Part shown: in pieces, positions 1-64,000 of the stretch | How positions within the stretch are numbered: position 1 is the stretch's first letter | Layout: every line of letters begins with the position of its first letter | Assembly: GCA_026545225.1 (NCBI GenBank) | Contig: CM048845.1 | Span: 18,011,001-18,075,000 of the forward strand | Reading direction: 5' to 3' | Origin: Cornus controversa | Taxonomy: Eukaryota > Streptophyta > Magnoliopsida > Cornales > Cornaceae | DNA length: 64,000 nucleotides | The notes under the pieces: generated by a model | The model's input: only the letters and a program-made list of their open reading frames with translations | The model's database searches: none | What the model was told of the DNA's origin: nothing | Translations under genes and position numbers: made by a program

Positions 1-1761
1 AGTGACTTCTTTTGGTACCCAAACCATTTTGGGTCCAATTGGGTTAGCAATCATAGGGAATGTTCCTTTTGGAACTCAAACCATTTTTGTCAACTTTCTT
101 TTTCTAAAAGGACAAGAGAATATTTTATGTCCACTTTTTCTACAAAGATTGCATATAGAATTGAAGAAGTTGAATTGAGAGCTCTTGACAAAGAAGTGCT
201 TCAAGGGCTTTAGCATATCACTTTTAGAAGGAGGTTTTTTGATCAAAGATTTTTGTTTATCAAATGGATTATACCCAATTCCTTCTTTGTCATAAACATC
301 CCGTTGTCTTCCAAGGAGAATAGTTAAGTTCTTTCTCCCCTTGGTGAATTTTGCAAGAATCTCAATTTGATCCTCAACAACTTTCTTCAAGTTTTCATTT
401 TCAATTTGAAGATCATTTGAAGAAGTTTCTTTTGAAAGGATCTCTCTTTCTTTCTTGAAAGAGTCATTTTCCATTTAAACTTTTGAAAGTTCAAGTGAAG
501 AAGAGTCTTTCTCCTTTTTCAATAAAATATTTTCATTTTGAACTTTAGAGAGTTCTTGTGAAAGAGATGAGATTTTTTGTTTGAGAGAAGAGTTTTTCAA
601 AATCACTTTTTCAAGTTCTTTATGCAAATCTTCAAAAGCATCTTGCAATTCATCATAGGAATAAGAAGACTCAATTGAAAGCTCAAGATTAGAATCTACC
701 TCATCCTCGATTGCCATAAGGCAAAGGTTGGCAATTTCGTCATTATCACAATCCGAGTCGCTTGAGTCCGAATCATCCCAAGTAGCCTTCATTGCCTTTT
801 TCTTTTGCTTATTTTCTTTATCTCTTTTGTACTTGGGGCAATCGGCTTTGAAATGTCCCGGCTTTCCACATTGAAAGCAAGTAGGTGATTCCTTTTTGCT
901 TGATTCACCTTTGAACTCATTTCTCTTGAAAGGTCTCTTCTTGAAGAGATGTTCTTTCCTCATGAATTTTTTGAACTTGTTAGAGATGAGAGCAAGTTCA
1001 TCTTCTTCATCACTAACATCTTTATCATCTTCCTCATTGACCTCTTGAATTGAAGTCTTTAAAGCCATGCTCTTCTTTTGCTCGGGCTTTTCTTGACGGC
1101 TTTTCATCTTGATTTCATGAGTCATGAGAGATCCCATAAGGTCTTCAAGACTTAATGAATCGAGATCTTTTGCTTCCGAGATAGCGGTAGCCTTAGCATC
1201 CCAACTTGTGGGTAGGCACCAAAGAATTTTCTCCACATTGTCGGACGTAGAGTAATTCCTACCAAGATGAGATAAACTATTAATAATGTTAGTGAATCTA
1301 GTAAACATCTCACCAATAGTTTCATTCGGTTCCATCTTAAAGAGCTCATACTCACGAATCAACATGCTCACTTTGGTGGCTCTAACTTGCTTAGTGCCTT
1401 CATAGGTTACTTCAAGTTTGTCCCAAATTTCTTTGGCAGATTTACAAGCCGAAATTCTATTGAATTCGGATTTGCTTAAAGCACAATACAAATTTGTAAC
1501 CGCTTTGGCATTGACTTGAACAAGTTTTCGGTCATTTTCATTATATTCATGCAAGTCTTTTGGAACTCTTAGACCTTCTAAGGTTTTCATGGGAACTAAG
1601 GGTCCGTCACGAACAACTTCCCAAACTTGGTAGTCAATAGATTGAAGAAACCAAATCATTCTTGGTTTCCAATAGCTATAGTCGGTTCCATCAAACCAAG
1701 GTGGCCTATTGTTGGATTGACCTTCTACATGAGATGCACCTTGCATGTTTGCCATGATCAA
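1..1761 (-). pseudogene. Ty1/copia gag-pol, 5' part, broken by stop codons
   Basis: Gag of a Ty1/copia retrotransposon, which coats element RNA in virus-like particles. The frame opens at ATG 1761 and reads to a TAA at 475-477. It resumes in the same frame to a TGA at 76-78 and continues open to the window edge, so this is one reading frame with two nonsense codons. The TGA replaces a Trp codon in a motif that recurs intact about 20 codons later as MVWVPK. Seen in order: the plant copia gag start (WFDGTDYSYWKPRM), a UBN2-type core (residues about 50-210), a CCHC zinc knuckle (CFQCGKPGHFKADC), a lysine-rich acidic stretch, a coiled coil, and a second CCHC (CNLCRKSGHKIFSC) before the protease region. 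The rest of pol lies outside the window to the left. The primer site and LTR follow directly at the right. Confidence 0.93.
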
Positions 1762-1796
1762 ACTCTAAGACGATTAAGTCCTATTCAAGAGTCCAA

Positions 1797-1808
1797 GCTC
1801 TGATACCA
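1797..1808 (-). other. Primer-binding site of the copia element
   Basis: On the minus strand this reads TGGTATCAGAGC, the initiator-tRNA-Met complement used by most plant copia elements. It sits two bases from the LTR end, as expected for first-strand DNA priming. Confidence 0.92.
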
Positions 1809-1810
1809 AT

Positions 1811-3202
1811 TGTTACCCAAGAATTGACCCTAGAGGGGGGGGGGTTGAATAGGGTCAATGGCAATCAATGACAATTTTTCACAAATATAAATATCAAGAA
1901 CAAATCAAAATAAAGGTACTAGTGAAATGAGGGAAAATAGATGCACAAGAATTAAAAGAGAGAGTTAGAGAGAATCAAACACAAGTGACGCAAGATGTAG
2001 CGTGGTTCGGAATCCCCTACTCCACGACTCAAGATCCCTCTTGAGATTTTCCCAAATCCACTAAGGCTTCTCCTTTCGGGTGGAGAGCAAACCTTTACAA
2101 TGAAGCTAACAAGCTTCTTCCTTTCTCTTGCTAAGTGAAGTCCTCCACTTAGTCTTCTTGGGTTCAACCAACCCTTTACAATAAATGAGGAGAAGATTTA
2201 CAGCACAAAGAATATATCTCTCAAAGATAGAATCTCAAAATGAAGCTCACAAGACTAGTAGTTATATATGAATCTCAAGTTGAAACTCAAGTCTAATAAA
2301 TGAGAATGATAGAGTATTGAATGTAATGAATTTTGCTCAGCAAAAATAGCTCAAGAGTGTTAGATTAAGAAATAAATGCAGAGCCATCAATATATATAGA
2401 GCCCCTTTGAGTTATAGCTGTTGGAAGGTAGTTGAGAGCATTAAATGCACTGAACTATCCGTTGGATTTGAATTCAGCATGTTTGAGGCGACTCAAAATG
2501 AGTTTCAGGCGTCTCATAAACTTTGAGGTGGCTCAAAGTGCAGTTTGAGGCGCCCCAAAATATTTTGAGGTGGCTCGAAATGAGTTTGAGGTGGCTCGAA
2601 ATTAGTTTGAGGTGGCTCAAAGTGAGTTTGAGGTGGCTCGAAATGAGTTTGAGGTGCCTCAAAAAGCCTTCTCAAAACTTCAATTTCTTTCTGTAACTTT
2701 GAGGTGGCTCAAACTGAGTTTGAGGCACCTCAAAGTCCTCTAACCTTTAAAGAGTCAAAATTCAAAGGAAAGGTTAGGACATTGAGCTTGTTTGGTCTTA
2801 GAAATTCATCAAATTAATATCAAGACCTATTTCAAGTAAGTTAGAGACCAAGAAATGATATGATTGTGAATGCATGGTCCTATCATAGAATTGAGCTTCA
2901 ATCATGTTATTCATAAATAACTTTGACAATGAATTCCTAGCTCTCACCAAGTTATTTCTACCCCATTTCTTCAAAAATGGCCTTTGTCATTAAATCTTGG
3001 GGCAACACCTTCTTCTTCAATGGAATGCTTTCTTTGACATTGTCCTCTTCATGACATCATCCTCAATGTGAATGCTTTCTTGAATAAACATCATTGCTTC
3101 AAAATCAATCACTCAAATTGAGAATTAGTACAAAACATTATTAATGATTTGTTATCATCAAAATTACAAGATTGCCCTTAGGTTGAAACCTTTGGGTCAA
3201 CA
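1811..3202 (-). repeat. 5' LTR of the minus-strand copia element
   Basis: The LTR is bounded by TGTTACCCAA at its left and TTTGGGTCAACA at its right, short imperfect inverted termini of the TG...CA type. The left end abuts the primer-binding site. A poly-G tract at about 1834-1846 followed by TTGAATAGGGTC is typical of this group of plant copia LTRs. The right boundary rests on the terminal motif alone because the second LTR is outside the window. Length would be about 1.39 kb. Confidence 0.75.
2478..2745. repeat. Minisatellite inside the copia LTR
   Basis: About ten imperfect copies of a 21-24-base unit of the form GAGGTGGCTCAAAATGAGTTT run through the LTR. The minus-strand frame translates as a repeated SHLKLIS pattern, a product of the repeat and not a gene. 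Confidence 0.85.
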
Positions 3203-4487
3203 GATTGGTTTTGTAAGAAAGTTTTGGTGAGGTTTTTATTAAGCAGAAAAACCAAGAGGTGCTTTTGGCAAGGTTGTAAAGGTTGTGCTATTGATCCCAC
3301 AAAAGGAGTGGGTTTTGCTCTTGAAACTAAAAATGAGATAGTGAAATCCTCAATAGGTTTTCTTGAGGCATGGATGTAGGCTACCGGTGGTGGTGCCGAA
3401 TCATGTATATCACCACGTTCTTGAGTTTGCATTTCTCTAATCTTTTACTCCTTTATTGTGCTAGCATTTCATTTTATCATTGTTTTATCAATGAATGTTG
3501 TTTAATTGCTTTATATGAGAAGGATGAGATGAATGCTTGAATTATATGGATTATGTTGTGAATGTTGCTTGAAGTGATTGACTATTTAGTTGACTCTATA
3601 TTAATTTTCTTTTCAAGTTGCACACCAAGTATTTGATAAAATGTGTAATCAACATTATCTTCACTTTATAGATTTGAGATGTAGCACCTAGATGACTACT
3701 TCCACTTGTTGAATACATAAGCTCACCAAGTATTTGACAAAAGTCCGAACAATCTTACTTGTATCAAACAAGAATTAAAAAAGTTTAATTATTTGTCTAA
3801 AGTCCCTATTCACCTATTTAAACACGATTTAAGTGCCTTGAAATTAAAAACAATGATGTTAAAAGAAGATTTCAATACAGTTAAAATGTGTTTAAACACA
3901 TTTGTTATAGATTTCAACACATAGAACATCTGTTGAAATCTAGAATAAATATGTTTGAAATTAAATTTTTTTTTTTTTGTATAGTGTTTAAGCACATAAA
4001 ACTCACTCAAAATCAGTATTTTATTATATAACATTTATTAATGCAAACACAAATTTACTTTTGGGTGGACCCCACATCCACATATCAAAATCTAATTAGT
4101 TGGTGGTACCATGTGAACGAAATAACATGGTATCACCTTGCATTATACCATTCTTTTTCACAATTTAGGTTATTTATGGATTAATATTGAATTTAGCTCA
4201 CGAGTCTTAGGGTAAATGATCATAAACTAGCACAAACTTGGAGTCTTAAATATTTTTAGAGTAAATATTCAAATATTATTAGGGAGATTTTTAAAACTTT
4301 TGAGAAAAAATACCTTAGAATATTGATGATATGGTATCAAATACTAGTTAAATATCAACACATAGTGATATGAGTTACTAAAGTAAATAAATTTTATTTA
4401 TATTATAAGATATAATTTGTTCCTATTTCCGTCTTCTTACAAGTATTTAAAATTAATTTACTTTTATCATTTGGTGAGCATGTGCTT
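3203..4487. other. AT-rich intergenic stretch, no gene seen
   Basis: No coding potential is evident. It contains a 20-base perfect palindrome at 3884-3903 (AAATGTGTTTAAACACATTT) and a short repeated phrase, CACCAAGTATTTGA, near 3624 and 3725. Confidence 0.6.
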
Positions 4488-4761
4488 AGGGATGTACACG
4501 GTTCGATTCCTTATGGTTCTTGGTGGAATCTAAACCAAAATTGATCCCAACAATTCCTTAATTTTAGAATTGGAATGGTTAGGTTCGGTCCAATTCCTTA
4601 CGATTTCGATTCTGATTGCGAAGGTTCTTTGTTATGTAATATGTTAATAGTATGTTTTCCCTTTCATCAACACATGTCTCTTTTATGTGGAATAACTTGA
4701 AGCTTTGCCAAAATGAGAGGTAAGCCACCAATATTATCTTCGAAGTTTGTTAAAACATAAG

Positions 4762-4799
<38 letters not shown>

Positions 4800-5258
4800 T
4801 AGTCTCACATTTTTCTTTTTGTCTTTCTAGTAGACTGAAACTTGCGGTGCAAACAGGTGATCAAGTAGCCCCACACGTCTTCCTGCAATGGCTGCCAGCA
4901 TGCGAAATTGGTTGATCTACTCAATTTTGGCTAAATTATAGGGGAAATTTCTTGTGTGTGTCTGTGTGTGTGATAGCATATAGTTGTTTCCTTGATCATG
5001 ACTTCAATGACACTCCAAAGTTGAACCACATCTTCATTCCAGTGTCTTTAGTCGGAGCACATGCGTTTACTTTTCTTCACATTGTGTGTATATGTATAGC
5101 AAGAGAGAGAGAGTCATTCAAGTCAAGAAACTGAAATGTTCATAACTTACATTTCAAAGTAAAAACGGGCCAAGCAGCAACAAGCCCCGTCCAAATTTCA
5201 TGCCGGGCACACAAATATGTATATATATATATACACGTATATGTATATATACATATAC

Positions 5259-5289
<31 letters not shown>

Positions 5290-5440
5290 CATATATATCA
5301 ACGGTTCTGGTTTGAATTTCAAGACCTATAACCGGAACCGGAGTGAACGATTCTTAAATTTTAGAACCGAAACCAAAACTTTAGTGAGCGGTTCAATTAC
5401 GATTCTTTACGGTTCCACCGGTTCTTTGTAGACACACTCT
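4488..5440. mobile_element. Possible hAT-type non-autonomous element remnant
   Basis: Begins TAGGGATGTACACGGTTC and ends with a CGGTTC-rich stretch closing in TTTGTAGACACACTC. This echoes a common plant hAT-derived family whose ends start TAGGGATG and which is full of GGTTC motifs. AT microsatellites have expanded inside it (4767-4796, 5219-5298). No target duplication could be assigned. Confidence 0.3.
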
Positions 5441-5570
5441 GATGAGCGTTCGACAAATTCTAGTTATATAAACATAAAATTTTAAATATTACAATAACTA
5501 ATAAAAAAAACATCCATTAGCCTTTGATGCCGATCTAATTTTCCATTTTTTTATTCTCCCTTCCATCTTT

Positions 5571-5596
5571 ATTATTATTATTATTATTATTATTAT
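5571..5596. repeat. (ATT)n microsatellite
   Basis: Nearly nine uninterrupted ATT units, 53 bases left of the non-autonomous LTR element. Confidence 0.9.
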
Positions 5597-5652
5597 TTTA
5601 CATCACAAATATTTTTTTTTACTTTACTAGAATAAAAAAATAAAATAAAGTT

Positions 5653-5890
5653 TGTTATATAATATATTCATATTATGTTACTTTCTTATTATCCTAAACC
5701 ACTAGAATTTCTTATATATTTTTCTAATCCATCTAGAATTCCTAATTCATCTAGGATTAGGGTTTCTTATCTCCTAAGTAAACTTGGTTTATAAGATAAT
5801 GTGATTATAAATAGGCTTGATGTATTCTTCATTCAATTCAATTCATATATCAATTCAATTAAATACAATTATCTTTATTTATTTCTAACA
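5653..5890 (+). repeat. 5' LTR of the non-autonomous element
   Basis: 238 bases, TGTTATATAA ... TTTCTAACA, followed at once by the primer-binding site. Compared with the right LTR it lacks a short duplication near its start and differs by scattered substitutions, so the insertion is not very young. Confidence 0.92.
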
Positions 5891-6945
5891 TGGTATCAGA
5901 GCCAACAATCACAGCTGGAGAAAATAGTTTCCACCAAATCAGGATCCACCAAATCGGGATGTTGTTACACAACTGGTTGTCAAATAATTCTTTCTCTCCT
6001 TTATCCTAATTCAAAGGTGACTTGAAGCCCACTCTTCTATAGCCGAGAAAATCAAATTTGTGGTGTTTGAATCGTGTTTGCGAAGATTAAAAAATTTGGT
6101 TCGCACTTTTCTGCATAGCAAAATTGTTTTGAACACAACTTCTTAGTTACCGATCCCAACGACCTAAGACGAATTCCAGAAGGTAGAAAATTCGAAGAGC
6201 TTCGATTTGATATATTATATGTCTATATTTAGAGTAGAAAAGGGTAGTCAAATCTGTATGTGAAGTTACTATCATGACTATAAATATTTATGTTGGAATT
6301 CATCTTTTTTTACTTGGATTTGCAAAGAGATTCAGATTGTTCTTTGTCTAAAGCCACCGACAAATTGGAGGCCACCTCTAAGACCCACAATCATTGCTGC
6401 CCTCACATTACTGTCTGAGTCTCCACAACTCCCTCGCTCACTGAGTCCTCATCCAGACAGTTCTACTATCGCGTCTCTGCCCTCTTTCAGTGGTGATCAC
6501 ACGATTTTGTGATTGTGCTGTATCTTCGCAATTCTGTTACCGTGGCTTCGTACATATTCAGTGGTAATCACATGCTTTTGTGATTGACCATCACTCTTCT
6601 TTGTGCCCTCCAGCATGATTGATCACAACACTTACATGTACCTCCTATGATAATCACACGTATCCACACTTCTGTGTGCTACTATCGCGCTTCCATGTTT
6701 GATTAGCCAGTTGGCGCTTCCATGCGCTACTCCAGAAATATCAACGCACTTCCATGCACCTCCAGAAGTCATATTGCGCTTTCATGCACATTCAAAAGTA
6801 GTCACTAAAGCACTTCCACGCACCTCCAGAAGTCATACCGCGCTTCCATGTGCCTCAACATGCTGGATCTTTACAGCTCTGACATTGTTTTCCTATATCC
6901 AAACTCAAGTTGGTTTCATATAACCCACATTGAGTTTGCGGGGGC

Positions 6946-7197
6946 TATTAGATAATATATTTCATATTATGTTACTTTCTTATTATGTTATTTTCTTACT
7001 ATCCTAAACCACCTAGGATTTCTTATACCTTTTCTAATCCATCTAGGATTCCTAATTCATCTAGTCCCTTTTCTTATCTCTTAAGTAAACTTGGTCTCTA
7101 AGATAATGTGTATATAAATAGGCTTGATATATTCTTCATTCAATATATCAATTCAATTAATTCAATTAAATACAATTATCTTTATTTATTTCTAACA
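6946..7197 (+). repeat. 3' LTR of the non-autonomous element
   Basis: 252 bases, TATTAGATAA ... TTTCTAACA. The first dinucleotide is TA instead of TG, a likely point mutation. Flanked on the right by the duplicated target AAGTT. Confidence 0.9.
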
Positions 7198-9165
7198 AAG
7201 TTATATATTATCACTCAACACATTGCATATTATACCAAAATTCTACTGAAAAAAAAAATGAAATTTGTTCTTTAGTTATTTAATTGAACCTTTTTTTTAA
7301 TGAAAAATTCTCTCTTGTAAAGGGTTTTTCGTAATTTGGTCTGGTGACAATTTTTATAATAATTGGTGGTGACTCATCTTGTAACGTGCTTGACTAGTAA
7401 TTAATGTCACTCATTTAACTCTAAGTGTTATAAACGTTGTCATGGGAAGAAATTGCAGAACCTCCTCAGAGTAGAAGATTTTAGTGCATTCTTAATCTCC
7501 TTAGTTCCCTGACCAAATATGTCAATTCTCTAATTTCAAGGTTCTTTTATATCATATCTTTATTATGTCACAAAAGATTCATTTACATACTATAGCATGC
7601 ATATAATTAAGAAACATTCAAAAGGTAAGATTGTTGGGCCCACTAAATCGATCTGAGTCATATAAAAAGCAATTCAAAAACAAGGTCGTGATGAGATCGG
7701 TATTGCTCATAGGATTGTAGGATTGCGATCGTATTTGCATTTTTAGAATAAATAAATGGGATGTTTGCTTATTTTTGAGCATACAACCCATTTTCTATTA
7801 AAACCTTCAAGCCTTTCTCAAAAATTTCAAAGTCTAAAATGCATTTTGGAGGCCAATCCCAAACAAAGAAAAAGCATCAAAATCACAATCTGAGAACCAT
7901 TTGTGAAACTTGAAATGAGCAGTGAAACTCTGGTGGCCTCCGACAACTTTCAACCACCTTCAGCGATCCCAAAGGCTTCCGGCGAGCTATTCCAAGTTCT
8001 ACACTTCTACTCAGCTCTAATATAAAGTTTTGTTATGACTTCAAAGTTCAAATTTTCCTCTAACTCTTCTTTGTTTTTGCACAAAAAATGAAAAAAATTG
8101 CTGTATTTCTCTCAATAGTAGCCTGCTTGATATTGTTAGAATTTCTCTGTACAGTTAAAATTTCTCATTTCTGATTTTGTTATTCAGAAAAAAATCAGAG
8201 AATTTTTGTAGGACTTGTTTGGAAAATTCTTAAATTATGTTATATTTAGATTTGTATAATGTATTGCACTATGCAAGATGCAAATGCTTTCATCTGGTTC
8301 TGGGAAAAAAAGTAATAGAAAAATAGCTTTAGGTGGACTTGTTACTGTGAATTTCTATATGTTTTTTTTAAGTCTTATTCCATATGTTTCCTAAATGTAC
8401 GATTCTTATGTTCATTGTGAATTTCTATATGTTCTTTTTTTAAGTCTTATTCCATATGTTTCCTAAATGTACAATTCTTATGTTCATTGTGAATTTCTAT
8501 ACGGGAAAATGAATTTATGATCAAATCCCGAACTGGAGATAATGTGTGGTGGGCCCCAAAACCCTATTGTCTCTAGCTCGGATTTCAGCTTTCAACAAGC
8601 TATCATTACTCTTTATAGGATATGAAGTATCAAATACAAGTGTGGAGAATTGAGAGAGTATATTTGGATGAAGGAGGAGAAGTAGACTAATTAATGAAAT
8701 TTGTGGTGAAGGTATATGATTGTTCCTGTGACAGATCCTTACTTTTTATCTCTGGTTATCTTGCCTTGACATTTATTAAGGCTCGTGTATTTATAGTGCT
8801 AAGCTTTCTTTGGTGACCGATCTGGATTATTGCCCAGTACCTAAGGTGCATAGGTAACAATTTTCTAGACACCTAAAGGATCAAATCTCTCATTTCATCG
8901 TGTCTTCAGGTAGTGTAGCGTGTTAGCTTTAAATGTATTCGGCTATGCCGCAACAACAATATTTGGAGCATTAATAGCTCATAGCAGAGCATTAATGGCC
9001 ATTGTAAGAGTTTCTGTTACGACACATTCTCACTACCGTATCTCACCCTAAACTTAGTAACTAAAAATTACTAGGAATGAGAGGTACTTGATAACCACAA
9101 AGATCTCAGCGTGTTTCTCGGCCAAATCAAAAGTACTTGGACTGTGTCCTGGGCTACAATGTTCA
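7198..9165. other. Gene-free stretch with one tandem duplication
   Basis: No coding region recognised. A unit of about 70 bases starting GTGAATTTCTATATG is duplicated in tandem at roughly 8347-8416 and 8417-8488, with a third partial copy starting after it. Otherwise unique-looking AT-rich sequence. Confidence 0.55.
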
Positions 9166-9169
9166 GAAG

Positions 9170-9298
9170 TCCATTTGTTGTTAAAGTCTTATTTTCAATT
9201 AGAGTCCTATTCTTCTGCAAGTTTGTTACTTCTGCTTCTATGATTTAGTTTCTGTTTATGCACGTTAGTTGTGGTCCTAAGTTTAGGAAGATTTGTTA

Positions 9299-9343
<45 letters not shown>

Positions 9344-9455
9344 AACTCTTTCAATGAATAAAAGAGACATAGAAAAATTACCCCAAATCTTGTGGTCTGT
9401 TCTCACCCGAGGAAAGCAATTTATCCTTATTTCTTGAGCTTTGATTGGGACCTAT
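9170..9455 (+). repeat. Probable 3' part of a Ty3/gypsy 5' LTR
   Basis: Inferred from position: it lies just upstream of a TTGGTATTAGAGC primer-like site (9458-9470) and a gypsy gag start. It contains an expanded (AT)n tract at 9302-9341 and an AATGAATAAAAGAG stretch resembling the transcription-end zone of such LTRs. No second LTR is present to define the ends. Confidence 0.35.
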
Positions 9456-9479
9456 TATTGGTATTAGAGCTTCGTTACA

Positions 9480-10540
9480 ATGGCGACCAACAAAGAGAGG
9501 ATTGAGGCCTTAGAGGCTAGACTCGGTGGAGTTCAAGATGGAATGCAACAACTTGAGGAAACCATTAATAGGCTGTTTGAAGTTTTGCTTTCAACTAAGG
9601 AAAACACCAACAACAACAATGGGCGAGAAGGATTCTTCCGACCACATCGAGAGGAGAACGACGACGGCAGACAAATTTTCTCTTCCAAAATGGCAAAGTT
9701 GGAATTTCCAAAATACTCCGGAGATGATCCAAAATAATGGTTTAACCGATCGAGTAGCTCAATTCTTTGAATTTCAAGGCACAGTAGACAACCAAAAGGT
9801 CTCTCTAGCATCTTTTCATCTTAAAAGAGAAGCTAATCAATGGTGGCAATGGTTGCATCGCGCTTACCACGAGGAAGGCTGCTTGGTGACTTGGGAATTA
9901 TTTGAGGAGGAACTGTGGGCTCTTTTTGGATCAACAGAGTGTGAAGATTTTAATGAAGCTTTATCCAAAGTTCGACAGGTCAGATCCCTTCGTGATTACT
10001 AAAAATAGTTCGAGAGGCTGGGTAATCGGGTTCACGGTTGGTCACAAAAGGCACTCATAAGATCGTTCATGGGTTTCTGAAGCGATTCGTATGTTCAAGC
10101 CTAAAACCTTGAAGGAAATGATAAGCTTGGCTCACTTGAAGGACGGATAACTACAATGACAAGGGAGGTTTTCATGCCCACCACTACTTACTTGCACCCC
10201 ACTAGCGCTACCAACAACAACAAAAGTTTCACCTGTTAAGAGACTATCTTGGGATGAATGCAAAGAAGATGGCCACAAGGACTTTGTTTCAACTATGATG
10301 ACAAATTCTCTTCTAGTCATAGATGCAAGGGCCCTCAACTTCTTCTATTGAAAGGTAACATCGATTGTGAATCTGAAGGAGACAATAATAAGGCCAACAC
10401 CGACCTTCCTTCTGATCCCAAAATTTCATTGCACGCTTTAACGGGATGGACAACTGCAAAGACCATGTATGTTACAGCCAAGATTGGGAATTATGAAGTT
10501 GTGGTACTCATCGACAACGGCTCTACACATAAATATACAC
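9480..10540 (+). pseudogene. Ty3/gypsy gag-protease fragment, frameshifted
   Basis: Opens with ATG 9480 (MATNKERIEALEARLGGVQD), a gag N-terminus with a coiled coil. A frame change near 9735-9755 leads into the retrotransposon-gag core with the family phrase ANQWWQWL, broken by TAA at 10000-10002. Further out-of-frame pieces cover the end of the gag core (FKPKTLKEMISLA). From 10258 the zinc knuckle follows, with one Cys changed to Tyr (CFNYDDKFSSSHRCKG), then an aspartic protease whose active site reads LIDNGSTH where LIDSGSTH is usual. Homology stops abruptly at about 10540, so RT, RNase H and integrase are missing. An old, truncated copy. Confidence 0.88.
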
Positions 10541-10737
10541 TCTGTGACTTCAAATCCAGGATACAAATATTGCTCAACTTCAACATTTATTCTAATTCAT
10601 TCAGTAAGTGTAAGCTAACTTTGCTGCAATGTTCAACTTTTTTAGAGAAGTTTGATCTCAATATGTTTAAAGCTTTTTGTGTTCACTTGTACATTTTCTT
10701 ACACGTGTCAATTATAATTTAATAACACAGACAAAAG

Positions 10738-10870
10738 TAAGTTTTTTTTTTTTTTTGGTAATGTATGTTAGTATATTGAAAAGAGGGATTACAAACAAAT
10801 AACCAAACAAGGTTCCCTTGGAACATAACAAGTATATCCAAACCAAAGAAGGAAAACAATGCCTATTCTC
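10738..10870 (-). mobile_element. Possible 3' tail of a LINE, reverse orientation
   Basis: A run of 16 T at about 10742-10757 followed by GGTAATGTATGTTAGTATATTG would be a poly(A)-ended LINE tail on the minus strand. It abuts the plus-strand LINE fragment, so it might be the inverted part of a twin-primed insertion. Confidence 0.3.
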
Positions 10871-10879
10871 CTTTGGTAA

Positions 10880-12715
10880 TGAAAAATCACTGGTTCAGAT
10901 GGCTACTCATCTCTTTTCTTCAAGAAAAGTTGGCCTCTGATTGGCTCTGATATAACATGGGCCATCAAGGATTTCTTCTCTTCAAGGAAGATGCTTAAGC
11001 AAATTAATTCCACTCTAATTGCTCTCATTCCCAAGATTCAGAATGCCTCCACAGTGCATGACTTCAGACCAATTGCTTGCTGCAATACCTTATATAAGTG
11101 CATCTTCAAGCTCCTGCAAATAAGATTAAGCCTATTCTCCCTTCACTCATCAATCATTCACAATCAGCTTTCATCAAGTCAAGGAGAATTGCAGGTAACA
11201 TTTTCTTAGCTCAGGAACTATTTAGAGGCTACCACAAGCATTCCAAACCCCCTAGATGTGCTGTTAAAATTGACTTAAGGAAGGAATTTGATAACCTTGG
11301 TTGGGACTTCATTCTGGAGTGCCTCAAATTGATGGGATTTCCCATTACCTTCATCAAATGGATTGAGCTTTGCATCACTATGCCAACCTTCTCAATCTCA
11401 CTAAATGGAGAAAACCATGGATTCTTCAAAAGCTCTAGAGGGATTAGACAAGGTGATCCCTTATCACCCTTTCTTTTTGTCATAGCAATGGAAGTCTTTT
11501 CTCTCATTCTATCCAAACAAACCAATAACAACCCAAACTTTGTCTACAACTGGAGATGTAAACCAATTACATTAACCAATCTCATCTTTGATGATGACCT
11601 ACTATTCTTCAACCATGGTAACATCCCTGCTATAAAAGTTCTCAAAGAGGGATTGACATTTTTTGCTTACTATCAAGCTTGTCTGCCAATTATATGAAAA
11701 GTCATGTATACTTTTCTAGTGTTCCTGGTGCAACACAACTAGCTATAACAGACATGTTGCAATTTAACATTGGGACATTACCATTCACTTACCGGGTGTC
11801 CCATTAATCTCCTCAGCTCTATCTTATACTAATTATAACTCTTTAATTGACAAAATCTCAAGGAGAATTTCTTATTGGACTAGCGGGAGTCTTTCATTTG
11901 TTGGTAAAGTCCAACTTTGTAAATCAATTCTCTACAGCATACAGTTATACTGGATGAATATCTTCCTCCTACCCAAAAAAGTAATTGCAAAAATCAATTT
12001 ACTCTTCAGAGCATTCTTATGGTCACACAATGAGAATTCATTGAAATACTACAAGGTTGCATGGGCTAAAGTTTGCACTCCAAAATCAAGTGGTGGTCTT
12101 GGCTTTCTTTCACTATCCTCACTCAACAAAGAAGCTATGACCAAACATATATGGTTTCTGTTCAAGCACCAAAACAATTTATAGGCTAAATGGATCAATG
12201 ATGTCATCTTGAAGGGGAAAAAATTTTAGGAGATCAATATCCCATCCAATTGCTTATGGTCATTAAGAAAATTACTCCAGTTGATAGGTCTGGCAAAGCC
12301 TTTTTTATCTGTCAAAATTGGAAATGGGGAAACCACCTCTTTCTGGTTTGATTCTTGGCTAGAATGTAATCCTCTTGAAAAGAAAGTTACTCATTTAATT
12401 ACTCTTACCACTGTAATAGGCAGGTACACCAAGGTAGGTTCATTAATGAATGAAGATCATTGGTACATGTCTTCAAATCTACAAAGAATGTTGCCTGAAC
12501 TCAGGAATTCATTAACTCTACCACCAATCAACACAAATCACCCTGACACCTTCCTATAGCTAAACCTTAAATCTTTTTCACTTCAACTAACCTTGGAAAC
12601 CATCTCCCCTCCACCACCATCTTTGAATTGGACACATTTGATATGGACCAACCCCCACAAACCCAGGCACAACTTTATCTTATGGTGCACTTGGCAAACT
12701 CTCAACACTTGACAG
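10880..12715 (+). pseudogene. L1-type LINE ORF2 fragment (RT and zinc-binding part)
   Basis: Remnant of a plant L1-type reverse transcriptase. In order: a degenerate start of the RT domain (GSDGYSSLFFKKSWP), ALIPKIQ and DFRPIACC, then after a frameshift near 11150 the palm motifs KIDLRKEFDNLGW, RGIRQGDPLSPFLF and the catalytic motif as LIFDDDLLFF, where FADD would be normal. Further frameshifts precede the thumb region (AWAKVCTPKSSGGLGF, from 11954) and a WFDSWL connector (12281-12559). Near 12640-12700 comes the start of the zinc-binding RT-associated domain (HNFILWCTWQ). It has lost the endonuclease half and its 3' end and cannot encode a working protein. Confidence 0.88.
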
Positions 12716-13420
12716 CCCATGTATGTCCAAAAAATAACCCCTAATGCCTATTGCTTGTGCCTTGCAGTTGCAAAATCACACAACCATGAAATACCCCCTA
12801 CAAAATTTCCTGCATGAGGTGGCTAGTCTCACACATAAAACGTAAGGGATACTTGCAACTGATAGCAAACAAGCATAGAATACAAGAACAAAAAAAAAAG
12901 AATCTTAAATACTGAAAGGAAAGTCTAACTGAAATAATAAATAACGTTAAATAAATATAATAACAATCTAAACGTTACAACTTGAAAATTCTGTAACTCA
13001 AGGACCCCATAAATAAAAATATCAAAAGTAAATACTGTTCTAGAAAGAATTTAAGTCCCTACACTGAAGTCTAGTAAGGAATAGATAGCTGCCACACTCT
13101 AGAAACTCCATGCTCTAACCTCGAGGTGGAAACTACCTGGGACTTGAAATATCAACAAAGTGGGTTAAACCCACGAGCAAGTTACCTCTACTACCACCCA
13201 ATCAGAGAACCGGTAAACAAACCCTCTATATGAGGACAATAAAAACATATAGATATAATTATACCGTTTAGTCATTTAATCAACTATTTCAGAAATAATA
13301 AGAACTATGTTCTGAACCAACCCACCCATTATCACAATAAAGGTAGAAAAATTTCTAAGTTCAAGCCATAGACAATCCTAGGGTTTTCACAGATCTTTGA
13401 TAAAAAACACTCCAAGAAAT
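12716..13420. other. Unassigned stretch between LINE and Tat relics
   Basis: No coding or terminal-repeat signal recognised. It begins exactly where LINE homology stops and ends where Tat gag homology starts, so it may be part of an insertion or of the degraded 5' region of the Tat element. Confidence 0.4.
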
Positions 13421-14190
13421 ATGGGAGATCTAAACTTCCAGGCTCAGAAGTACTTGAGAATAGAAGATGATGAAGCTGCCAGGAAACAACAATCAACTTT
13501 AATCACTGTTAGACAGTAGACAAAGAGCCAGGTCACTAAGGTGAAACTGCCCTGAGTTGCTCTGTCATCTATTAAAGAGCCAGTAAAAAAGCAAAGGGTC
13601 GAAGGGAAGATCACTCCACTAAAAGTATCCCTGGCCAGGCTTTATTATGAGAACAAAAACAAAGGGATTTTTCATTCATCTCTGGCTATCAGGCAACCCC
13701 TAGAACAAAGGGATAAGAACAAGCATTGTTTGCTCTAGAGTGACTTTGGCCACACTACTAATAAATGCAGAAGATTAAGATAACAAGTAGAGGCTCTGAT
13801 CGCCAAAGGTGGCCTATCAGAGTATATCCATCATGAAGAGCAAGCCAAACCTTATGATTAGCCTCAGCCGAAGTCGAACAGAAAGTAGAACCCTGCTCCA
13901 GTTCGGGTCATCAACGTTATTCATGGTCGACCGATATAAGATCAAGAAAACGAATCAAAAAAGCGATCACACCTAATGAGTGCCCTGAATGTGCAAAGGA
14001 TTGGGGAGGTTCACTCAGTACATAACCGTTCAGCTAAAGTATCGATCGTCTTCACAGATGAAGACATGAGCAAGATCCAAACACCCCACAAAGATTCGCT
14101 GGTGATTAGCCTCATCGTTTCCAATTGTAAAGTAAAAAGGGTCTTGGTTGATACTGGGAGGAGCGCAAATGTTCTAACCTTATAGGATTT
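13421..14190 (+). pseudogene. Tat gag C-terminus and protease
   Basis: From 13421 the frame reads AQKYLRIEDDEAARKQ, a Tat gag motif. A degenerate zinc knuckle (DFGHTTNKCRRLR, lacking the first Cys pair) and the gag-protease linker (VRVINVIHGRPI) follow, and MSALNVQRIGEVHSV at 13976 is in the same frame. The protease portion has FTDEDMSKIQTPHKD, DSLVISLIVSN and the active site VLVDTGRSANVL, where Arg replaces the usual Gly or Ser after DTG. At least three nonsense codons interrupt gag. Confidence 0.85.
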
Positions 14191-14199
14191 CCAACAGAT

Positions 14200-15475
14200 G
14201 GGCCAAGAGGTATAACGTATTAATCCAACTGTTGAGTCGCTGATAGGGTTCGATGGTAGACAAGTCATCCCGACTGGGGTAGTAGAACTCCCAGTGACAG
14301 CAACAGCCAGAACCCTGATTGAATCTTTTATTATTGTTGATTTCAACTCTTCATATAATATGATAATGCGAAGAGGTTGGATACATAGAATGCAAGAAAT
14401 TCCATCAACATTTCACCAGCTAATGAGATATATAGCACCAAATGGAAGGGATACGATCAATATCCTGAGAGACCAAGTGGATACTTAAAAATGCTATGCT
14501 CTCGCACTAAAAGGGAAGATTGTGAGGGATGATCTGACCAAATAGTAATTACAGAAACCTCTGCCGAAGAACATTCTAGAAGAGCAAGAGAAATACAGGC
14601 TAATTGAAGAGCCGCTCAAGACAGTCGAGGTCATCCTCGGGAAAGATCCTACAAACCTTGGGACTTCTCTGAGCAAAGAAGAAAGAACGCAGTTAATACA
14701 GTTACTAAAATAAAATGCAGATGTCTTCGCATGGGATCACCCATCAATGTCGTGCTATACACTCAATGTCAACCTAAACCACCCACCTATTAAGCAAAGG
14801 CAGAGATGATTCGCTCCAGAAAAGAATCAAATCATAGCTGCAGAGGTAGATCGGCTTCTCCAAACTGGCTTGATCAAAGAAGTGCAATTTTTTGGATTGG
14901 CTCTCCAATATGGTAGTGGTGCAGAAAAAGAATGGCAAGTGGCGAATCTGTATAGATTTCACCAACTTGAACAAAGCTTTCCTTAAGGATAGTTTTCCTC
15001 CTCCAAAGATTGATCAAATGGTTGATGTCACAACTGGGTACGAACGATTGACGTTTCACGATGCATACTCTGGATACAATCAAATTCTGATGAATCCTGA
15101 TGATGAAGGATAAATGTATTTTATCACCAAGAAGGGAATATATTGCTATAAGGTGATGTCATTCGGACTAAAGAATACCAGTGCAACCTACTAGCCCCTA
15201 ATTAACATTTTTTTTAAAAATATGATAGGCTGAATGGCCGAAGCATGCATAGATGACATGGTGGTAAAATGCCTTAGAAAGGAAGATCACATATAGCATC
15301 TGCAAAAGGTTTTTGACACTCTACGAGACCATAACATGAAGTTAAAACCTTCGAAGGGTTCCTTCAGGACAATTCTTGGGGAACATTGTTAACTGAATGG
15401 GAATAGAAGCAAGTCCAGTCCATGTGAAAAACTCTTCTTCAGACTGAGGAACCAAAGACTCCCTAGGATGTTTAG
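14200..15475 (+). pseudogene. Tat reverse transcriptase domain
   Basis: The linker after protease (TARTLIESFIIVDFNSSYN) is followed by NADVFAWDHPSM near 14715, the classic entry to Ty3/gypsy RT. A frameshift at the T-run near 14889 precedes the fingers and palm, with KKNGKWRICIDFTNLNK, DSFPPPKIDQMVD and DAYSGYNQI (14892-15113). A nonsense codon then leads to FITKKGIYCYKVMSFGLK. The catalytic box is ACIDDMVVK at about 15240, keeping both Asp but with Cys in place of Tyr or Phe. Later parts (FDTLRDHNMKLKPSK) remain recognisable. It is inactive because of stops and frameshifts. Confidence 0.88.
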
Positions 15476-15479
15476 ATCC

Positions 15480-16130
15480 TAGCAGGACGCATCGCTGCTT
15501 TGAGTAGATTTATCTCTCGACTTTCTAACAAATGCAAGTCCTTTTTCGACACCATCAGAATGAGGGGTAAAGGAGTATGGGGAACTAAATAGAACGAGGC
15601 CCTGGAAAAACTTAAACAGTACTTTATCCAATTATCGACGCTTTCAGCGCCTACTGCAGGAGAGCCTTTGTCTTGTAGTATCCCGAACAATAACAAGTAG
15701 GATCAGGCATCGACATAGAAATCCAAACTCCTAACAGAACTACTCTATAGTAAGTGATCCATCTAGAGTTTCCTACATCAAATAATGAAGCTGAGTACGA
15801 AGCCTTATTAGTAGGACTAAGGCTAGCAAAGACACTCCAGGTAAAAAGTCTGCAAGTTTTTAGTGGCTCTCAACTAATTGTGAAACAGATCAGTGGGGAT
15901 TACTTCCCAAAAGATGACCACATGAAAGCCTATAAAGACTTGGTAGAAAGAGAGCTCAGAGAATTCAACCAAGTCAAGGTTTCTCAAATCCCAATGGACA
16001 AAAACCTGGAAGCTGATAAGCTAGCGAGTTTGGCTTCAGCAGCATGGCCAGACTTGATCAGGATAGTACCGATTGACACCTTGCAAGTGCCTAGTATTTA
16101 TTCCCATAAAGAAATATTACTTTTTGCAAA
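15480..16130 (+). pseudogene. Tat RNase H domain
   Basis: The connection domain (IAALSRFISRLSNKC) is degenerate and broken by stops. From 15754 the RNase H reads openly: TSNNEAEYEALLVGLRLAK contains the catalytic Glu motif, followed by SGSQLIVKQISGDY, where the usual catalytic Asp before SQL is Gly, and then the C-terminal Asp region (NLEADKLASLASA). Specific loss of the middle catalytic residue means this copy could not cut RNA even if translated. The same open frame runs on toward integrase to 16404. Confidence 0.86.
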
Positions 16131-17325
16131 CCAACCCAGTTGGATGGATCCCATAAAGGCTTATCTCATTAGTGAAATCTTGCCAACATCAAAAGAAAAA
16201 GCAAGGAAGGTCAGAATGAATTCATCAAGATATGCAATGATCAACGGACATCTTTATAAAAGGTCATTCTCGAGGCCACACTTGAGGTGTGTTGCACCAT
16301 CAGAAGAAAAAGAAATACTCTCTAAAATTTATGAGGCTGTATATGAAAATCATTCAGAAGGGCGATCGCTGGCTCATAAAGCAATTACCCAGGGGTATTT
16401 CTAGCCATACATGGCTCGAGATGCCGAAAAGCATACTAGAAGATGTGACAAATGCCATCGATATGCAAGGATACCCTATCAGCCCCCCAAAGATTTAACC
16501 ACTATGGCCAGCCCTTGACCATTTGGAAAGTGGGGAATGGATTCAATTGGACCACTCCCTAAAGCCACCAACAATAAGAAGTACCTCATGTTAGCTATAG
16601 ACTATTTCACAAAGTGGGTTAAGGCAGAAGCCCATGCAACGATCACTCACGTAAAAGTAAAAAGATTCATCTGCAGCAACATTATTTGCCGATTCAGTTT
16701 GCGAGAATCCATTATCATGGATAATGCCAAAAACTTCAACAATCGGCCAATACAAAAGTTCTTCAAAGAATATGGGATCAATTAGAAATTCTCCTCGAGA
16801 TCATATCTATAAGGGAACCGCCAAATGAAAATAACCAATAGGACCATCTTTGAATGCATTCGAAAAAAATTAGAAGCTCGAAAGGGTAAATGGATGGACG
16901 AGCTATCCAAAGTGTTCTAGGCTTACAGAACGACACCCAAGCGATCGACCAAAGAAAGTCCGTTCTGTCAAGCCTATAGATCCGAATCAGTGATACCAAC
17001 TGAGCTGTCTATCCCAAGGATCAGATTGGAATTGCTAGAAAAGGAGGCAACTCAAATCAGACTCGCATTAGATCAGAGGATGGTCAAAAATAGTTATGAC
17101 AAAAAGGTGAAGCACCGAACGTTTGGTGTGGAAAACTGGGTATTAAGAAAAGTCACCGAAAACACAAAAGAACTTAATGCTGAAAAGTTCAGGGCAAATT
17201 GGGAAGGTCCATATGAAGTCACTAAAGTGATTGGAAAGGGTGCATATAAGCTTCGCAGAGTTAGCGACGCCGAGTCAAATCGCAAGCCTTGGAATGTAAC
17301 TCATTTAAGGAGGTACTATGATTAA
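16131..17325 (+). pseudogene. Tat integrase
   Basis: Zinc-binding HHCC module with NHSEGRSLAHKA and, past a TAG at 16402-16404, RCDKCHRYA. The catalytic core has GMDSIGPLPKA at 16534 (first Asp) and SIIMDNAKNF (second Asp). Further stops occur at 16783-16785 and 16918-16920, then RTTPKRSTKESPF. The C-terminal part is open from 16990 to TAA 17325: DKKVKHRTFGVENWVLRK, WEGPYEVTKVIGKGAYKL and NVTHLRRYYD. This end is typical of the Tat lineage and closes pol. Confidence 0.9.
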
Positions 17326-17455
17326 GTTTTAGTATATTAAAATTATATTCTTCTTTTTGGGCAATATAGCCCATGCTTTTATGATAATAGGAAAGTTTCT
17401 TAATATAAAGTACATTTTTTTAAATATTTCACTGTCAAAAAGAAGAATGGACTTG

Positions 17456-17583
17456 GTCCCACATTGAGGGAAAAGCTCTATACTTTGTGATAAATAAAGA
17501 GTAAAATAAAACTCGAAAGTTGTGGCAAGACATGGGCACTATGCAAAAAGATATGCATAGTGCAAATGTCTTGCTAGTTTTTT
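17456..17583 (+). ncRNA. Candidate Pol III-type hairpin RNA unit 1
   Basis: Seen: GTCCCACATTG at 17456-17466 (10 of 11 match to the plant snRNA upstream element RTCCCACATCG), 22 bases, then TATA-like GATAAATA at 17489-17496. The hairpin starts 34 bases after the TATA start. Outer stem TGGCAAGACAT (17523-17533) pairs with ATGTCTTGCTA (17566-17576). Inner stem GCACTATGCA (17536-17545) pairs with TGCATAGTGC (17554-17563) around an 8-base loop. TTTTTT at 17578-17583 could end Pol III transcription. A predicted RNA of about 65 bases is inference. Confidence 0.5.
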
Positions 17584-17828
17584 ACCTTCAAAATGGTCAG
17601 TTATTGAAACAATTAATTGCTAATTTACAAAGGCTAGAGGTCAATTTATTTGAAGAGATTTTAAGTTCAAACTCAGTATATTAAAGCTTAGAGTTTAAAT
17701 TTTGGTAATATAGCCTTCATTTTGTCTATGAAATAGGAAAGTATTCTTAAGATTTATGCCATGATTGACCTCAAGAGTAATGAGAGTCCCTTTCAAATCA
17801 TTCATTGACAAAAGGTGGAATGGGCATG

Positions 17829-17957
17829 GTTCCACACTAGAGAAAAAGTTTCATGCTTTATTATAAATAAAGAATAAAGTCAAACTCAAAAGTCACGGTA
17901 AGACATGGGCATTGCTCAAGGAGAAATGAGCAATGCCAATGTCTTACCGAACTTTTT
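17829..17957 (+). ncRNA. Candidate Pol III-type hairpin RNA unit 2
   Basis: Seen: degenerate upstream box GTTCCACACTA (17829-17839), 22 bases, TATAAATA (17862-17869), hairpin start at 17896 (34 bases on). Outer stem CGGTAAGACAT pairs with ATGTCTTACCG (17939-17949), all Watson-Crick. A single G-A mismatch separates it from the inner stem GGCATTGCTCA, which pairs with TGAGCAATGCC around an 8-base loop. The T5 run is at 17953-17957. This has the best stem of the three (22 pairs) but the weakest upstream box. Confidence 0.5.
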
Positions 17958-18160
17958 AACTTATGAAATAGTCAATCGCTGAAACAATTGGACAAGGAGT
18001 ATGTAAAACCCCACAAAATTTAAACTTAGTATGTTGTGCTAGGAATTTAAATTTCAACAACATGACATTCACTTCCCCTAAATAATAGGGAAACATTGTT
18101 AAGATTTGTGCCAGGATTGGTCTTATAGATAAAGAGGGTTTCCTTTAAATATCCAGCATG

Positions 18161-18285
18161 GTCCCACATCGATGAAAAGTTTTTGTGCTTTGTTATAGAT
18201 AAAAGAAAAAAGATAAACTTAAAATTACGGTAAGGCAGGGCACTGCGCAAGATATGCGCAGTGCCACTCTCTTGTTGGGCTTTTT
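18161..18285 (+). ncRNA. Candidate Pol III-type hairpin RNA unit 3
   Basis: Seen: GTCCCACATCG (18161-18171), a perfect match to the plant snRNA upstream element, 22 bases, TATAGATA (18194-18201), hairpin start at 18228 (34 bases on). Outer stem CGGTAAGGCAG pairs with CTCTCTTGTTG (18267-18277) with four G-U pairs and one C-C mismatch. Inner stem GGCACTGCGCA (18239-18249) pairs perfectly with TGCGCAGTGCC (18255-18265) around a 5-base loop. The T5 run is at 18281-18285. Confidence 0.5.
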
Positions 18286-18314
18286 AACTTACGAAATAAT
18301 CAATTATCTACCAA

Positions 18315-18800
18315 AAAATGTATAGGCATTGAGCCCACAAAAGCTAAGACCTCAAGGGGCGATCGTTTACCCAAAAAAGGCAACTGGCATTATAAGTCGA
18401 TTGCCTAAAAAGAAAAGAAAAAATAGGGCATTTGAGCCCACAAAAAGCTAAGGCCTCAAATGTCTGATTGCTTACCAAAAAGAAGCAGCTGACATTATAA
18501 GCCGATCGCCTAAAAAAAAAAAGAAAAAATAGGCATTGACCCACAAAAGCTAAGGCCTCAAGAGCCGATCACTTACAAAAAATAAAATAAATAGGCATTG
18601 AGCCCACAAAAGCTAAGGGCTCAATGGTCGGTCGCTTACCAAAAAGAGACAACTGGCGTTATAAGCCGATCGTCTAAAAAGAAAAGAAAAAATAGGCACT
18701 GAGCCCACTAAAGCTAAGGCCTCAATGACCGATCACTTATGAAAAAAAGCAGCTAACATCATAAGCCAATCACCTAAAGAAGAAAGGCTAAGACATCATG
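18315..18800 (+). repeat. Tandem array of about 100-base units
   Basis: Four to five imperfect copies of a unit starting TAGGCATTGAGCCCACAAAA, followed by GCTAAGGCCTCAA, a CGATCG-containing stretch, an ACTGGCATTATAAGCCGATC phrase and an A-rich linker. Starts fall near 18322, 18424, 18530, 18592 and 18689, so unit length varies. A degenerate tail continues to about 18880. Such arrays between pol and the 3' LTR are common in Tat elements. Confidence 0.85.
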
Positions 18801-18879
18801 TGCTGATTACTTAAAACGTAGGCCTTAAGGTTACTCAGTAAATCGAAGCCAAGGCATCATGTGCCGAATGCTGATCATT

Positions 18880-19590
18880 CACATTAAAATCCCAAATGAT
18901 AAACTAAACTGGGATAAAGTTTTTGTTTATTAAGAACGACCATGGCCTAAGTTGCTAAGTGTTTTTCTATTCTTATGATATTTATGGAGAAATACTGAAA
19001 TTTAACACAGTCAAATACTTAAAAGTTAAAAGCACGGAATGTTTGATATTCATTAGAAGTTGATTACAAAAGAAGGGGAACAGTACAACTATCCCTTAAA
19101 GCTCTAGATGAGCATTGCAAAAAAAAAAAGAAAAAATACAACTGTTACTTGGAGCTCTAATTGAGCATTACAAAAAGAGAGAGCAGAGAAGTCAATTTTG
19201 GGAGTTGCTCCATCCTCTTTGTTGAAGTCCCAATCGAAGGAGCCAACTATCACAATGTCCTTCTTAACATGCACCGGCACTTCAGGTGTGATCTAATCAG
19301 ACGAAAAAGGTGGAGAAGGAACGACAATTGGAGCAGCAAGGGCCAAAGCCAAGCAAGAACTCTTGAGAAAATTAGCAAACTTCTTCTCTGCATCACCAGG
19401 TTCAGGAATGCCATAGGTCCCGAATGCTTCAATCCCCTAATCAGCATCAAAGTCATCAGGATCTTGATAGTCATGTTCAGCCTCAGGCTTTTCACTCTGT
19501 TTGAACCCGTACCTAAAGCCATTAGTGATTTTCAGAGATGAAATCTTCAGGAAATGTTGATACATATCAAGTCTGCCATATTTGCAAAAT
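18880..19590. other. Untranslated part of the Tat element
   Basis: Contains a short local repeat (A-rich tract with GCTCTA(G/A)(A/T)TGAGCATT(G/A)CAAAAA at about 19100 and 19158) and then sequence that may be the decayed 3' end of the antisense ORF. No clear reading frame was found. Confidence 0.5.
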
Positions 19591-21231
19591 TAAAAAAGAG
19601 CCTGAAGTTCAGCAGCCTTTTGTTCGGCCTCCAGAGCCCTTTGCTCAAAATATAAAATCGCCTTTTGCTTCTCAATAATAGACTTGTTAAGGGACTTCAC
19701 CTCCCCTTCAAGGATTTCAGCCTTGCCCACCTTCAGCCATTTAACCTCTAGAGCTTTGCAGAGGGAAATAGTCATATATGCGCTCTGCATCACCACAAGT
19801 CAAGCAAAGTCAAAAAGGAAGGAAGTAAGGAAGATAAGAGTAAAGAAATAACAGAATGAACCTCCATGATATGAAGAGGAGAATTTGCCAGTTATTCATC
19901 TCTGTCAACTCCTTACTAGCAGAGCTCATCATGGGGAGGCCAGATCCCTTGGGCCAATGTCCCCAAAACATCATGGTTAAGTGCAGCACAATCCCCCACC
20001 GTTATAAACGAACCATCTGACTTTCTCAAGTTAAGAATCCACTGTTCGGTCAAACTGATGAATGACTCATCATCAGTAGTATTAGAAGGATCAGCCAAGA
20101 TCAAAGCGGAAGAGAAAAAACTCTGCCCCTTCAAGTGTCCGCCAGTTTCTGGCACTTGGATGAAGGGGCGACACCAATAGAAGACTTATTCTGATGAGAA
20201 GAGGCGGCCACAGACTTATGTCTATCTTGTTTGGCCTTTGACCTTCCTTCACTATTTTTAGCCTTGAGTTAGCCAGAAGCGGAAGATCCTCTCTTAGTTT
20301 TTGGTTTGGGCATCTCCATATTTGAGTCTAAAGATTGGTCTGAATCAATGTACAAGGTAAAAAATTCAATCAAAGCCTCAGCAGCGAGAGCTTAAAGCTT
20401 GGTGGGAGTCAAAAACTTCTTCACCGAAGGGCGAACGTCCCACACATTCTTCTTCAGGTAACTAATCCGATTGGTTGCACAGAAAAAGCAAATTTATATA
20501 AGAGAAGTAACAGAAAAAAATAAGTTATGAAAGTTCCCTAGGTCAACTAAAGGAGACTTGCCAGACAAAAGGGATCACAGCATCGCCGAACGCTTTGGGA
20601 ATAAAGAAGCACTGAGTAGCCTTAACGTTCCAAGCTCCCTTTACCATAACAAGATTTTCTTTCCATAACTTGTCAGAAATGGGGGCATTAACACAAATCT
20701 TTCTGTTATTGTTAGTGAACAAGTGATAACGGTTATCCTCTCACCTAACTCAATGGATGGAGTAATAAAAAAGAAGGTCATTCAAATCTAGGTTTAGTTT
20801 ATAACATGGTTCAGAGAAAGCAAACAAGAAACAATGTGAAAGAAATTAGGGTTTAATTGAAGAGGTGCAAGCCCCAGTTTGTAAAGAATGAAATTAAAGA
20901 AGGGATGAAGGGAAAATCTAAAAAATTTCAGGTGAGAAGCCGAGAAAAGAACGTCACCCTTTCCAACCCCTTCACCATTGTTATAGTCAAAATCTAAAGA
21001 ATAGCCCTCGGCCGCAACATGACTGGGGATCAAACATTCCCCTCGAATTTTCTCAATATCAACAAGTTGCCTAACCACAGGGATGCCATCCACTCTCCAG
21101 TCCGATGTGACAGTTTCTTCTATAGTAGTGGTGGGTTGGGCAGTTTCTATGATTTTAAGAGATGAACTAGACATAATGGTCTCTTGATTATCAGAATGAG
21201 TACAATCACTATCACTCATCGACATTGTAAA
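19590..21231 (-). pseudogene. Antisense ORF of the Tat element, gypsy-type transposon protein
   Basis: On the strand opposite pol. ATG at 21231 (MSMSDSDCTHSDNQ) starts a frame to TAA 20794-20796, with an acidic Ser-rich leader followed by GECLIPSHVAAEGYSLDFDY and FFNFILYKLGLAPLQLNPN. This is the pattern I associate with the 'putative gypsy type transposon' domain (PF04195), found on antisense ORFs of some Tat elements. Past the stop, homology-like text continues in pieces: NRYHLFTNNNRKICVNAPIS and WNVKATQCFFIPKAFGDAV (about 20735-20560), then LTEQWILNLRKSDGSF (19916-20155), then a charged coiled coil rich in Glu, Lys and Ala (19590-19796). Introns may account for some gaps, but in-frame stops show decay. 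Function of the family is unknown. Confidence 0.7.
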
Positions 21232-21539
21232 GAAAAAAACATAAATAAAGGAGTGAAAACTAACCTGTGAATGTGAACCGGTACCAAAAAACTTGAAAGA
21301 AATGAATCTAACGGAGAAGACAAATAGTTGCAGAAATTCTGTGGCTGAAAATAACAAAGTGTTAAGACAAAAAGCACAAATGAATCGTATAAGAGTCACT
21401 TACATGTTTTAGCACCATCGTTGGTACCTCAGCATTAATGAGGATTCTTGAGAGAAGCAAAAGGTTTAAGCTAACACCTTTAGAAATTCCCTCCAGTTTA
21501 GATAAGCTCATTCTGAAAGGAATTGGGGTCAAAGTGTAA

Positions 21540-21935
21540 GGAAAAGATCCCCCAGCTATTTAAATGGGTTGTATGGGCCTACCAAGCATGAACAGGCTGA
21601 ACCCAAGAAAAGATTAAGCCCAAGTTCAGAAAATAAGCCCCAAGGAATAGTTTAAAAGGAAAAAAAATGGGTCAAACCTCCCTTTTGAAGGTAAAAATGG
21701 CCCAATTTAGACATCAGTCCAAGTTCTATTAGAAATTCATATAGTTGAGAGAAAAGAAAGCTGTAAATAAAGAAATTTGAGTCCTAAAAGGATTCAAATT
21801 TTAACTTGTATAAATAGAAGAAAATATAAATGAAAAAAGGATCCTTTTTCTCTAAAAAAAAATATATTGTATTCTTGAATTTTTGGGCGTGTGCAATAGA
21901 TTAATTAGTTAAAAATTAGTCAAGCAATTTCTTGT
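21540..21935 (+). repeat. Probable 3' LTR region of the Tat element
   Basis: Placed by context, between the antisense ORF promoter side and the start of copia homology at about 21945. It contains a TATA-like TTGTATAAATAGAAG (21806-21820) and an A/T-rich end zone. Exact termini are not visible because no partner LTR was found. Confidence 0.3.
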
Positions 21936-21944
21936 ACTAACAGC

Positions 21945-22645
21945 TACTGATGACTACTACCTTACTCAAGTAAAGTACTGTTTCAATCTTCTTTCCAAAG
22001 CTGGCATCACAGACAACAAGATTGTCGATACTCCACTTGAGCCTAATGTGAGACTCACTCCACATGATGGTGAACTTCTTCGTGATGGTACTCTATATCG
22101 TTATTTGGTATATCTTACTGTCACTCATCCATATATGTCTCATGTTGTTCATATCGTCTATCAATTCATACCTTTGCCAAGATTAGTTCATTTTGCTGTT
22201 ATTCTTCATATCTTCTGCTATGTCAAGGGTACTGTATTTCGTGGACTCTTTTTCTCTCATCAGTCTTTATTGTTGATTCGTGCTTATTCTGATGCAAATT
22301 GGGCTGGAGACCCAATAGATCACTGTTCCACTAGATTCTATTTCTGAGCTTTTATGGTTACAATGGCTTCTTTAGGATATAGGAGTTTCTTCATCCATTG
22401 CTACCGTCATCTATTGTGATAGTGAGAGTGCTATTCAGATTGCACATAATGATGTTTTTTATGAGCGGACCAAACACATTGAGATAAATTGTCATTTTTT
22501 TCGTCATTATCTACTTTGGAATATCTTGCAGTTACGGTCAGTTAATTCATATGATCAGATAGATATCTTCACCAAATCTCTTCCACCTGGGCACTTTCGA
22601 GAGCTTGTATCTAAACTCGAGATGGCATTGTATAACCCACCTTGA
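21945..22645 (+). pseudogene. Ty1/copia RT end and RNase H fragment
   Basis: Starts in the RT C-terminus (CFNLLSKAGITDNKIVDTPL) and runs through YLVYLTVTHPYMSHVVHIV to the RNase H opening AYSDANWAGDPIDHCSTRFYF, ending at a stop at 22345-22347. About 70 residues of RNase H are deleted there, including the TEAEY catalytic region. The rest resumes in another frame as IYCDSESAIQIAHNDVFYE and closes with DIFTKSLPPGHFRELVSKL and a stop at 22642-22644. The end is followed by the copia polypurine tract TTGAGTTTGAGGGGG. A 5'-truncated, internally deleted copy. Confidence 0.9.
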
Positions 22646-22658
22646 GTTTGAGGGGGTG

Positions 22659-22795
22659 TTAGAATATATTAGTATATATTTTATATTGTATTTTTTCTAT
22701 ATTAAACTAGGATTTCTATTATTGGGGGCTTACTAGATAACTTGCTCCCACTCAGTTATCCCTTTTTCCTTCTCCTATATATATATATACACACA
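22659..22795 (+). repeat. Start of a copia 3' LTR
   Basis: Begins TGTTAGAATATATTAG directly after the polypurine tract. It carries a TCTCCTATATATATATAT TATA-like zone about 105 bases in, then loses recognisable structure near an AC run at 22789. The right end is undefined. Confidence 0.55.
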
Positions 22796-22979
22796 GCAAG
22801 GCTCTCATGCGGTCCTAAATAGCAGACGCATGAAAGGTCCTAGTAACACTTAAAAGCCACATCACGTGCATGGTGCCATTCAAATAAAAAAAGTGTATAA
22901 GTGGGGACCACTCTTTTAAATAACATCCACAATGACTACACTCTTACAATACACTCTTTTCACAATATGCTTTTTCACA

Positions 22980-23860
22980 ATACACTTTTCTTTTTCTCAA
23001 AAAAAGTGGCGATCCTCTCTCAGACTCTCTCTACCCTCTTTCAATCAGAAGTCTCCAACACCACCATATTAGGCCCATTTTTTGCACTATCCAGGTGACT
23101 CTCTCTTTCTCTCTTCTTTCAACACTTTGAAACTAAATCATGTCAATCTTATTTCTATTTCTACTTTATTTAGTGTTTTTTTTCTTTAAATTCAAATCTG
23201 TAAAATTTATTTTTGCTCTCTTAATTTTTTCCTTTGAATCAATGTGTATAAATAATAACTTAAAATTTTTACCAGGTCACTCTCTCTCTCTCTCTTTAAA
23301 TCATGTCAATCTTATTTCTATTTCTACTTTATTTAGTGTTTTTTTTTCTTTAAATCCAAATCTATGAAATTTATTTTTGCTCTCTTAATTTTTTCCTTTG
23401 AATCAGTGTGTATAAATACACTTTTCTTCTTCTCAACAAAAGTGGTGATCCTCTCTCAGACTCTCTCTACCCTCTCTCAATCGAAAGTCTTCAACACCAC
23501 CATATTAGGCCCCTATTTTGCTCTATCCAGGTGACTCTCTTTCTCTCTTCTTTCAACACTTTGAAACTAAATCATGTCAATCTTATTCTATTTCTACTTT
23601 ATTTAGTGTTTTGTTTTTTGCTTTAAATCCAAATCTATGAAATTTATTTTTGCTCTCTTAATTTTTTCCTTTGAATCAATGTGTATAAATAACAAGTTAA
23701 AATTTTTACTAGGTCACTCTCTCTCTTTCTCTCTTTAAATCATGTCAATCTTATTTCTATTTCTACTTTATTTGGTGTTTTTTTTTTGCTTTAAATCCAA
23801 ATCTAAGAAATTTATTTTTGCTCTCTTAATTTTTTCCATTGAATCAGTTTGTATAAATAA
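22980..23860 (+). repeat. Nested tandem duplication, about 435-base unit
   Basis: Order P-Q-Q-P-Q-Q. P starts TACACTTTTCTT and contains GATCCTCTCTCAGACTCTC and CACCACCATATTAGGCC. Q is a roughly 115-base unit with TCAATCTTATTTCTATTTC ... TTTTTCCTTTGAATCA. The four Q copies start near 23143, 23306, 23578 and 23745. The two P copies start near 22981 and 23418. Pyrimidine-rich throughout, with several CTCTCT tracts and no coding sense. Confidence 0.85.
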
Positions 23861-24061
23861 CAAGTTAAAATTTAAAAATCTTAAATAAATGACAATATAT
23901 TTTATAAATGACAATATTGGCACTTACTATGTGAAATATTAAATTAAATTAACATAAATATTTCTCTTATTTTGTGTAAATAGGTTATTTGATTATAAGA
24001 CCATTATAGGTGGAATCGAATCATCGGATGGGTGATAATTTATAGGGGGGAGTAGGAGAAT

Positions 24062-25860
24062 ATGAACTTTGAATTAGAGAACATACTAAATATGGATAAC
24101 ATGCTGAGTGAAAGGGAGGAACAATATGTGGCGTCGGATGACAATTGTTCAGATATGGTGTACAATCCTCAAGTAGCACCTGAGCTTAAGCCTAAAATAG
24201 GTCAAGAATTTCAAACAATTGATGATGTCAAACAATTTTACAATACATATGCAAAAGCCTCTGGCTTTAGTGTTCGAAATTATTCTGTAAAAAAGAGGCG
24301 TGAAAGTGGTGAGATCATAAGGAAAGAGTTTATTTGTTGGAAACAAGGGAAAGGTAAAATAGTAGCGAATATTGAGGCAAAAAGGCGTCGGGGATCAATT
24401 AAATAGAATTGTAATGCAAAACTTGTTGTTGTGTTATCAACTAATGGCTTATATGAAGTTAGTATATTTGATGAGGGCCATAGTCACCCATTAGCAACTC
24501 CACGAAGAACACATTTTTTACCATCTCACCGCAATGTTTTGATTGCCCAAAGGGCCTTGACTCAATAGCTTAGCATGGTAAATATACCACCACATCAACA
24601 ATTCAATTTTCTTGGAGTACAGGCAGGGGGGTTTGAGAATATTGGTTGTACACAAAAAGATTTATATAACCATGAAAGGGATAAACGCAATGAGATGAAG
24701 GGGCATGATGTAGATATGTTGCATGAGTATTTAAGATTTGAACAAGGAAATAATCCGTCATTTTATTTTAAAATTGAGGCAAATGATGAAAATAGAATTA
24801 CTCATTGTTTTTGGGCTGATGTAACCTCAAGACATGCTTACAAGTTTTATAGTGATGTGGTAATATTTGATACTACTTACAATACCAATCGGCATGGATT
24901 GATCTTCGCGCCACTAATGGGGGTCAATAATCATGGTCAGACAATAATATTTGCTTGTGCATTCTTGAGTGATGAGACCATAGATTCTTTCGTTTGGCTC
25001 TTCAACCAAATTTTGGAAGGTATGCCAGGTGATTCCCCTAAGATGATTATTATTAATCAAGATCCATCTATGACAAATGCAATTTCACAAACTCTACCAA
25101 AGACATTTCACAGATATTGTAGTTGGCACATTTTAACAAAATTTTCTGAGAAGCTAGATTCAGTTAAATATAGTGCTTACTATAAGGAGTTTTCGAATTG
25201 CATTTGGAAATTGGAGACTAAGGAAGAGTTTGACTTGAAGTGGGGTTAAATGACAACAAATGGCTACAATCAATGTATCAAATTCGTTCAAAATGGGTGC
25301 CGGCCTATGTAAATCATGTTTTTTGAGCTGATATGTCAAGTAGCCAACGAGTAGAAAGCTCCCACTCATTTTTCAAAAAATATGTTTCAAAAAATAATTC
25401 ATTGGTGGATTTTATGATTCAATTTGGTAGGGGAATTATGCGTCAACGTCATGAAGAATTAATGGCGGATCACAAAGATATGGTTGAGAAGCCTAAAGTG
25501 AAAATGACCCATGAGTTTTTGTTGCATGTGGTTGATATCTATATGCACGAAATGTTTTATAAATTTAATGACGAGATGTCGGAGAGCTTGCCGTATAGGT
25601 TTGAACTTCTAAAATAGGATGAATATCACAATATGTACAAGATTCAAAGAAAAATGTCAAAAATTATCTATTGCTAGAAATTCATTATGACAAGGTGTTG
25701 GATTTTGCTTCATGTTTCTTGCAAAAAATTTGAGAGTTCGGGAATTCCTTGTAAACATGTGTTAGGATAGTTGCACAAAAAACAGGATTATGAAAAATTG
25801 CCAAGTCAATACATTTTGAGTAAATGGACAAAAATAGCAAAATTACAAACCTTTGGACTC
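24062..25860 (+). pseudogene. FAR1/FRS-like MULE transposase pseudogene
   Basis: Encodes most of a FAR1-related protein, a family derived from Mutator-like transposases. ATG 24062 begins an acidic leader, then the FAR1 zinc-finger region (KIGQEFQTIDDVKQFYNTYA, GFSVRNYSVKKRR, EFICWKQGK). A TAG at 24404-24406 interrupts before RNCNAKLVVV-like text and the GHSHPLATP phrase. From 24575 the MULE domain is open to 25249 with DVVIFDTTYNTNRHG (first Asp), GHSHP-linked text, IIINQDPSMTNAI (second Asp) and RYCSWHILTKF. After stops, SSSQRVESSHSFFKKY and the SWIM finger (SCKKFESSGIPCKHVLG) appear, then LSKWTKIAK. Intronless, with at least five in-frame stops and few frameshifts. Terminal inverted repeats were not identified, so host-gene versus transposon origin is open. 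Confidence 0.9.
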
Positions 25861-26555
25861 TAATGTATTTCCACACTATTCTAATTTTATTGTTAAAGTT
25901 TTTTTCTAAAATATCTAATAACAATATTATGTCATCGGAAAACAACATATACCATTGAATTTCTTCTTGCAAATCTTTTGTTATTTTAATTAAATTATTT
26001 GATATGCTAGCAATCATATTTCCCTTGTACTAAATGATGGAAGACAATGAACTAAAATTTTTATGATATATTTTTGGTTATGCATGGTTTTATTTATTTT
26101 TTCACAGAGTAACAAGGAAAGAAACTAGGAGCCAATAGGACGCTCTCCCCATATGACATCAACTAACACACAAGGCAAAAATGCCAATCTTAGACTTAGC
26201 CAACTGACCAACAAAAGTGGGCAACAAACATTGTCTGCACGAGGGACCCAATTCAGGCAGACCAACTGTTAGACGGGTTTGCTTCGACCTGTCATGACAA
26301 CGCAGTCTATGCGCATGTTCGCTGTCAAGGGTACTAAGAGGGCTAATAGTGGTTTTGGAGAAAGAGCGTGCAGGGGCATATGAGGGCATATAGGGGTGTC
26401 ACTTTAGAGTTAGGCAAGGTGTCCCAAGTCTGTAGCATGGGGGGCTTGTCACCAAGACTAACTATGAAGGGAGTTGGTCATCCCTGCATAAATTGGTCAG
26501 GAACTGGAGCTGTTCTCCTGAAGAGGCCAAAGCAGGCCAAAACCAGTCATCATGT
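25861..26555. other. Gene-free sequence after the FAR1 relic
   Basis: No coding region recognised. It grades into the repeat described at 26559-27072. Confidence 0.45.
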
Positions 26556-26558
26556 GAT

Positions 26559-27072
26559 CTATGACAAGGTAGGACGTGTAAGGCTGAGCCCTAGCGTAGA
26601 TGTCTATGTGCCCAGGGCTGCAGCACAGGTAAGGCTGAGGGCAAAAATCTAGGCCCATGACAAGTGATATCAAAGCACAGATTTTAGACAAATGCATAAT
26701 AAGATTGTTACGCAAAAGCATAGGGGTGCGCCTATCGTCGATCCGAGAGGTATAAAGATTTTAAAGCACAAGGGTGTTATTCTCAAAAAGCACAATGCAT
26801 TCCACAAAACAGCAAGTTACGGTGACGCCAAACCATTTCTATTGGGCGAGTGCATAAAATAAGTTGCACAAGATGGAGGCGTGCACCAGAGTTCAAACTC
26901 AAAAAGAGGGTTTTTCAAGCCAATTGTGAGGGATGGGAATGAAGACAATCAACATATATATGATCTATGACAAGGCAAGACGTATAAGGATGAGCTCTAG
27001 CATAGATGCATATGCGCCCAGGGCTGCCGTATGGGCAGGGCTACCATGCGAGCAAAAATCTAGGCCCATGAC
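26559..27072. repeat. Two copies of a 105-115-base repeat
   Basis: Copy 1 (26559-26661) and copy 2 (26960-27072) both run from TGATCTATGACAAGG to AAAAATCTAGGCCCATGACA. After copy 1 comes GTGATATCAAAGCACAG, which resembles a degenerate TGGTATCAGAGCA primer site. The repeat may therefore be the end of an old LTR with part of a second one 400 bases on. The LTR reading is tentative. Confidence 0.5.
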
Positions 27073-27570
27073 ACCAGCAATGGTCCAATTTCTGAATTTC
27101 CAAGAACTTGTGGTAATCTTGAGAGGCATTTTCCAAGAACTTGTCAAGCTAGGATCATTGGACTTGGAAGTAAAGACCCAATTATTTCTATTTTTTTGAG
27201 AAATCGTTAGGTTTGGAATTTCCCTTTGATGCAGATTGAAAGAGAGGTTCGAAAGAAGTCATGTAACCAAATATGTCAGCTTTATTCAGCTTTTCAGTTA
27301 CATGGTTTCTCCTGACTGAAATTCACCAGCAACTTTCTCATAAAACCTCTGCCACATAACAAACTCAACCTTTCTTTCTAGGAACTTTTATTTTCCAAGT
27401 ATCTTTCCACCCTTTGAACGAGGTTTGTGAAACATGAAGAGATAGAGATAATAAGCACTCTTCACTGTCACCCCTTATTAGTAAGGCCCCAAATCTTGAC
27501 ATCTCAACTATATAATGCATTCAAAGATGATCACAACATTTCTTATTAGAAATAAAGGTCTAGGAATTGG
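27073..27570. other. No feature recognised
   Basis: No reading frame, repeat or terminal structure could be supported here. Confidence 0.4.
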
Positions 27571-27574
27571 TATC

Positions 27575-27765
27575 TACTAGAGTGGAAAAATGGGTGCTGA
27601 TCCTCCAACCCGCCCAAATCCGCCCACTAATAAATGGATTTGGGTGACCTGTTTATCTTTACGGATCATAAACAGGTTGGTTAATAATTCTCCTATTAAT
27701 TCAAGGATTATGTGAGTTGAATATGGGTACCCAAATTCAACCCATATTTCACCCATTATTATATA
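27575..27765. repeat. Fragment of a CCCATATTCAACCCG-type repeat
   Basis: Contains AACCCGCCCAAATCCGCCCA, a hydrophobic-free GGGT/ACCC alternation and AATATGGGTACCCAAATTCAACCCATATT. It belongs to the same family as the cluster at 28895-29690. Confidence 0.5.
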
Positions 27766-28244
27766 AAAGACTCAAATGTATAAATGTTGTCTCATTTCAT
27801 ACAATCTCATACTGTCTCACCATTTCTCTCTCTAAATTATCTCTCTCTTCTCTATGCGTACCGCCACACCTTTTCTCTTTCTAAATTATCTCTCTCTCTT
27901 CTCTATGCGTACCGCCCCACCTTTCCTCTCTCTACAATTTCTCTCTCTAAATTATCACTCTCTCTCTCTAAATTAATTAATATGACTGGTAATAAATTCT
28001 CATTAGTATAATATCAAATTAATTATAAGACATTTAAAAATTGAAACAAATATAATATTTGCACTGATCTAACGTGACTTTGTTTACAATAATTGTTATA
28101 TTTTAGTATTATTTATCATTAAATTATATTGATTAAATTTGTGAATAGTTGATTTAATTCAAGATTATATGCATGTGAAGTATGGGTTGTACATATGTGA
28201 CTGGATAGAAGGAAGGATTTTTGCTGCATGTACTGGTTGAGTGT

Positions 28245-28247
28245 TGT

Positions 28248-28301
<54 letters not shown>
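28245..28301. repeat. (AT)n-(AG)n compound microsatellite
   Basis: About ten AT units switch directly to about seventeen AG units. A (TG)n tract follows at 28879-28904. Confidence 0.9.
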
Positions 28302-28302
<1 letters not shown>

Positions 28303-28894
28303 CAATGAAAAGAACTAATCAAGAGTGAGAACTTAGTACAATTGAAATAAAAAGAGAAAAAGAACTAGATGTGGGTTGGTTACATTCCACATTCTGCTGG
28401 AAATTATATTCACACGAGGTTTTTTTAAATGAAACATGATTTAATCACAGACAACTAGGGAACTTTTATGGAAGATATTTAAGATCTGATCAATGATTAG
28501 TTTTTGTTTATATTGTGCCATGGCCCATGGGCAGCTCATTGGGCCCATTTGTTAGCTGGGTTACTGTTACTCCATTCTGGCCAATGACCTAAATCCTATC
28601 CGCACAAGGGTACCTCACAGCGCAAATTCAAGGTGCAAAAAGTGCTATATATATAATATTTGCGCTGATCTAAATCATGAAAAACCAGTACATGCAGCAA
28701 GATGTGTATATATATATATAATCTAGGTGACACTTGGGAAATCCCTGTTTGGTTTTGTGCATAGGGGAACTAATTGTTTAGTTTGGTTGTTTTAATGGGT
28801 TTTGTAATTGTTACTGCTTAGTAAAAGGGAAAAAAAATTGGACGAAAGTCGTAAAAGAAAACTGTTTGTTCTTATTTATGTGCGTGTGTGTGTG

Positions 28895-29690
28895 TGTGTG
28901 TGTGAAAATGGGTATGGGTCAGGTCTTATAAATGGGTCGTACCCATATTCGGGTCCGGATAATTTTTGATATCTTAAAGTCTGCACAAAAATAAAAATAA
29001 AAAAGTCGTCTTTAAAAGAGCAAACAAAAATTTATTGACCCGATTATTTATGAAAATGTGTCGGGCTCTGTAAACAGGTCGTATTATAAACGGGTCGAAT
29101 TTGACGGGTCTTTTATACGGGTCGGATTTCACCCAATTTAACTAATTTGTGTCACAAGTTTATTTATTAAATTTTTTAACGCATAATTAATGAATGTCAA
29201 AAGAGCAGGGGTGTCCAAGTTTAACAAAGTCGGTCACAAATTTTTAATTGGGTCGGGTTTGACCCATTTTGTTCCAATCGGGTCGACCCATTTGTTTGGA
29301 TCAGATCGACCCGATTGACTAATCTGGGTCAAGTTAGCCCATTTATTTGGGTTGGCCAACCAATTCAAGTTGGGTTAGATCAAATATGAGTTGGCAGGTT
29401 AAGCCAACCCGTATTTGAACCACCCATATTCAACCCGTTATAAACGGATTAAATATGCATCACAACCCATATTTGATCCGCCTATATTCAACCCGGTCCA
29501 AACCCGCCCATTTTGCCACGCCTAGCTACTGTCATGTTTAAGCGGGTCAAATACGAATTGACCCAACCCATATTCAACCCGTTCATATTTGACCCGCCAC
29601 AAACGAGTTAAATATGGGTCACAACCCATATTCAACCGCCCATATTCGACTCGATCCAAATCTGCCTAGTTTGTCACCCTTATCTACCTA
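28895..29690. mobile_element. Cluster of hAT-like non-autonomous repeats
   Basis: Rich in alternating GGGTC and ATATTCAACCCG phrases that fold back on one another. One copy seems to run from CAGGGGTGTCCAA (29206) to TTTTGCCACGCCTAG (29511-29525). Its ends resemble the CAGGGGTGGCAAA end of a widespread plant hAT-derived family. A second degenerate copy ends in TTTGTCACCCTTA near 29683. I could not find a clean 8-base duplication, so boundaries are approximate. Confidence 0.5.
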
Positions 29691-30340
29691 TGCATGATAT
29701 AGTTATAAATATTATGATTGAAATTTTCCATTTCAATGACGGCATATATTTGAAAATATGCATTAAAGAAAGAACATTTTTCTGGGGCATTGCACTTGAT
29801 ATATATATTATTAAACTTTTCCTTTCACGTCAGTTATAACTAATCAAGCAAAGTACAACTAAGTCTCCTAATGATACATCTCTTTTATCTTAAATCTCAT
29901 TAGAGACAATTGAGTGTTTGAGTAACTTGTCAAGGTAAAAAATAAAAAGCAAAACAAAATAAAATAAAGCAAAGCACAAGAGCCAAAAAAAAAAAGGATT
30001 TTTTGGCAAGGAGAGTCAAATAGTGGATGTGGACAAAGTATTATAGTAAATGAGTCAAGTTCCGGAGTAATGAGTAAAGCAAACTCTGCTGCTATAAAAG
30101 TGAATTTTATGATCCCCTGGCAATTTGTTTTTCACTTTTGATCTTCAACACACCAATGTTCTACAATAATGCAATATGGCTTCTATGGGCAATTCTCTCC
30201 TCTATGTTCTATCTGTCACAGAACTAAAAAACATTGGTGGATTTTGGGTTGTTGGTAATGCTAAAACCTGAACTATAATAACCTAGCTGCTAGCCGAAGA
30301 AAGAAAAGAAAGCTGAACAACCATGCAAACGGTGTCGAAT
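29691..30340. other. Downstream flank of the DCD gene
   Basis: AT-rich, no coding signal. The 3' end of the DCD transcript should fall between here and the stop codon at 30657, but no single poly(A) signal stands out. Confidence 0.45.
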
Positions 30341-30656
30341 TCAACTAGCTCTTATACGGTTAGCCAGCTGCTGATGCTATAAGAAGATTACTCAGGTACC
30401 AAGATGCAGAAGACATCATTCTTGTAAACATTTTCTCATCAACTAGAATCTCAACACCATCTATCGAAGCAGACTTGGAATAGCCAGCCGATAATAATTT
30501 ATGACAAACCTGTAGATTTTCAGTGTTCTTAGTACAAATTACAAGATTTTTTAGCACAACCAAGCATGAGGCTACAAGGATGTTATTTGGCACATCCAGA
30601 AGGCAAAGCAATGGTGGCATTCCATCATGTTCAAGGCTCCAACTCCATTTGGAATG

Positions 30657-30915
30657 TCAACGATATATCTGCGAGGCCCTGGCAAAAGAATAATAGGATG
30701 AGACAGGGAAATTCCCCCCTGACAACCCGGGCCTTCCGGATGCAGGGGCATGTGGTTGCACAGGTGGTCGAGCATAAGGAGTTGCATGCATTGAGGAGTT
30801 GTAGTATCCCCACTGCAGAGGAATTTCTCTCTCCCTCTGCAAGGGTAACCCATGATGCTCACTATCCAAGCCAATGAATTGATCATGAGGAACCATCTGT
30901 TGTACAGGCCTATAT
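30657..30915 (-). CDS. DCD gene exon 4 (last coding exon)
   Basis: The acceptor GTGCCAG at 30916 supplies the base completing the split Arg codon. The frame reads [17 protein letters not shown] to ARASQIYR and TGA at 30657-30659. Tail composition (Pro, Tyr, Gly, Arg) fits the preceding exon. The exact acceptor is chosen by phase and frame, so it is less certain than the others. Confidence 0.72.
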
Positions 30916-33900
30916 CTGGCACGTCAGCAATACAAAAAGACAATGAGGCGTTGGTTTCACAATAGAGAAATAAGAAATGAAAAGCAAGGTGCACCTCATG
31001 GAGGAAATAAATCTGAAAAAAATAGTAACAACTAATTTTTTCCTCACATGCTAGGCTTACTGAACAGTTGGAAAAGACTTCAATTAAAATGAGCTGAGTT
31101 GTGTAATAGCTTAACTAATGCCCATTACTTGATTTAGCATGCCCCTAACATATGATGTATTCCTTCCTTGATGGCATTAGATTCAACCAAAAAAGAAAAA
31201 AGAATGAAAGAAAGAAACCTCAACACCAAATCAGCATATAATACAGTTTCATGGGAGTTCTAGTTTCAGTTGCTCTATAGCTATGGTTTTGGTGAAAGGT
31301 TGATTGCTTGGGTGAAGGAGTGTCTAAAATCAGCATGGCATTCAGTCATGGTCAATGGATCAAAGGTTTTGTCCAATCAGAGAGAGGTTTGAGGCAAGGT
31401 TCTCCATTATCCCGTCTACATTTCGAGTTTCTAGCTGACTTAGTGGAAAAATAGGAGAGAAAAGGCATACCTAAACCATCCCATGCTGCAAAGAAGGCTG
31501 GTTGTAATCTTTGCCATCTTTTTGCAGACGATTTATCTGTTGTCACCCATGATTTATTAAATGAAAGAGCTTGCAAAAGCTGTTGGAAGGAAAAGAACTC
31601 TCTTGAATATTTTGGATTGCAAAGAATGGTCATTACCCATCAATAGGGCTTCTCTCGATTAGTATAGCTTCAAAACGGAGGCTTGCTTACCTCCTATTGA
31701 TATGGTTTCAGCTAAGTTTTCTTCATGGAGTTCCAAGCTGCTCTCTATTGCAGGAAAACTAGAGCTTCTGAGATCAATTATCACTCCTTTGTTACATTTC
31801 TGCCACTCAGTTTTTGCTGCTAGAAACTTTATTTGTGGAAGTATTGAGAGCACTAAGACTTCATTACAAAAAATGGATCAGATCACTCAACCCAAGGCAG
31901 AAGGAGGTTTTGGAGTTAAAAGAATAACTGATATGGAAGCTGATGCTGCTTGTTTTATGGTTTGGGATTTACCTCTAAGGAAAAGATAGGTTGTGGGTAG
32001 CTTGGTTTAAAAACAAGTACTCACCTAACTCTTCCTACTAAAGTTGTATACCTTCAATCTCTCAGACGATTATATGGAAGGAAGCAGATGCTCTCAGTTA
32101 GAGACATTATGTTATCAAAAGATTCATTTCATGTGGGTGACGGAAATATAATTTGTTTATTTGGAGATCCTTGGTGTGGAGGCATGACTTAGGGGCAGAA
32201 TGTTTGGACATAGATCAGTTAGATTGATTCCAGTTGATAAGATTTTTTCTGCTTTGAATCATGAAGACTTGCAGCCTCTGAAGCAATTTTTGCTTGATAT
32301 TCAAATTCATGCAGGTCAAAATGAGATTCTGTGGGATGGTGGTTCTTTTTTCCTTCAAGCAGGCTTGAAATAGTTACAGAATGCAATTTGATCCTGTTCC
32401 TTGGTCTAATGTTTGTTGGAATAAAGGTAGATCTAGAAGTAATGTGACTTATTGCTTGGTAATGCTTGACAAGCTTCCTACCTTTGTGAACTTGCAGAAG
32501 AGGGGATTTCATCTTACTCGCACAAATTGATTCCAGAACCAAGACACTACGTATCATCTTTTCTATCAGCGTGACTTTGCCAAGGGAGTTTGGAACTGGT
32601 TTGGTGCTCTTTCGGGATGGAATATGCCTGCTTTAATAGCTTTGACTGTCTTACAGTTTGGTTTGTGCAGAATTTGAAGTCAAACTCTCTTAAAGCAAAA
32701 ATTGGGAGGATGGTTTTCACAGCTCTCTTATCGGTTATTTGGCAAGAGAGAAATATTACTCCATGAAGGGACTAGAAGACTTCTTGCAGACATTGCTAGA
32801 CCAGTATAGTTTAATGTCTTGATGTAGATAGGATTTCACTTGAAGATGATATTGCTATTTAGGCTTTTTAATGTTCAATGGATTTCTTAAGAGGTACTTG
32901 AAAAGGGTGTTTTCATCATCTTTTGTTCAATGGGTGGTTTCTTAAAAACTGTAACAAGAAGGATAAATTAACTTCATGGCATTTTAAAGTTAATCTTCAT
33001 GCTTTTACTTTGCTCTCGAAACAATTTAAAGAAAAAACGGAGGGGGTAAGCAAATGGTACTTGGTTCTTTTCCACACACAAGTCAAGACCAATATCTACG
33101 TTCAACGGGGACTTTAGCCCTTCACCTCCCCCTTTGGGAGTACAAGGAAATACCAGTCTAACAAAATAGTGGTATAACCTAACTATTCTGTTCCATGATT
33201 ATTGATACTTCAAATACAAATAATAAGGATAACTTAGGCATTTTAAAAAGTAGAGACCAAAACCTCACCCTAGCTTAATATAAAGTAGTACATATGAATT
33301 CCAATGCTTCTTCAGACAGGAAAGAGAAAAAGAATCCGTAATGTGAAGGCACAATTGTAAAATGCGCAATGATGTGCATCTAAACATCACCATAGGGTGT
33401 TAGATCAAAGGTTAACTAAGATGCTTAAAGGTGTCTATGCGACTTGGCAAGAATCATTGACCAATAACATGTCTCGATAATGGGATTCACAATTTCACTT
33501 GCACTCTTTATCCAAATCCTGGGTAGTTTGCAAGTTGCACGATACCAAATCAATATTCTTCACCAAAAATTAAGAGAGAAATTACCTTAAGTATGGGTCA
33601 TGAACAGTCTGAACAGTGTCTGCAACCCAGTATGGCTGTTGAGTTTCTGCAAGATAATATGGGTCACTGGGAGCTGGCAGACGTTGCTGCTCGATAGTTG
33701 GATGGATATGACCAATGGTTGCATTGGTTCGATGCCATTCATGCTGTGAGGTTATAGCACTTTGCTGAACAGGTAAAGGTTCCATTATTGATGGAGCATG
33801 ACCATGTTGCATCCCGGCAAGATATGGATCCTTCAGAGGAGGAAACCTCGCTGAGGGCTGGAACTGATTCTCCAACACTGGAGGTCGCATTGCCTGCGGT

Positions 33901-36900
33901 CGGGCCATATATGGTATTGGAGGGGGCACAGGTGCTGATGAAGATGCAGCAACTTGACGAAATAAGGACAATAGATTCCTTACCTGCATAGTGAAAACAA
34001 AATTTTATCAAGACATGACACGATTATAGAGAAGTATCGTGAAAGAGCCCAACTGATAAAGATACATTCAAACACCATAACCAAAAAGGCAACTGAATCT
34101 TACTTGTTGGGCATTGAGTTCTTGACTAAATTTGGTGCCCTGATAGTTATCCTGTATAGCATGTTTGAAAGAACTCTCCGGCAGGGGAAGACAATCCTTG
34201 TAAATTTTAAACCTCACCTGAAAAAAACATACTAGCAGCCTCAAGACACAAGGCAGCTAGAAATTTACTCTAATGCCTTAAACCAGTGTTGCTGAAGAAT
34301 GACAATAACAAATCCAAAAACTGCGCAACCCAGGAGCAACATATACCAGCAAAGATCAAACAGCTACATGGCACTATGTGTAACATGAACAATGAATACT
34401 GTTGAAGAATTTAAATATCAAAGTTACACCCTCTCTAACAGCTTAAGCTTTTAGAGTAGATAATTGTCAACATGGTATTAGAGCAGGCAAGGTCCTTTGC
34501 TCAAACCTCATCATCACCCTGATAATTAAAATTGAAACACGTGTTGGACCAAACGAAGTCTACACGTGAGGGGGCGTGTTGAAGGATTTAAATATCAAAG
34601 TTACACCCTCTCTAACAGCTTAAGCTTTTAGAGTTGATGATTGTCAACAAATACGACAAGTTACAAAACATGTACAGCCAAATGGGAGATCTATATTACA
34701 AAACAACCTAAATGACTACCATGACTCAATTTCTAATGTTTTTAGGTCTAGGATTCAACACCATTCCTTGTTATGTAAAAGATAAAGTCCCATCTAGCTC
34801 TCACACCGAAATTCTACAAGATACCTTCTGCATAATTCAACAATGAGTGTGTATCCATTATTGGTGGTACCTTGTTGACATAATTCTACGCAAACCATGT
34901 GGATTCCTGTGAATAAAAAGTGGCAGTATTACACTTAAGATGGAGGTCCCAAATGCACTAAGCTATGTGCAAGGCAAGAGTGGCTTGTAGAGAGAGAATA
35001 TTGGTGGTGAGGTCACATCAAACTCATCAGGTCAAGTCTTAACACTTGAGACTAGTCTAAGGTCAAGGTCTATCTTATTTGTTCTCAATGCTCTTGGAAG
35101 CAATCTACTAAATGTGCTTGAGATTTGTGCTTGTGATTCTAAGGTCCCATAACCGTAGTTGAGTTAGACCATAAGGAAGAGGGATTGGATGATGTGGAGA
35201 GCAATAGAAGAGCGTAATGCAAGGCGGAGATCGGCGAGATTACCATTATGGAGATCTATTGGCGACAAAAGGCGAAGTCTTTGTGGCTTAAGGAGGGGGA
35301 TAGGAATATTAAGTTTTTCCATCGGCTCGCGGATGCTCATAGAAGGGGTAATCACATCGGAAGAGTTTGAATAGATGGTAGTTTGCTAAGTAAGGAGGAG
35401 GACATCAAGCGGGGGATTACTACATTTTATCATCAATTGTACATGGAGCAACATAAACAAAGACCCTTGCTAGATGGCTTAGAGTTCGGCATTATCTCAG
35501 TTGAAGATCGAGAGTGGCTAAAGAGGCCTTTCGGGATAGAGGAGGTGGAAGTGCCATTGAAGAGTTGTAACGAAGAAAGGCACTGGGGCAGGATGGCTTC
35601 ACAATGGCCTTCTTCCAACATAATTTGGAGGTAGTGAAGGAAGAAGTGATTGACTCGCTTAATGCTTTCCATATGCATGGCCACTTTGAGAGGAGGATTA
35701 ATGATTCCTTCATTGCTCTCATCCCTAAAAAGGGCGGTGCTATGGAAGCCAAGGACTAGGCCTATTAGCTTGGTGGGTAGCATCTACAAAATCATAGCTA
35801 AAGCCCTTGCCTTACTGTTGGGCAGAGTGATTGATGATGGTGTTATATCAGACTCTCAGAATGCCTTCATTGGCGGGCATCAGATTTTGGACTTAGTGCT
35901 AATAGCTAGTTAGTGTGTGGAGTCCATGATCCAGAGTGGGATTTCAGGAATTGTTTGCAAGATGGATATTGAGAAGGCATACAACCATGTTAATTGGAGG
36001 TTCCTGGTGTATATATTGGAGAGGATGGGATTTGGCAAGAAATGAAGGTCCTGGATTCTCTTTTGCATTTCCACTGTGAAATTCTCAGTCCATGTGAATG
36101 GGTCCCCGATACGCTTTTTCTCTAGCTCCCAAAGGTTGAGACATATCCATTATTCCGGTTCCTTTTTATCATTATGATAGAGGCATTAAAAAGATTTATG
36201 AGGGCAGAGGATCAGGATTATGTCAGGTATTCATGGTGGGTCAGGGTCCTCCTAATCAGTCAGTGGTGACTCACCTCCTTTTGTCAATGATAACATCGTC
36301 TTCTATGAGGCCGAGGAGGAGCAATTGTGATATCTGAGATGTGTTTAAGTTTGCTTTCAAGTCATTTCAGGCTTGTAAGGTCAACATCAGGAAGAGTAAG
36401 TGGTGTCAGTGGGGGAGGTTAGCGAGATATATCATTTGGCAGATATTTTGGGGTGCTAAGTGGGGTATTTTCCGGTCACATATTTGGGATTTCCATTGGG
36501 GGCTCAGTCCAAAAGAATGGCTTCTTGAGACTCGATGGTGGAGCATTTTGAGAGGAGGTTAGCAGGTTGGAAGAAACAGTACCTCTCTAAAAGGGGTCGT
36601 CTCACTCTCATCAAAAATACAATGTCGAGCCTTCCAACATACTACCTCTCTTTGTTTCAGATTCCCATTTCAGTGGTGAGGAGTTTTGACAAGCTCCAAA
36701 GGAACTTCCTGTGGAGTGATTTGAGGGAGTTCCTGCATGCTTTGTTGCTAATTCTCGGCAAACTAAGTCCACTGAATCGACGATTGCTGTTTCTCGGTAA
36801 ACAAGGTCAATAACTGGATCCGCTTGGTCAAATGCAAGTGTTTGATTTGCTCCAGCTACTGAAGTGGGGTAACTTGACAGAAACACGAAGTCACGAACAA

Positions 36901-39900
36901 GCTATCAATCTGGATTGGGGACTGGAGGATCTGCAAATTTCAAGTTCCATTTGGTTAGATGGGAGAAGGTTTGCAGCCCTATTCAATTAGGGGGATTGGG
37001 AGTCCGAAGACTGGATTTGTTCAACAATGCATTGTTGGGCAAGTGGCTTTGGAGATTCAGTTGAGAGGAACAGATTATGGAGGAACATTGTTTGCAAATT
37101 CGAGGAGGATAGGGGGAGATGGAGGTCTAGGGAGGTGAGATTAGCATTTAACAGCTACCATAGTTAAATAAAACAAGTAGTATACGCGTATAATACATGT
37201 ACATACATATAATTGAAAAAAAAAATCTGTTTTCCATACAAATTTCCAACTTCACGAATAACACTCGAATTTTTTAGTTGAATTGTATGATACACGTATT
37301 CAACATTTTACATATTATACATTACAAAAAATACTTCACACATATAATTTTTTTTTTAAGAGTTTACGTTGCCTATGGTCATTTTATTAAAAGAAAAAAT
37401 AACTTTTCAAAAAGTGTGCAATTATAATATCATAACTGGTAAATAACCAAACACATTCATTTTTCAATCAATAGAAAAGTTAATAGTTTTATGTCTCGTG
37501 AGTCATAACTAGTATCGTATAATCTAGCACATCTAGGCAGGGAAGCATGGATACTCCGAAAGATCTCTCATGGCCATATCGAACATGTATCCGATATACA
37601 CCTAGGATACGCCCGGACATGTGTCTAATACTCCTGGGAAGTATCCCATTTTTTTAAATTATTTTTTGAAAGTCGAATATGTTTGGAATACATGGGAATA
37701 CGTTTAGGATACATTTGGGATACACGGGACATGTTTAGGATATGTCTAGGATATGCAAGGATATGTCTGGGAAACATCCTAGGCAAATTTGTAATTTTTT
37801 GTTCTAGGCAGGGTTTAGATTGTAATATTAAAAACTTTATATGTTAAAAAATGAGGGTCAGATTGTAATAAAACAAAATTGTTTTTAAAAACCGCCAAAC
37901 AAGTGTCTTTGTAAAGATTATTAAAGAGAGGAGATTTCTATATTTTAACTTCTTATATTTTGCATAATTGCTTTAAGAATATTTATTGTATGGTTGAAGA
38001 ATAAAAGTTAACTTTTTTATGTATAATATTATATTTTTATTTATTTGATGTATCCTTGCCGTATCCACATCCTATTTTTTTGAGATTTTCCGTATCGCTG
38101 TATCCGTATAATGTCGAACCCGTGTCCATGTCTATGCTTCCTAGTATCTAGGTCTTTGTTAAATGTCAGGATGAATTAATTCAACTATGTAATTATACAC
38201 ACTTTATTAAAACTATATATTAATAATTGAAATGAATAATGCAAAATCTATTTTTTTTTGGTAAGTAAAAAATATATCTAAACAAATAATATGCAACTCT
38301 ATAAATGTTTTACTACTTTTGCAACTTCACTCTTTCAATTTCATTTAATATTGTTTTATCATTAGTAAAAATAGCAAAATAATAATTAACACAAATTTTT
38401 ATTAACATTTGTATTATACCCATATATGTATATATGCGTATTTTTATGATTTACAATTTTTTATGCCGAATTTTTAAACGTGCTTTTTTAGAAGACAAAC
38501 GAATTATACCTGTATGTATCGCATACTTTTTTAAACCAATTCGTATCTTACTAACTGTGACACCTACTTTACAACGGTTACAAGACATAAGGGTTAATGT
38601 GAGGGAACGTTTTAGTTCAAACGGCTTTGGGCTTAGGGTTACTGGGTTAGATTGATTGGATGAAAATTGAAATGAAATCTTATTATTCTATATATAATAT
38701 ATTATAATAATGTGTGAAAGTATATAATATATAAATATATATTTATATAACAGTTCGGTTTGGTCCTGTAGGACCTCAAACCAAAACCAATCCATTAATA
38801 AACGATTCCATGATTTTGGAAACGGGACTGGACCAAACCAACCGGTTTGGTACGGTTTACTGATTCAACCAGTTTTTTGTGCATCCCTATATATAAGAGT
38901 GATAAATACTTATTTTTGTAAAGAAAACTCAAAAATAATTGAAAAAGTGATAGATTGAGAGATCCGGTACAAGATCTATGAACAAAGTTTATATATATAG
39001 TACCAAACAACATTTTCATGAAGAGCCAAGTGGAAAAGTAAAAAAGAAAAAAAAAAGTTCAAAAACTAATGACATGTTAGAATCTTGGAGTGGTTTAATT
39101 AAAAAATTAGGCCAAGATATTATGTTCTCTAAGGTTATATTCACATGTTTAGAATTTAGGATAAATTTAGAAAAGAGACAGTTGTTATAGATAGAGAACA
39201 GGAAAAACTGGGCAGATTTGACTCTGCCCAGTTTTAAAAGTGCCGACTTGACTGTTGCAATGCAGTGACATTTGTTCCTGTGCCAACTCAGTCAAGTCCC
39301 TCCGAGTCTCAGCCGACTGTTTCGCTCGAGTCGCTCAAAGCTTGAATTTCATTGACAGTGATATATTAGAGTGTAACAATATCTACTTTGGCCAAGTCCG
39401 TTATGACTTGATCGAGTCGTCCCATCTCAGCCGATATTTTAAACCTCAAAATTTGACAAAATGAGGGGTAGCATTGCAGCATAAGACTGGTAATGCAACA
39501 CTTTCTGCTATGCCAAAAGCAAGAGAAACCCCATTCCTCTCTTTCCTTTATTCGCTCCCACGTCGCCACATTTGATTTTTCAATAGAAGGGAGATTTTTT
39601 GGCATTGTGTGTTTTGAAATACTATAGAATTAGTCGAAGGGGTGGATCAAATCCAATCCAAAAAAAATGCACATGGTTCCAAGTTAATGCTAGATAAAAA
39701 GGATTTCGGTTACAGTTTTCCTTTTGTTCTTGTCTTTTTTTTTTTTTTTTTGATAAGTATAAATTCATTAAAAGACGCTCAAAGGGGAGCGAACCCAAAG
39801 AACAACAGAAACAGCCAACTATAGATTTAAGCTATCTAGAAAGTTCACTACTTGACCATCCGATGTACAATTTTTCCCATATACCCAAAAAAATAAAAGA

Positions 39901-42900
39901 GATAAAATATTGTATTTGAGAGACCAAATAGAAGACTCCACGTCCTCAAAGCGCCTCCTATTCCTCTCTTGCCACAAACCCCACCATAAACAAAGGGGAG
40001 TGACCCTCCAAGCATCCCTGGCTCGGCTATCCACTGTGCACCCTCTCCAAGCCTCTATCATCTCCTTCGTGGATCTAGGAAACACCCAATCCATACCAAA
40101 CGCAACCAAGAACATGGACCAAACGTCCGTCGCCACTGTGCAATAAAGAAGAAGATGATTCACAGTTTCCTCTGACCTCTTGCACATACAACACCAATTT
40201 ATCATAAAACGGCCTCTTCTCCTAAGGTTGTCAATGGTAAGAATCTTTTTCAGGATAGCTGTCCAAGTGAAGATGGCCACCTTCAAAGGGGCCTTTGTTC
40301 TCCAAATAGTCTTCCAAGGAAAGTTGGGACTCGTGAAATCCGAAAGGAGTCTATAGTAGGAACGAACCTCAAATGTTCCCCTCTTGGATCCCGTCCACAT
40401 CATCTCATCCATCCCCTCTCCCTCCAACACGTGACTATACAAAGTGGTTAGCAGCTCCGCTACCTCTATAAGCTCCCAGTCTTGAAAAGCCCTACGAAAG
40501 CTCACAACCCAAGACAGTCGTCCGCTATCAAGCTGATAACAGTCGGCTACTAAGGCTTGTCTATTCGATGCAATCCTGAAGAGTCTAGGGAACCTACAGG
40601 CCAAAGGTAGATCCCCGCACCAGATGTCCTCCCAAAAACTGATATGTCTCCCATTTCTTACTCTAAAGCGAATGTGTTTGGAACACTCATCCCATCCTTT
40701 TCGAATGCCTTTCCAAATCCCCACTCCCACCGGAAGGTTCAACTCCGAAGACCTCCACCCACCAGCTTCTTCTCCACCTCTATATGCCACAACCCTCCTC
40801 CACAACCTGGTCCTCTCAACTCCGAAGCGCCAAAGCCATTTGCCCAGAAGAGCCTTGTTAAAATTTTCTAACCTCCTTATTCCCAGACCCCCTTTTTGAA
40901 TCGGAGTGCACACCTTCCCCCAACTCACTAGGTGGTATTTGAACTCATCCCCTAATCCGCCCCAGAGAAACTTGCTTTGAATCCTCTCGAGCCGCCTCAC
41001 AACTGCCATCGACATCGGATATAAGGACAGAAAATAAGTTGGAAGATTTGAAAGAGTGCTCTTCATTAAAGTAAGCCGCCCTCCTTTCGATAGGTACTGT
41101 TTTTTCCAACCTGCAAGCCTCTTTTCAAATCGCTCTACAACAGGGTCCCATGTGGAGACTGTTCTCGACGACGCTCCCAACGGCATTCCCAAGTAAGAAG
41201 TCGGAAAAGAGCCAACTCCGCATCCCAAGATAGCAGCAAACTCGTGAATTCCCGCCACTTCCCCAACAGGAACCAACTCGCTCTTTCCGATGTTAATTTT
41301 TAGGCCAAAAACTGCCTGAAAGCATATCAAAATAAATTTCAAATGTCTCAGCTGATCCTCCCTTGCATCACAAAAAACAATAGTATCGTCTGCATAAAGC
41401 AAATGAGACACCACTAAATGGTTGGGCTCTCTCCCTATTGGAAAACCTCGGATAACCCCTAGCTCCTCAGCCCTTTTCATCATTTTGCTGAAGGCTTCCA
41501 TCACGATGATAAACAGAAAAGAAGATAACGGATCTCCTTGCCTCAGTCCCCGAGAGCTAGGAAAGAAACCAGCTGGGGATCCATTCACCAAAATAGAGAA
41601 CCTAACAGTTGAAATACATTGATGTATCCATCTTCTCCATCTAGACCCGAAGCCCATCCTCTCTAATAAATACAGAAGGAAATCCCAACTTACATGGTCG
41701 TAAGCCTTTTCGATGTCCAGCTTGCACACAATTCCGGGAAGGCCACTTCTGACCCTTGCCTCCACACACTCACTTGCAATCAGCACAGAATCCAAAATCT
41801 GCCTACCTCCCACAAAAGAGTTCTGTGAATCTGAAATCACCATGTCCAAGACTCTCTTTAACCGATTAGCGAGAATTTTGGCGAACACCTTGTAGATAAC
41901 CCCCACCAAACTAATTGGCCTGAAATCCTTAGCATCTACAGCTCCGCCCTTCTTTGGGATAAGGGCGATGAAGGATGCATTGAGGCTTTTCTCAAAGTAC
42001 CCTGTTGATTGGAACTCAGAAAGGGCCTCCATCACTTCCGCCTTAACCACCTCCCAATTCTGATGCAAGAAAGCCATCGTGAAGCCATCGGGCCCAGGAG
42101 CTTTATCCCCGGCACAGCTTCTCAAAGCCTCCACCGCTTCCTCTTCCTCAAAGGGTCTCTCCACCCAACCCCTATCCTCCTCTGAAATAACTGCAAACTC
42201 AAGACCTCCCATCAAAGGCCTATGCCTAGAGTTTTCTGTGTAAAGCTGTTGATAGAAAGTCACAATCTCTCTCTGAATGTCCTCTGCTCTGGATAACAGA
42301 TTCCCATCAACAATGATCCTGCCTATATGATTTCCCCTTCGACGAGCATTCGCAATTATGTGAAAGAATTTAGTGTTCCGATCTCCTTCTTTCAACAAAA
42401 ATGCTCTGGACTTCTGTCTCCAGGAAATTTCCTCCATCATTGCAATTGCCCCGAACTCGGCCTTGCACTCCTCCCTTCTACAAATCTCCGAATCACTAAG
42501 GCCCTCTTCCCCCTCCTTTCGATCAAGCTCTAAAATTTCTGATATGGCTCTATTCTTACGCCAATTGAGATTTCCAAAGACTTCTTTGTTCCACTTTTTG
42601 ATATCTTCTTTCAACTGCTTTAGTTTATATGCCACTCTGTAACTTGCGTTGCCCCTGCATTCATAGCTTGTCCACCAATTTTGGACTTTATCCTTGAAAC
42701 CCTCCGCTTTCAACCACATGTTTTCGAACCGGAAAGGAGATCGCCCTCTGCTCAACCCACCACAATCTAGAATAATGGGAATGTGATCCGACACCGCTCT
42801 AGCCAAGGCTGCTTGAGCTACATCCGAAAACTTCTCCTCCAGCTCACATGAAATAAGGAATCTATCGAGACGAGAAAGGGTAGGATGCTCTCTCCCACTC

Positions 42901-45900
42901 GACCAAGTGAATCGAGCTCCTTCCATAGGGAGGTCAATAAGCTGATGATCATTGATGAATTCAGAAAACTCCCACATCGCTGGCGTTCTTCTCCCCCCTG
43001 AGGATCTCTCGCTAGGATCTCTTATCTCATTGAAATCACCTCCCACACACCACGTGCCTGTCCACCTCGATCTAACAGACTCCAATTCCTCCCACAACCC
43101 TCTCCTCTCCACGCCCCCCACTGGTCCATACACCCCGGAGAAAATTAAGCGGGATCCATCCTCCTCCAAAGAAAGCTTCAGGGATAAAGAAGACCTCCCT
43201 TTCCACGAATCAACTTTTGAAACCCACCTCTTGTCCCAAAGAATCACGATTCCCCCCGACGAGCCTACCGCTTCAAGGGCCTCCCAATCAATGAATCTAC
43301 CTCCCCAAAGACTCCTTATCAGACCATCCGATATATCAGCAATCTTGGATTCTTGCAAGAAAACAATGTGTGCCTCCCACTTGCGGATTAAGGACTTTAC
43401 CACTCTTCTTTTATCCGGATCATTTAGCCCCTGGACATTCCACGACACTATTCTAAGCTTCATAACACACCAATTCTTTTCCCCTCCCCTCTCCCCTCCT
43501 ACCTCCACTACTCCTCTCGCTCCTCCCACCGTTTCTCCCATCATAATTCACATATGATATCAGATTTTTGAGTTCTCTTTCTCCCTTCCTAGACGAACTC
43601 TTTTTGCAATTGGTTTGATCCCATCCTTGCACTAGAGAATGAAAAGTTTCAAGGTCAAGCCCATCCTCTCTAGCAAACGTTAGACCCATCAGCTCTCCCA
43701 TTTCCTTCGCACTTCTCACAATTCTATCTCCCTGAACCACTGCCACTGAAGAGTTGAAATTATTATCCTCCGCCCTTGCTATTCCAGCAACTGCCAGCGG
43801 AATGTCAACCCCTGGCTCTTCGTTGCATTCCCAAACTGGTGGGGAAAGGAACAAAGGATCAAGAGCGTATCCTGCTTCGGTCTCTTCTTCTCTGTTGTTG
43901 GGCAAGAGATCCCTCCTTGTCTCTTTTATAAGTCTGTTATGTCCACTGCCTTCGCACCCGACCCTGTCCCCTGCCTTTTTGTGCCTGCCTAAGTTTGTGC
44001 CCAAAGCCCCAACCCCCTCTACTGCAACTGGTAATTCCTTATTAATATTCTTGCTTGGACGTTCTATACCTCTGTGCCTTCTTAGCTCTTCCAGCAGAGC
44101 ATTTGCTGTATCTTCCCTCAATCTCATCTTAACCCCTTTGCCAATGCATAATGTCAATTCATCCTCTTCCTTACTGCTGCAGATGTGAATCTCCTCGGTA
44201 CCCTCCGTCATAGAGTTGCAGACCGCCCCGTTACTAACTTCAGCAACCTCTTTAGGTTTGTCGCCCTTAGCTTCGTCTTTTTCCTGGTGAGTCTCCTCGT
44301 TACACCCGTCTTCCACTCTTCTCGATTTTCCAGATCCCGCCAAAAGAAATGAGGAGGTAGGAAAGTCATAAAGAGGATTACTTGCCTTAGATTTTCCGGT
44401 GAAGACTTGCTTCTCCGTTTCCGACCTCGGAACCCATTTTTGCTTCTCGGCTCTTGTCCATTGTAATCTCTTCTTGTTCTTGTTCCTTTTGTTCTGCGCG
44501 ATCAGTTTCTCGTTCTCATTCCAGGTTGCCTGAAACAGCTGTTGGCTTCCTACTCCTTCGTCGACCTCTCTTCGTCCCCTGTAGATCGCAAATGTCTTCT
44601 CTTTTTGCTTCGCAACTTGGTCTGTTCTGCGCTATGTAAATGGGTCTGTTTTGTGCTTTTGAAAGCTGCCGACTTGGGCCAGGCGATCATATCTTATTTT
44701 TGATCCCATTATATCAGAGCTATTTTGGGCCAAGTATGTCCTATATGAGCCCATACTGTTAACAATTTTAGGCCCGTTCCCACTGAGCCCACTTGATGGC
44801 CCATGTTCATTTAAATTTGAATCAAAGAGGGTACAATTTCTGGTTTTGTTTCTGTACATGCTGAGACCATTTAAACAGCTGCCACGTGTCCCATGAAATC
44901 TGACCTTATCCTTATCTGTTTCCCCTTTGCTGACACGTTTCAGAGGCTCTCTCCTTTGTCTTCCACTTGCCTCATGCGCGTGACCTCGCAATCGCCCCTG
45001 TCCTCTTGCTTTCGCCTGTTTCAATGCCAACCTCTTGCTGGTTTCTTTTCCGGCGACCTTGTTGTTTCGTCTCCACCACTCGTCCTCCGTCATTAGCCGA
45101 TTCACGTCTCTTCCTACCAGCGATTCATGCCTCGGTACTAACTTTGGAGCGATTTGTTCCGACAAACTCACTTTGTAAGCCACTCGTTCATCCTCCACCA
45201 AAACGAACGGTGGGACTGAACCTCCGTCCTTGACTGTGACTATAACCCTTTCTGTTTCAATCATATCATTCGCCTCTACCTTTCGAAAACCTCCGCAAAG
45301 ATCCCCGATTGCTACAAACAGTTTGTGGCACCAAAGGTGTAATGGTAGGCCATATATAAGATTCTTCTCTCTTTCCTTTGTTTCAGCAGGCCTGCACAAC
45401 CCACCCTAAAATACCATACGTCCGTAAATAGCGTAGCCTCACCCCACTTCCTCTTTCCCTCTTTCAATACTCTTTTTGCCTCCTTTTCCGACGGAAACTT
45501 GAAGAGCAGAAGGCAATCGGGCAAGGTTAAAACCTTAACACCGCTTGACACTTTCCATACTTTCTTTGTCCATTCTTCAATCCTTGCTAAACTTCCCACC
45601 TCTCTATCGAATCTCCCAACCAGGCAAGAGTGGAGCATTGCTCTCCTTCTGTCTGTGTTTCTATCCGTCACACGGATGACTTGCCCTCTCTCTGTTGCCA
45701 AGCTTTCGACTTCGCCGGACATGGAGAGGCTAGGAAGCCTCGCCACGTCTAGAAAAGACATCCTTTCTCCTTCGAAGAACATCTTTCAATCAACCAAACA
45801 TCCAGTTTTCAGAATTCTTAAATACTAGCATGCAGTTACTCAAGTCCATCACTACACTGTTCTTGTCTTTTAATTTAATAAAGAAAGTGTTTCTTAAAAA

Positions 45901-46990
45901 TTACCAAAAGATTCGTTAGAATCTAACATGGTCCAGGAAGGTAGTCACTGCCTGAGCCACAGAAGATGTTTTTTGACCAATAGGTACATAAACACACATT
46001 ACATTTTGCCCCTTTAGGGTGATACAAAGTGTCAGGACGGTACCAAGGCAGCTAAGCATCCTTGGTAAGGCACTACTGAGTCTAACAGGGTGCCATTAGT
46101 CCCATGGGTATGATGAGTATAGTCTAATTGCATGCTGACATCAGTAGGTCATATGCAATTCGGATGTTCAATGCTGGCTATCATCTACCAAATGTAACCG
46201 TTTTTTTCCTAGGCATGATTGACTACAAAACTTATTGCATGACATGGGTTATTGCATGACATGGGAGAATATCATTTGAGATGTATAAAACACCAAAGGA
46301 TATAACAGATTGACATGGGAGCTTGCTCTTAAGGTATACCATGTCATGCCAAGCTCTAAGAGGACTTAAAATGCTGGGAGTGACTAGTGCCACTAGCAGT
46401 ACTACAAATCAGTGACTGAGCATGAAGCTTCCCTCCACAAGGGAAGTCTTCAATATTTTCCTTCCTTTTTTCTCAGCCTTCTTAAACAAGAACCACTTGC
46501 AGCTTCGGATAAAAATAAAAAACAAAACAGCTACCTGTGCAGGAAACCTCCCTCCAAAAGCAGCCGGTTCCAAGTTCAATTTTCCGCTTGAGGTTGCATC
46601 ATATGCACCATAGAGAAGCTTTAAGCCAATATCAAACAAGAAAAGCTTTGTACCGACATTGATCTTCTCTGCAACTTCCCTTTGCCCCCCAGGAAGCCCA
46701 AAAACACGATATTTGAAGCACTCTGGTTTTGTCCTTCCATTACACAAAAATATGAAACCAGAGAGTCGTTCTGATTTGTCCTTGTCCTGCCCCTTTCCCT
46801 GAGAAGCAGCTTCACTGCCGTTATTAGTGGCAGGAGCAGAAAAAGGGCCTAGTTCAGGACCAGAGAGGGGGGCAGGAGCAGGCACAAGAGCATTAGTTGC
46901 TTCTACTTTTGAAGCCTTCTTCTTTATCTTCTTGTTGGCATCTGGTTGGCTTACAGTCTGCCTCTTGTTTCTGGACTTCTTGCTTGCCAT
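30657..46990 (-). CDS. DCD (Development and Cell Death) domain protein, 4 exons
   Basis: Exons 46535-46990, 34104-34217, 33586-33983 and 30657-30915 join to 1227 bases, 408 residues plus TGA, with no stop. All three introns have GT...AG ends and phases that agree. The start [10 protein letters not shown] (46990) precedes a basic, nuclear-signal-like region (residues 20-29, [10 protein letters not shown]), a Pro/Ala/Ser linker, then the DCD domain at about 76-205. It contains [54 protein letters not shown] and QVRNLLSLF. The C-terminal half is Pro/Tyr/Gln-rich and looks disordered. DCD proteins are plant-specific and linked to development, stress and cell-death responses; the biochemical role here is unknown. 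An upstream in-frame Met at 47023 is possible but less likely. Introns are swollen by transposons. Confidence 0.88.
31215..32860 (+). pseudogene. LINE fragment in DCD intron 3, antisense to the gene
   Basis: A broken L1-type ORF2 of a second subfamily. Palm text ([20 protein letters not shown]) is followed by a degenerate RGxRQGxPLS region near 31390 and a FADD region near 31525. An open stretch from 31702 reads [20 protein letters not shown] and [16 protein letters not shown] thumb text. Later pieces include [17 protein letters not shown] and the zinc-binding end ([20 protein letters not shown] at about 32545). Stops and frameshifts occur throughout. It ends near 32860 without a clear poly(A). 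Confidence 0.8.
33120..33580. other. Remainder of DCD intron 3
   Basis: Intronic, no feature recognised apart from a pyrimidine-poor, AT-rich composition. Confidence 0.5.
33586..33983 (-). CDS. DCD gene exon 3
   Basis: Begins [12 protein letters not shown] after acceptor TATGCAG and ends with the split Arg codon AG|A before donor GTAATT. It codes for the Pro-rich tail with repeated DPYLA/DPYYLAE/DPYLR phrases. Confidence 0.87.
34104..34217 (-). CDS. DCD gene exon 2
   Basis: 38 codons from [14 protein letters not shown] to FSQELNAQQ. Acceptor TTTTTTTCAG and donor GTAAGA, phase 0 on both sides. It completes the conserved C-terminal helices of the DCD domain, which is why I link it to exon 1 across 12.3 kb. 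Confidence 0.87.
34400..34649 (+). mobile_element. 250-bp SMART/TRIM LTR retrotransposon in DCD intron 1
   Basis: Complete. 73-base LTRs at 34400-34472 and 34577-34649 differ at three sites. The primer site TGGTATTAGAGC (34473-34484) and polypurine tract TGAGGGGGCG (34567-34576) sit at the inner edges. The 5-base target duplication AATAC is at 34395-34399 and 34650-34654. The 104-base interior has no coding capacity. At 250 bases it falls in the range I know for the smallest plant LTR elements. Moved in trans by another element. Confidence 0.95.
34655..35160. other. DCD intron 1 sequence
   Basis: No gene, repeat or element ends recognised. Confidence 0.5.
35165..37140 (+). pseudogene. LINE ORF2 fragment in DCD intron 1, antisense to the gene
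   Basis: Same family as the full-length LINE at 39735-45857. It starts inside the endonuclease-RT linker ([21 protein letters not shown]) and continues with [28 protein letters not shown], a frameshifted GQDGF region and [16 protein letters not shown]. The palm is degraded ([13 protein letters not shown]). Open thumb text starts at 36535 ([20 protein letters not shown]), and the last recognisable text is [15 protein letters not shown] near 36975. About 150 bases at 36740-36900 do not match the family. Truncated at both ends. Confidence 0.85.
37538..38144. mobile_element. hAT-type non-autonomous element, 607 bp
   Basis: Ends are CAGGGAAGCATGGATAC on the left and, inverted on the right, CTAGGAAGCATAGACATGG. 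The flanks repeat with one mismatch over 8 bases: CATCTAGG (37530-37537) and TATCTAGG (38145-38152), the size expected for hAT. The interior is filled with variants of GGATAC, GGACATGT and GTATCC. No coding capacity. Confidence 0.8.
38153..39734. other. DCD intron 1, AT-rich, one element relic
   Basis: Mostly AT-rich. At 38750-38895 a CGGTTTGG-rich stretch ends in TTTTTGTGCATCCCTA, the form of one end of a hAT-derived plant repeat; the other end is missing. Nothing else recognised. Confidence 0.45.
39819..43463 (-). CDS. LINE ORF2: endonuclease-reverse transcriptase, intact
   Basis: The frame is open from 43544 (1241 residues). I prefer Met28 (43463), one residue before the endonuclease motif [13 protein letters not shown]. 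Numbering below is from 43544. The AP-like endonuclease runs about 29-255 with [24 protein letters not shown] and SDHIPI. RT runs about 480-760 with [39 protein letters not shown] and catalytic YADD near 716. Thumb and connector follow ([29 protein letters not shown]). The C-terminal zinc-binding RT domain has [14 protein letters not shown] and [18 protein letters not shown] near 1118. It nicks target DNA and copies element RNA in place. Complete for plant L1; all visible catalytic residues are present. Confidence 0.95.
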   Translation of the reverse strand: MKLRIVSWNVQGLNDPDKRRVVKSLIRKWEAHIVFLQESKIADISDGLIRSLWGGRFIDWEALEAVGSSGGIVILWDKRWVSKVDSWKGRSSLSLKLSLEEDGSRLIFSGVYGPVGGVERRGLWEELESVRSRWTGTWCVGGDFNEIRDPSERSSGGRRTPAMWEFSEFINDHQLIDLPMEGARFTWSSGREHPTLSRLDRFLISCELEEKFSDVAQAALARAVSDHIPIILDCGGLSRGRSPFRFENMWLKAEGFKDKVQNWWTSYECRGNASYRVAYKLKQLKEDIKKWNKEVFGNLNWRKNRAISEILELDRKEGEEGLSDSEICRREECKAEFGAIAMMEEISWRQKSRAFLLKEGDRNTKFFHIIANARRRGNHIGRIIVDGNLLSRAEDIQREIVTFYQQLYTENSRHRPLMGGLEFAVISEEDRGWVERPFEEEEAVEALRSCAGDKAPGPDGFTMAFLHQNWEVVKAEVMEALSEFQSTGYFEKSLNASFIALIPKKGGAVDAKDFRPISLVGVIYKVFAKILANRLKRVLDMVISDSQNSFVGGRQILDSVLIASECVEARVRSGLPGIVCKLDIEKAYDHVSWDFLLYLLERMGFGSRWRRWIHQCISTVRFSILVNGSPAGFFPSSRGLRQGDPLSSFLFIIVMEAFSKMMKRAEELGVIRGFPIGREPNHLVVSHLLYADDTIVFCDAREDQLRHLKFILICFQAVFGLKINIGKSELVPVGEVAGIHEFAAILGCGVGSFPTSYLGMPLGASSRTVSTWDPVVERFEKRLAGWKKQYLSKGGRLTLMKSTLSNLPTYFLSLYPMSMAVVRRLERIQSKFLWGGLGDEFKYHLVSWGKVCTPIQKGGLGIRRLENFNKALLGKWLWRFGVERTRLWRRVVAYRGGEEAGGWRSSELNLPVGVGIWKGIRKGWDECSKHIRFRVRNGRHISFWEDIWCGDLPLACRFPRLFRIASNRQALVADCYQLDSGRLSWVVSFRRAFQDWELIEVAELLTTLYSHVLEGEGMDEMMWTGSKRGTFEVRSYYRLLSDFTSPNFPWKTIWRTKAPLKVAIFTWTAILKKILTIDNLRRRGRFMINWCCMCKRSEETVNHLLLYCTVATDVWSMFLVAFGMDWVFPRSTKEMIEAWRGCTVDSRARDAWRVTPLCLWWGLWQERNRRRFEDVESSIWSLKYNILSLLFFWVYGKNCTSDGQVVNFLDSLNL
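43453..45782 (-). pseudogene. LINE ORF1, two lesions
   Basis: ORF1 is the RNA-binding partner of ORF2. Start at 45782 ([10 protein letters not shown]), or 45761 (MSFLDVARL). The first part carries the plant DUF4283-type domain ([27 protein letters not shown]). One frameshift at about 45360-45420 moves into the frame with [15 protein letters not shown] and AIGDLCGGF. That frame then runs to 43453 with a single TAG at 44632-44634; I read the stretch 44631-44344 as open, including [14 protein letters not shown]. The C-terminal part is acidic and low in complexity. It overlaps the preferred ORF2 start by 11 bases. There is no classic CCHC knuckle. Without the frameshift and stop it would be about 775 residues. 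Confidence 0.88.
45872..46534. other. DCD intron 1, near exon 1
   Basis: No element recognised. It contains repeated CATGACATGGG phrases near 46238-46262. Confidence 0.45.
46535..46990 (-). CDS. DCD gene exon 1
   Basis: Codes for residues 1-152. Donor is CAG|GTAGCT, phase 0. It holds the basic N-terminus and the first two thirds of the DCD domain. Confidence 0.88.
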
Positions 46991-48120
46991 AAGCAAAACT
47001 GTTGTATTGGGGGAAAAAAACACAAAGAGGCACCACTTAGATGAACTTCAAGCATAACAGCTACCCAAAACCAAAAAATTTGGCAAGGGATTGAGGCAAA
47101 AAACTAAAGCTGGAAGAAAATGAGAAGATGGGGCCAAGGCAGAACAAGAAACCTATCAACTGCAAACATGGAGTGAAAAAAGCTGCTAAACACAGTTATT
47201 GCAACATAAGAACACGACACACTAAAGACTGCCTCTCCTAGAAGAAATAAAGGAAGGGCAAAACAACCAACTTGAGACATTTGTCTCCCAGCAAACACCA
47301 ATGCTATTTGAACAAAGCAATCAATCAGTAGCATATTCAACCTTTCTAATAATAAATTTTCTCAGTCATTATGTTATGCCAGCAATCCAGAGATTTTGAG
47401 TAATATCATCCTCTGCCTTGCTCTCCTCCCACCACCACCCACTTTACCATCTTACAGGTTCTCACACATCTCATCATCTTATTTTTTTCATGTCATTCCA
47501 ATGATTCCTTAAATATGACATTCTTATCTTATCAGTCTCTTTGTTCATCGATCTCAACACCCTCATCTTTGTAACAATCATTTTACTAACAATCATTCTT
47601 GGTCGTATGACAATTTTCTACAAATCCAGGTCAATTGCCTTGCTTTTTCTTTTCTTTCATTTTTTTTTTTTTTTTTTGGCAAGGGTCAATCTTCTTGCTT
47701 TTCACTGCTTAATTCCCTCTAATTCTTCAAGCAAGGTACAATATACGAAACTCAGAAACAAATATTCACTTTATCCAACCAGCTCCACAAATATAAGCAT
47801 AATCCGATCAAAAGACTTTTGGCTAAAATTAGGAGACCAAATTCACCAGGTATTAATCCATTGTATGTTTCCTACAAGAAAATGAGCAACGTCTCTTACT
47901 CTAGAGACCATCTATTTCCACTTAAATTATCAATTATATAATTAAAAATATTATGCAGATATATTTTTTATTGATAATAAAAATAAACATAAAAATACTA
48001 TTTCAAATAGGTCAAAAACTAAAAATGATTTTTTTTTTTTTTTTGAGAATACAAATATAAAAAGCAGCTAAGAACAGCAATAAGAGAAACTAAATATAGA
48101 TCATATGATGTACTTTATCC
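46991..48120. other. Upstream region of the DCD gene
   Basis: Expected to hold the 5' UTR and promoter. No TATA box could be chosen with confidence. Long T runs at about 47660-47680 and 48029-48045 look like reversed poly(A) tails of retroelements. The second is followed by GAGAATACAAATATAAAAAG, similar in form to a LINE end. Confidence 0.4.
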
Positions 48121-48124
48121 TAAA

Positions 48125-50125
48125 TTAACTTTTTTAATATAAGATTGTATTAGAAGGTATTCCAACGGGGAACGCAGCCCGCAAAATAACACAAAGGCCA
48201 AACAGAGCCCCTAACCACTCAATATATCCAAAAAATCAATTCTCTCTCCCATGGATTTACAATTTCTTCCAAAAATCCAACAAGAAAAAGAGAACTAATA
48301 ATAGAGAATTTCAGCGCCCCAATAGAAGTCTCCTCGCCATTGAAAGATCTCCTATTCCTTTCCCTCCACAAACACCACCAAACACACAAGGGCATCACCC
48401 TCCAAAAGTCACGAGCTTGGAGGCCTATTCAACAACCTCTCCAAGCATCCAGCATGCCTTTAGAAGAGCTAGGCATCACCCACTAAACCCCAAACAGCCC
48501 CAAAAGCATACTCCAACTGTCCCTAGCCATTGCGCAATGAAGTAAAAGGTGGTCAACCGACTCCTCGTCTCTTTGACATACAACACCGGTTAACAATAAT
48601 ACAGCACCTCCTAAAATTATCCAATGTCAAGATCCTTCCGAGGGCTCCATCCAAAAAAGACCACCTTAGAAAGGGGGCTTTTGTGCGCCAGACAGCCCTC
48701 CAAAGAAAAGACAGTCCTGCAACATCGAAGAAGCTCCTATAGAAAGAACGAACATCAAGCCTCCCCTGAGACGACAACACCCACACCAAAGAGTGGGCCC
48801 TATCACCATCCACCACGTGATGATAAATCAACTCCAAAAAGCAAAAGACGTCCTCCAACTCCCAATCCTGGAAATGCCTCGAGAAGCAAACATCCCAAGT
48901 CATTCTGCCACTGACAAGGTGATGGCAGTCATCGACAAGAGCGTGTCTATCCAAAGCAATCTGAAAGAGAGAGGGAAAAGAATGGGCCAATGAGCAATCG
49001 CCGCACCGGGAGTCCTCCCAAAATCTAATATCTCTGCCATTCCCGAATCAGAATCTGATGTGTTTAGAAAATTCATCTCACTCCTTCCAAATGAATTTCC
49101 AAACACCTACTCCACCAGGGATCCTCACCTTCGACGAACACCATCCTCCCCAAACCTGCTAGAGATAACCCTCCTCCAAAGCCATTGCCTTTCTCTCTCT
49201 AGCCTCCACATCCACCTCCCAAGGAGAGCCTTATTGAAAGGCTCCAACCTCTTGATCCCCAAACCAACCAATTAAACCGGCCTGCACACCTAATCCAAAC
49301 GGACAAGATGGTATTTGAACTCATCACCCGTACTAACCTACAAAAAGTTCCGTTGCAGCCTCTCTATCTTACTAGCCATTAAAGTAGGAATCTGAAAGAG
49401 GAATAGGAAATAAGTAGGAAGACTAGACAAAGTGCTCTTCATCAAGGTAACCTTTCCACCCTTTGAAAGATACTGCTTCTTCCATCCTGCAAGCCTCCTC
49501 TCGAACCTCTCAACTACCGGATCTCATCCACCCACTCTCCTCGAAGGGGCCCCCAATGGCAAGCCCAGATACGAAATAGGGAAAGAACCTACTCCACAAT
49601 CATGCCATCCAAATCAGTGATCTATGGCACTTCCCCCACCGGAACCAACACACTCTTGCCTATATTGATTTTCAGACCAAAGACTGCCTGAAAACAAATC
49701 AACACACCTTAAATATCTCATTTGTGTCATAGAAAACAAGTGTATCATCTGCAAATAGCAAGTGAAAAATCTCCAACTGACTGGAGACATCTCTGTCCAC
49801 CCTAAAACCTCTAATGAAGCCCAAACCCACCACCCTTCTCATCAGCCTACTCAAGGCCTCCATCACAATAAGAAATAAATAAATAAATAAAAAGGGTGAT
49901 CGGCCCTTGCCTGAGCCCTCGAGAGCTACTAAAAAAACCGGTCAGAAACCAGTTCACAAGAACCGAAAACTACACTGAGGATATGCATAACTCCATCCAC
50001 CGCCTCCACCTCTCCCAAACCCCATCCTCCATCATGTAGGGCAAAAAAGTCCAAATCACATGATCGTAAGCCTTCTTGATATCACGCTTACAAAGGACCC
50101 CTGGAACTCCACTATTCAGCATGAC
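48125..50125 (-). pseudogene. 5'-truncated LINE upstream of the DCD gene
   Basis: Minus-strand L1-type ORF2 relic, related to but distinct from the full-length LINE. Reading from 50125 down: the palm at KRDIKKAYDHVIW-like text, RQGPITLF-degenerate text near 49900, LLFADDTLVF near 49750, the thumb ([18 protein letters not shown] near 49440) and an open stretch at 48990-48553 with WRAVWRTKAPFLRWSF and zinc-binding CCMSKRRGV, where CCMCKR is usual. Many stops. The 3' end near 48125 lacks the TACTTATC-A tail of the full-length copy, so it is a different subfamily. Confidence 0.82.
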
Positions 50126-50317
50126 ATCAACACTTAATTTAGGATAGGAAATCTAGAGATTTTAATAAGATTTAGTGCATCAAGAGCAAGAATTTAAAAA
50201 TGTTATTGAAAAAGGGTGAAATCAATGGAAATTAAACTAAAAAAATTGAAAAGTTAAAAGAACATTGTATAAAAAGCTTAATTTAAAAATATATATATAT
50301 AGTAACCTCATGAATTC

Positions 50318-50655
50318 TTTGTTTGGTTGGAAGGAAGGAAGATGCTTCCATCATTTGGCATCCCTCCTGGCCCACCACTTTTCATCCCTCCAAAAATGGG
50401 TGAAAGAGATGAGGGAAGGAAGGAAAAGCTGTTAGGAAATAACTTTGAAATGCCATAGAGGGATGAATTGGTAAAACATGTTCAAGGCAATCTCTTTCCA
50501 TCCCTCATCTCAAATAGAGGAAGGGGTCACCTCCTTCCCTTCCCTTCCACTCAACCAAACAAGAGGATGGATGAGCAACCTCCCTTCCTTAGGGATGTCT
50601 CTTCCATCCTTCCTCCTATCTCTTCCCTCCATTTTCTGTCCCTCCAACCAAACTA
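50318..50655. mobile_element. Foldback miniature element, TIR GTTTGGTTGGA
   Basis: Left end GTTTGGTTGGAAGG (50318) and right end CCCTCCAACCAAAC (50642-50655) are inverted. The interior is rich in GGAAGGA on the left and TCCTTCC on the right, so most of it could fold back. No clean target duplication, so the class is unassigned. Confidence 0.6.
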
Positions 50656-50659
50656 AGTA

Positions 50660-51440
50660 AAAGATTAGAGAAAACACATTTTCTTGCAAGATTAGTGTGT
50701 ATGAGTTGAGGATGCATTGACGAATATGAAAACGGGCAAGGAGTAAGGACTGTAGGATCAAATGACATTTTTGTTAAGAAAATGTGCTTGGAAGATGATG
50801 GTGTGTCTTTACAAACAAAACTATTTAATAAAATAACAATAAATAAGACAATCCAAGAGGAATAACACAAAGTATTTTAATACCTAAAAATAAAATAAAA
50901 CTGATATTAAAAGTTGTACAAATTACCATGACATCAAAGTACTACATTAATGACTCCCACTATGAAACTTTAGAGAAAGAAAAGAACCTAAACAACAACT
51001 AAGATATAAAACTACAGTATCTGAAAATTAATTTGAAATTAACGTGCAAATCATACTCGAAGCTATCTACTTAGTGAAAAGACTAATGGAAACATAGAAA
51101 AAAAATTATATGGTATTTTATCAATTTGGAGAAATCATACCTTAGAAATATGATATGGAGGAATTTATAAAGGAAACGAGTCTGAAATAGATATATTGGC
51201 ATAATAATATACATTTGTTATGGAACCATGACTACAATTAGAATATCATGGGGAGAAAGAATTCATTTCCCACATCTTGAGATCAGAAGTTATTGATGAA
51301 CTAACAAACCACATTGAAAGTGAAGTTTCATATTGTGTGATATTTGCTAATAAACTTTCAAATAAAATTATAACAGAGATATATGCTAACTCAAATGTCT
51401 AGAGAACAGCTTTAGAATCTATATAGGGGGTAAGTATAAA
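50660..51440. other. AT-rich stretch, no gene seen
   Basis: No reading frame or element ends recognised. Confidence 0.45.
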
Positions 51441-51777
51441 ACTAAACTATATTAATTGTGGGGGGTGGGGGGTTGCACAAGTTGGGGTTTCAAAAGATAC
51501 TAAAAGATGATATTTTTTGTCGCCTAAAATTTATTATTCACAGTGAGATGACTGATAGTAGAGTTTTTAATCATAGTTGTTAAAATCATGATCTGGATAG
51601 TACAATCAAACTAAACTATATTAATTGTGGGGGGGGTGTTGCATGAGTTGGGGTTTCAAAAGATACTAAAAGATGATTTTTTTTGTCGCCTAAAATTTAT
51701 TATTCACAGTGAGATGACTGATAGTAGAGTTTTTAATCATAGTTGTTAAAATCATGATCTGGATAGTACAATCCTAC
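51441..51777. repeat. 169-base tandem duplication
   Basis: Unit 1 at 51441-51609 and unit 2 at 51610-51777 both start ACTAAACTATATTAATTGTG. They differ mainly in G-run and T-run lengths, so the duplication is recent. Downstream at 51875-51894 is a 20-base perfect palindrome, GTGGGATCATATGATCCCAC. Confidence 0.92.
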
Positions 51778-52009
51778 TATTCCAAAGCGTTAAATCAATC
51801 TAGATCGCATGACAAATTTCTTAAAAGCAGGTTGACAGTAGAATATGTAGGATCGAATGTAGGGTCGTAGAATCGTGGGATCATATGATCCCACTAAATG
51901 GAGTTGTTTTGTTCTTTTTTGGGCCTCTATCCCAGCAGGATCATACAATGATACTAAATGAAGTCGTTTTATTCTTCTTTTGGATTTTAAGGGCCAACAA
52001 TGCATTATG

Positions 52010-52645
52010 GAGAAAGAAATTTAAGGCTTTTAAGTGTAATGCCCAACTCTTTTAGTCTAATTGCCTTTAAAATAAAAAAAGAATCCAACGTTAAAAACAC
52101 AAAGACCGTAAGCTAAGGCTTGTGACTGCTACAATGTCCTCTTGGATACATTCTCCAACATAATTGGAAAAACTTGTCCAAAGATCTAAGTTACATATGC
52201 TTAAAGTTTTTAATTCTCTATTTATTTTAAAGAAATTTTTCTTAAGAAAGTTTGTTTGAGTTATTTTTCTACTAGTTTTGTAGAATCTTACAATCCCTGA
52301 TTCGATTCCCCCCGCCCCGTGGGCACATCAATCTTAAGTATATAATTATTTCAAGATGGGCTAAATGGAGAATGCTTCTGGCCAACCATGCAATCGATGT
52401 CAAGGGTCATCAGGCAGTATGGCCACCATTAATCGAAAGTGTTGGGACGGGTAGACTAGATACAACCTACCCTTTAGCATTATTTAGAAGAAAAAAAGAG
52501 TAACGCTCTTGTATTTGCACTCATATTCTCATGCTTAACAGAATAAAACGATGTGTAGCAAGACAATAAAAAAAATTAGAAATGAACACATTCGTGAATC
52601 AGTTAAAGTAGCACCGTCGGAGATAAAATAAACGAAAATCGATTA
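52010..52645. other. No feature recognised
   Basis: Nothing coding or repetitive could be supported. Confidence 0.4.
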
Positions 52646-52649
52646 ACAT

Positions 52650-52925
52650 GATGAAGGCATGTATAATGAAGACCAATAACTACAGTAGTGAGAGAGAGTA
52701 ATGTAGTTAATATTGAGGGGCAAAGCAAGAGGACCAGGTCATAATTGCACTAGTGAGAAAGAGCGATTTGGTCCATATCGAGGATAGTGCTAGCAGATAG
52801 AGTAGACCAAAACTACGATGGATTGAGGTATTAAGAAAAGATATAGCATGTGCTCAGGCCAAGATAATGGCCTTGGAGCGAATAGTTGAAAGGGATTCAT
52901 GTAGCCGACCCCATTAGTTAGGAAA
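52650..52925 (+). pseudogene. RTE-type LINE 3' end fragment (tentative)
   Basis: Plus-strand text LRWIEVLRKDIACAQAKIMA followed by LERIVERDSCSRPH and a stop near 52915 resembles the C-terminal tail of plant RTE-type LINE proteins (W(I/M)EVV(K/E)KD..., then a basic end with ADP). Short and diverged. Confidence 0.4.
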
Positions 52926-53079
52926 AGGATTCATTGAGTTGCAAAGAAGAGAGCCTTTTAATAGTACTAAATGGTATCCCTTGATCAGCCCCAGATTATT
53001 AAGTTCTCATGTCAGCAACTAATTGGATTTTTCAAATCTTGAGAAGCTTTAGATTTGAGTCACTCAATCAGGTTTAAGC

Positions 53080-53790
53080 TAAGAACTACAGTGCACAAAT
53101 ACGGATAGGCTCCCTCATCCCAGTAACACCTCCAATCCAACAACAATAAAACTTATTGGCAAAAGTGCCCAAAAACATCTGCACATCTTTGGAACTCTCA
53201 TATGCCTCGCGACCCTCCCACTCAAAACATATCTTAACTACTCGCCCTTGGCCACAATTCGGGGGAGCACAAAACATTCCATGCCCCTCAGCATAGCCTA
53301 CCACAAGAAACCATTCAATCAATAAATCCAATGAGAGCTCACCCTCACTAATAAAGACACCCCTTCAACTCGTTCTTTCTTAGACCTATCAACAAGGTGA
53401 GTTTGCTCTGAAAGTCTGTCTCGAACAAAGGGACAATAAGATCAAGTCTAGCATCACCAAGTCCTCCAGAGTGGGTATGAGATCATATATTCCAAAACGG
53501 AATACGAAGCTTGTTGAGTCCCAAAAGTGGACCAAAGCCTGCAGAAAATCGAATCTAACTCGTACGTAGACCAAATTCAAAATATATCCAAAAGATTAGA
53601 TAAAGAGGTTCCTATCAGAGGTAGATAAGCTCTATGCCCAAGAAATGAGCCAGAAAATATCTACAAGAGCTCGAGAAGAAGACGCCATGACAAGTATGGG
53701 CTGATGCTGCTCACAAAGTACTTTGAATTGTATGAAGACAACCCTTAGAGCAGCAAGGAGCTGGAGGCAGTTGCAAATTGTATTACTATT
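53080..53790 (-). pseudogene. Left arm of inverted duplication: transposon-associated protein relic
   Basis: Minus strand. From 53580 the text reads VRFDFLQALVHFWDSTSFVF and FGIYDLIPTLEDLVML, then after stops GYAEGHGMFCAPPNCGQGR and EWEGREAYESSKDVQMF. The (H/Y)FWD...F.FG..DL.PTLE pattern resembles a plant transposon-linked family (I think DUF7745-like), known from many predicted plant proteins of no known function. Several in-frame stops. The same sequence recurs on the plus strand at 54490-56220. Confidence 0.6.
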
Positions 53791-54158
53791 ATATGTATAT
53801 TTTTTATTTCTGCATCATGGCAGCTTCTAATTTGAGACTACCTCAATTTGAGAAAGAAAGAGGACTCAATCGTATTACTATTATATGTATGAAGACCACC
53901 CCTCATTCGCAAATCGTATTACTCTCTATCTGCATCATCTCTCATCATTTTTCTTTCTTTTTCACCCTCACTCTCTCCCATTCTCTCCCTTACAATCTTC
54001 TTATAAAAGGACCAAGACACGCACAAGAAAAGAGGATACACAAATACAAGTAGAAGAGCTTACTACCATAAACCTTCATTTCCTCCATTACATCTCCATA
54101 TTCAAGCCAAAACATTTTTTTTGTTTTTTCCTTTCGCTGCCCGCACTCCAGAACAATT

Positions 54159-54488
54159 GTTAATCGATTTTTTTAGGATAGTTCTCGATTGGTCATTATC
54201 ACACAGGTCTATCCCTTATCATGTATATATATATATAGAAAAAAGGGGTGAACATAAAATAAAGAATGAAAGTCTCTTTAATTATTCATTATTATTGTGT
54301 GTATATATATATATATAGAAAAAAGGGGTGGACATAAATAAATAAAGAATGAAAGTCTCTTTAATTATTCATTATTATTATTTATTTATGTTCACCCCTT
54401 TTTTCTATATATATATATATATACATGATAAGAGACTGACTTGTGTGTTAATGACCAATCGAGAACTATCCTAAAAAAATCGATTAAC
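54159..54488. repeat. Inverted repeat at the centre of the duplication
   Basis: Arms 54159-54258 and 54385-54488 share GTTAATCGATTTTTTTAGGA, TTCTCGATTGGTCATTA, an (AT)n tract and GAAAAAAGGGGTGAACATAA, over about 90% identity. The loop holds a second direct copy of the inner half (AGAAAAAAGGGGTGGACATA at 54317), which can also pair with the right arm. Confidence 0.92.
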
Positions 54489-54489
54489 A

Positions 54490-56420
54490 AAAAGGATACA
54501 ATTTGCGACTATTTTCAGCTCCTTCCTGCTCCAAGGGGGGTCTTCATACCATTCGATGTACTTTGTGAGTGACATTTGCCCATACTTGTTACGGTGCATT
54601 TCTTGGGTAGAGAACTTATATGCCTCTAATAGGAACCTCTTCATCCAATCTTTTGGATATATTCTGAATCTGGTCTATGTAAGAGTTAGATTCGATTTTA
54701 TGTAGGCTTCGGTCCGCTTTTGGGACCTGACAAGCTTCGTATTCCATTTTGGAATATGTGAGTTCTTACCCACTCTAGAGAATATCAAAGGCTTTTACTT
54801 GTTGGTGATGCAAAACTTAATCTTGTTGTCCCTTCACTCGAGAAAGGCTTTCAGAGAAAACTCAACTTCCTGACAGATCTAAGAAAGAACAAGCTAAAGG
54901 GCACCTTTATTAGTGACAATAAACTCTCACTAGATCCTGATTGAGCAATTTCTTGTGGCAGACTATGTTGAGGGGCATGGAACCGGGTTCTTTTGTTCCC
55001 CCAAATTGTGGCCAGAGAGGCAAAGATCAATCCTTGCCCTTTGTATTCTTGGTATTGTGATTTTTTCCCATATCGCGGGTCGTATTGATGCACAACTAAT
55101 ATAGTTGACTCAGAATATTCGGAGCGGGTGAGCTTTCGTCCCTTGCCTTTTGGCTGAGACCATTGGGGGGTCCATCGCCATCAATTGGGCCTCGACACAT
55201 CCTTTACTAGCTGTGTTGCATCCCTGCAATTGTGGACTCAATGTCTTCCTACCCTTGGGGATATTTGGTTTCCTGTTTTCAGGATACAGCTCCATATCGA
55301 TGCATCTAAAAATTCTAGGTTCCGACCAGTGTGGATGCTTGCGTGCATTTCTTGAGACCAAGGTTCCGAAGGATATGAAATGGTACATTGGTTGGACCAT
55401 AGTTGTCAAAGGCGCGCGAAGCGTGCGCCTGAGGCAGCGAGGCGTAGCCCCTACGCCTAGGGTATGCCCAGGCGAGGCACTTTGAAAGAGGCGCGCGCCT
55501 CAAGCACTGAGGGGAGAGGCGCAGCCTGCAAAATCTGTTTCACTCACTCCGGAATCTGTTTTTCTGTTTCATTTGTTGTTAATTGCCATGAATATGCTTT
55601 TTATTTGCTCTCAATTGTAGTTGTTCTACATTGTTTCACTCACTCACTATAAATGTTATATTTTTTTAAAAAAATTCAACTTGCGCCTCACTTCAGTCAG
55701 GCCCACTTCTCGCCTTGCGCCTCGCGCCTCAGGCTCCAGGAAGCCTTAGCGCCTTAGTGCGCCTTAAGCCTTTAACAACTATGGGTTGGATGAGTTTTTG
55801 CATTTACCCGGTGATCAGAACTCGTAATCTACCCTTCATCCCCTTGTTAGGCTATAAGGGCGTAGGTCCTTGTGTAGCAGGGAGAGTGGTTTGCCAGTTT
55901 GATTAGGTTCAAGACATTCTTATTATTGGCGATTCGAGTAGATTCGTATTTGACTTTGATTCCACCGCAAGCACAAGTAGCCGAGATATCAGAATGGGAG
56001 GGTCACAAGACGTATGAGAGTTCCAAAGATGTGCAGATGTTTCCGGGCACTTATGCCGTTAAATTGTATTATCCTTGGGTTGAAGGCTTTATTGGGATGA
56101 GGGAGCCTATTGTAGATCCTTTTTCTGCTAAAGATCCAGTTCCATCTTCCAACCACTATGTGAACGATTTCAAGGCTTTGGAGACTCAGCTCACCTACTG
56201 TGTTGAGGCATATTAACGAGATCAGGAGGCACATTGCCGGGACTTGGTGAACTTGATGAGGAGACACTATTGGCTAAGTCTCCACAAAGAGATTAGAGGA
56301 TGAAATAAACCAGCATGCTAATGAGAGGGAGGTTTTGGCCGGCCTGGTTAAAGAATTGACCAATGGATTAAGGTTTGTGAATGACCTTGCCAGAGCAACC
56401 ATCGGCCAAGAAAATGGGTA
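54490..56420 (+). pseudogene. Right arm: longer copy of the transposon-associated protein
   Basis: Plus strand. Mirrors the left arm from about 54495 to 55020 at roughly 80% identity, then continues with sequence absent from the left arm: AINWASTHPLLAVLHPCNCG, LKILGSDQCGCLRAFLETKV and DMKWYIGW up to 55389. A miniature element (55398-55783) interrupts there. After it the frame resumes with WMSFCIYPVIRTRNLPFIPL, and EWEGHKTYESSKDVQMFPGT (from about 55995) matches the left arm again. An acidic coiled-coil-like end follows to about 56420. Probably DUF7745-like; stops in several places. Confidence 0.58.
55398..55783. mobile_element. GC-rich miniature element inside the right arm
   Basis: 386 bases. 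Ends CATAGTTGTCAAAGGCGC and, inverted, CATAGTTGTTAAAGGCTTAA. The 8-base duplication GGTTGGAC / GGTTGGAT flanks it with one mismatch (55390-55397, 55784-55791), the size used by hAT elements. The interior alternates AGGCG and CGCCT phrases and folds back strongly. It interrupts the DMKWYIGW / WMSFCIYP junction of the host pseudogene. Confidence 0.85.
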
Positions 56421-56624
56421 AACAATTGGCAGTCTTGCACGATACCAGTCTTTTTGTAGGGATGTATTAGATAGCATATGTTTTTTTGACACCCTATTCC
56501 TACAATTAGGGTTAGAAGTCCAAACAAATATACACATGTATTGCCACATTCTAATTAGTTATGAAAAATTAATCTCTAACCCCTTTTTTATTTTTTATTT
56601 TATTTTATCTTCTTTTTTTAAAAT

Positions 56625-57445
56625 GTAGTCCTTGAATGAAGATTCAATAAGTTGTTATCGTCTTGATAGCGAAAGCTTGGTTTAGGACATTCAGTTGATG
56701 AGGCATCTTCTGGACTAGGAGGTGGAGGATTTTGTTCAGTTTTTGGCTTTACAGTCAGCAGCAAGGAGTTGGTGAGGGGGAGAATGAGTGGATCTGGGCG
56801 GCTACCTCTCACGGGAGATTTGAAGTCTCCTCTTTTATAGGAGATTCATTGGTGTGCAGGTGCCTTCTTTTCCTTGGAAGGCCATTTGGCGCACGAAAGC
56901 CCCGTTAAAGGTGGCTTTCTTTGGGTGAGCAGCCTTGGGGAGGATCTTGACGATCGACAACCTAAAAAAAAAAAAAAGACAAATCAACATTAACTGGTGT
57001 TGCATGTGCAAGAGAATCGAGGAGTTCGTCAACCATGTCCTTTTGCATTTCCCATTGGCTCGAGAGGGTTGGAATTTGCATTTTTGCCGTGTTTGGTATT
57101 TGTTGGGTCATGCCTTTTGCCACAAAAGATTTGCTCAAAGCTTGGCGTTGTTGTATAGTGGGGAAGCAAGCTCGAGATGTTTGTAGGGTGGCCTCTCTTT
57201 GCTTATGGTGGGGCCTTTGGCAAGAAAGAAATAGGAGATCCTTTGAAGGGGAGGAGACTCCTATTTGGGCTTTAAAATTCTTTATATTTAGATCCTTATT
57301 TTTTTGTATTCATGGTAGTTTTTGTAAATCAGTGAAGGAGTTATTGGTTTTCGTGGATAACAAGAGGTTATAGTGCCTTTTGTATATGGGACGCGCTCCT
57401 TGTTTGAGCACCTTTTATGATATCTTTACTTATCAAAAAAAATGT
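56625..57445 (+). pseudogene. 5'-truncated L1-type LINE, 3' end
   Basis: Covers only the last fifth of ORF2: [49 protein letters not shown] (57000-57050) and, in another frame, [19 protein letters not shown], matching the end of the intact ORF2 at 39819. The 3' end TTTACTTATC followed by eight A (57430-57443) matches the TATACTTATC-A tail of the full-length LINE, so both belong to one family. Frameshifted. Confidence 0.87.
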
Positions 57446-58871
57446 TCCACTATAAGTATATACATCCATCCATGCAAACATATGTATATATCTATACATA
57501 TTTTCTATTTTATTACAAAAAATATTTTATTAAAAAGGATGCAATCATTAATTTCATTATTTCATTATTGGGATAGATTAATTGAATTATGTGAATTAGC
57601 CTATCTTCCACCTAAATTTTTTTAATTGTAGTGTTTTTTGTTATCTTTTGGGAGATGTGAATTTCAATGGGATGAGGCAGCAGGTGGTGGGAGGATTGAC
57701 TTTTTGAATTTTGAAAAACAACAAGAGTCAACGTGTGGGACCCACGCGGCATGCACGCGTAGGGGTATAAATGGGTCCCACACTTCTATGAGTCAGAGCC
57801 CAAAAGCAATGCTTTCTTACATTACTCTAATCATTCATTTAAATCTGGCGTATGCTAACGTTCACATCTTAATTACCTGCTCTAAGCTTCCTAATTAAAT
57901 GCAGGGCCATCAGTAAATATCCTCTGATCCTCTCTTACCCACAATGCTTATGCTAGCTCTATAATTCTTAGGGACGTGACTGTTGTAGCAAAATCATTGT
58001 ATTGTATTAGCATTCCTTCTTAAGCTAAATGTCAGAGAATCTTAACTAAAAGGTCGGGGAAAATATTTCCAATGATCAGTAAATGTCATTTGTTACCTTC
58101 AGTGGCATGTGGCAGCTCTGGAACTCACAGGGGGGTGGCTATGGCTTTTGTAGTAAAAACATAGTCAGAAGAAAATTATCACATTCGTTAGATCTGCATG
58201 AATTACGTTGATCTTTCCTATCAAATATTAATGACTATAAAAATCCATATACAATAACAAAATAAACACATGTACATTTGATTCTTTTCTAATTCCAAAT
58301 GCTTCAGACAACCGCTATGAATTAAAGCAAACAAAATCGATGAAAACATTTTCTATAAGCATAGCATCAAGATTAGTTAACCCAAATTGAACCTACTATA
58401 TACCAAGAACACGCAATTAATTGACAGAAAAACACTACGATTCGCTCAGTATAGAAGCTCTGACGCATCCAATCAATAGCCCTAAAATATTCAGTCAGCA
58501 AAACCATATATGAATACAAATATATATATATATAAACACACGCAAATATGTATATGTATAATCCTAATCGGAAATGAAAACATAGCAAATAAGCGTACCT
58601 GAACAGCGAAGTTCCGAGACGGTGGTTTTATTTTTTTGGGGAATATGGACAAATGAGGACCAGTAACATATATTAGTAGTAAAGTAAGTAGAGAATCAAA
58701 TCAATGGGTTATATGATGATTGATATCCACGTGTGCGTCCTAGATTTTCCGGCGTTCGCCGGAGACCATCTCTTAACTATCTTGAATTGTAACAGACTCA
58801 TTTGCGATTATTTAGTTTGTATGCGTCTGTAATAACTGAACTTTTTTTTTTTATATATATAATTAATAGAA
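57446..58871. other. Intergenic, with a TCP-like palindrome
   Basis: No coding region supported. It contains the GTGTGGGACCCA inverted repeat described separately. A C(A/G)AATATGTATATG microsatellite-like area lies at 58516-58560. Confidence 0.45.
57733..57783. promoter_or_regulatory. Inverted repeat with two TCP-type sites
   Basis: GTGTGGGACCCA (57733-57744) and TGGGTCCCACAC (57772-57783) are perfect 12-base inverted repeats with a 27-base spacer. The left arm includes palindromic GTGGGACCCAC, which fits the consensus of plant TCP factors (GTGGGNCC / GGNCCCAC), and the right arm has GGTCCCAC. No downstream gene is visible on either side within 4 kb, so a role is speculative. Confidence 0.4.
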
Positions 58872-59597
58872 GGGAGTGAATATTTGTACTCCATATTTAA
58901 CCTCAAGCACTCCATTTTACAAATTTAACAACTGAAATGACTTTTTTCTCCTTTTTTTTGTAATATCTTTTCAAATAACTCTTATACTTGGTTTGATGAG
59001 ATAGAAAATGTAAGAAAGGAAAAAAATTGAAAATTATTTTAACATTTTATGAGTTTACACGGTAGGAAAGAAAGATTTTGTGGAAAAATAACTTTTTATA
59101 ACCACCTAATTTTCTCTTAAATTTTTCCTACAAAAACACTACAAATTTTTGCTTTCTTGAGAAAGTTATATGAACTTGTTCTTATGCTCTCTTTTTATTT
59201 TATGCATATATTTTTAAAATATAGTATAATTGTCTATATCTCTCTCAATGTCTTATATTATTATTTATTTAGATTCTTATATTGCTTTAAGGTGAACCAT
59301 TATATTTTCTTGTAACTTTCATCTTGTCCAAATCATGAAATAATAGTTCCCACAACTTTCTTTAAAAAAAAAATTTATGCTAATCAAATGCATGCTATAA
59401 AATTAATTTTTAGGAGAAAAAAGTTAATTTTTCTTTCCTTCACTCCAATTTTTTTCACTTTTTGCTATTAATTTTCATCTAATCAAACAGACCCTATGAC
59501 TTTACTTAAGAGTTGAAGGGTAAACTTGTCATTTCATTTATTAAAATTAAAAGTTGGGAGTGCCAAGGTCAAATATGGAGCACCAATATCAACTCCC
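58872..59597. mobile_element. MULE-type non-autonomous element, 726 bp
   Basis: Perfect 9-base duplication TTAATAGAA at 58863-58871 and 59598-59606, the Mutator-like size. Inverted ends of about 45 bases: left GGGAGTGAATATTTGTACTC, right (inverted) GGGAGTTGATATTGGTGCTC, both continuing CATATTT(A/G)ACCT. AT-rich interior with no gene. Confidence 0.93.
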
Positions 59598-59723
59598 TTA
59601 ATAGAAACTACTCATAATTTCCACTCACATGTTAATATCAATTCAATTTTTTTTAAACACTCCTCATTCATCTAGCATTCTCATTTTTAATTATATGAAT
59701 AGGTTGTTCTTGTTTTATTTTTA

Positions 59724-59935
59724 GAGCAATGCTATACGTCTTGAATAAATATCACAAATTTTAACTCGAATATATGTGGCAGATGATATAGTCCATTATT
59801 TTAGGAGATAAAATTAAAAGGTAAGTTATTATTGGTGGGATTCCCCCCATACACGGAGTCCATATGGTATTATCACCTGCCACATAGATTCGAGTTAAAA
59901 TTTGTGAAATAAAATTGCGACGTTTAGCATTTCTC
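59724..59935. mobile_element. MULE-type MITE, 212 bp
   Basis: Perfect 9-base duplication TTATTTTTA at 59715-59723 and 59936-59944. Inverted ends of about 70 bases share CACAAATTTTAACTCGAAT and TATGTGGCAG, with the terminus GAGCAATGCTATACGTC against GAGAAATGCTAAACGTC. Almost the whole element can fold as one hairpin. Confidence 0.93.
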
Positions 59936-60039
59936 TTATTTTTAATAGCAAAAAAATTTCTTGTTTACTTCAACAATATTCAACAAATTTTCTTATTAAG
60001 TAACACTAACCTCCATAGTGTATGTTCCTGGCATAAATC

Positions 60040-60330
60040 AAATTTTATTACAGAATATTATGATTCCCTTTCTTAATTCTTGTTCAGTTATCCTTTTCTG
60101 TGATTTCATTGTATATCTCATTAATTTAACTCCTCAATAATTTTCACAATTTTTCAATTCATTTAGTTTTATAAATAAGTGTTCTTTTTCTTAATTCACT
60201 TGACACTATTTCTTCTCTTAAAATTACATTGAATAATTTTGTCAACCATTCAATTCATACATTTTCTAAGATTCGTCATGCCTTTATAAGAATATTATAA
60301 AGTTCCACCATTTTATTGAAAAAAGTATGT
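60040..60330 (-). pseudogene. RTE-type LINE fragment
   Basis: Recognised by similarity to 62860-63130 in the same window: TTTCATTGTAT...CTCATTAATTTAACTCCT, CATTCAATTCATAC against CACTCAATTCCTAC, and CATGCCT at matching spacing. On the minus strand this is the palm-proximal RT region seen better in the other copy. Too decayed to translate. Confidence 0.7.
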
Positions 60331-60403
60331 TCTTTGCCTCTTTATTATTGACATTATTTACGATTCTTGAATATTATCAAGTTCTGTTGTTTATATATAT
60401 ATA

Positions 60404-60606
60404 TAAACTGACTTCTGATTTGAGTGCTTGTCTTTGAAGAAATTTGTCAATAGTACGGGGGTTGTAGTTCACCAATAAAAATAAAGAATGATAAATAAAA
60501 TAAAAACAAAGAGGTAGAGAATATATATATATATATTGGTGAACTACAACCCCCTACTATTGACAAATTTCTTCAAAGACAAGCACTCAAATCAGAAGTC
60601 AGTTTA
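60404..60606. repeat. 72-base near-perfect foldback, 60-base loop
   Basis: Left arm 60404-60475 and right arm 60536-60606 are inverted copies differing by one inserted C (AGTACGGGGG against AGTAGGGGG). The loop 60476-60535 is AT-rich. A transcript from either strand would form a hairpin of more than 70 pairs. No target duplication seen. Confidence 0.95.
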
Positions 60607-60840
60607 TGCAATCCCTTCAAAGATATGCAACAGTAGCTGAGCTCAGGAATCAGTCTACAAAAACTTGGAATTCTGACCTGATCCAAATTCTATTTAGGGA
60701 TATTAATTTGATTCTCAAGTGTTCCCATAGAGTTGGCTCTATAGTGCTCGTACGTGTGAGAACTAGAACTGTAACAATAGAGGCGACTGTAATCGCTTAT
60801 TGTTAGAGAACCGTGCGCTCCACACGTGTGAGCGATCTCA

Positions 60841-60946
60841 GCCGTCCCTACTGTTATAGCACTGTACTGTAACAACAGAGGAGCAAGATATCAGTCGTCC
60901 CTGCTGTTATAGCACCGTGCTTTAACATCAGAGGAGCCTTGCTCCA
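60841..60946. repeat. 53-base tandem duplication
   Basis: Two diverged copies of CCGTCCCTACTGTTATAGCA ... AACAGAGGAGC. A more degenerate relative lies just upstream (60763-60800). Confidence 0.7.
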
Positions 60947-60949
60947 GCT

Positions 60950-61990
60950 ATAGATAGGAGATTGCAACATTGTGGATGAGTATATGGGGGGATGGTTGAG
61001 AGTTGTGTGTAAGCTGTTTGGAGAAATGGATGAGTCAATAGCCTATATACTCTATTATGCTGCCCTACTGCATGGGTTGTTTATACTTTATAGGGCTAGT
61101 CCTTTGAGAATGGATTTTGGCTCTGAGAATCAGATTTCATGGCAGCAAGCATGGACTTCTCTGCACAACACTAGGCCTAAAACTGATGATGTTGCAGCTC
61201 ATTTCAGCTTAGGATACAATGGAAATTTTCATTTCAGCTCTTTCTGTAAAGAGTGCTTACATTTTTAAGGACACAAATTCACCCAACTTGAATGCCATCT
61301 TAGATGTAAAAATCAGTAGAACATCTAGCAAAAAAAATACTACAATTCTCAGGATTGGGCTTATTGGCCCTCAAAATCACACAAATTAACATCTAATTTA
61401 TTGATTTGGTGTGCGTAGTTGAACAATAAATGCAGTATTCAAGCTCCTTTAAAGATTCAAACTCAAAACAGTTGTTTCACTGATATGTTTTAACAAACTA
61501 AACTATAGCTAATAGCCCTCAACAAGCACAACTTCCATTCTCCTTTCAAGGAATCACAATCCATGCCCATAATTTGCCATTCCATATTACATAGCTCAAA
61601 GTTTGGTAATGCGATCCCAAAAAGAAAAGTACTTTCGATAGGTTTCATGAGATTAATGTTATGGGCTTTAAACAATGAAAAAACTTGCGCTATATTTCCC
61701 TTTGGAAAGAATAACAATATTCCGATATCATGAATGGTACACTGTACCCACCAAAAAACAATCATATTAAGACCCAAAGCTAGTACAAGTCCACTTCGCA
61801 AATTCTCTACCATTCCCCCCCAAAATTACTTCCACATTTACACCCCATTCGCATATTTTAACTTGTTCCTGAGGCAATACTTCCTCTCTGACAAGTTCTA
61901 GTTCTTCACCAAGGCAAGACAAAACTTCCCAAAATGGGACTAAGTAGGGAGCAGAAGATGTAGGGCATTAGTACAACTTAAATAAGATAT
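60950..61990. other. Downstream flank of the WD40 gene
   Basis: The 61480-61990 part probably holds the 3' UTR of the WD40 gene. A plus-strand open stretch at 60972-61268 has no recognisable similarity and I do not call it a gene. Confidence 0.4.
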
Positions 61991-62309
61991 TCATGTGATC
62001 TTGTGCAATCCAATGTTCAGATCAGAAGATATGGATATCAGAAGTGGGAGAGAGTGGTGCCATGCAGCTTTAAAGACGCGTTTCTGGTGAGCCCTTACTG
62101 ACTGTGAAGGTTTGTGAGCATTATACCTGATATCAAAGATGTGGACCACAGGGTCAGCTGAACCAGATGTGATGTACATACCATCAGGAGACCATGCTTG
62201 ATTTATTAGAGCGGACTGTGATTCGCTAGCATCTTGCTTCCAACCAAATGCATGGATTTCCGTTTGCCTCAACCTAATATCAAACAACCGAAGTTGCCTC
62301 TCCGGGGTC
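61991..62309 (-). CDS. Last exon of a WD40-repeat protein gene
   Basis: The acceptor TATATGCAG at 62310-62312 starts an exon whose first base completes a codon, followed by 105 codons and TGA at 61991-61993. It reads TPERQLRLFDIRLRQTEIHA, ALINQAWSPDGMYITSGSAD and PVVHIFDIRYNAHKPSQSV, then RAHQKRVFKAAWHHSLPLL and ISSDLNIGLHKIT. Two WD40 repeats are clear, with ends FDIR and, more degenerate, IGLHK. The rest of the gene lies further right, beyond an intron of at least 1.7 kb that contains an RTE LINE and passes the window edge. WD40 propellers are protein-binding scaffolds; I do not recognise the specific gene. Confidence 0.82.
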
Positions 62310-62754
62310 CTGCATATAAGACATTTTTGCAAGAACGTCAGAGCAACCAAACAAAAGTGGAACAAGGAAGAATCCTGTAGATAAGACATCTTTTCTAGAA
62401 CATTAGCAACGAAATGAAGATAGAACACAAGGAAATAACACAAGGAAATATGTTGCACCTACAAAGACGCACAAAATCTTTTTTGACCATAATTAATCAG
62501 AATGAACAGTAACTACATCATATAGAACTTGACCCTTCCTTGAATGACCTCATCCAACCCTACAATCTTCTTTTTGAGTTAAAGATTAACCATGGATATT
62601 GTCTTGAACTAGTAGCTTATATCCATATTTATACATAAGTCACGATATTCAATTGTCAACATATTTTTGAAATCCATCAACATTAACACAACGTCACAAA
62701 AAATAGAGCTAAAACTACTCAATTGCTACCATATTTGTGAAACCTATCAATTTT

Positions 62755-63990
62755 AACACCAAACATCATCTTCATTGAATCAAGTCCAAAAGCTTTCATT
62801 ACACAATAAATGGCCTCTATAGTAGATCTTCTGGGCATAAATCCAAATTGATTTCCAGACACTGGATTCATTTCTTAGTCTTAGTTCTATAACCTTTTCC
62901 CATAATTTCATTGTATGACTCATTAATTTAACTCCTTGATAGTCACCACAATTTTGTAAATTGTCTTTATTTTTGTAATAGACACTATAGTACTTTTTCT
63001 CCATTCATTACGCATTGTTACTTCTTTAAGAATTTTATTAAATAAGTTTGTTAGCCACTCAATTCCTACTTTTCCTAGAGTTCTCCATGCCTCTATTGGT
63101 ATATTATTAGGTCCTACCAATTATTATCACTCATCTTTTTTATTGCATACTCTAATTCTCTTTTATTGATCCTATTTATCAATCATATGCATTGCTCATT
63201 ATGTGTAATTTCTTCCATAGAATACTCCTCATTTAATAGCTGTTGAAATCATTCTTTTTATCTATCCAATTTGTCACTCTCTCTAACTAATATTTTTTAT
63301 CCATATCCCTCATGCATCTAATTTGATCCATATTGATATCTCTAGTCAACCTCTCTCTACTTTTTGCCAACTAGTAAATATCTTTTTCACCTTATTTTAT
63401 ACCCAATTTTTCATACAAACTATTTAGCGCATTTCCTTTAGCTTTAACTACCACCTTCTTAGCTTCATTTCTTAATTTTCTATATTTCTCTAAGTCCTCT
63501 TGTTTTTTTACTCTTTTGCCATTCTTTAAAACTCTTCTTTTATTTCGAATTACTTGTTGAATTTCATCATTCCACCACCATGTTTCTTTCTTAATAAAAT
63601 TCTTCCTTTAGTCTCTCCCAAAGTCTCCCTTGCCACATTTCTAATATAGTCTACCATTTTTGCCCATAAATCATCTATATTGTCCTCCCAATTCCATTGC
63701 TTTTCTTGTAATATTTTTTTCTCTAAATGTTATCATTTTATCTCCTTTTAACCTCTTTCCATTTTATGTTTTGTTGTCCATTATTGCTTTTCAATATTTA
63801 AGTACTTTAATTGACAAGTCTAATATTAACAACCTATGTTGGCTTGTTAAACTTTCACCCACGATTACCTTACAGTTTTTACATGTGTTCCATTTTCTTC
63901 TTCTATATAAATAATAATCAATTTGTGTTCCATTTATACCATTTTTAAATGTTATATTAAATGTTCATCTCTTTTTTTTTAAAAAGTATT
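62755..63990 (-). pseudogene. RTE-type LINE relic in the WD40 gene intron
   Basis: Minus strand, same direction as the host gene. The N-terminal part near 63660 has MVDYIRNVARETLG and a lysine-rich area broken by stops. The RT has VGPNNIPIEAWRTLGKVGIE and WLTNLFNKILKEV (63120 down), then after a frameshift GDYQGVKLMSHTMKLWEKVI and ELRLRNES. NQFGFMPRRSTIEAIYCV at about 62845 is the conserved palm entry. Homology stops at about 62755, before the catalytic (F/Y)ADD. A second degraded copy is at 60040-60330. Confidence 0.85.
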
Positions 63991-64000
63991 TGCTAACATT

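Follow-up and report, generated by a model that had tools for sequence, protein, structure and literature searches.

Can a plant LTR retrotransposon carry its own genes for short hairpin RNAs? The question is raised by a 64,000-nucleotide stretch of the forward strand of Cornus controversa (assembly GCA_026545225.1, contig CM048845.1, positions 18,011,001–18,075,000), hereafter the window, in which the initial annotation pointed to three tandem units inside a Tat retrotransposon, each composed of the upstream element of plant snRNA genes (USE), a TATA-like box, a hairpin and a T-run. We followed up this proposal in the window and in one 772-Mb assembly, of which the window is C1:18011001–18075000. 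On the evidence set out below, we hold it to be narrowly probable that a Tat (Retand-like) clade carries, after its integrase, an array of up to three diverged genes predicted to be Pol III type-3 short-hairpin RNA genes.

Layout of the units and of their carrier element

The common promoter-hairpin-T-run layout of the three tandem units was confirmed in the sequence; the features of the units and of the surrounding element are collected in Table 1. The USE, announced as matching 11/11, 10/11 or weakly, with one degenerate box, scores 10/11, 7/11 and 11/11 in units 1, 2 and 3, a fit for units 1 and 3 and a weak one for unit 2. Its gap of 22 bases to the TATA-like box was found as described in all three units. 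The 34 bases said to lead to the hairpin hold only if measured from the start of the TATA box; counted from the end of the USE, stem base 1 comes after 56 letters (3/3 units). The hairpins, given as about 22 pairs, fold with 21, 22 and 21 pairs, and the T-runs, T6, T5 and T5, follow after 1, 3 and 3 bases, in agreement with the 1–3 bases claimed. The imperfect boxes of units 1 and 2 count against the Pol III reading.

Table 1. Positions, within the window, of the hairpin units and of the element that carries them
Feature	Positions	Strand	Basis or remark
Decayed Tat (Retand-like) element, collinear with gaps to another genomic copy, carrying the array	13380..21942	+	blastn of L120/L121 against the window
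RNase H-like domain RVT_3, candidate aRH 5′ of the integrase	15754..16404	+	Pfam PF13456, E 2.1e-12
Integrase C-terminal end	16921..17325	+	SH3_Tf2-1 match below cut-off
Unit 1 USE, GTCCCACATTG	17456..17466	+	10/11 match to RTCCCACATCG
Unit 1 TATA-like box, GATAAATAAA, without canonical TATA	17489..17498	+	
Unit 1 hairpin, U6-ruler start 17522	17523..17576	+	z −8.3
Unit 1 T6 run, candidate Pol III terminator	17578..17583	+	
Unit 2 USE, GTTCCACACTA, degenerate	17829..17839	+	7/11
Unit 2 TATA box, TATAAATAAA	17862..17871	+	
Unit 2 hairpin, U6-ruler start 17895	17896..17949	+	z −11.4
Unit 2 T5 run	17953..17957	+	
Unit 3 USE, GTCCCACATCG	18161..18171	+	11/11
Unit 3 TATA-like box, TATAGATAAA	18194..18203	+	
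Unit 3 hairpin, U6-ruler start 18227	18228..18277	+	z −4.8
Unit 3 T5 run	18281..18285	+	
Tandem repeats of about 100 bases, immediately 3′ of the array	18315..18785	+	
Decayed extra ORF region	19104..21559	−	antisense
ORF with weak Transposase_28 match, within the antisense region	20794..21399	−	PF04195, E 0.027, below cut-off

The three hairpins have minimum free energies of −34.3, −37.6 and −28.5 kcal/mol, with the z-scores given in Table 1, and for each of them none of 200 shuffles folded as well as the native sequence. Only three plus-strand places of the 64-kb window reach −34 kcal/mol or lower (64-base windows), and units 1 and 2 account for two of them. Across the three units, 10 of the 22 stem pairs are invariant, 6 have changed both partners without loss of pairing, 3 have one changed partner and remain paired, and 3 are disrupted in one of the units. 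Rfam gave no match at gathering score anywhere in the window; with lax filters, 18 sub-threshold matches are obtained, the best of them to miRNA-precursor models, with mir-266 on top (41.3 of 80 bits).

The array sits between the end of the integrase, whose stop codon ends about 130 bases 5′ of the unit 1 USE, and the antisense extra ORF region. The carrier is likely a Tat (Retand-like) Ty3/gypsy element; its Retand subclade is a likely reading, short of proof, because the first RH domain was not identified in the element, where one RVT_3 domain was found, 5′ of the integrase. In Ogre and Retand elements, the aRH is placed between RH and integrase, and 23% of Retand elements have Transposase_28 in their extra ORFs, as described in PMC6317226. 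The gag and RT at 9514–12184 lie outside the stretch that is collinear with the one compared copy and may belong to a different element.

Other remnants surround the carrier. Right at the 3′ boundary of the Tat element, a frame at 21913–22347 resembles by eye the end of a copia RNase H and has no Pfam match. A copia-type gag remnant is found at 475–1764 on the minus strand, a 21-base tandem repeat with TTTGAGGTGGCTCGAAAT-like units at 2522–2668, and a MULE transposase remnant at 24569–25249 (PF10551, E 1.1e-26). A LINE-type element at 39819–45405 (minus strand) has a 1242-residue frame with endonuclease, RT and zf-RVT domains and further frames upstream, and long inverted repeats with arms of 184 and 119 bases (53105–56110) are perhaps a DNA transposon or nested insertions.

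Array copies and divergent relatives in the genome

Searches of the genome with units 1, 2 and 3 yielded at least 40, at least 41 and at least 40 matches, respectively, at places that overlap among the searches, the unit 2 matches including one inverse self-match. From 60 loci excised for units 1 and 2, many of them overlapping and the window among them, we took 82 distinct unit sequences, which fall by likeness to window units 1, 2 and 3 into class 1 (33 units), class 2 (32) and class 3 (17). The order u1-u2-u3 is observed in every multi-unit locus, with the class 2 unit missing from L096 and L099, and the integrase end was matched by tblastn in 54 of the 60 array loci.

The spacing of the units is well kept among these copies. 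The USE-to-TATA gap is 22 in 66/82 units by motif search and in 74/82 by alignment, while the distance from USE to stem is identical to that seen in the window for 61/82 and stays within one base of it in 75/82. With four units bearing large hairpin deletions left out, a run of at least T5 is present within 14 bases 3′ of the stem in 75/78 units; of the 71 14-base bins that bear a T5, 65 are the bin directly after the stem. Internal TTTT occurs in 4/78 units against 6.0 in shuffled sequences, so clear avoidance is not seen, and this counts against the Pol III reading. The boxes are more variable: the USE has no mismatch in 20 units, one in 24 and more in 38, and the TATARATAAA motif is fully matched in 21/32 class 2 and 4/17 class 3 units. 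Two or more USE mismatches in 24/32 class 2 units, together with class 1 TATA boxes that read GATAAATAAA in 18/33 and AATAAATAAA in 9/33 units, also speak against that reading. The initial annotation had set its proposal against a free drift of boxes, spacing and T-runs in homologous elements; in this one genome, the spacing and the T-run are not free to drift, and the unit 2 USE and the first letter of the unit 1 TATA do vary.

Two further candidates were discarded. The poly(A) signal AATAAA is not a shared feature, as it is present in 30/33, 24/32 and 1/17 units of classes 1, 2 and 3, and two solitary hairpin copies (L113 and L117) are not retro-copies of the predicted RNA, since they do not start at the predicted start and extend beyond the T-run. 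A pattern scan of viral contigs returned 31 stretches, with no unit-like hairpin followed by a T-run among the matches listed, as judged by eye and fold energy.

When the integrase end was used as a protein query against the genome, 253 matches were obtained (150 candidates scored), from which 14 relatives of 57–73% identity, outside the places of the array list, were hand-picked across the ranking, and 500–661 bases downstream of each were taken; one of them, L129, was chosen with a USE there already listed, which is that of its second unit. A USE within 2 mismatches is found downstream of 14/14 relatives, the first USE being perfect in 10, with one mismatch in 3 and with two in 1. In the 7034 letters scanned, 0.001 perfect USEs are expected by chance and 10 were observed. 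The unit profile matches with E < 1e-13 in 13/14 relatives; the match in L134 is weak (E 0.0011), and this locus has a strong hairpin of different sequence 50 letters past a perfect USE. A T5 follows the unit in 12/14 relatives. Its absence from L133 and L134 counts against the Pol III reading, as do the weak folds of −10 to −17 kcal/mol in L122, L123, L128 (−10.0 kcal/mol), L130 (−14.0 kcal/mol) and L131; the hairpins are shortened in L124 and L126. A second subfamily, including L125, L127, L129 and L133, has the same layout with altered arms and a USE-to-stem distance one base longer.

Compensatory change and sequence constraint

Compensatory change in the stems exceeds what a tree-based null yields, as if the shape of the RNA matters. 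Among 24 hairpins, 93.7% of the cells pair, compared with 85.9 ± 0.8 when shuffled and 23–50% when slid, and both-sided changes affect 11/18 pairs versus 6.3 ± 1.5 (1/500). A wider set of 37 hairpins was made up of the 3 window hairpins, 21 hand-chosen from the other 79 units and those of 13 of the 14 relatives (L134, not alignable, was omitted), its structure being written from one of its own rows. Here 88.3% of the cells pair versus 81.5 ± 0.7 shuffled and 26–41% slid, and 69 cells are changed on both sides versus 27.2 ± 4.3 (0/500 shuffles); the number of pairs with a both-sided change, 12, is not above that of the shuffles (113/500) and counts against the Pol III reading.

The tree null consists of substitutions re-dropped on the branches of the tree. 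For the 37 hairpins, on a tree made from the same hairpin alignment, both-sided pair-keeping changes number 14 versus 3.6 ± 1.8 (0/1000). For the 82-unit set, of which 78 were used with a flank-only tree, they number 15 versus 6.5 ± 2.4 (1/1000), and the pairing is 0.883 versus 0.718 ± 0.039 (0/1000). Two results from these trees weigh on the other side. Pair-breaking changes in these 78 units are no rarer than under the tree null (122 versus 107 ± 9), and internal branches (35 changes that keep and 23 that break pairs) show a slight, not clear-cut, excess of pair-keeping over terminal ones (103 and 99). Raw column covariation (G-test with APC) was rejected as main evidence, as class-specific changes score equally between unpaired columns; in its ranking, 4/21 stem pairs are within the top 100 of 18528.

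Outside the stems, tree changes number 82 in the 11 columns of the USE and 158 in the 22 columns of the spacer, which counts against the Pol III reading; per column, this is 7.45 for the USE and 7.18 for the spacer, with 3.20 for the TATA. The USE is better kept only once the positions are split by base type, with a per-base conservation of 0.841 versus 0.732 for C/G and 0.944 versus 0.896 for A/T. Split in this way, the USE, the A/T positions of the TATA and the T-run are all kept better than the upstream and downstream flanks. The ungapped pairwise identity of the units (0.81–0.84) is not above that of the spacers (0.82–0.84), again a point against. When gaps are counted, units 1 and 2 (0.80 and 0.76) exceed spacer 1–2 (0.73); unit 3 (0.757) does not exceed spacer 2–3 (0.762), and this too stands against the Pol III reading.

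Polymerase choice, alternative explanations and known systems

The plant USE has the consensus RTCCCACATCG, the TATA lies about 30 bases 5′ of the start, transcription ends at a T-run, and the USE of Pol III genes sits closer, by one helical turn, than that of Pol II snRNA genes, as described in PMC9845283. The snRNA genes of this genome provide a ruler. A USE with 0 or 1 mismatch is present at 7/8 U6 loci, where its end is separated from +1 by 55 letters in 7/7, and a perfect USE is present at 3/5 U2 loci, where the distance is 65 letters in 3/3; of the two remaining U2 loci, one has no USE and the other a one-mismatch USE and an unclear gene start. The 55 versus 65 letters agree with the published helical-turn rule (PMC9845283). 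In the window units, 56 letters precede the first stem base, which is letter 57, and a U6-type start falls one base 5′ of the hairpin, whereas a U2-type start falls after nine stem bases, inside it. The predicted start geometry of the units is therefore that of the U6 and not of the U2 genes of the genome. In the three U6 loci scored, an exact TATA lies 28 letters past the USE versus the gap of 22 in the units, and this difference counts against the Pol III reading.

The promoter text taken alone is weak evidence, because a USE followed by a TATA at 20–24 bases is found at 1242 sites in the genome versus 5 for the reversed control. These sites include LTR-like repeats without such a hairpin and T-run. 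Among eight USE+TATA loci that were read, L032 is a copy of the array family and the other seven (L033–L039) are without the hairpin-plus-T-run arrangement. By eye, PBS-like text is seen downstream of the USE+TATA in L035–L038, and snRNA-type promoter text seems widespread across several repeat families of the genome. At about the middle of L039 (C1:3607622), a USE+TATA lies slightly 5′ of a 5S-like sequence, and this locus is probably a Cassandra TRIM.

Hairpins that covary within the 3′ non-coding part of a retroelement would equally suit cis-acting structures of its full-length RNA, involved in packaging, dimerization, stability or 3′ end handling, with the USE and TATA as a leftover of an ancestral LTR-type promoter. 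Tandem arrays are known from the non-coding parts of such elements (PMC6317226), and the USE+TATA pair is common in other repeats of the genome. Such structures do not predict a stem that begins one base past the U6-type start, nor a USE-to-stem distance held within one base in 75/82 units, nor a T-run right after the stem in 75/78, and we regard this explanation as unlikely. We find it very improbable that the units serve as internal promoters for Pol II or as regulatory repeats, for example for a subgenomic RNA, with the hairpin as a feature of the DNA or of the nascent RNA. The seven loci with USE+TATA and without such a hairpin and T-run would fit that role, as would the PBS-like text in four of them, but a U2-type start would fall in the 5′ arm and split the hairpin, and the T-run is kept.

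A process that involves no selection on RNA could also keep the arms complementary, namely the correction of near-palindromes by template switching during reverse transcription or replication, with layout and T-run inherited by duplication. Arm-to-arm templating too yields matched changes, the copies share descent, internal branches show no clear surplus of pair-keeping, and pair-breaking is no rarer than the null. Yet a G.A mismatch within the stem is kept in 68/82 units and should have been corrected away; the USE and T-run, outside the palindrome, are better kept than the flanks per base type; and a perfect first USE is present in 10/14 distant integrase relatives. On balance, this process appears quite improbable as the explanation.

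The proposal of U6-type hairpin RNA genes in a Tat element, made by the initial annotation, is upheld in part: covariation, the kept spacing and T-run, the USE after 14/14 relatives and the U6-like geometry speak for it, while its USE+TATA pair lends little by itself given the 1242 sites against 5. According to this Pol III reading, the USE and TATA box would direct the start to the hairpin base, and the T-run would end transcription just past the hairpin. The product of each unit, presumably transcribed by Pol III, would be an RNA of about 60 bases, almost solely a hairpin of 21–22 pairs. These RNAs would be separate from the full-length genomic RNA, which also holds the hairpins, and Dicer-like enzymes might cut them into small RNAs acting in trans. 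The same layout is used in U6-shRNA laboratory cassettes.

A farther-reaching version, which we put forward tentatively and consider doubtful, is that of a conserved, self-promoted Pol III shRNA array in plant Tat retrotransposons whose small RNAs would act in trans to counter silencing factors of the host or competing elements, or to tune the element itself, as an independent counterpart, with external U6-type promoters, of the miRNA cluster of bovine leukemia virus (BLV). Compared with the remainder of the window, the arms match no better than shuffled ones. In the genome, when up to 2 mismatches are allowed, the 5′ arm is found at 24 places versus 0 for the control. Six of these were fetched, three being new and three previously matched in part only, and the other 18 are in the window or among the unit 2 match list. 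One place that is not array-like, L115 (L119; C1:94707560), shows an 18/20 match to a unit 2-type 5′ arm in an exon-like open frame without Pfam match; it was rejected as a host target, about 2.5 such chance matches being expected by our estimate. Near it, on the other strand, a frame resembles by eye a nitrilase/omega-amidase. In these comparisons with the window and the genome, no target rises above chance expectation.

If transcribed, the units would let plant LTR retrotransposons produce short hairpin RNAs of their own under U6-type promoters, a route into host small-RNA pathways that does not give up genomic RNA, and an independent case would stand beside the retroviral Pol III miRNA clusters. 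They would form a family of natural plant shRNA cassettes, and whether plant retrotransposons encode trans-acting small RNAs would become a read-mapping test. We did not find a description of such arrays in a limited literature search, and we do not claim that they are unpublished.

The array resembles the tandem repeats of Tat, Ogre and Retand elements in lying within the expanded non-coding part beside an extra ORF (PMC6317226); the passages of that paper drawn on here do not mention promoter-hairpin-terminator units, and the terms "Pol III" and "small RNA" appear 0 times in its main text. As in the Cassandra TRIM, a plant LTR element holds a Pol III unit, which in Cassandra is an LTR-borne 5S RNA complete with promoter and terminator (PMC7215508). 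The two differ in that Cassandra is non-autonomous and its Pol III unit is a 5S copy with box A and box C within the LTR (PMC7215508), not a hairpin array after an integrase. With plant U6/U3-type genes, the units have in common the USE, the TATA, the T-run and a USE-to-start distance as in the U6 genes of the genome; they differ in not being snRNA, in lying in a transposable element, in a TATA that is often imperfect and in a gene status that is predicted.

The miRNA promoters of BLV are of the gene-internal type 2, and a 2012 PNAS paper is said to deal with these miRNAs. The BLV and bovine foamy virus miRNA clusters share with the array a reverse-transcribing element, short hairpins and Pol III promoters of their own, here predicted from sequence. 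In BLV, the Pol III hairpins lie in an ORF-free 3′ part and only the subgenomic transcripts are processed, as described in PMC4849745. The position of the units in an ORF-free part and the presence of several hairpins fit a cluster of the BLV type, the promoters again being read from sequence motifs. Unlike these vertebrate retroviruses, the array is carried by a Ty3/gypsy element of a plant, and its promoters are predicted to be external and U6-like, composed of USE and TATA.
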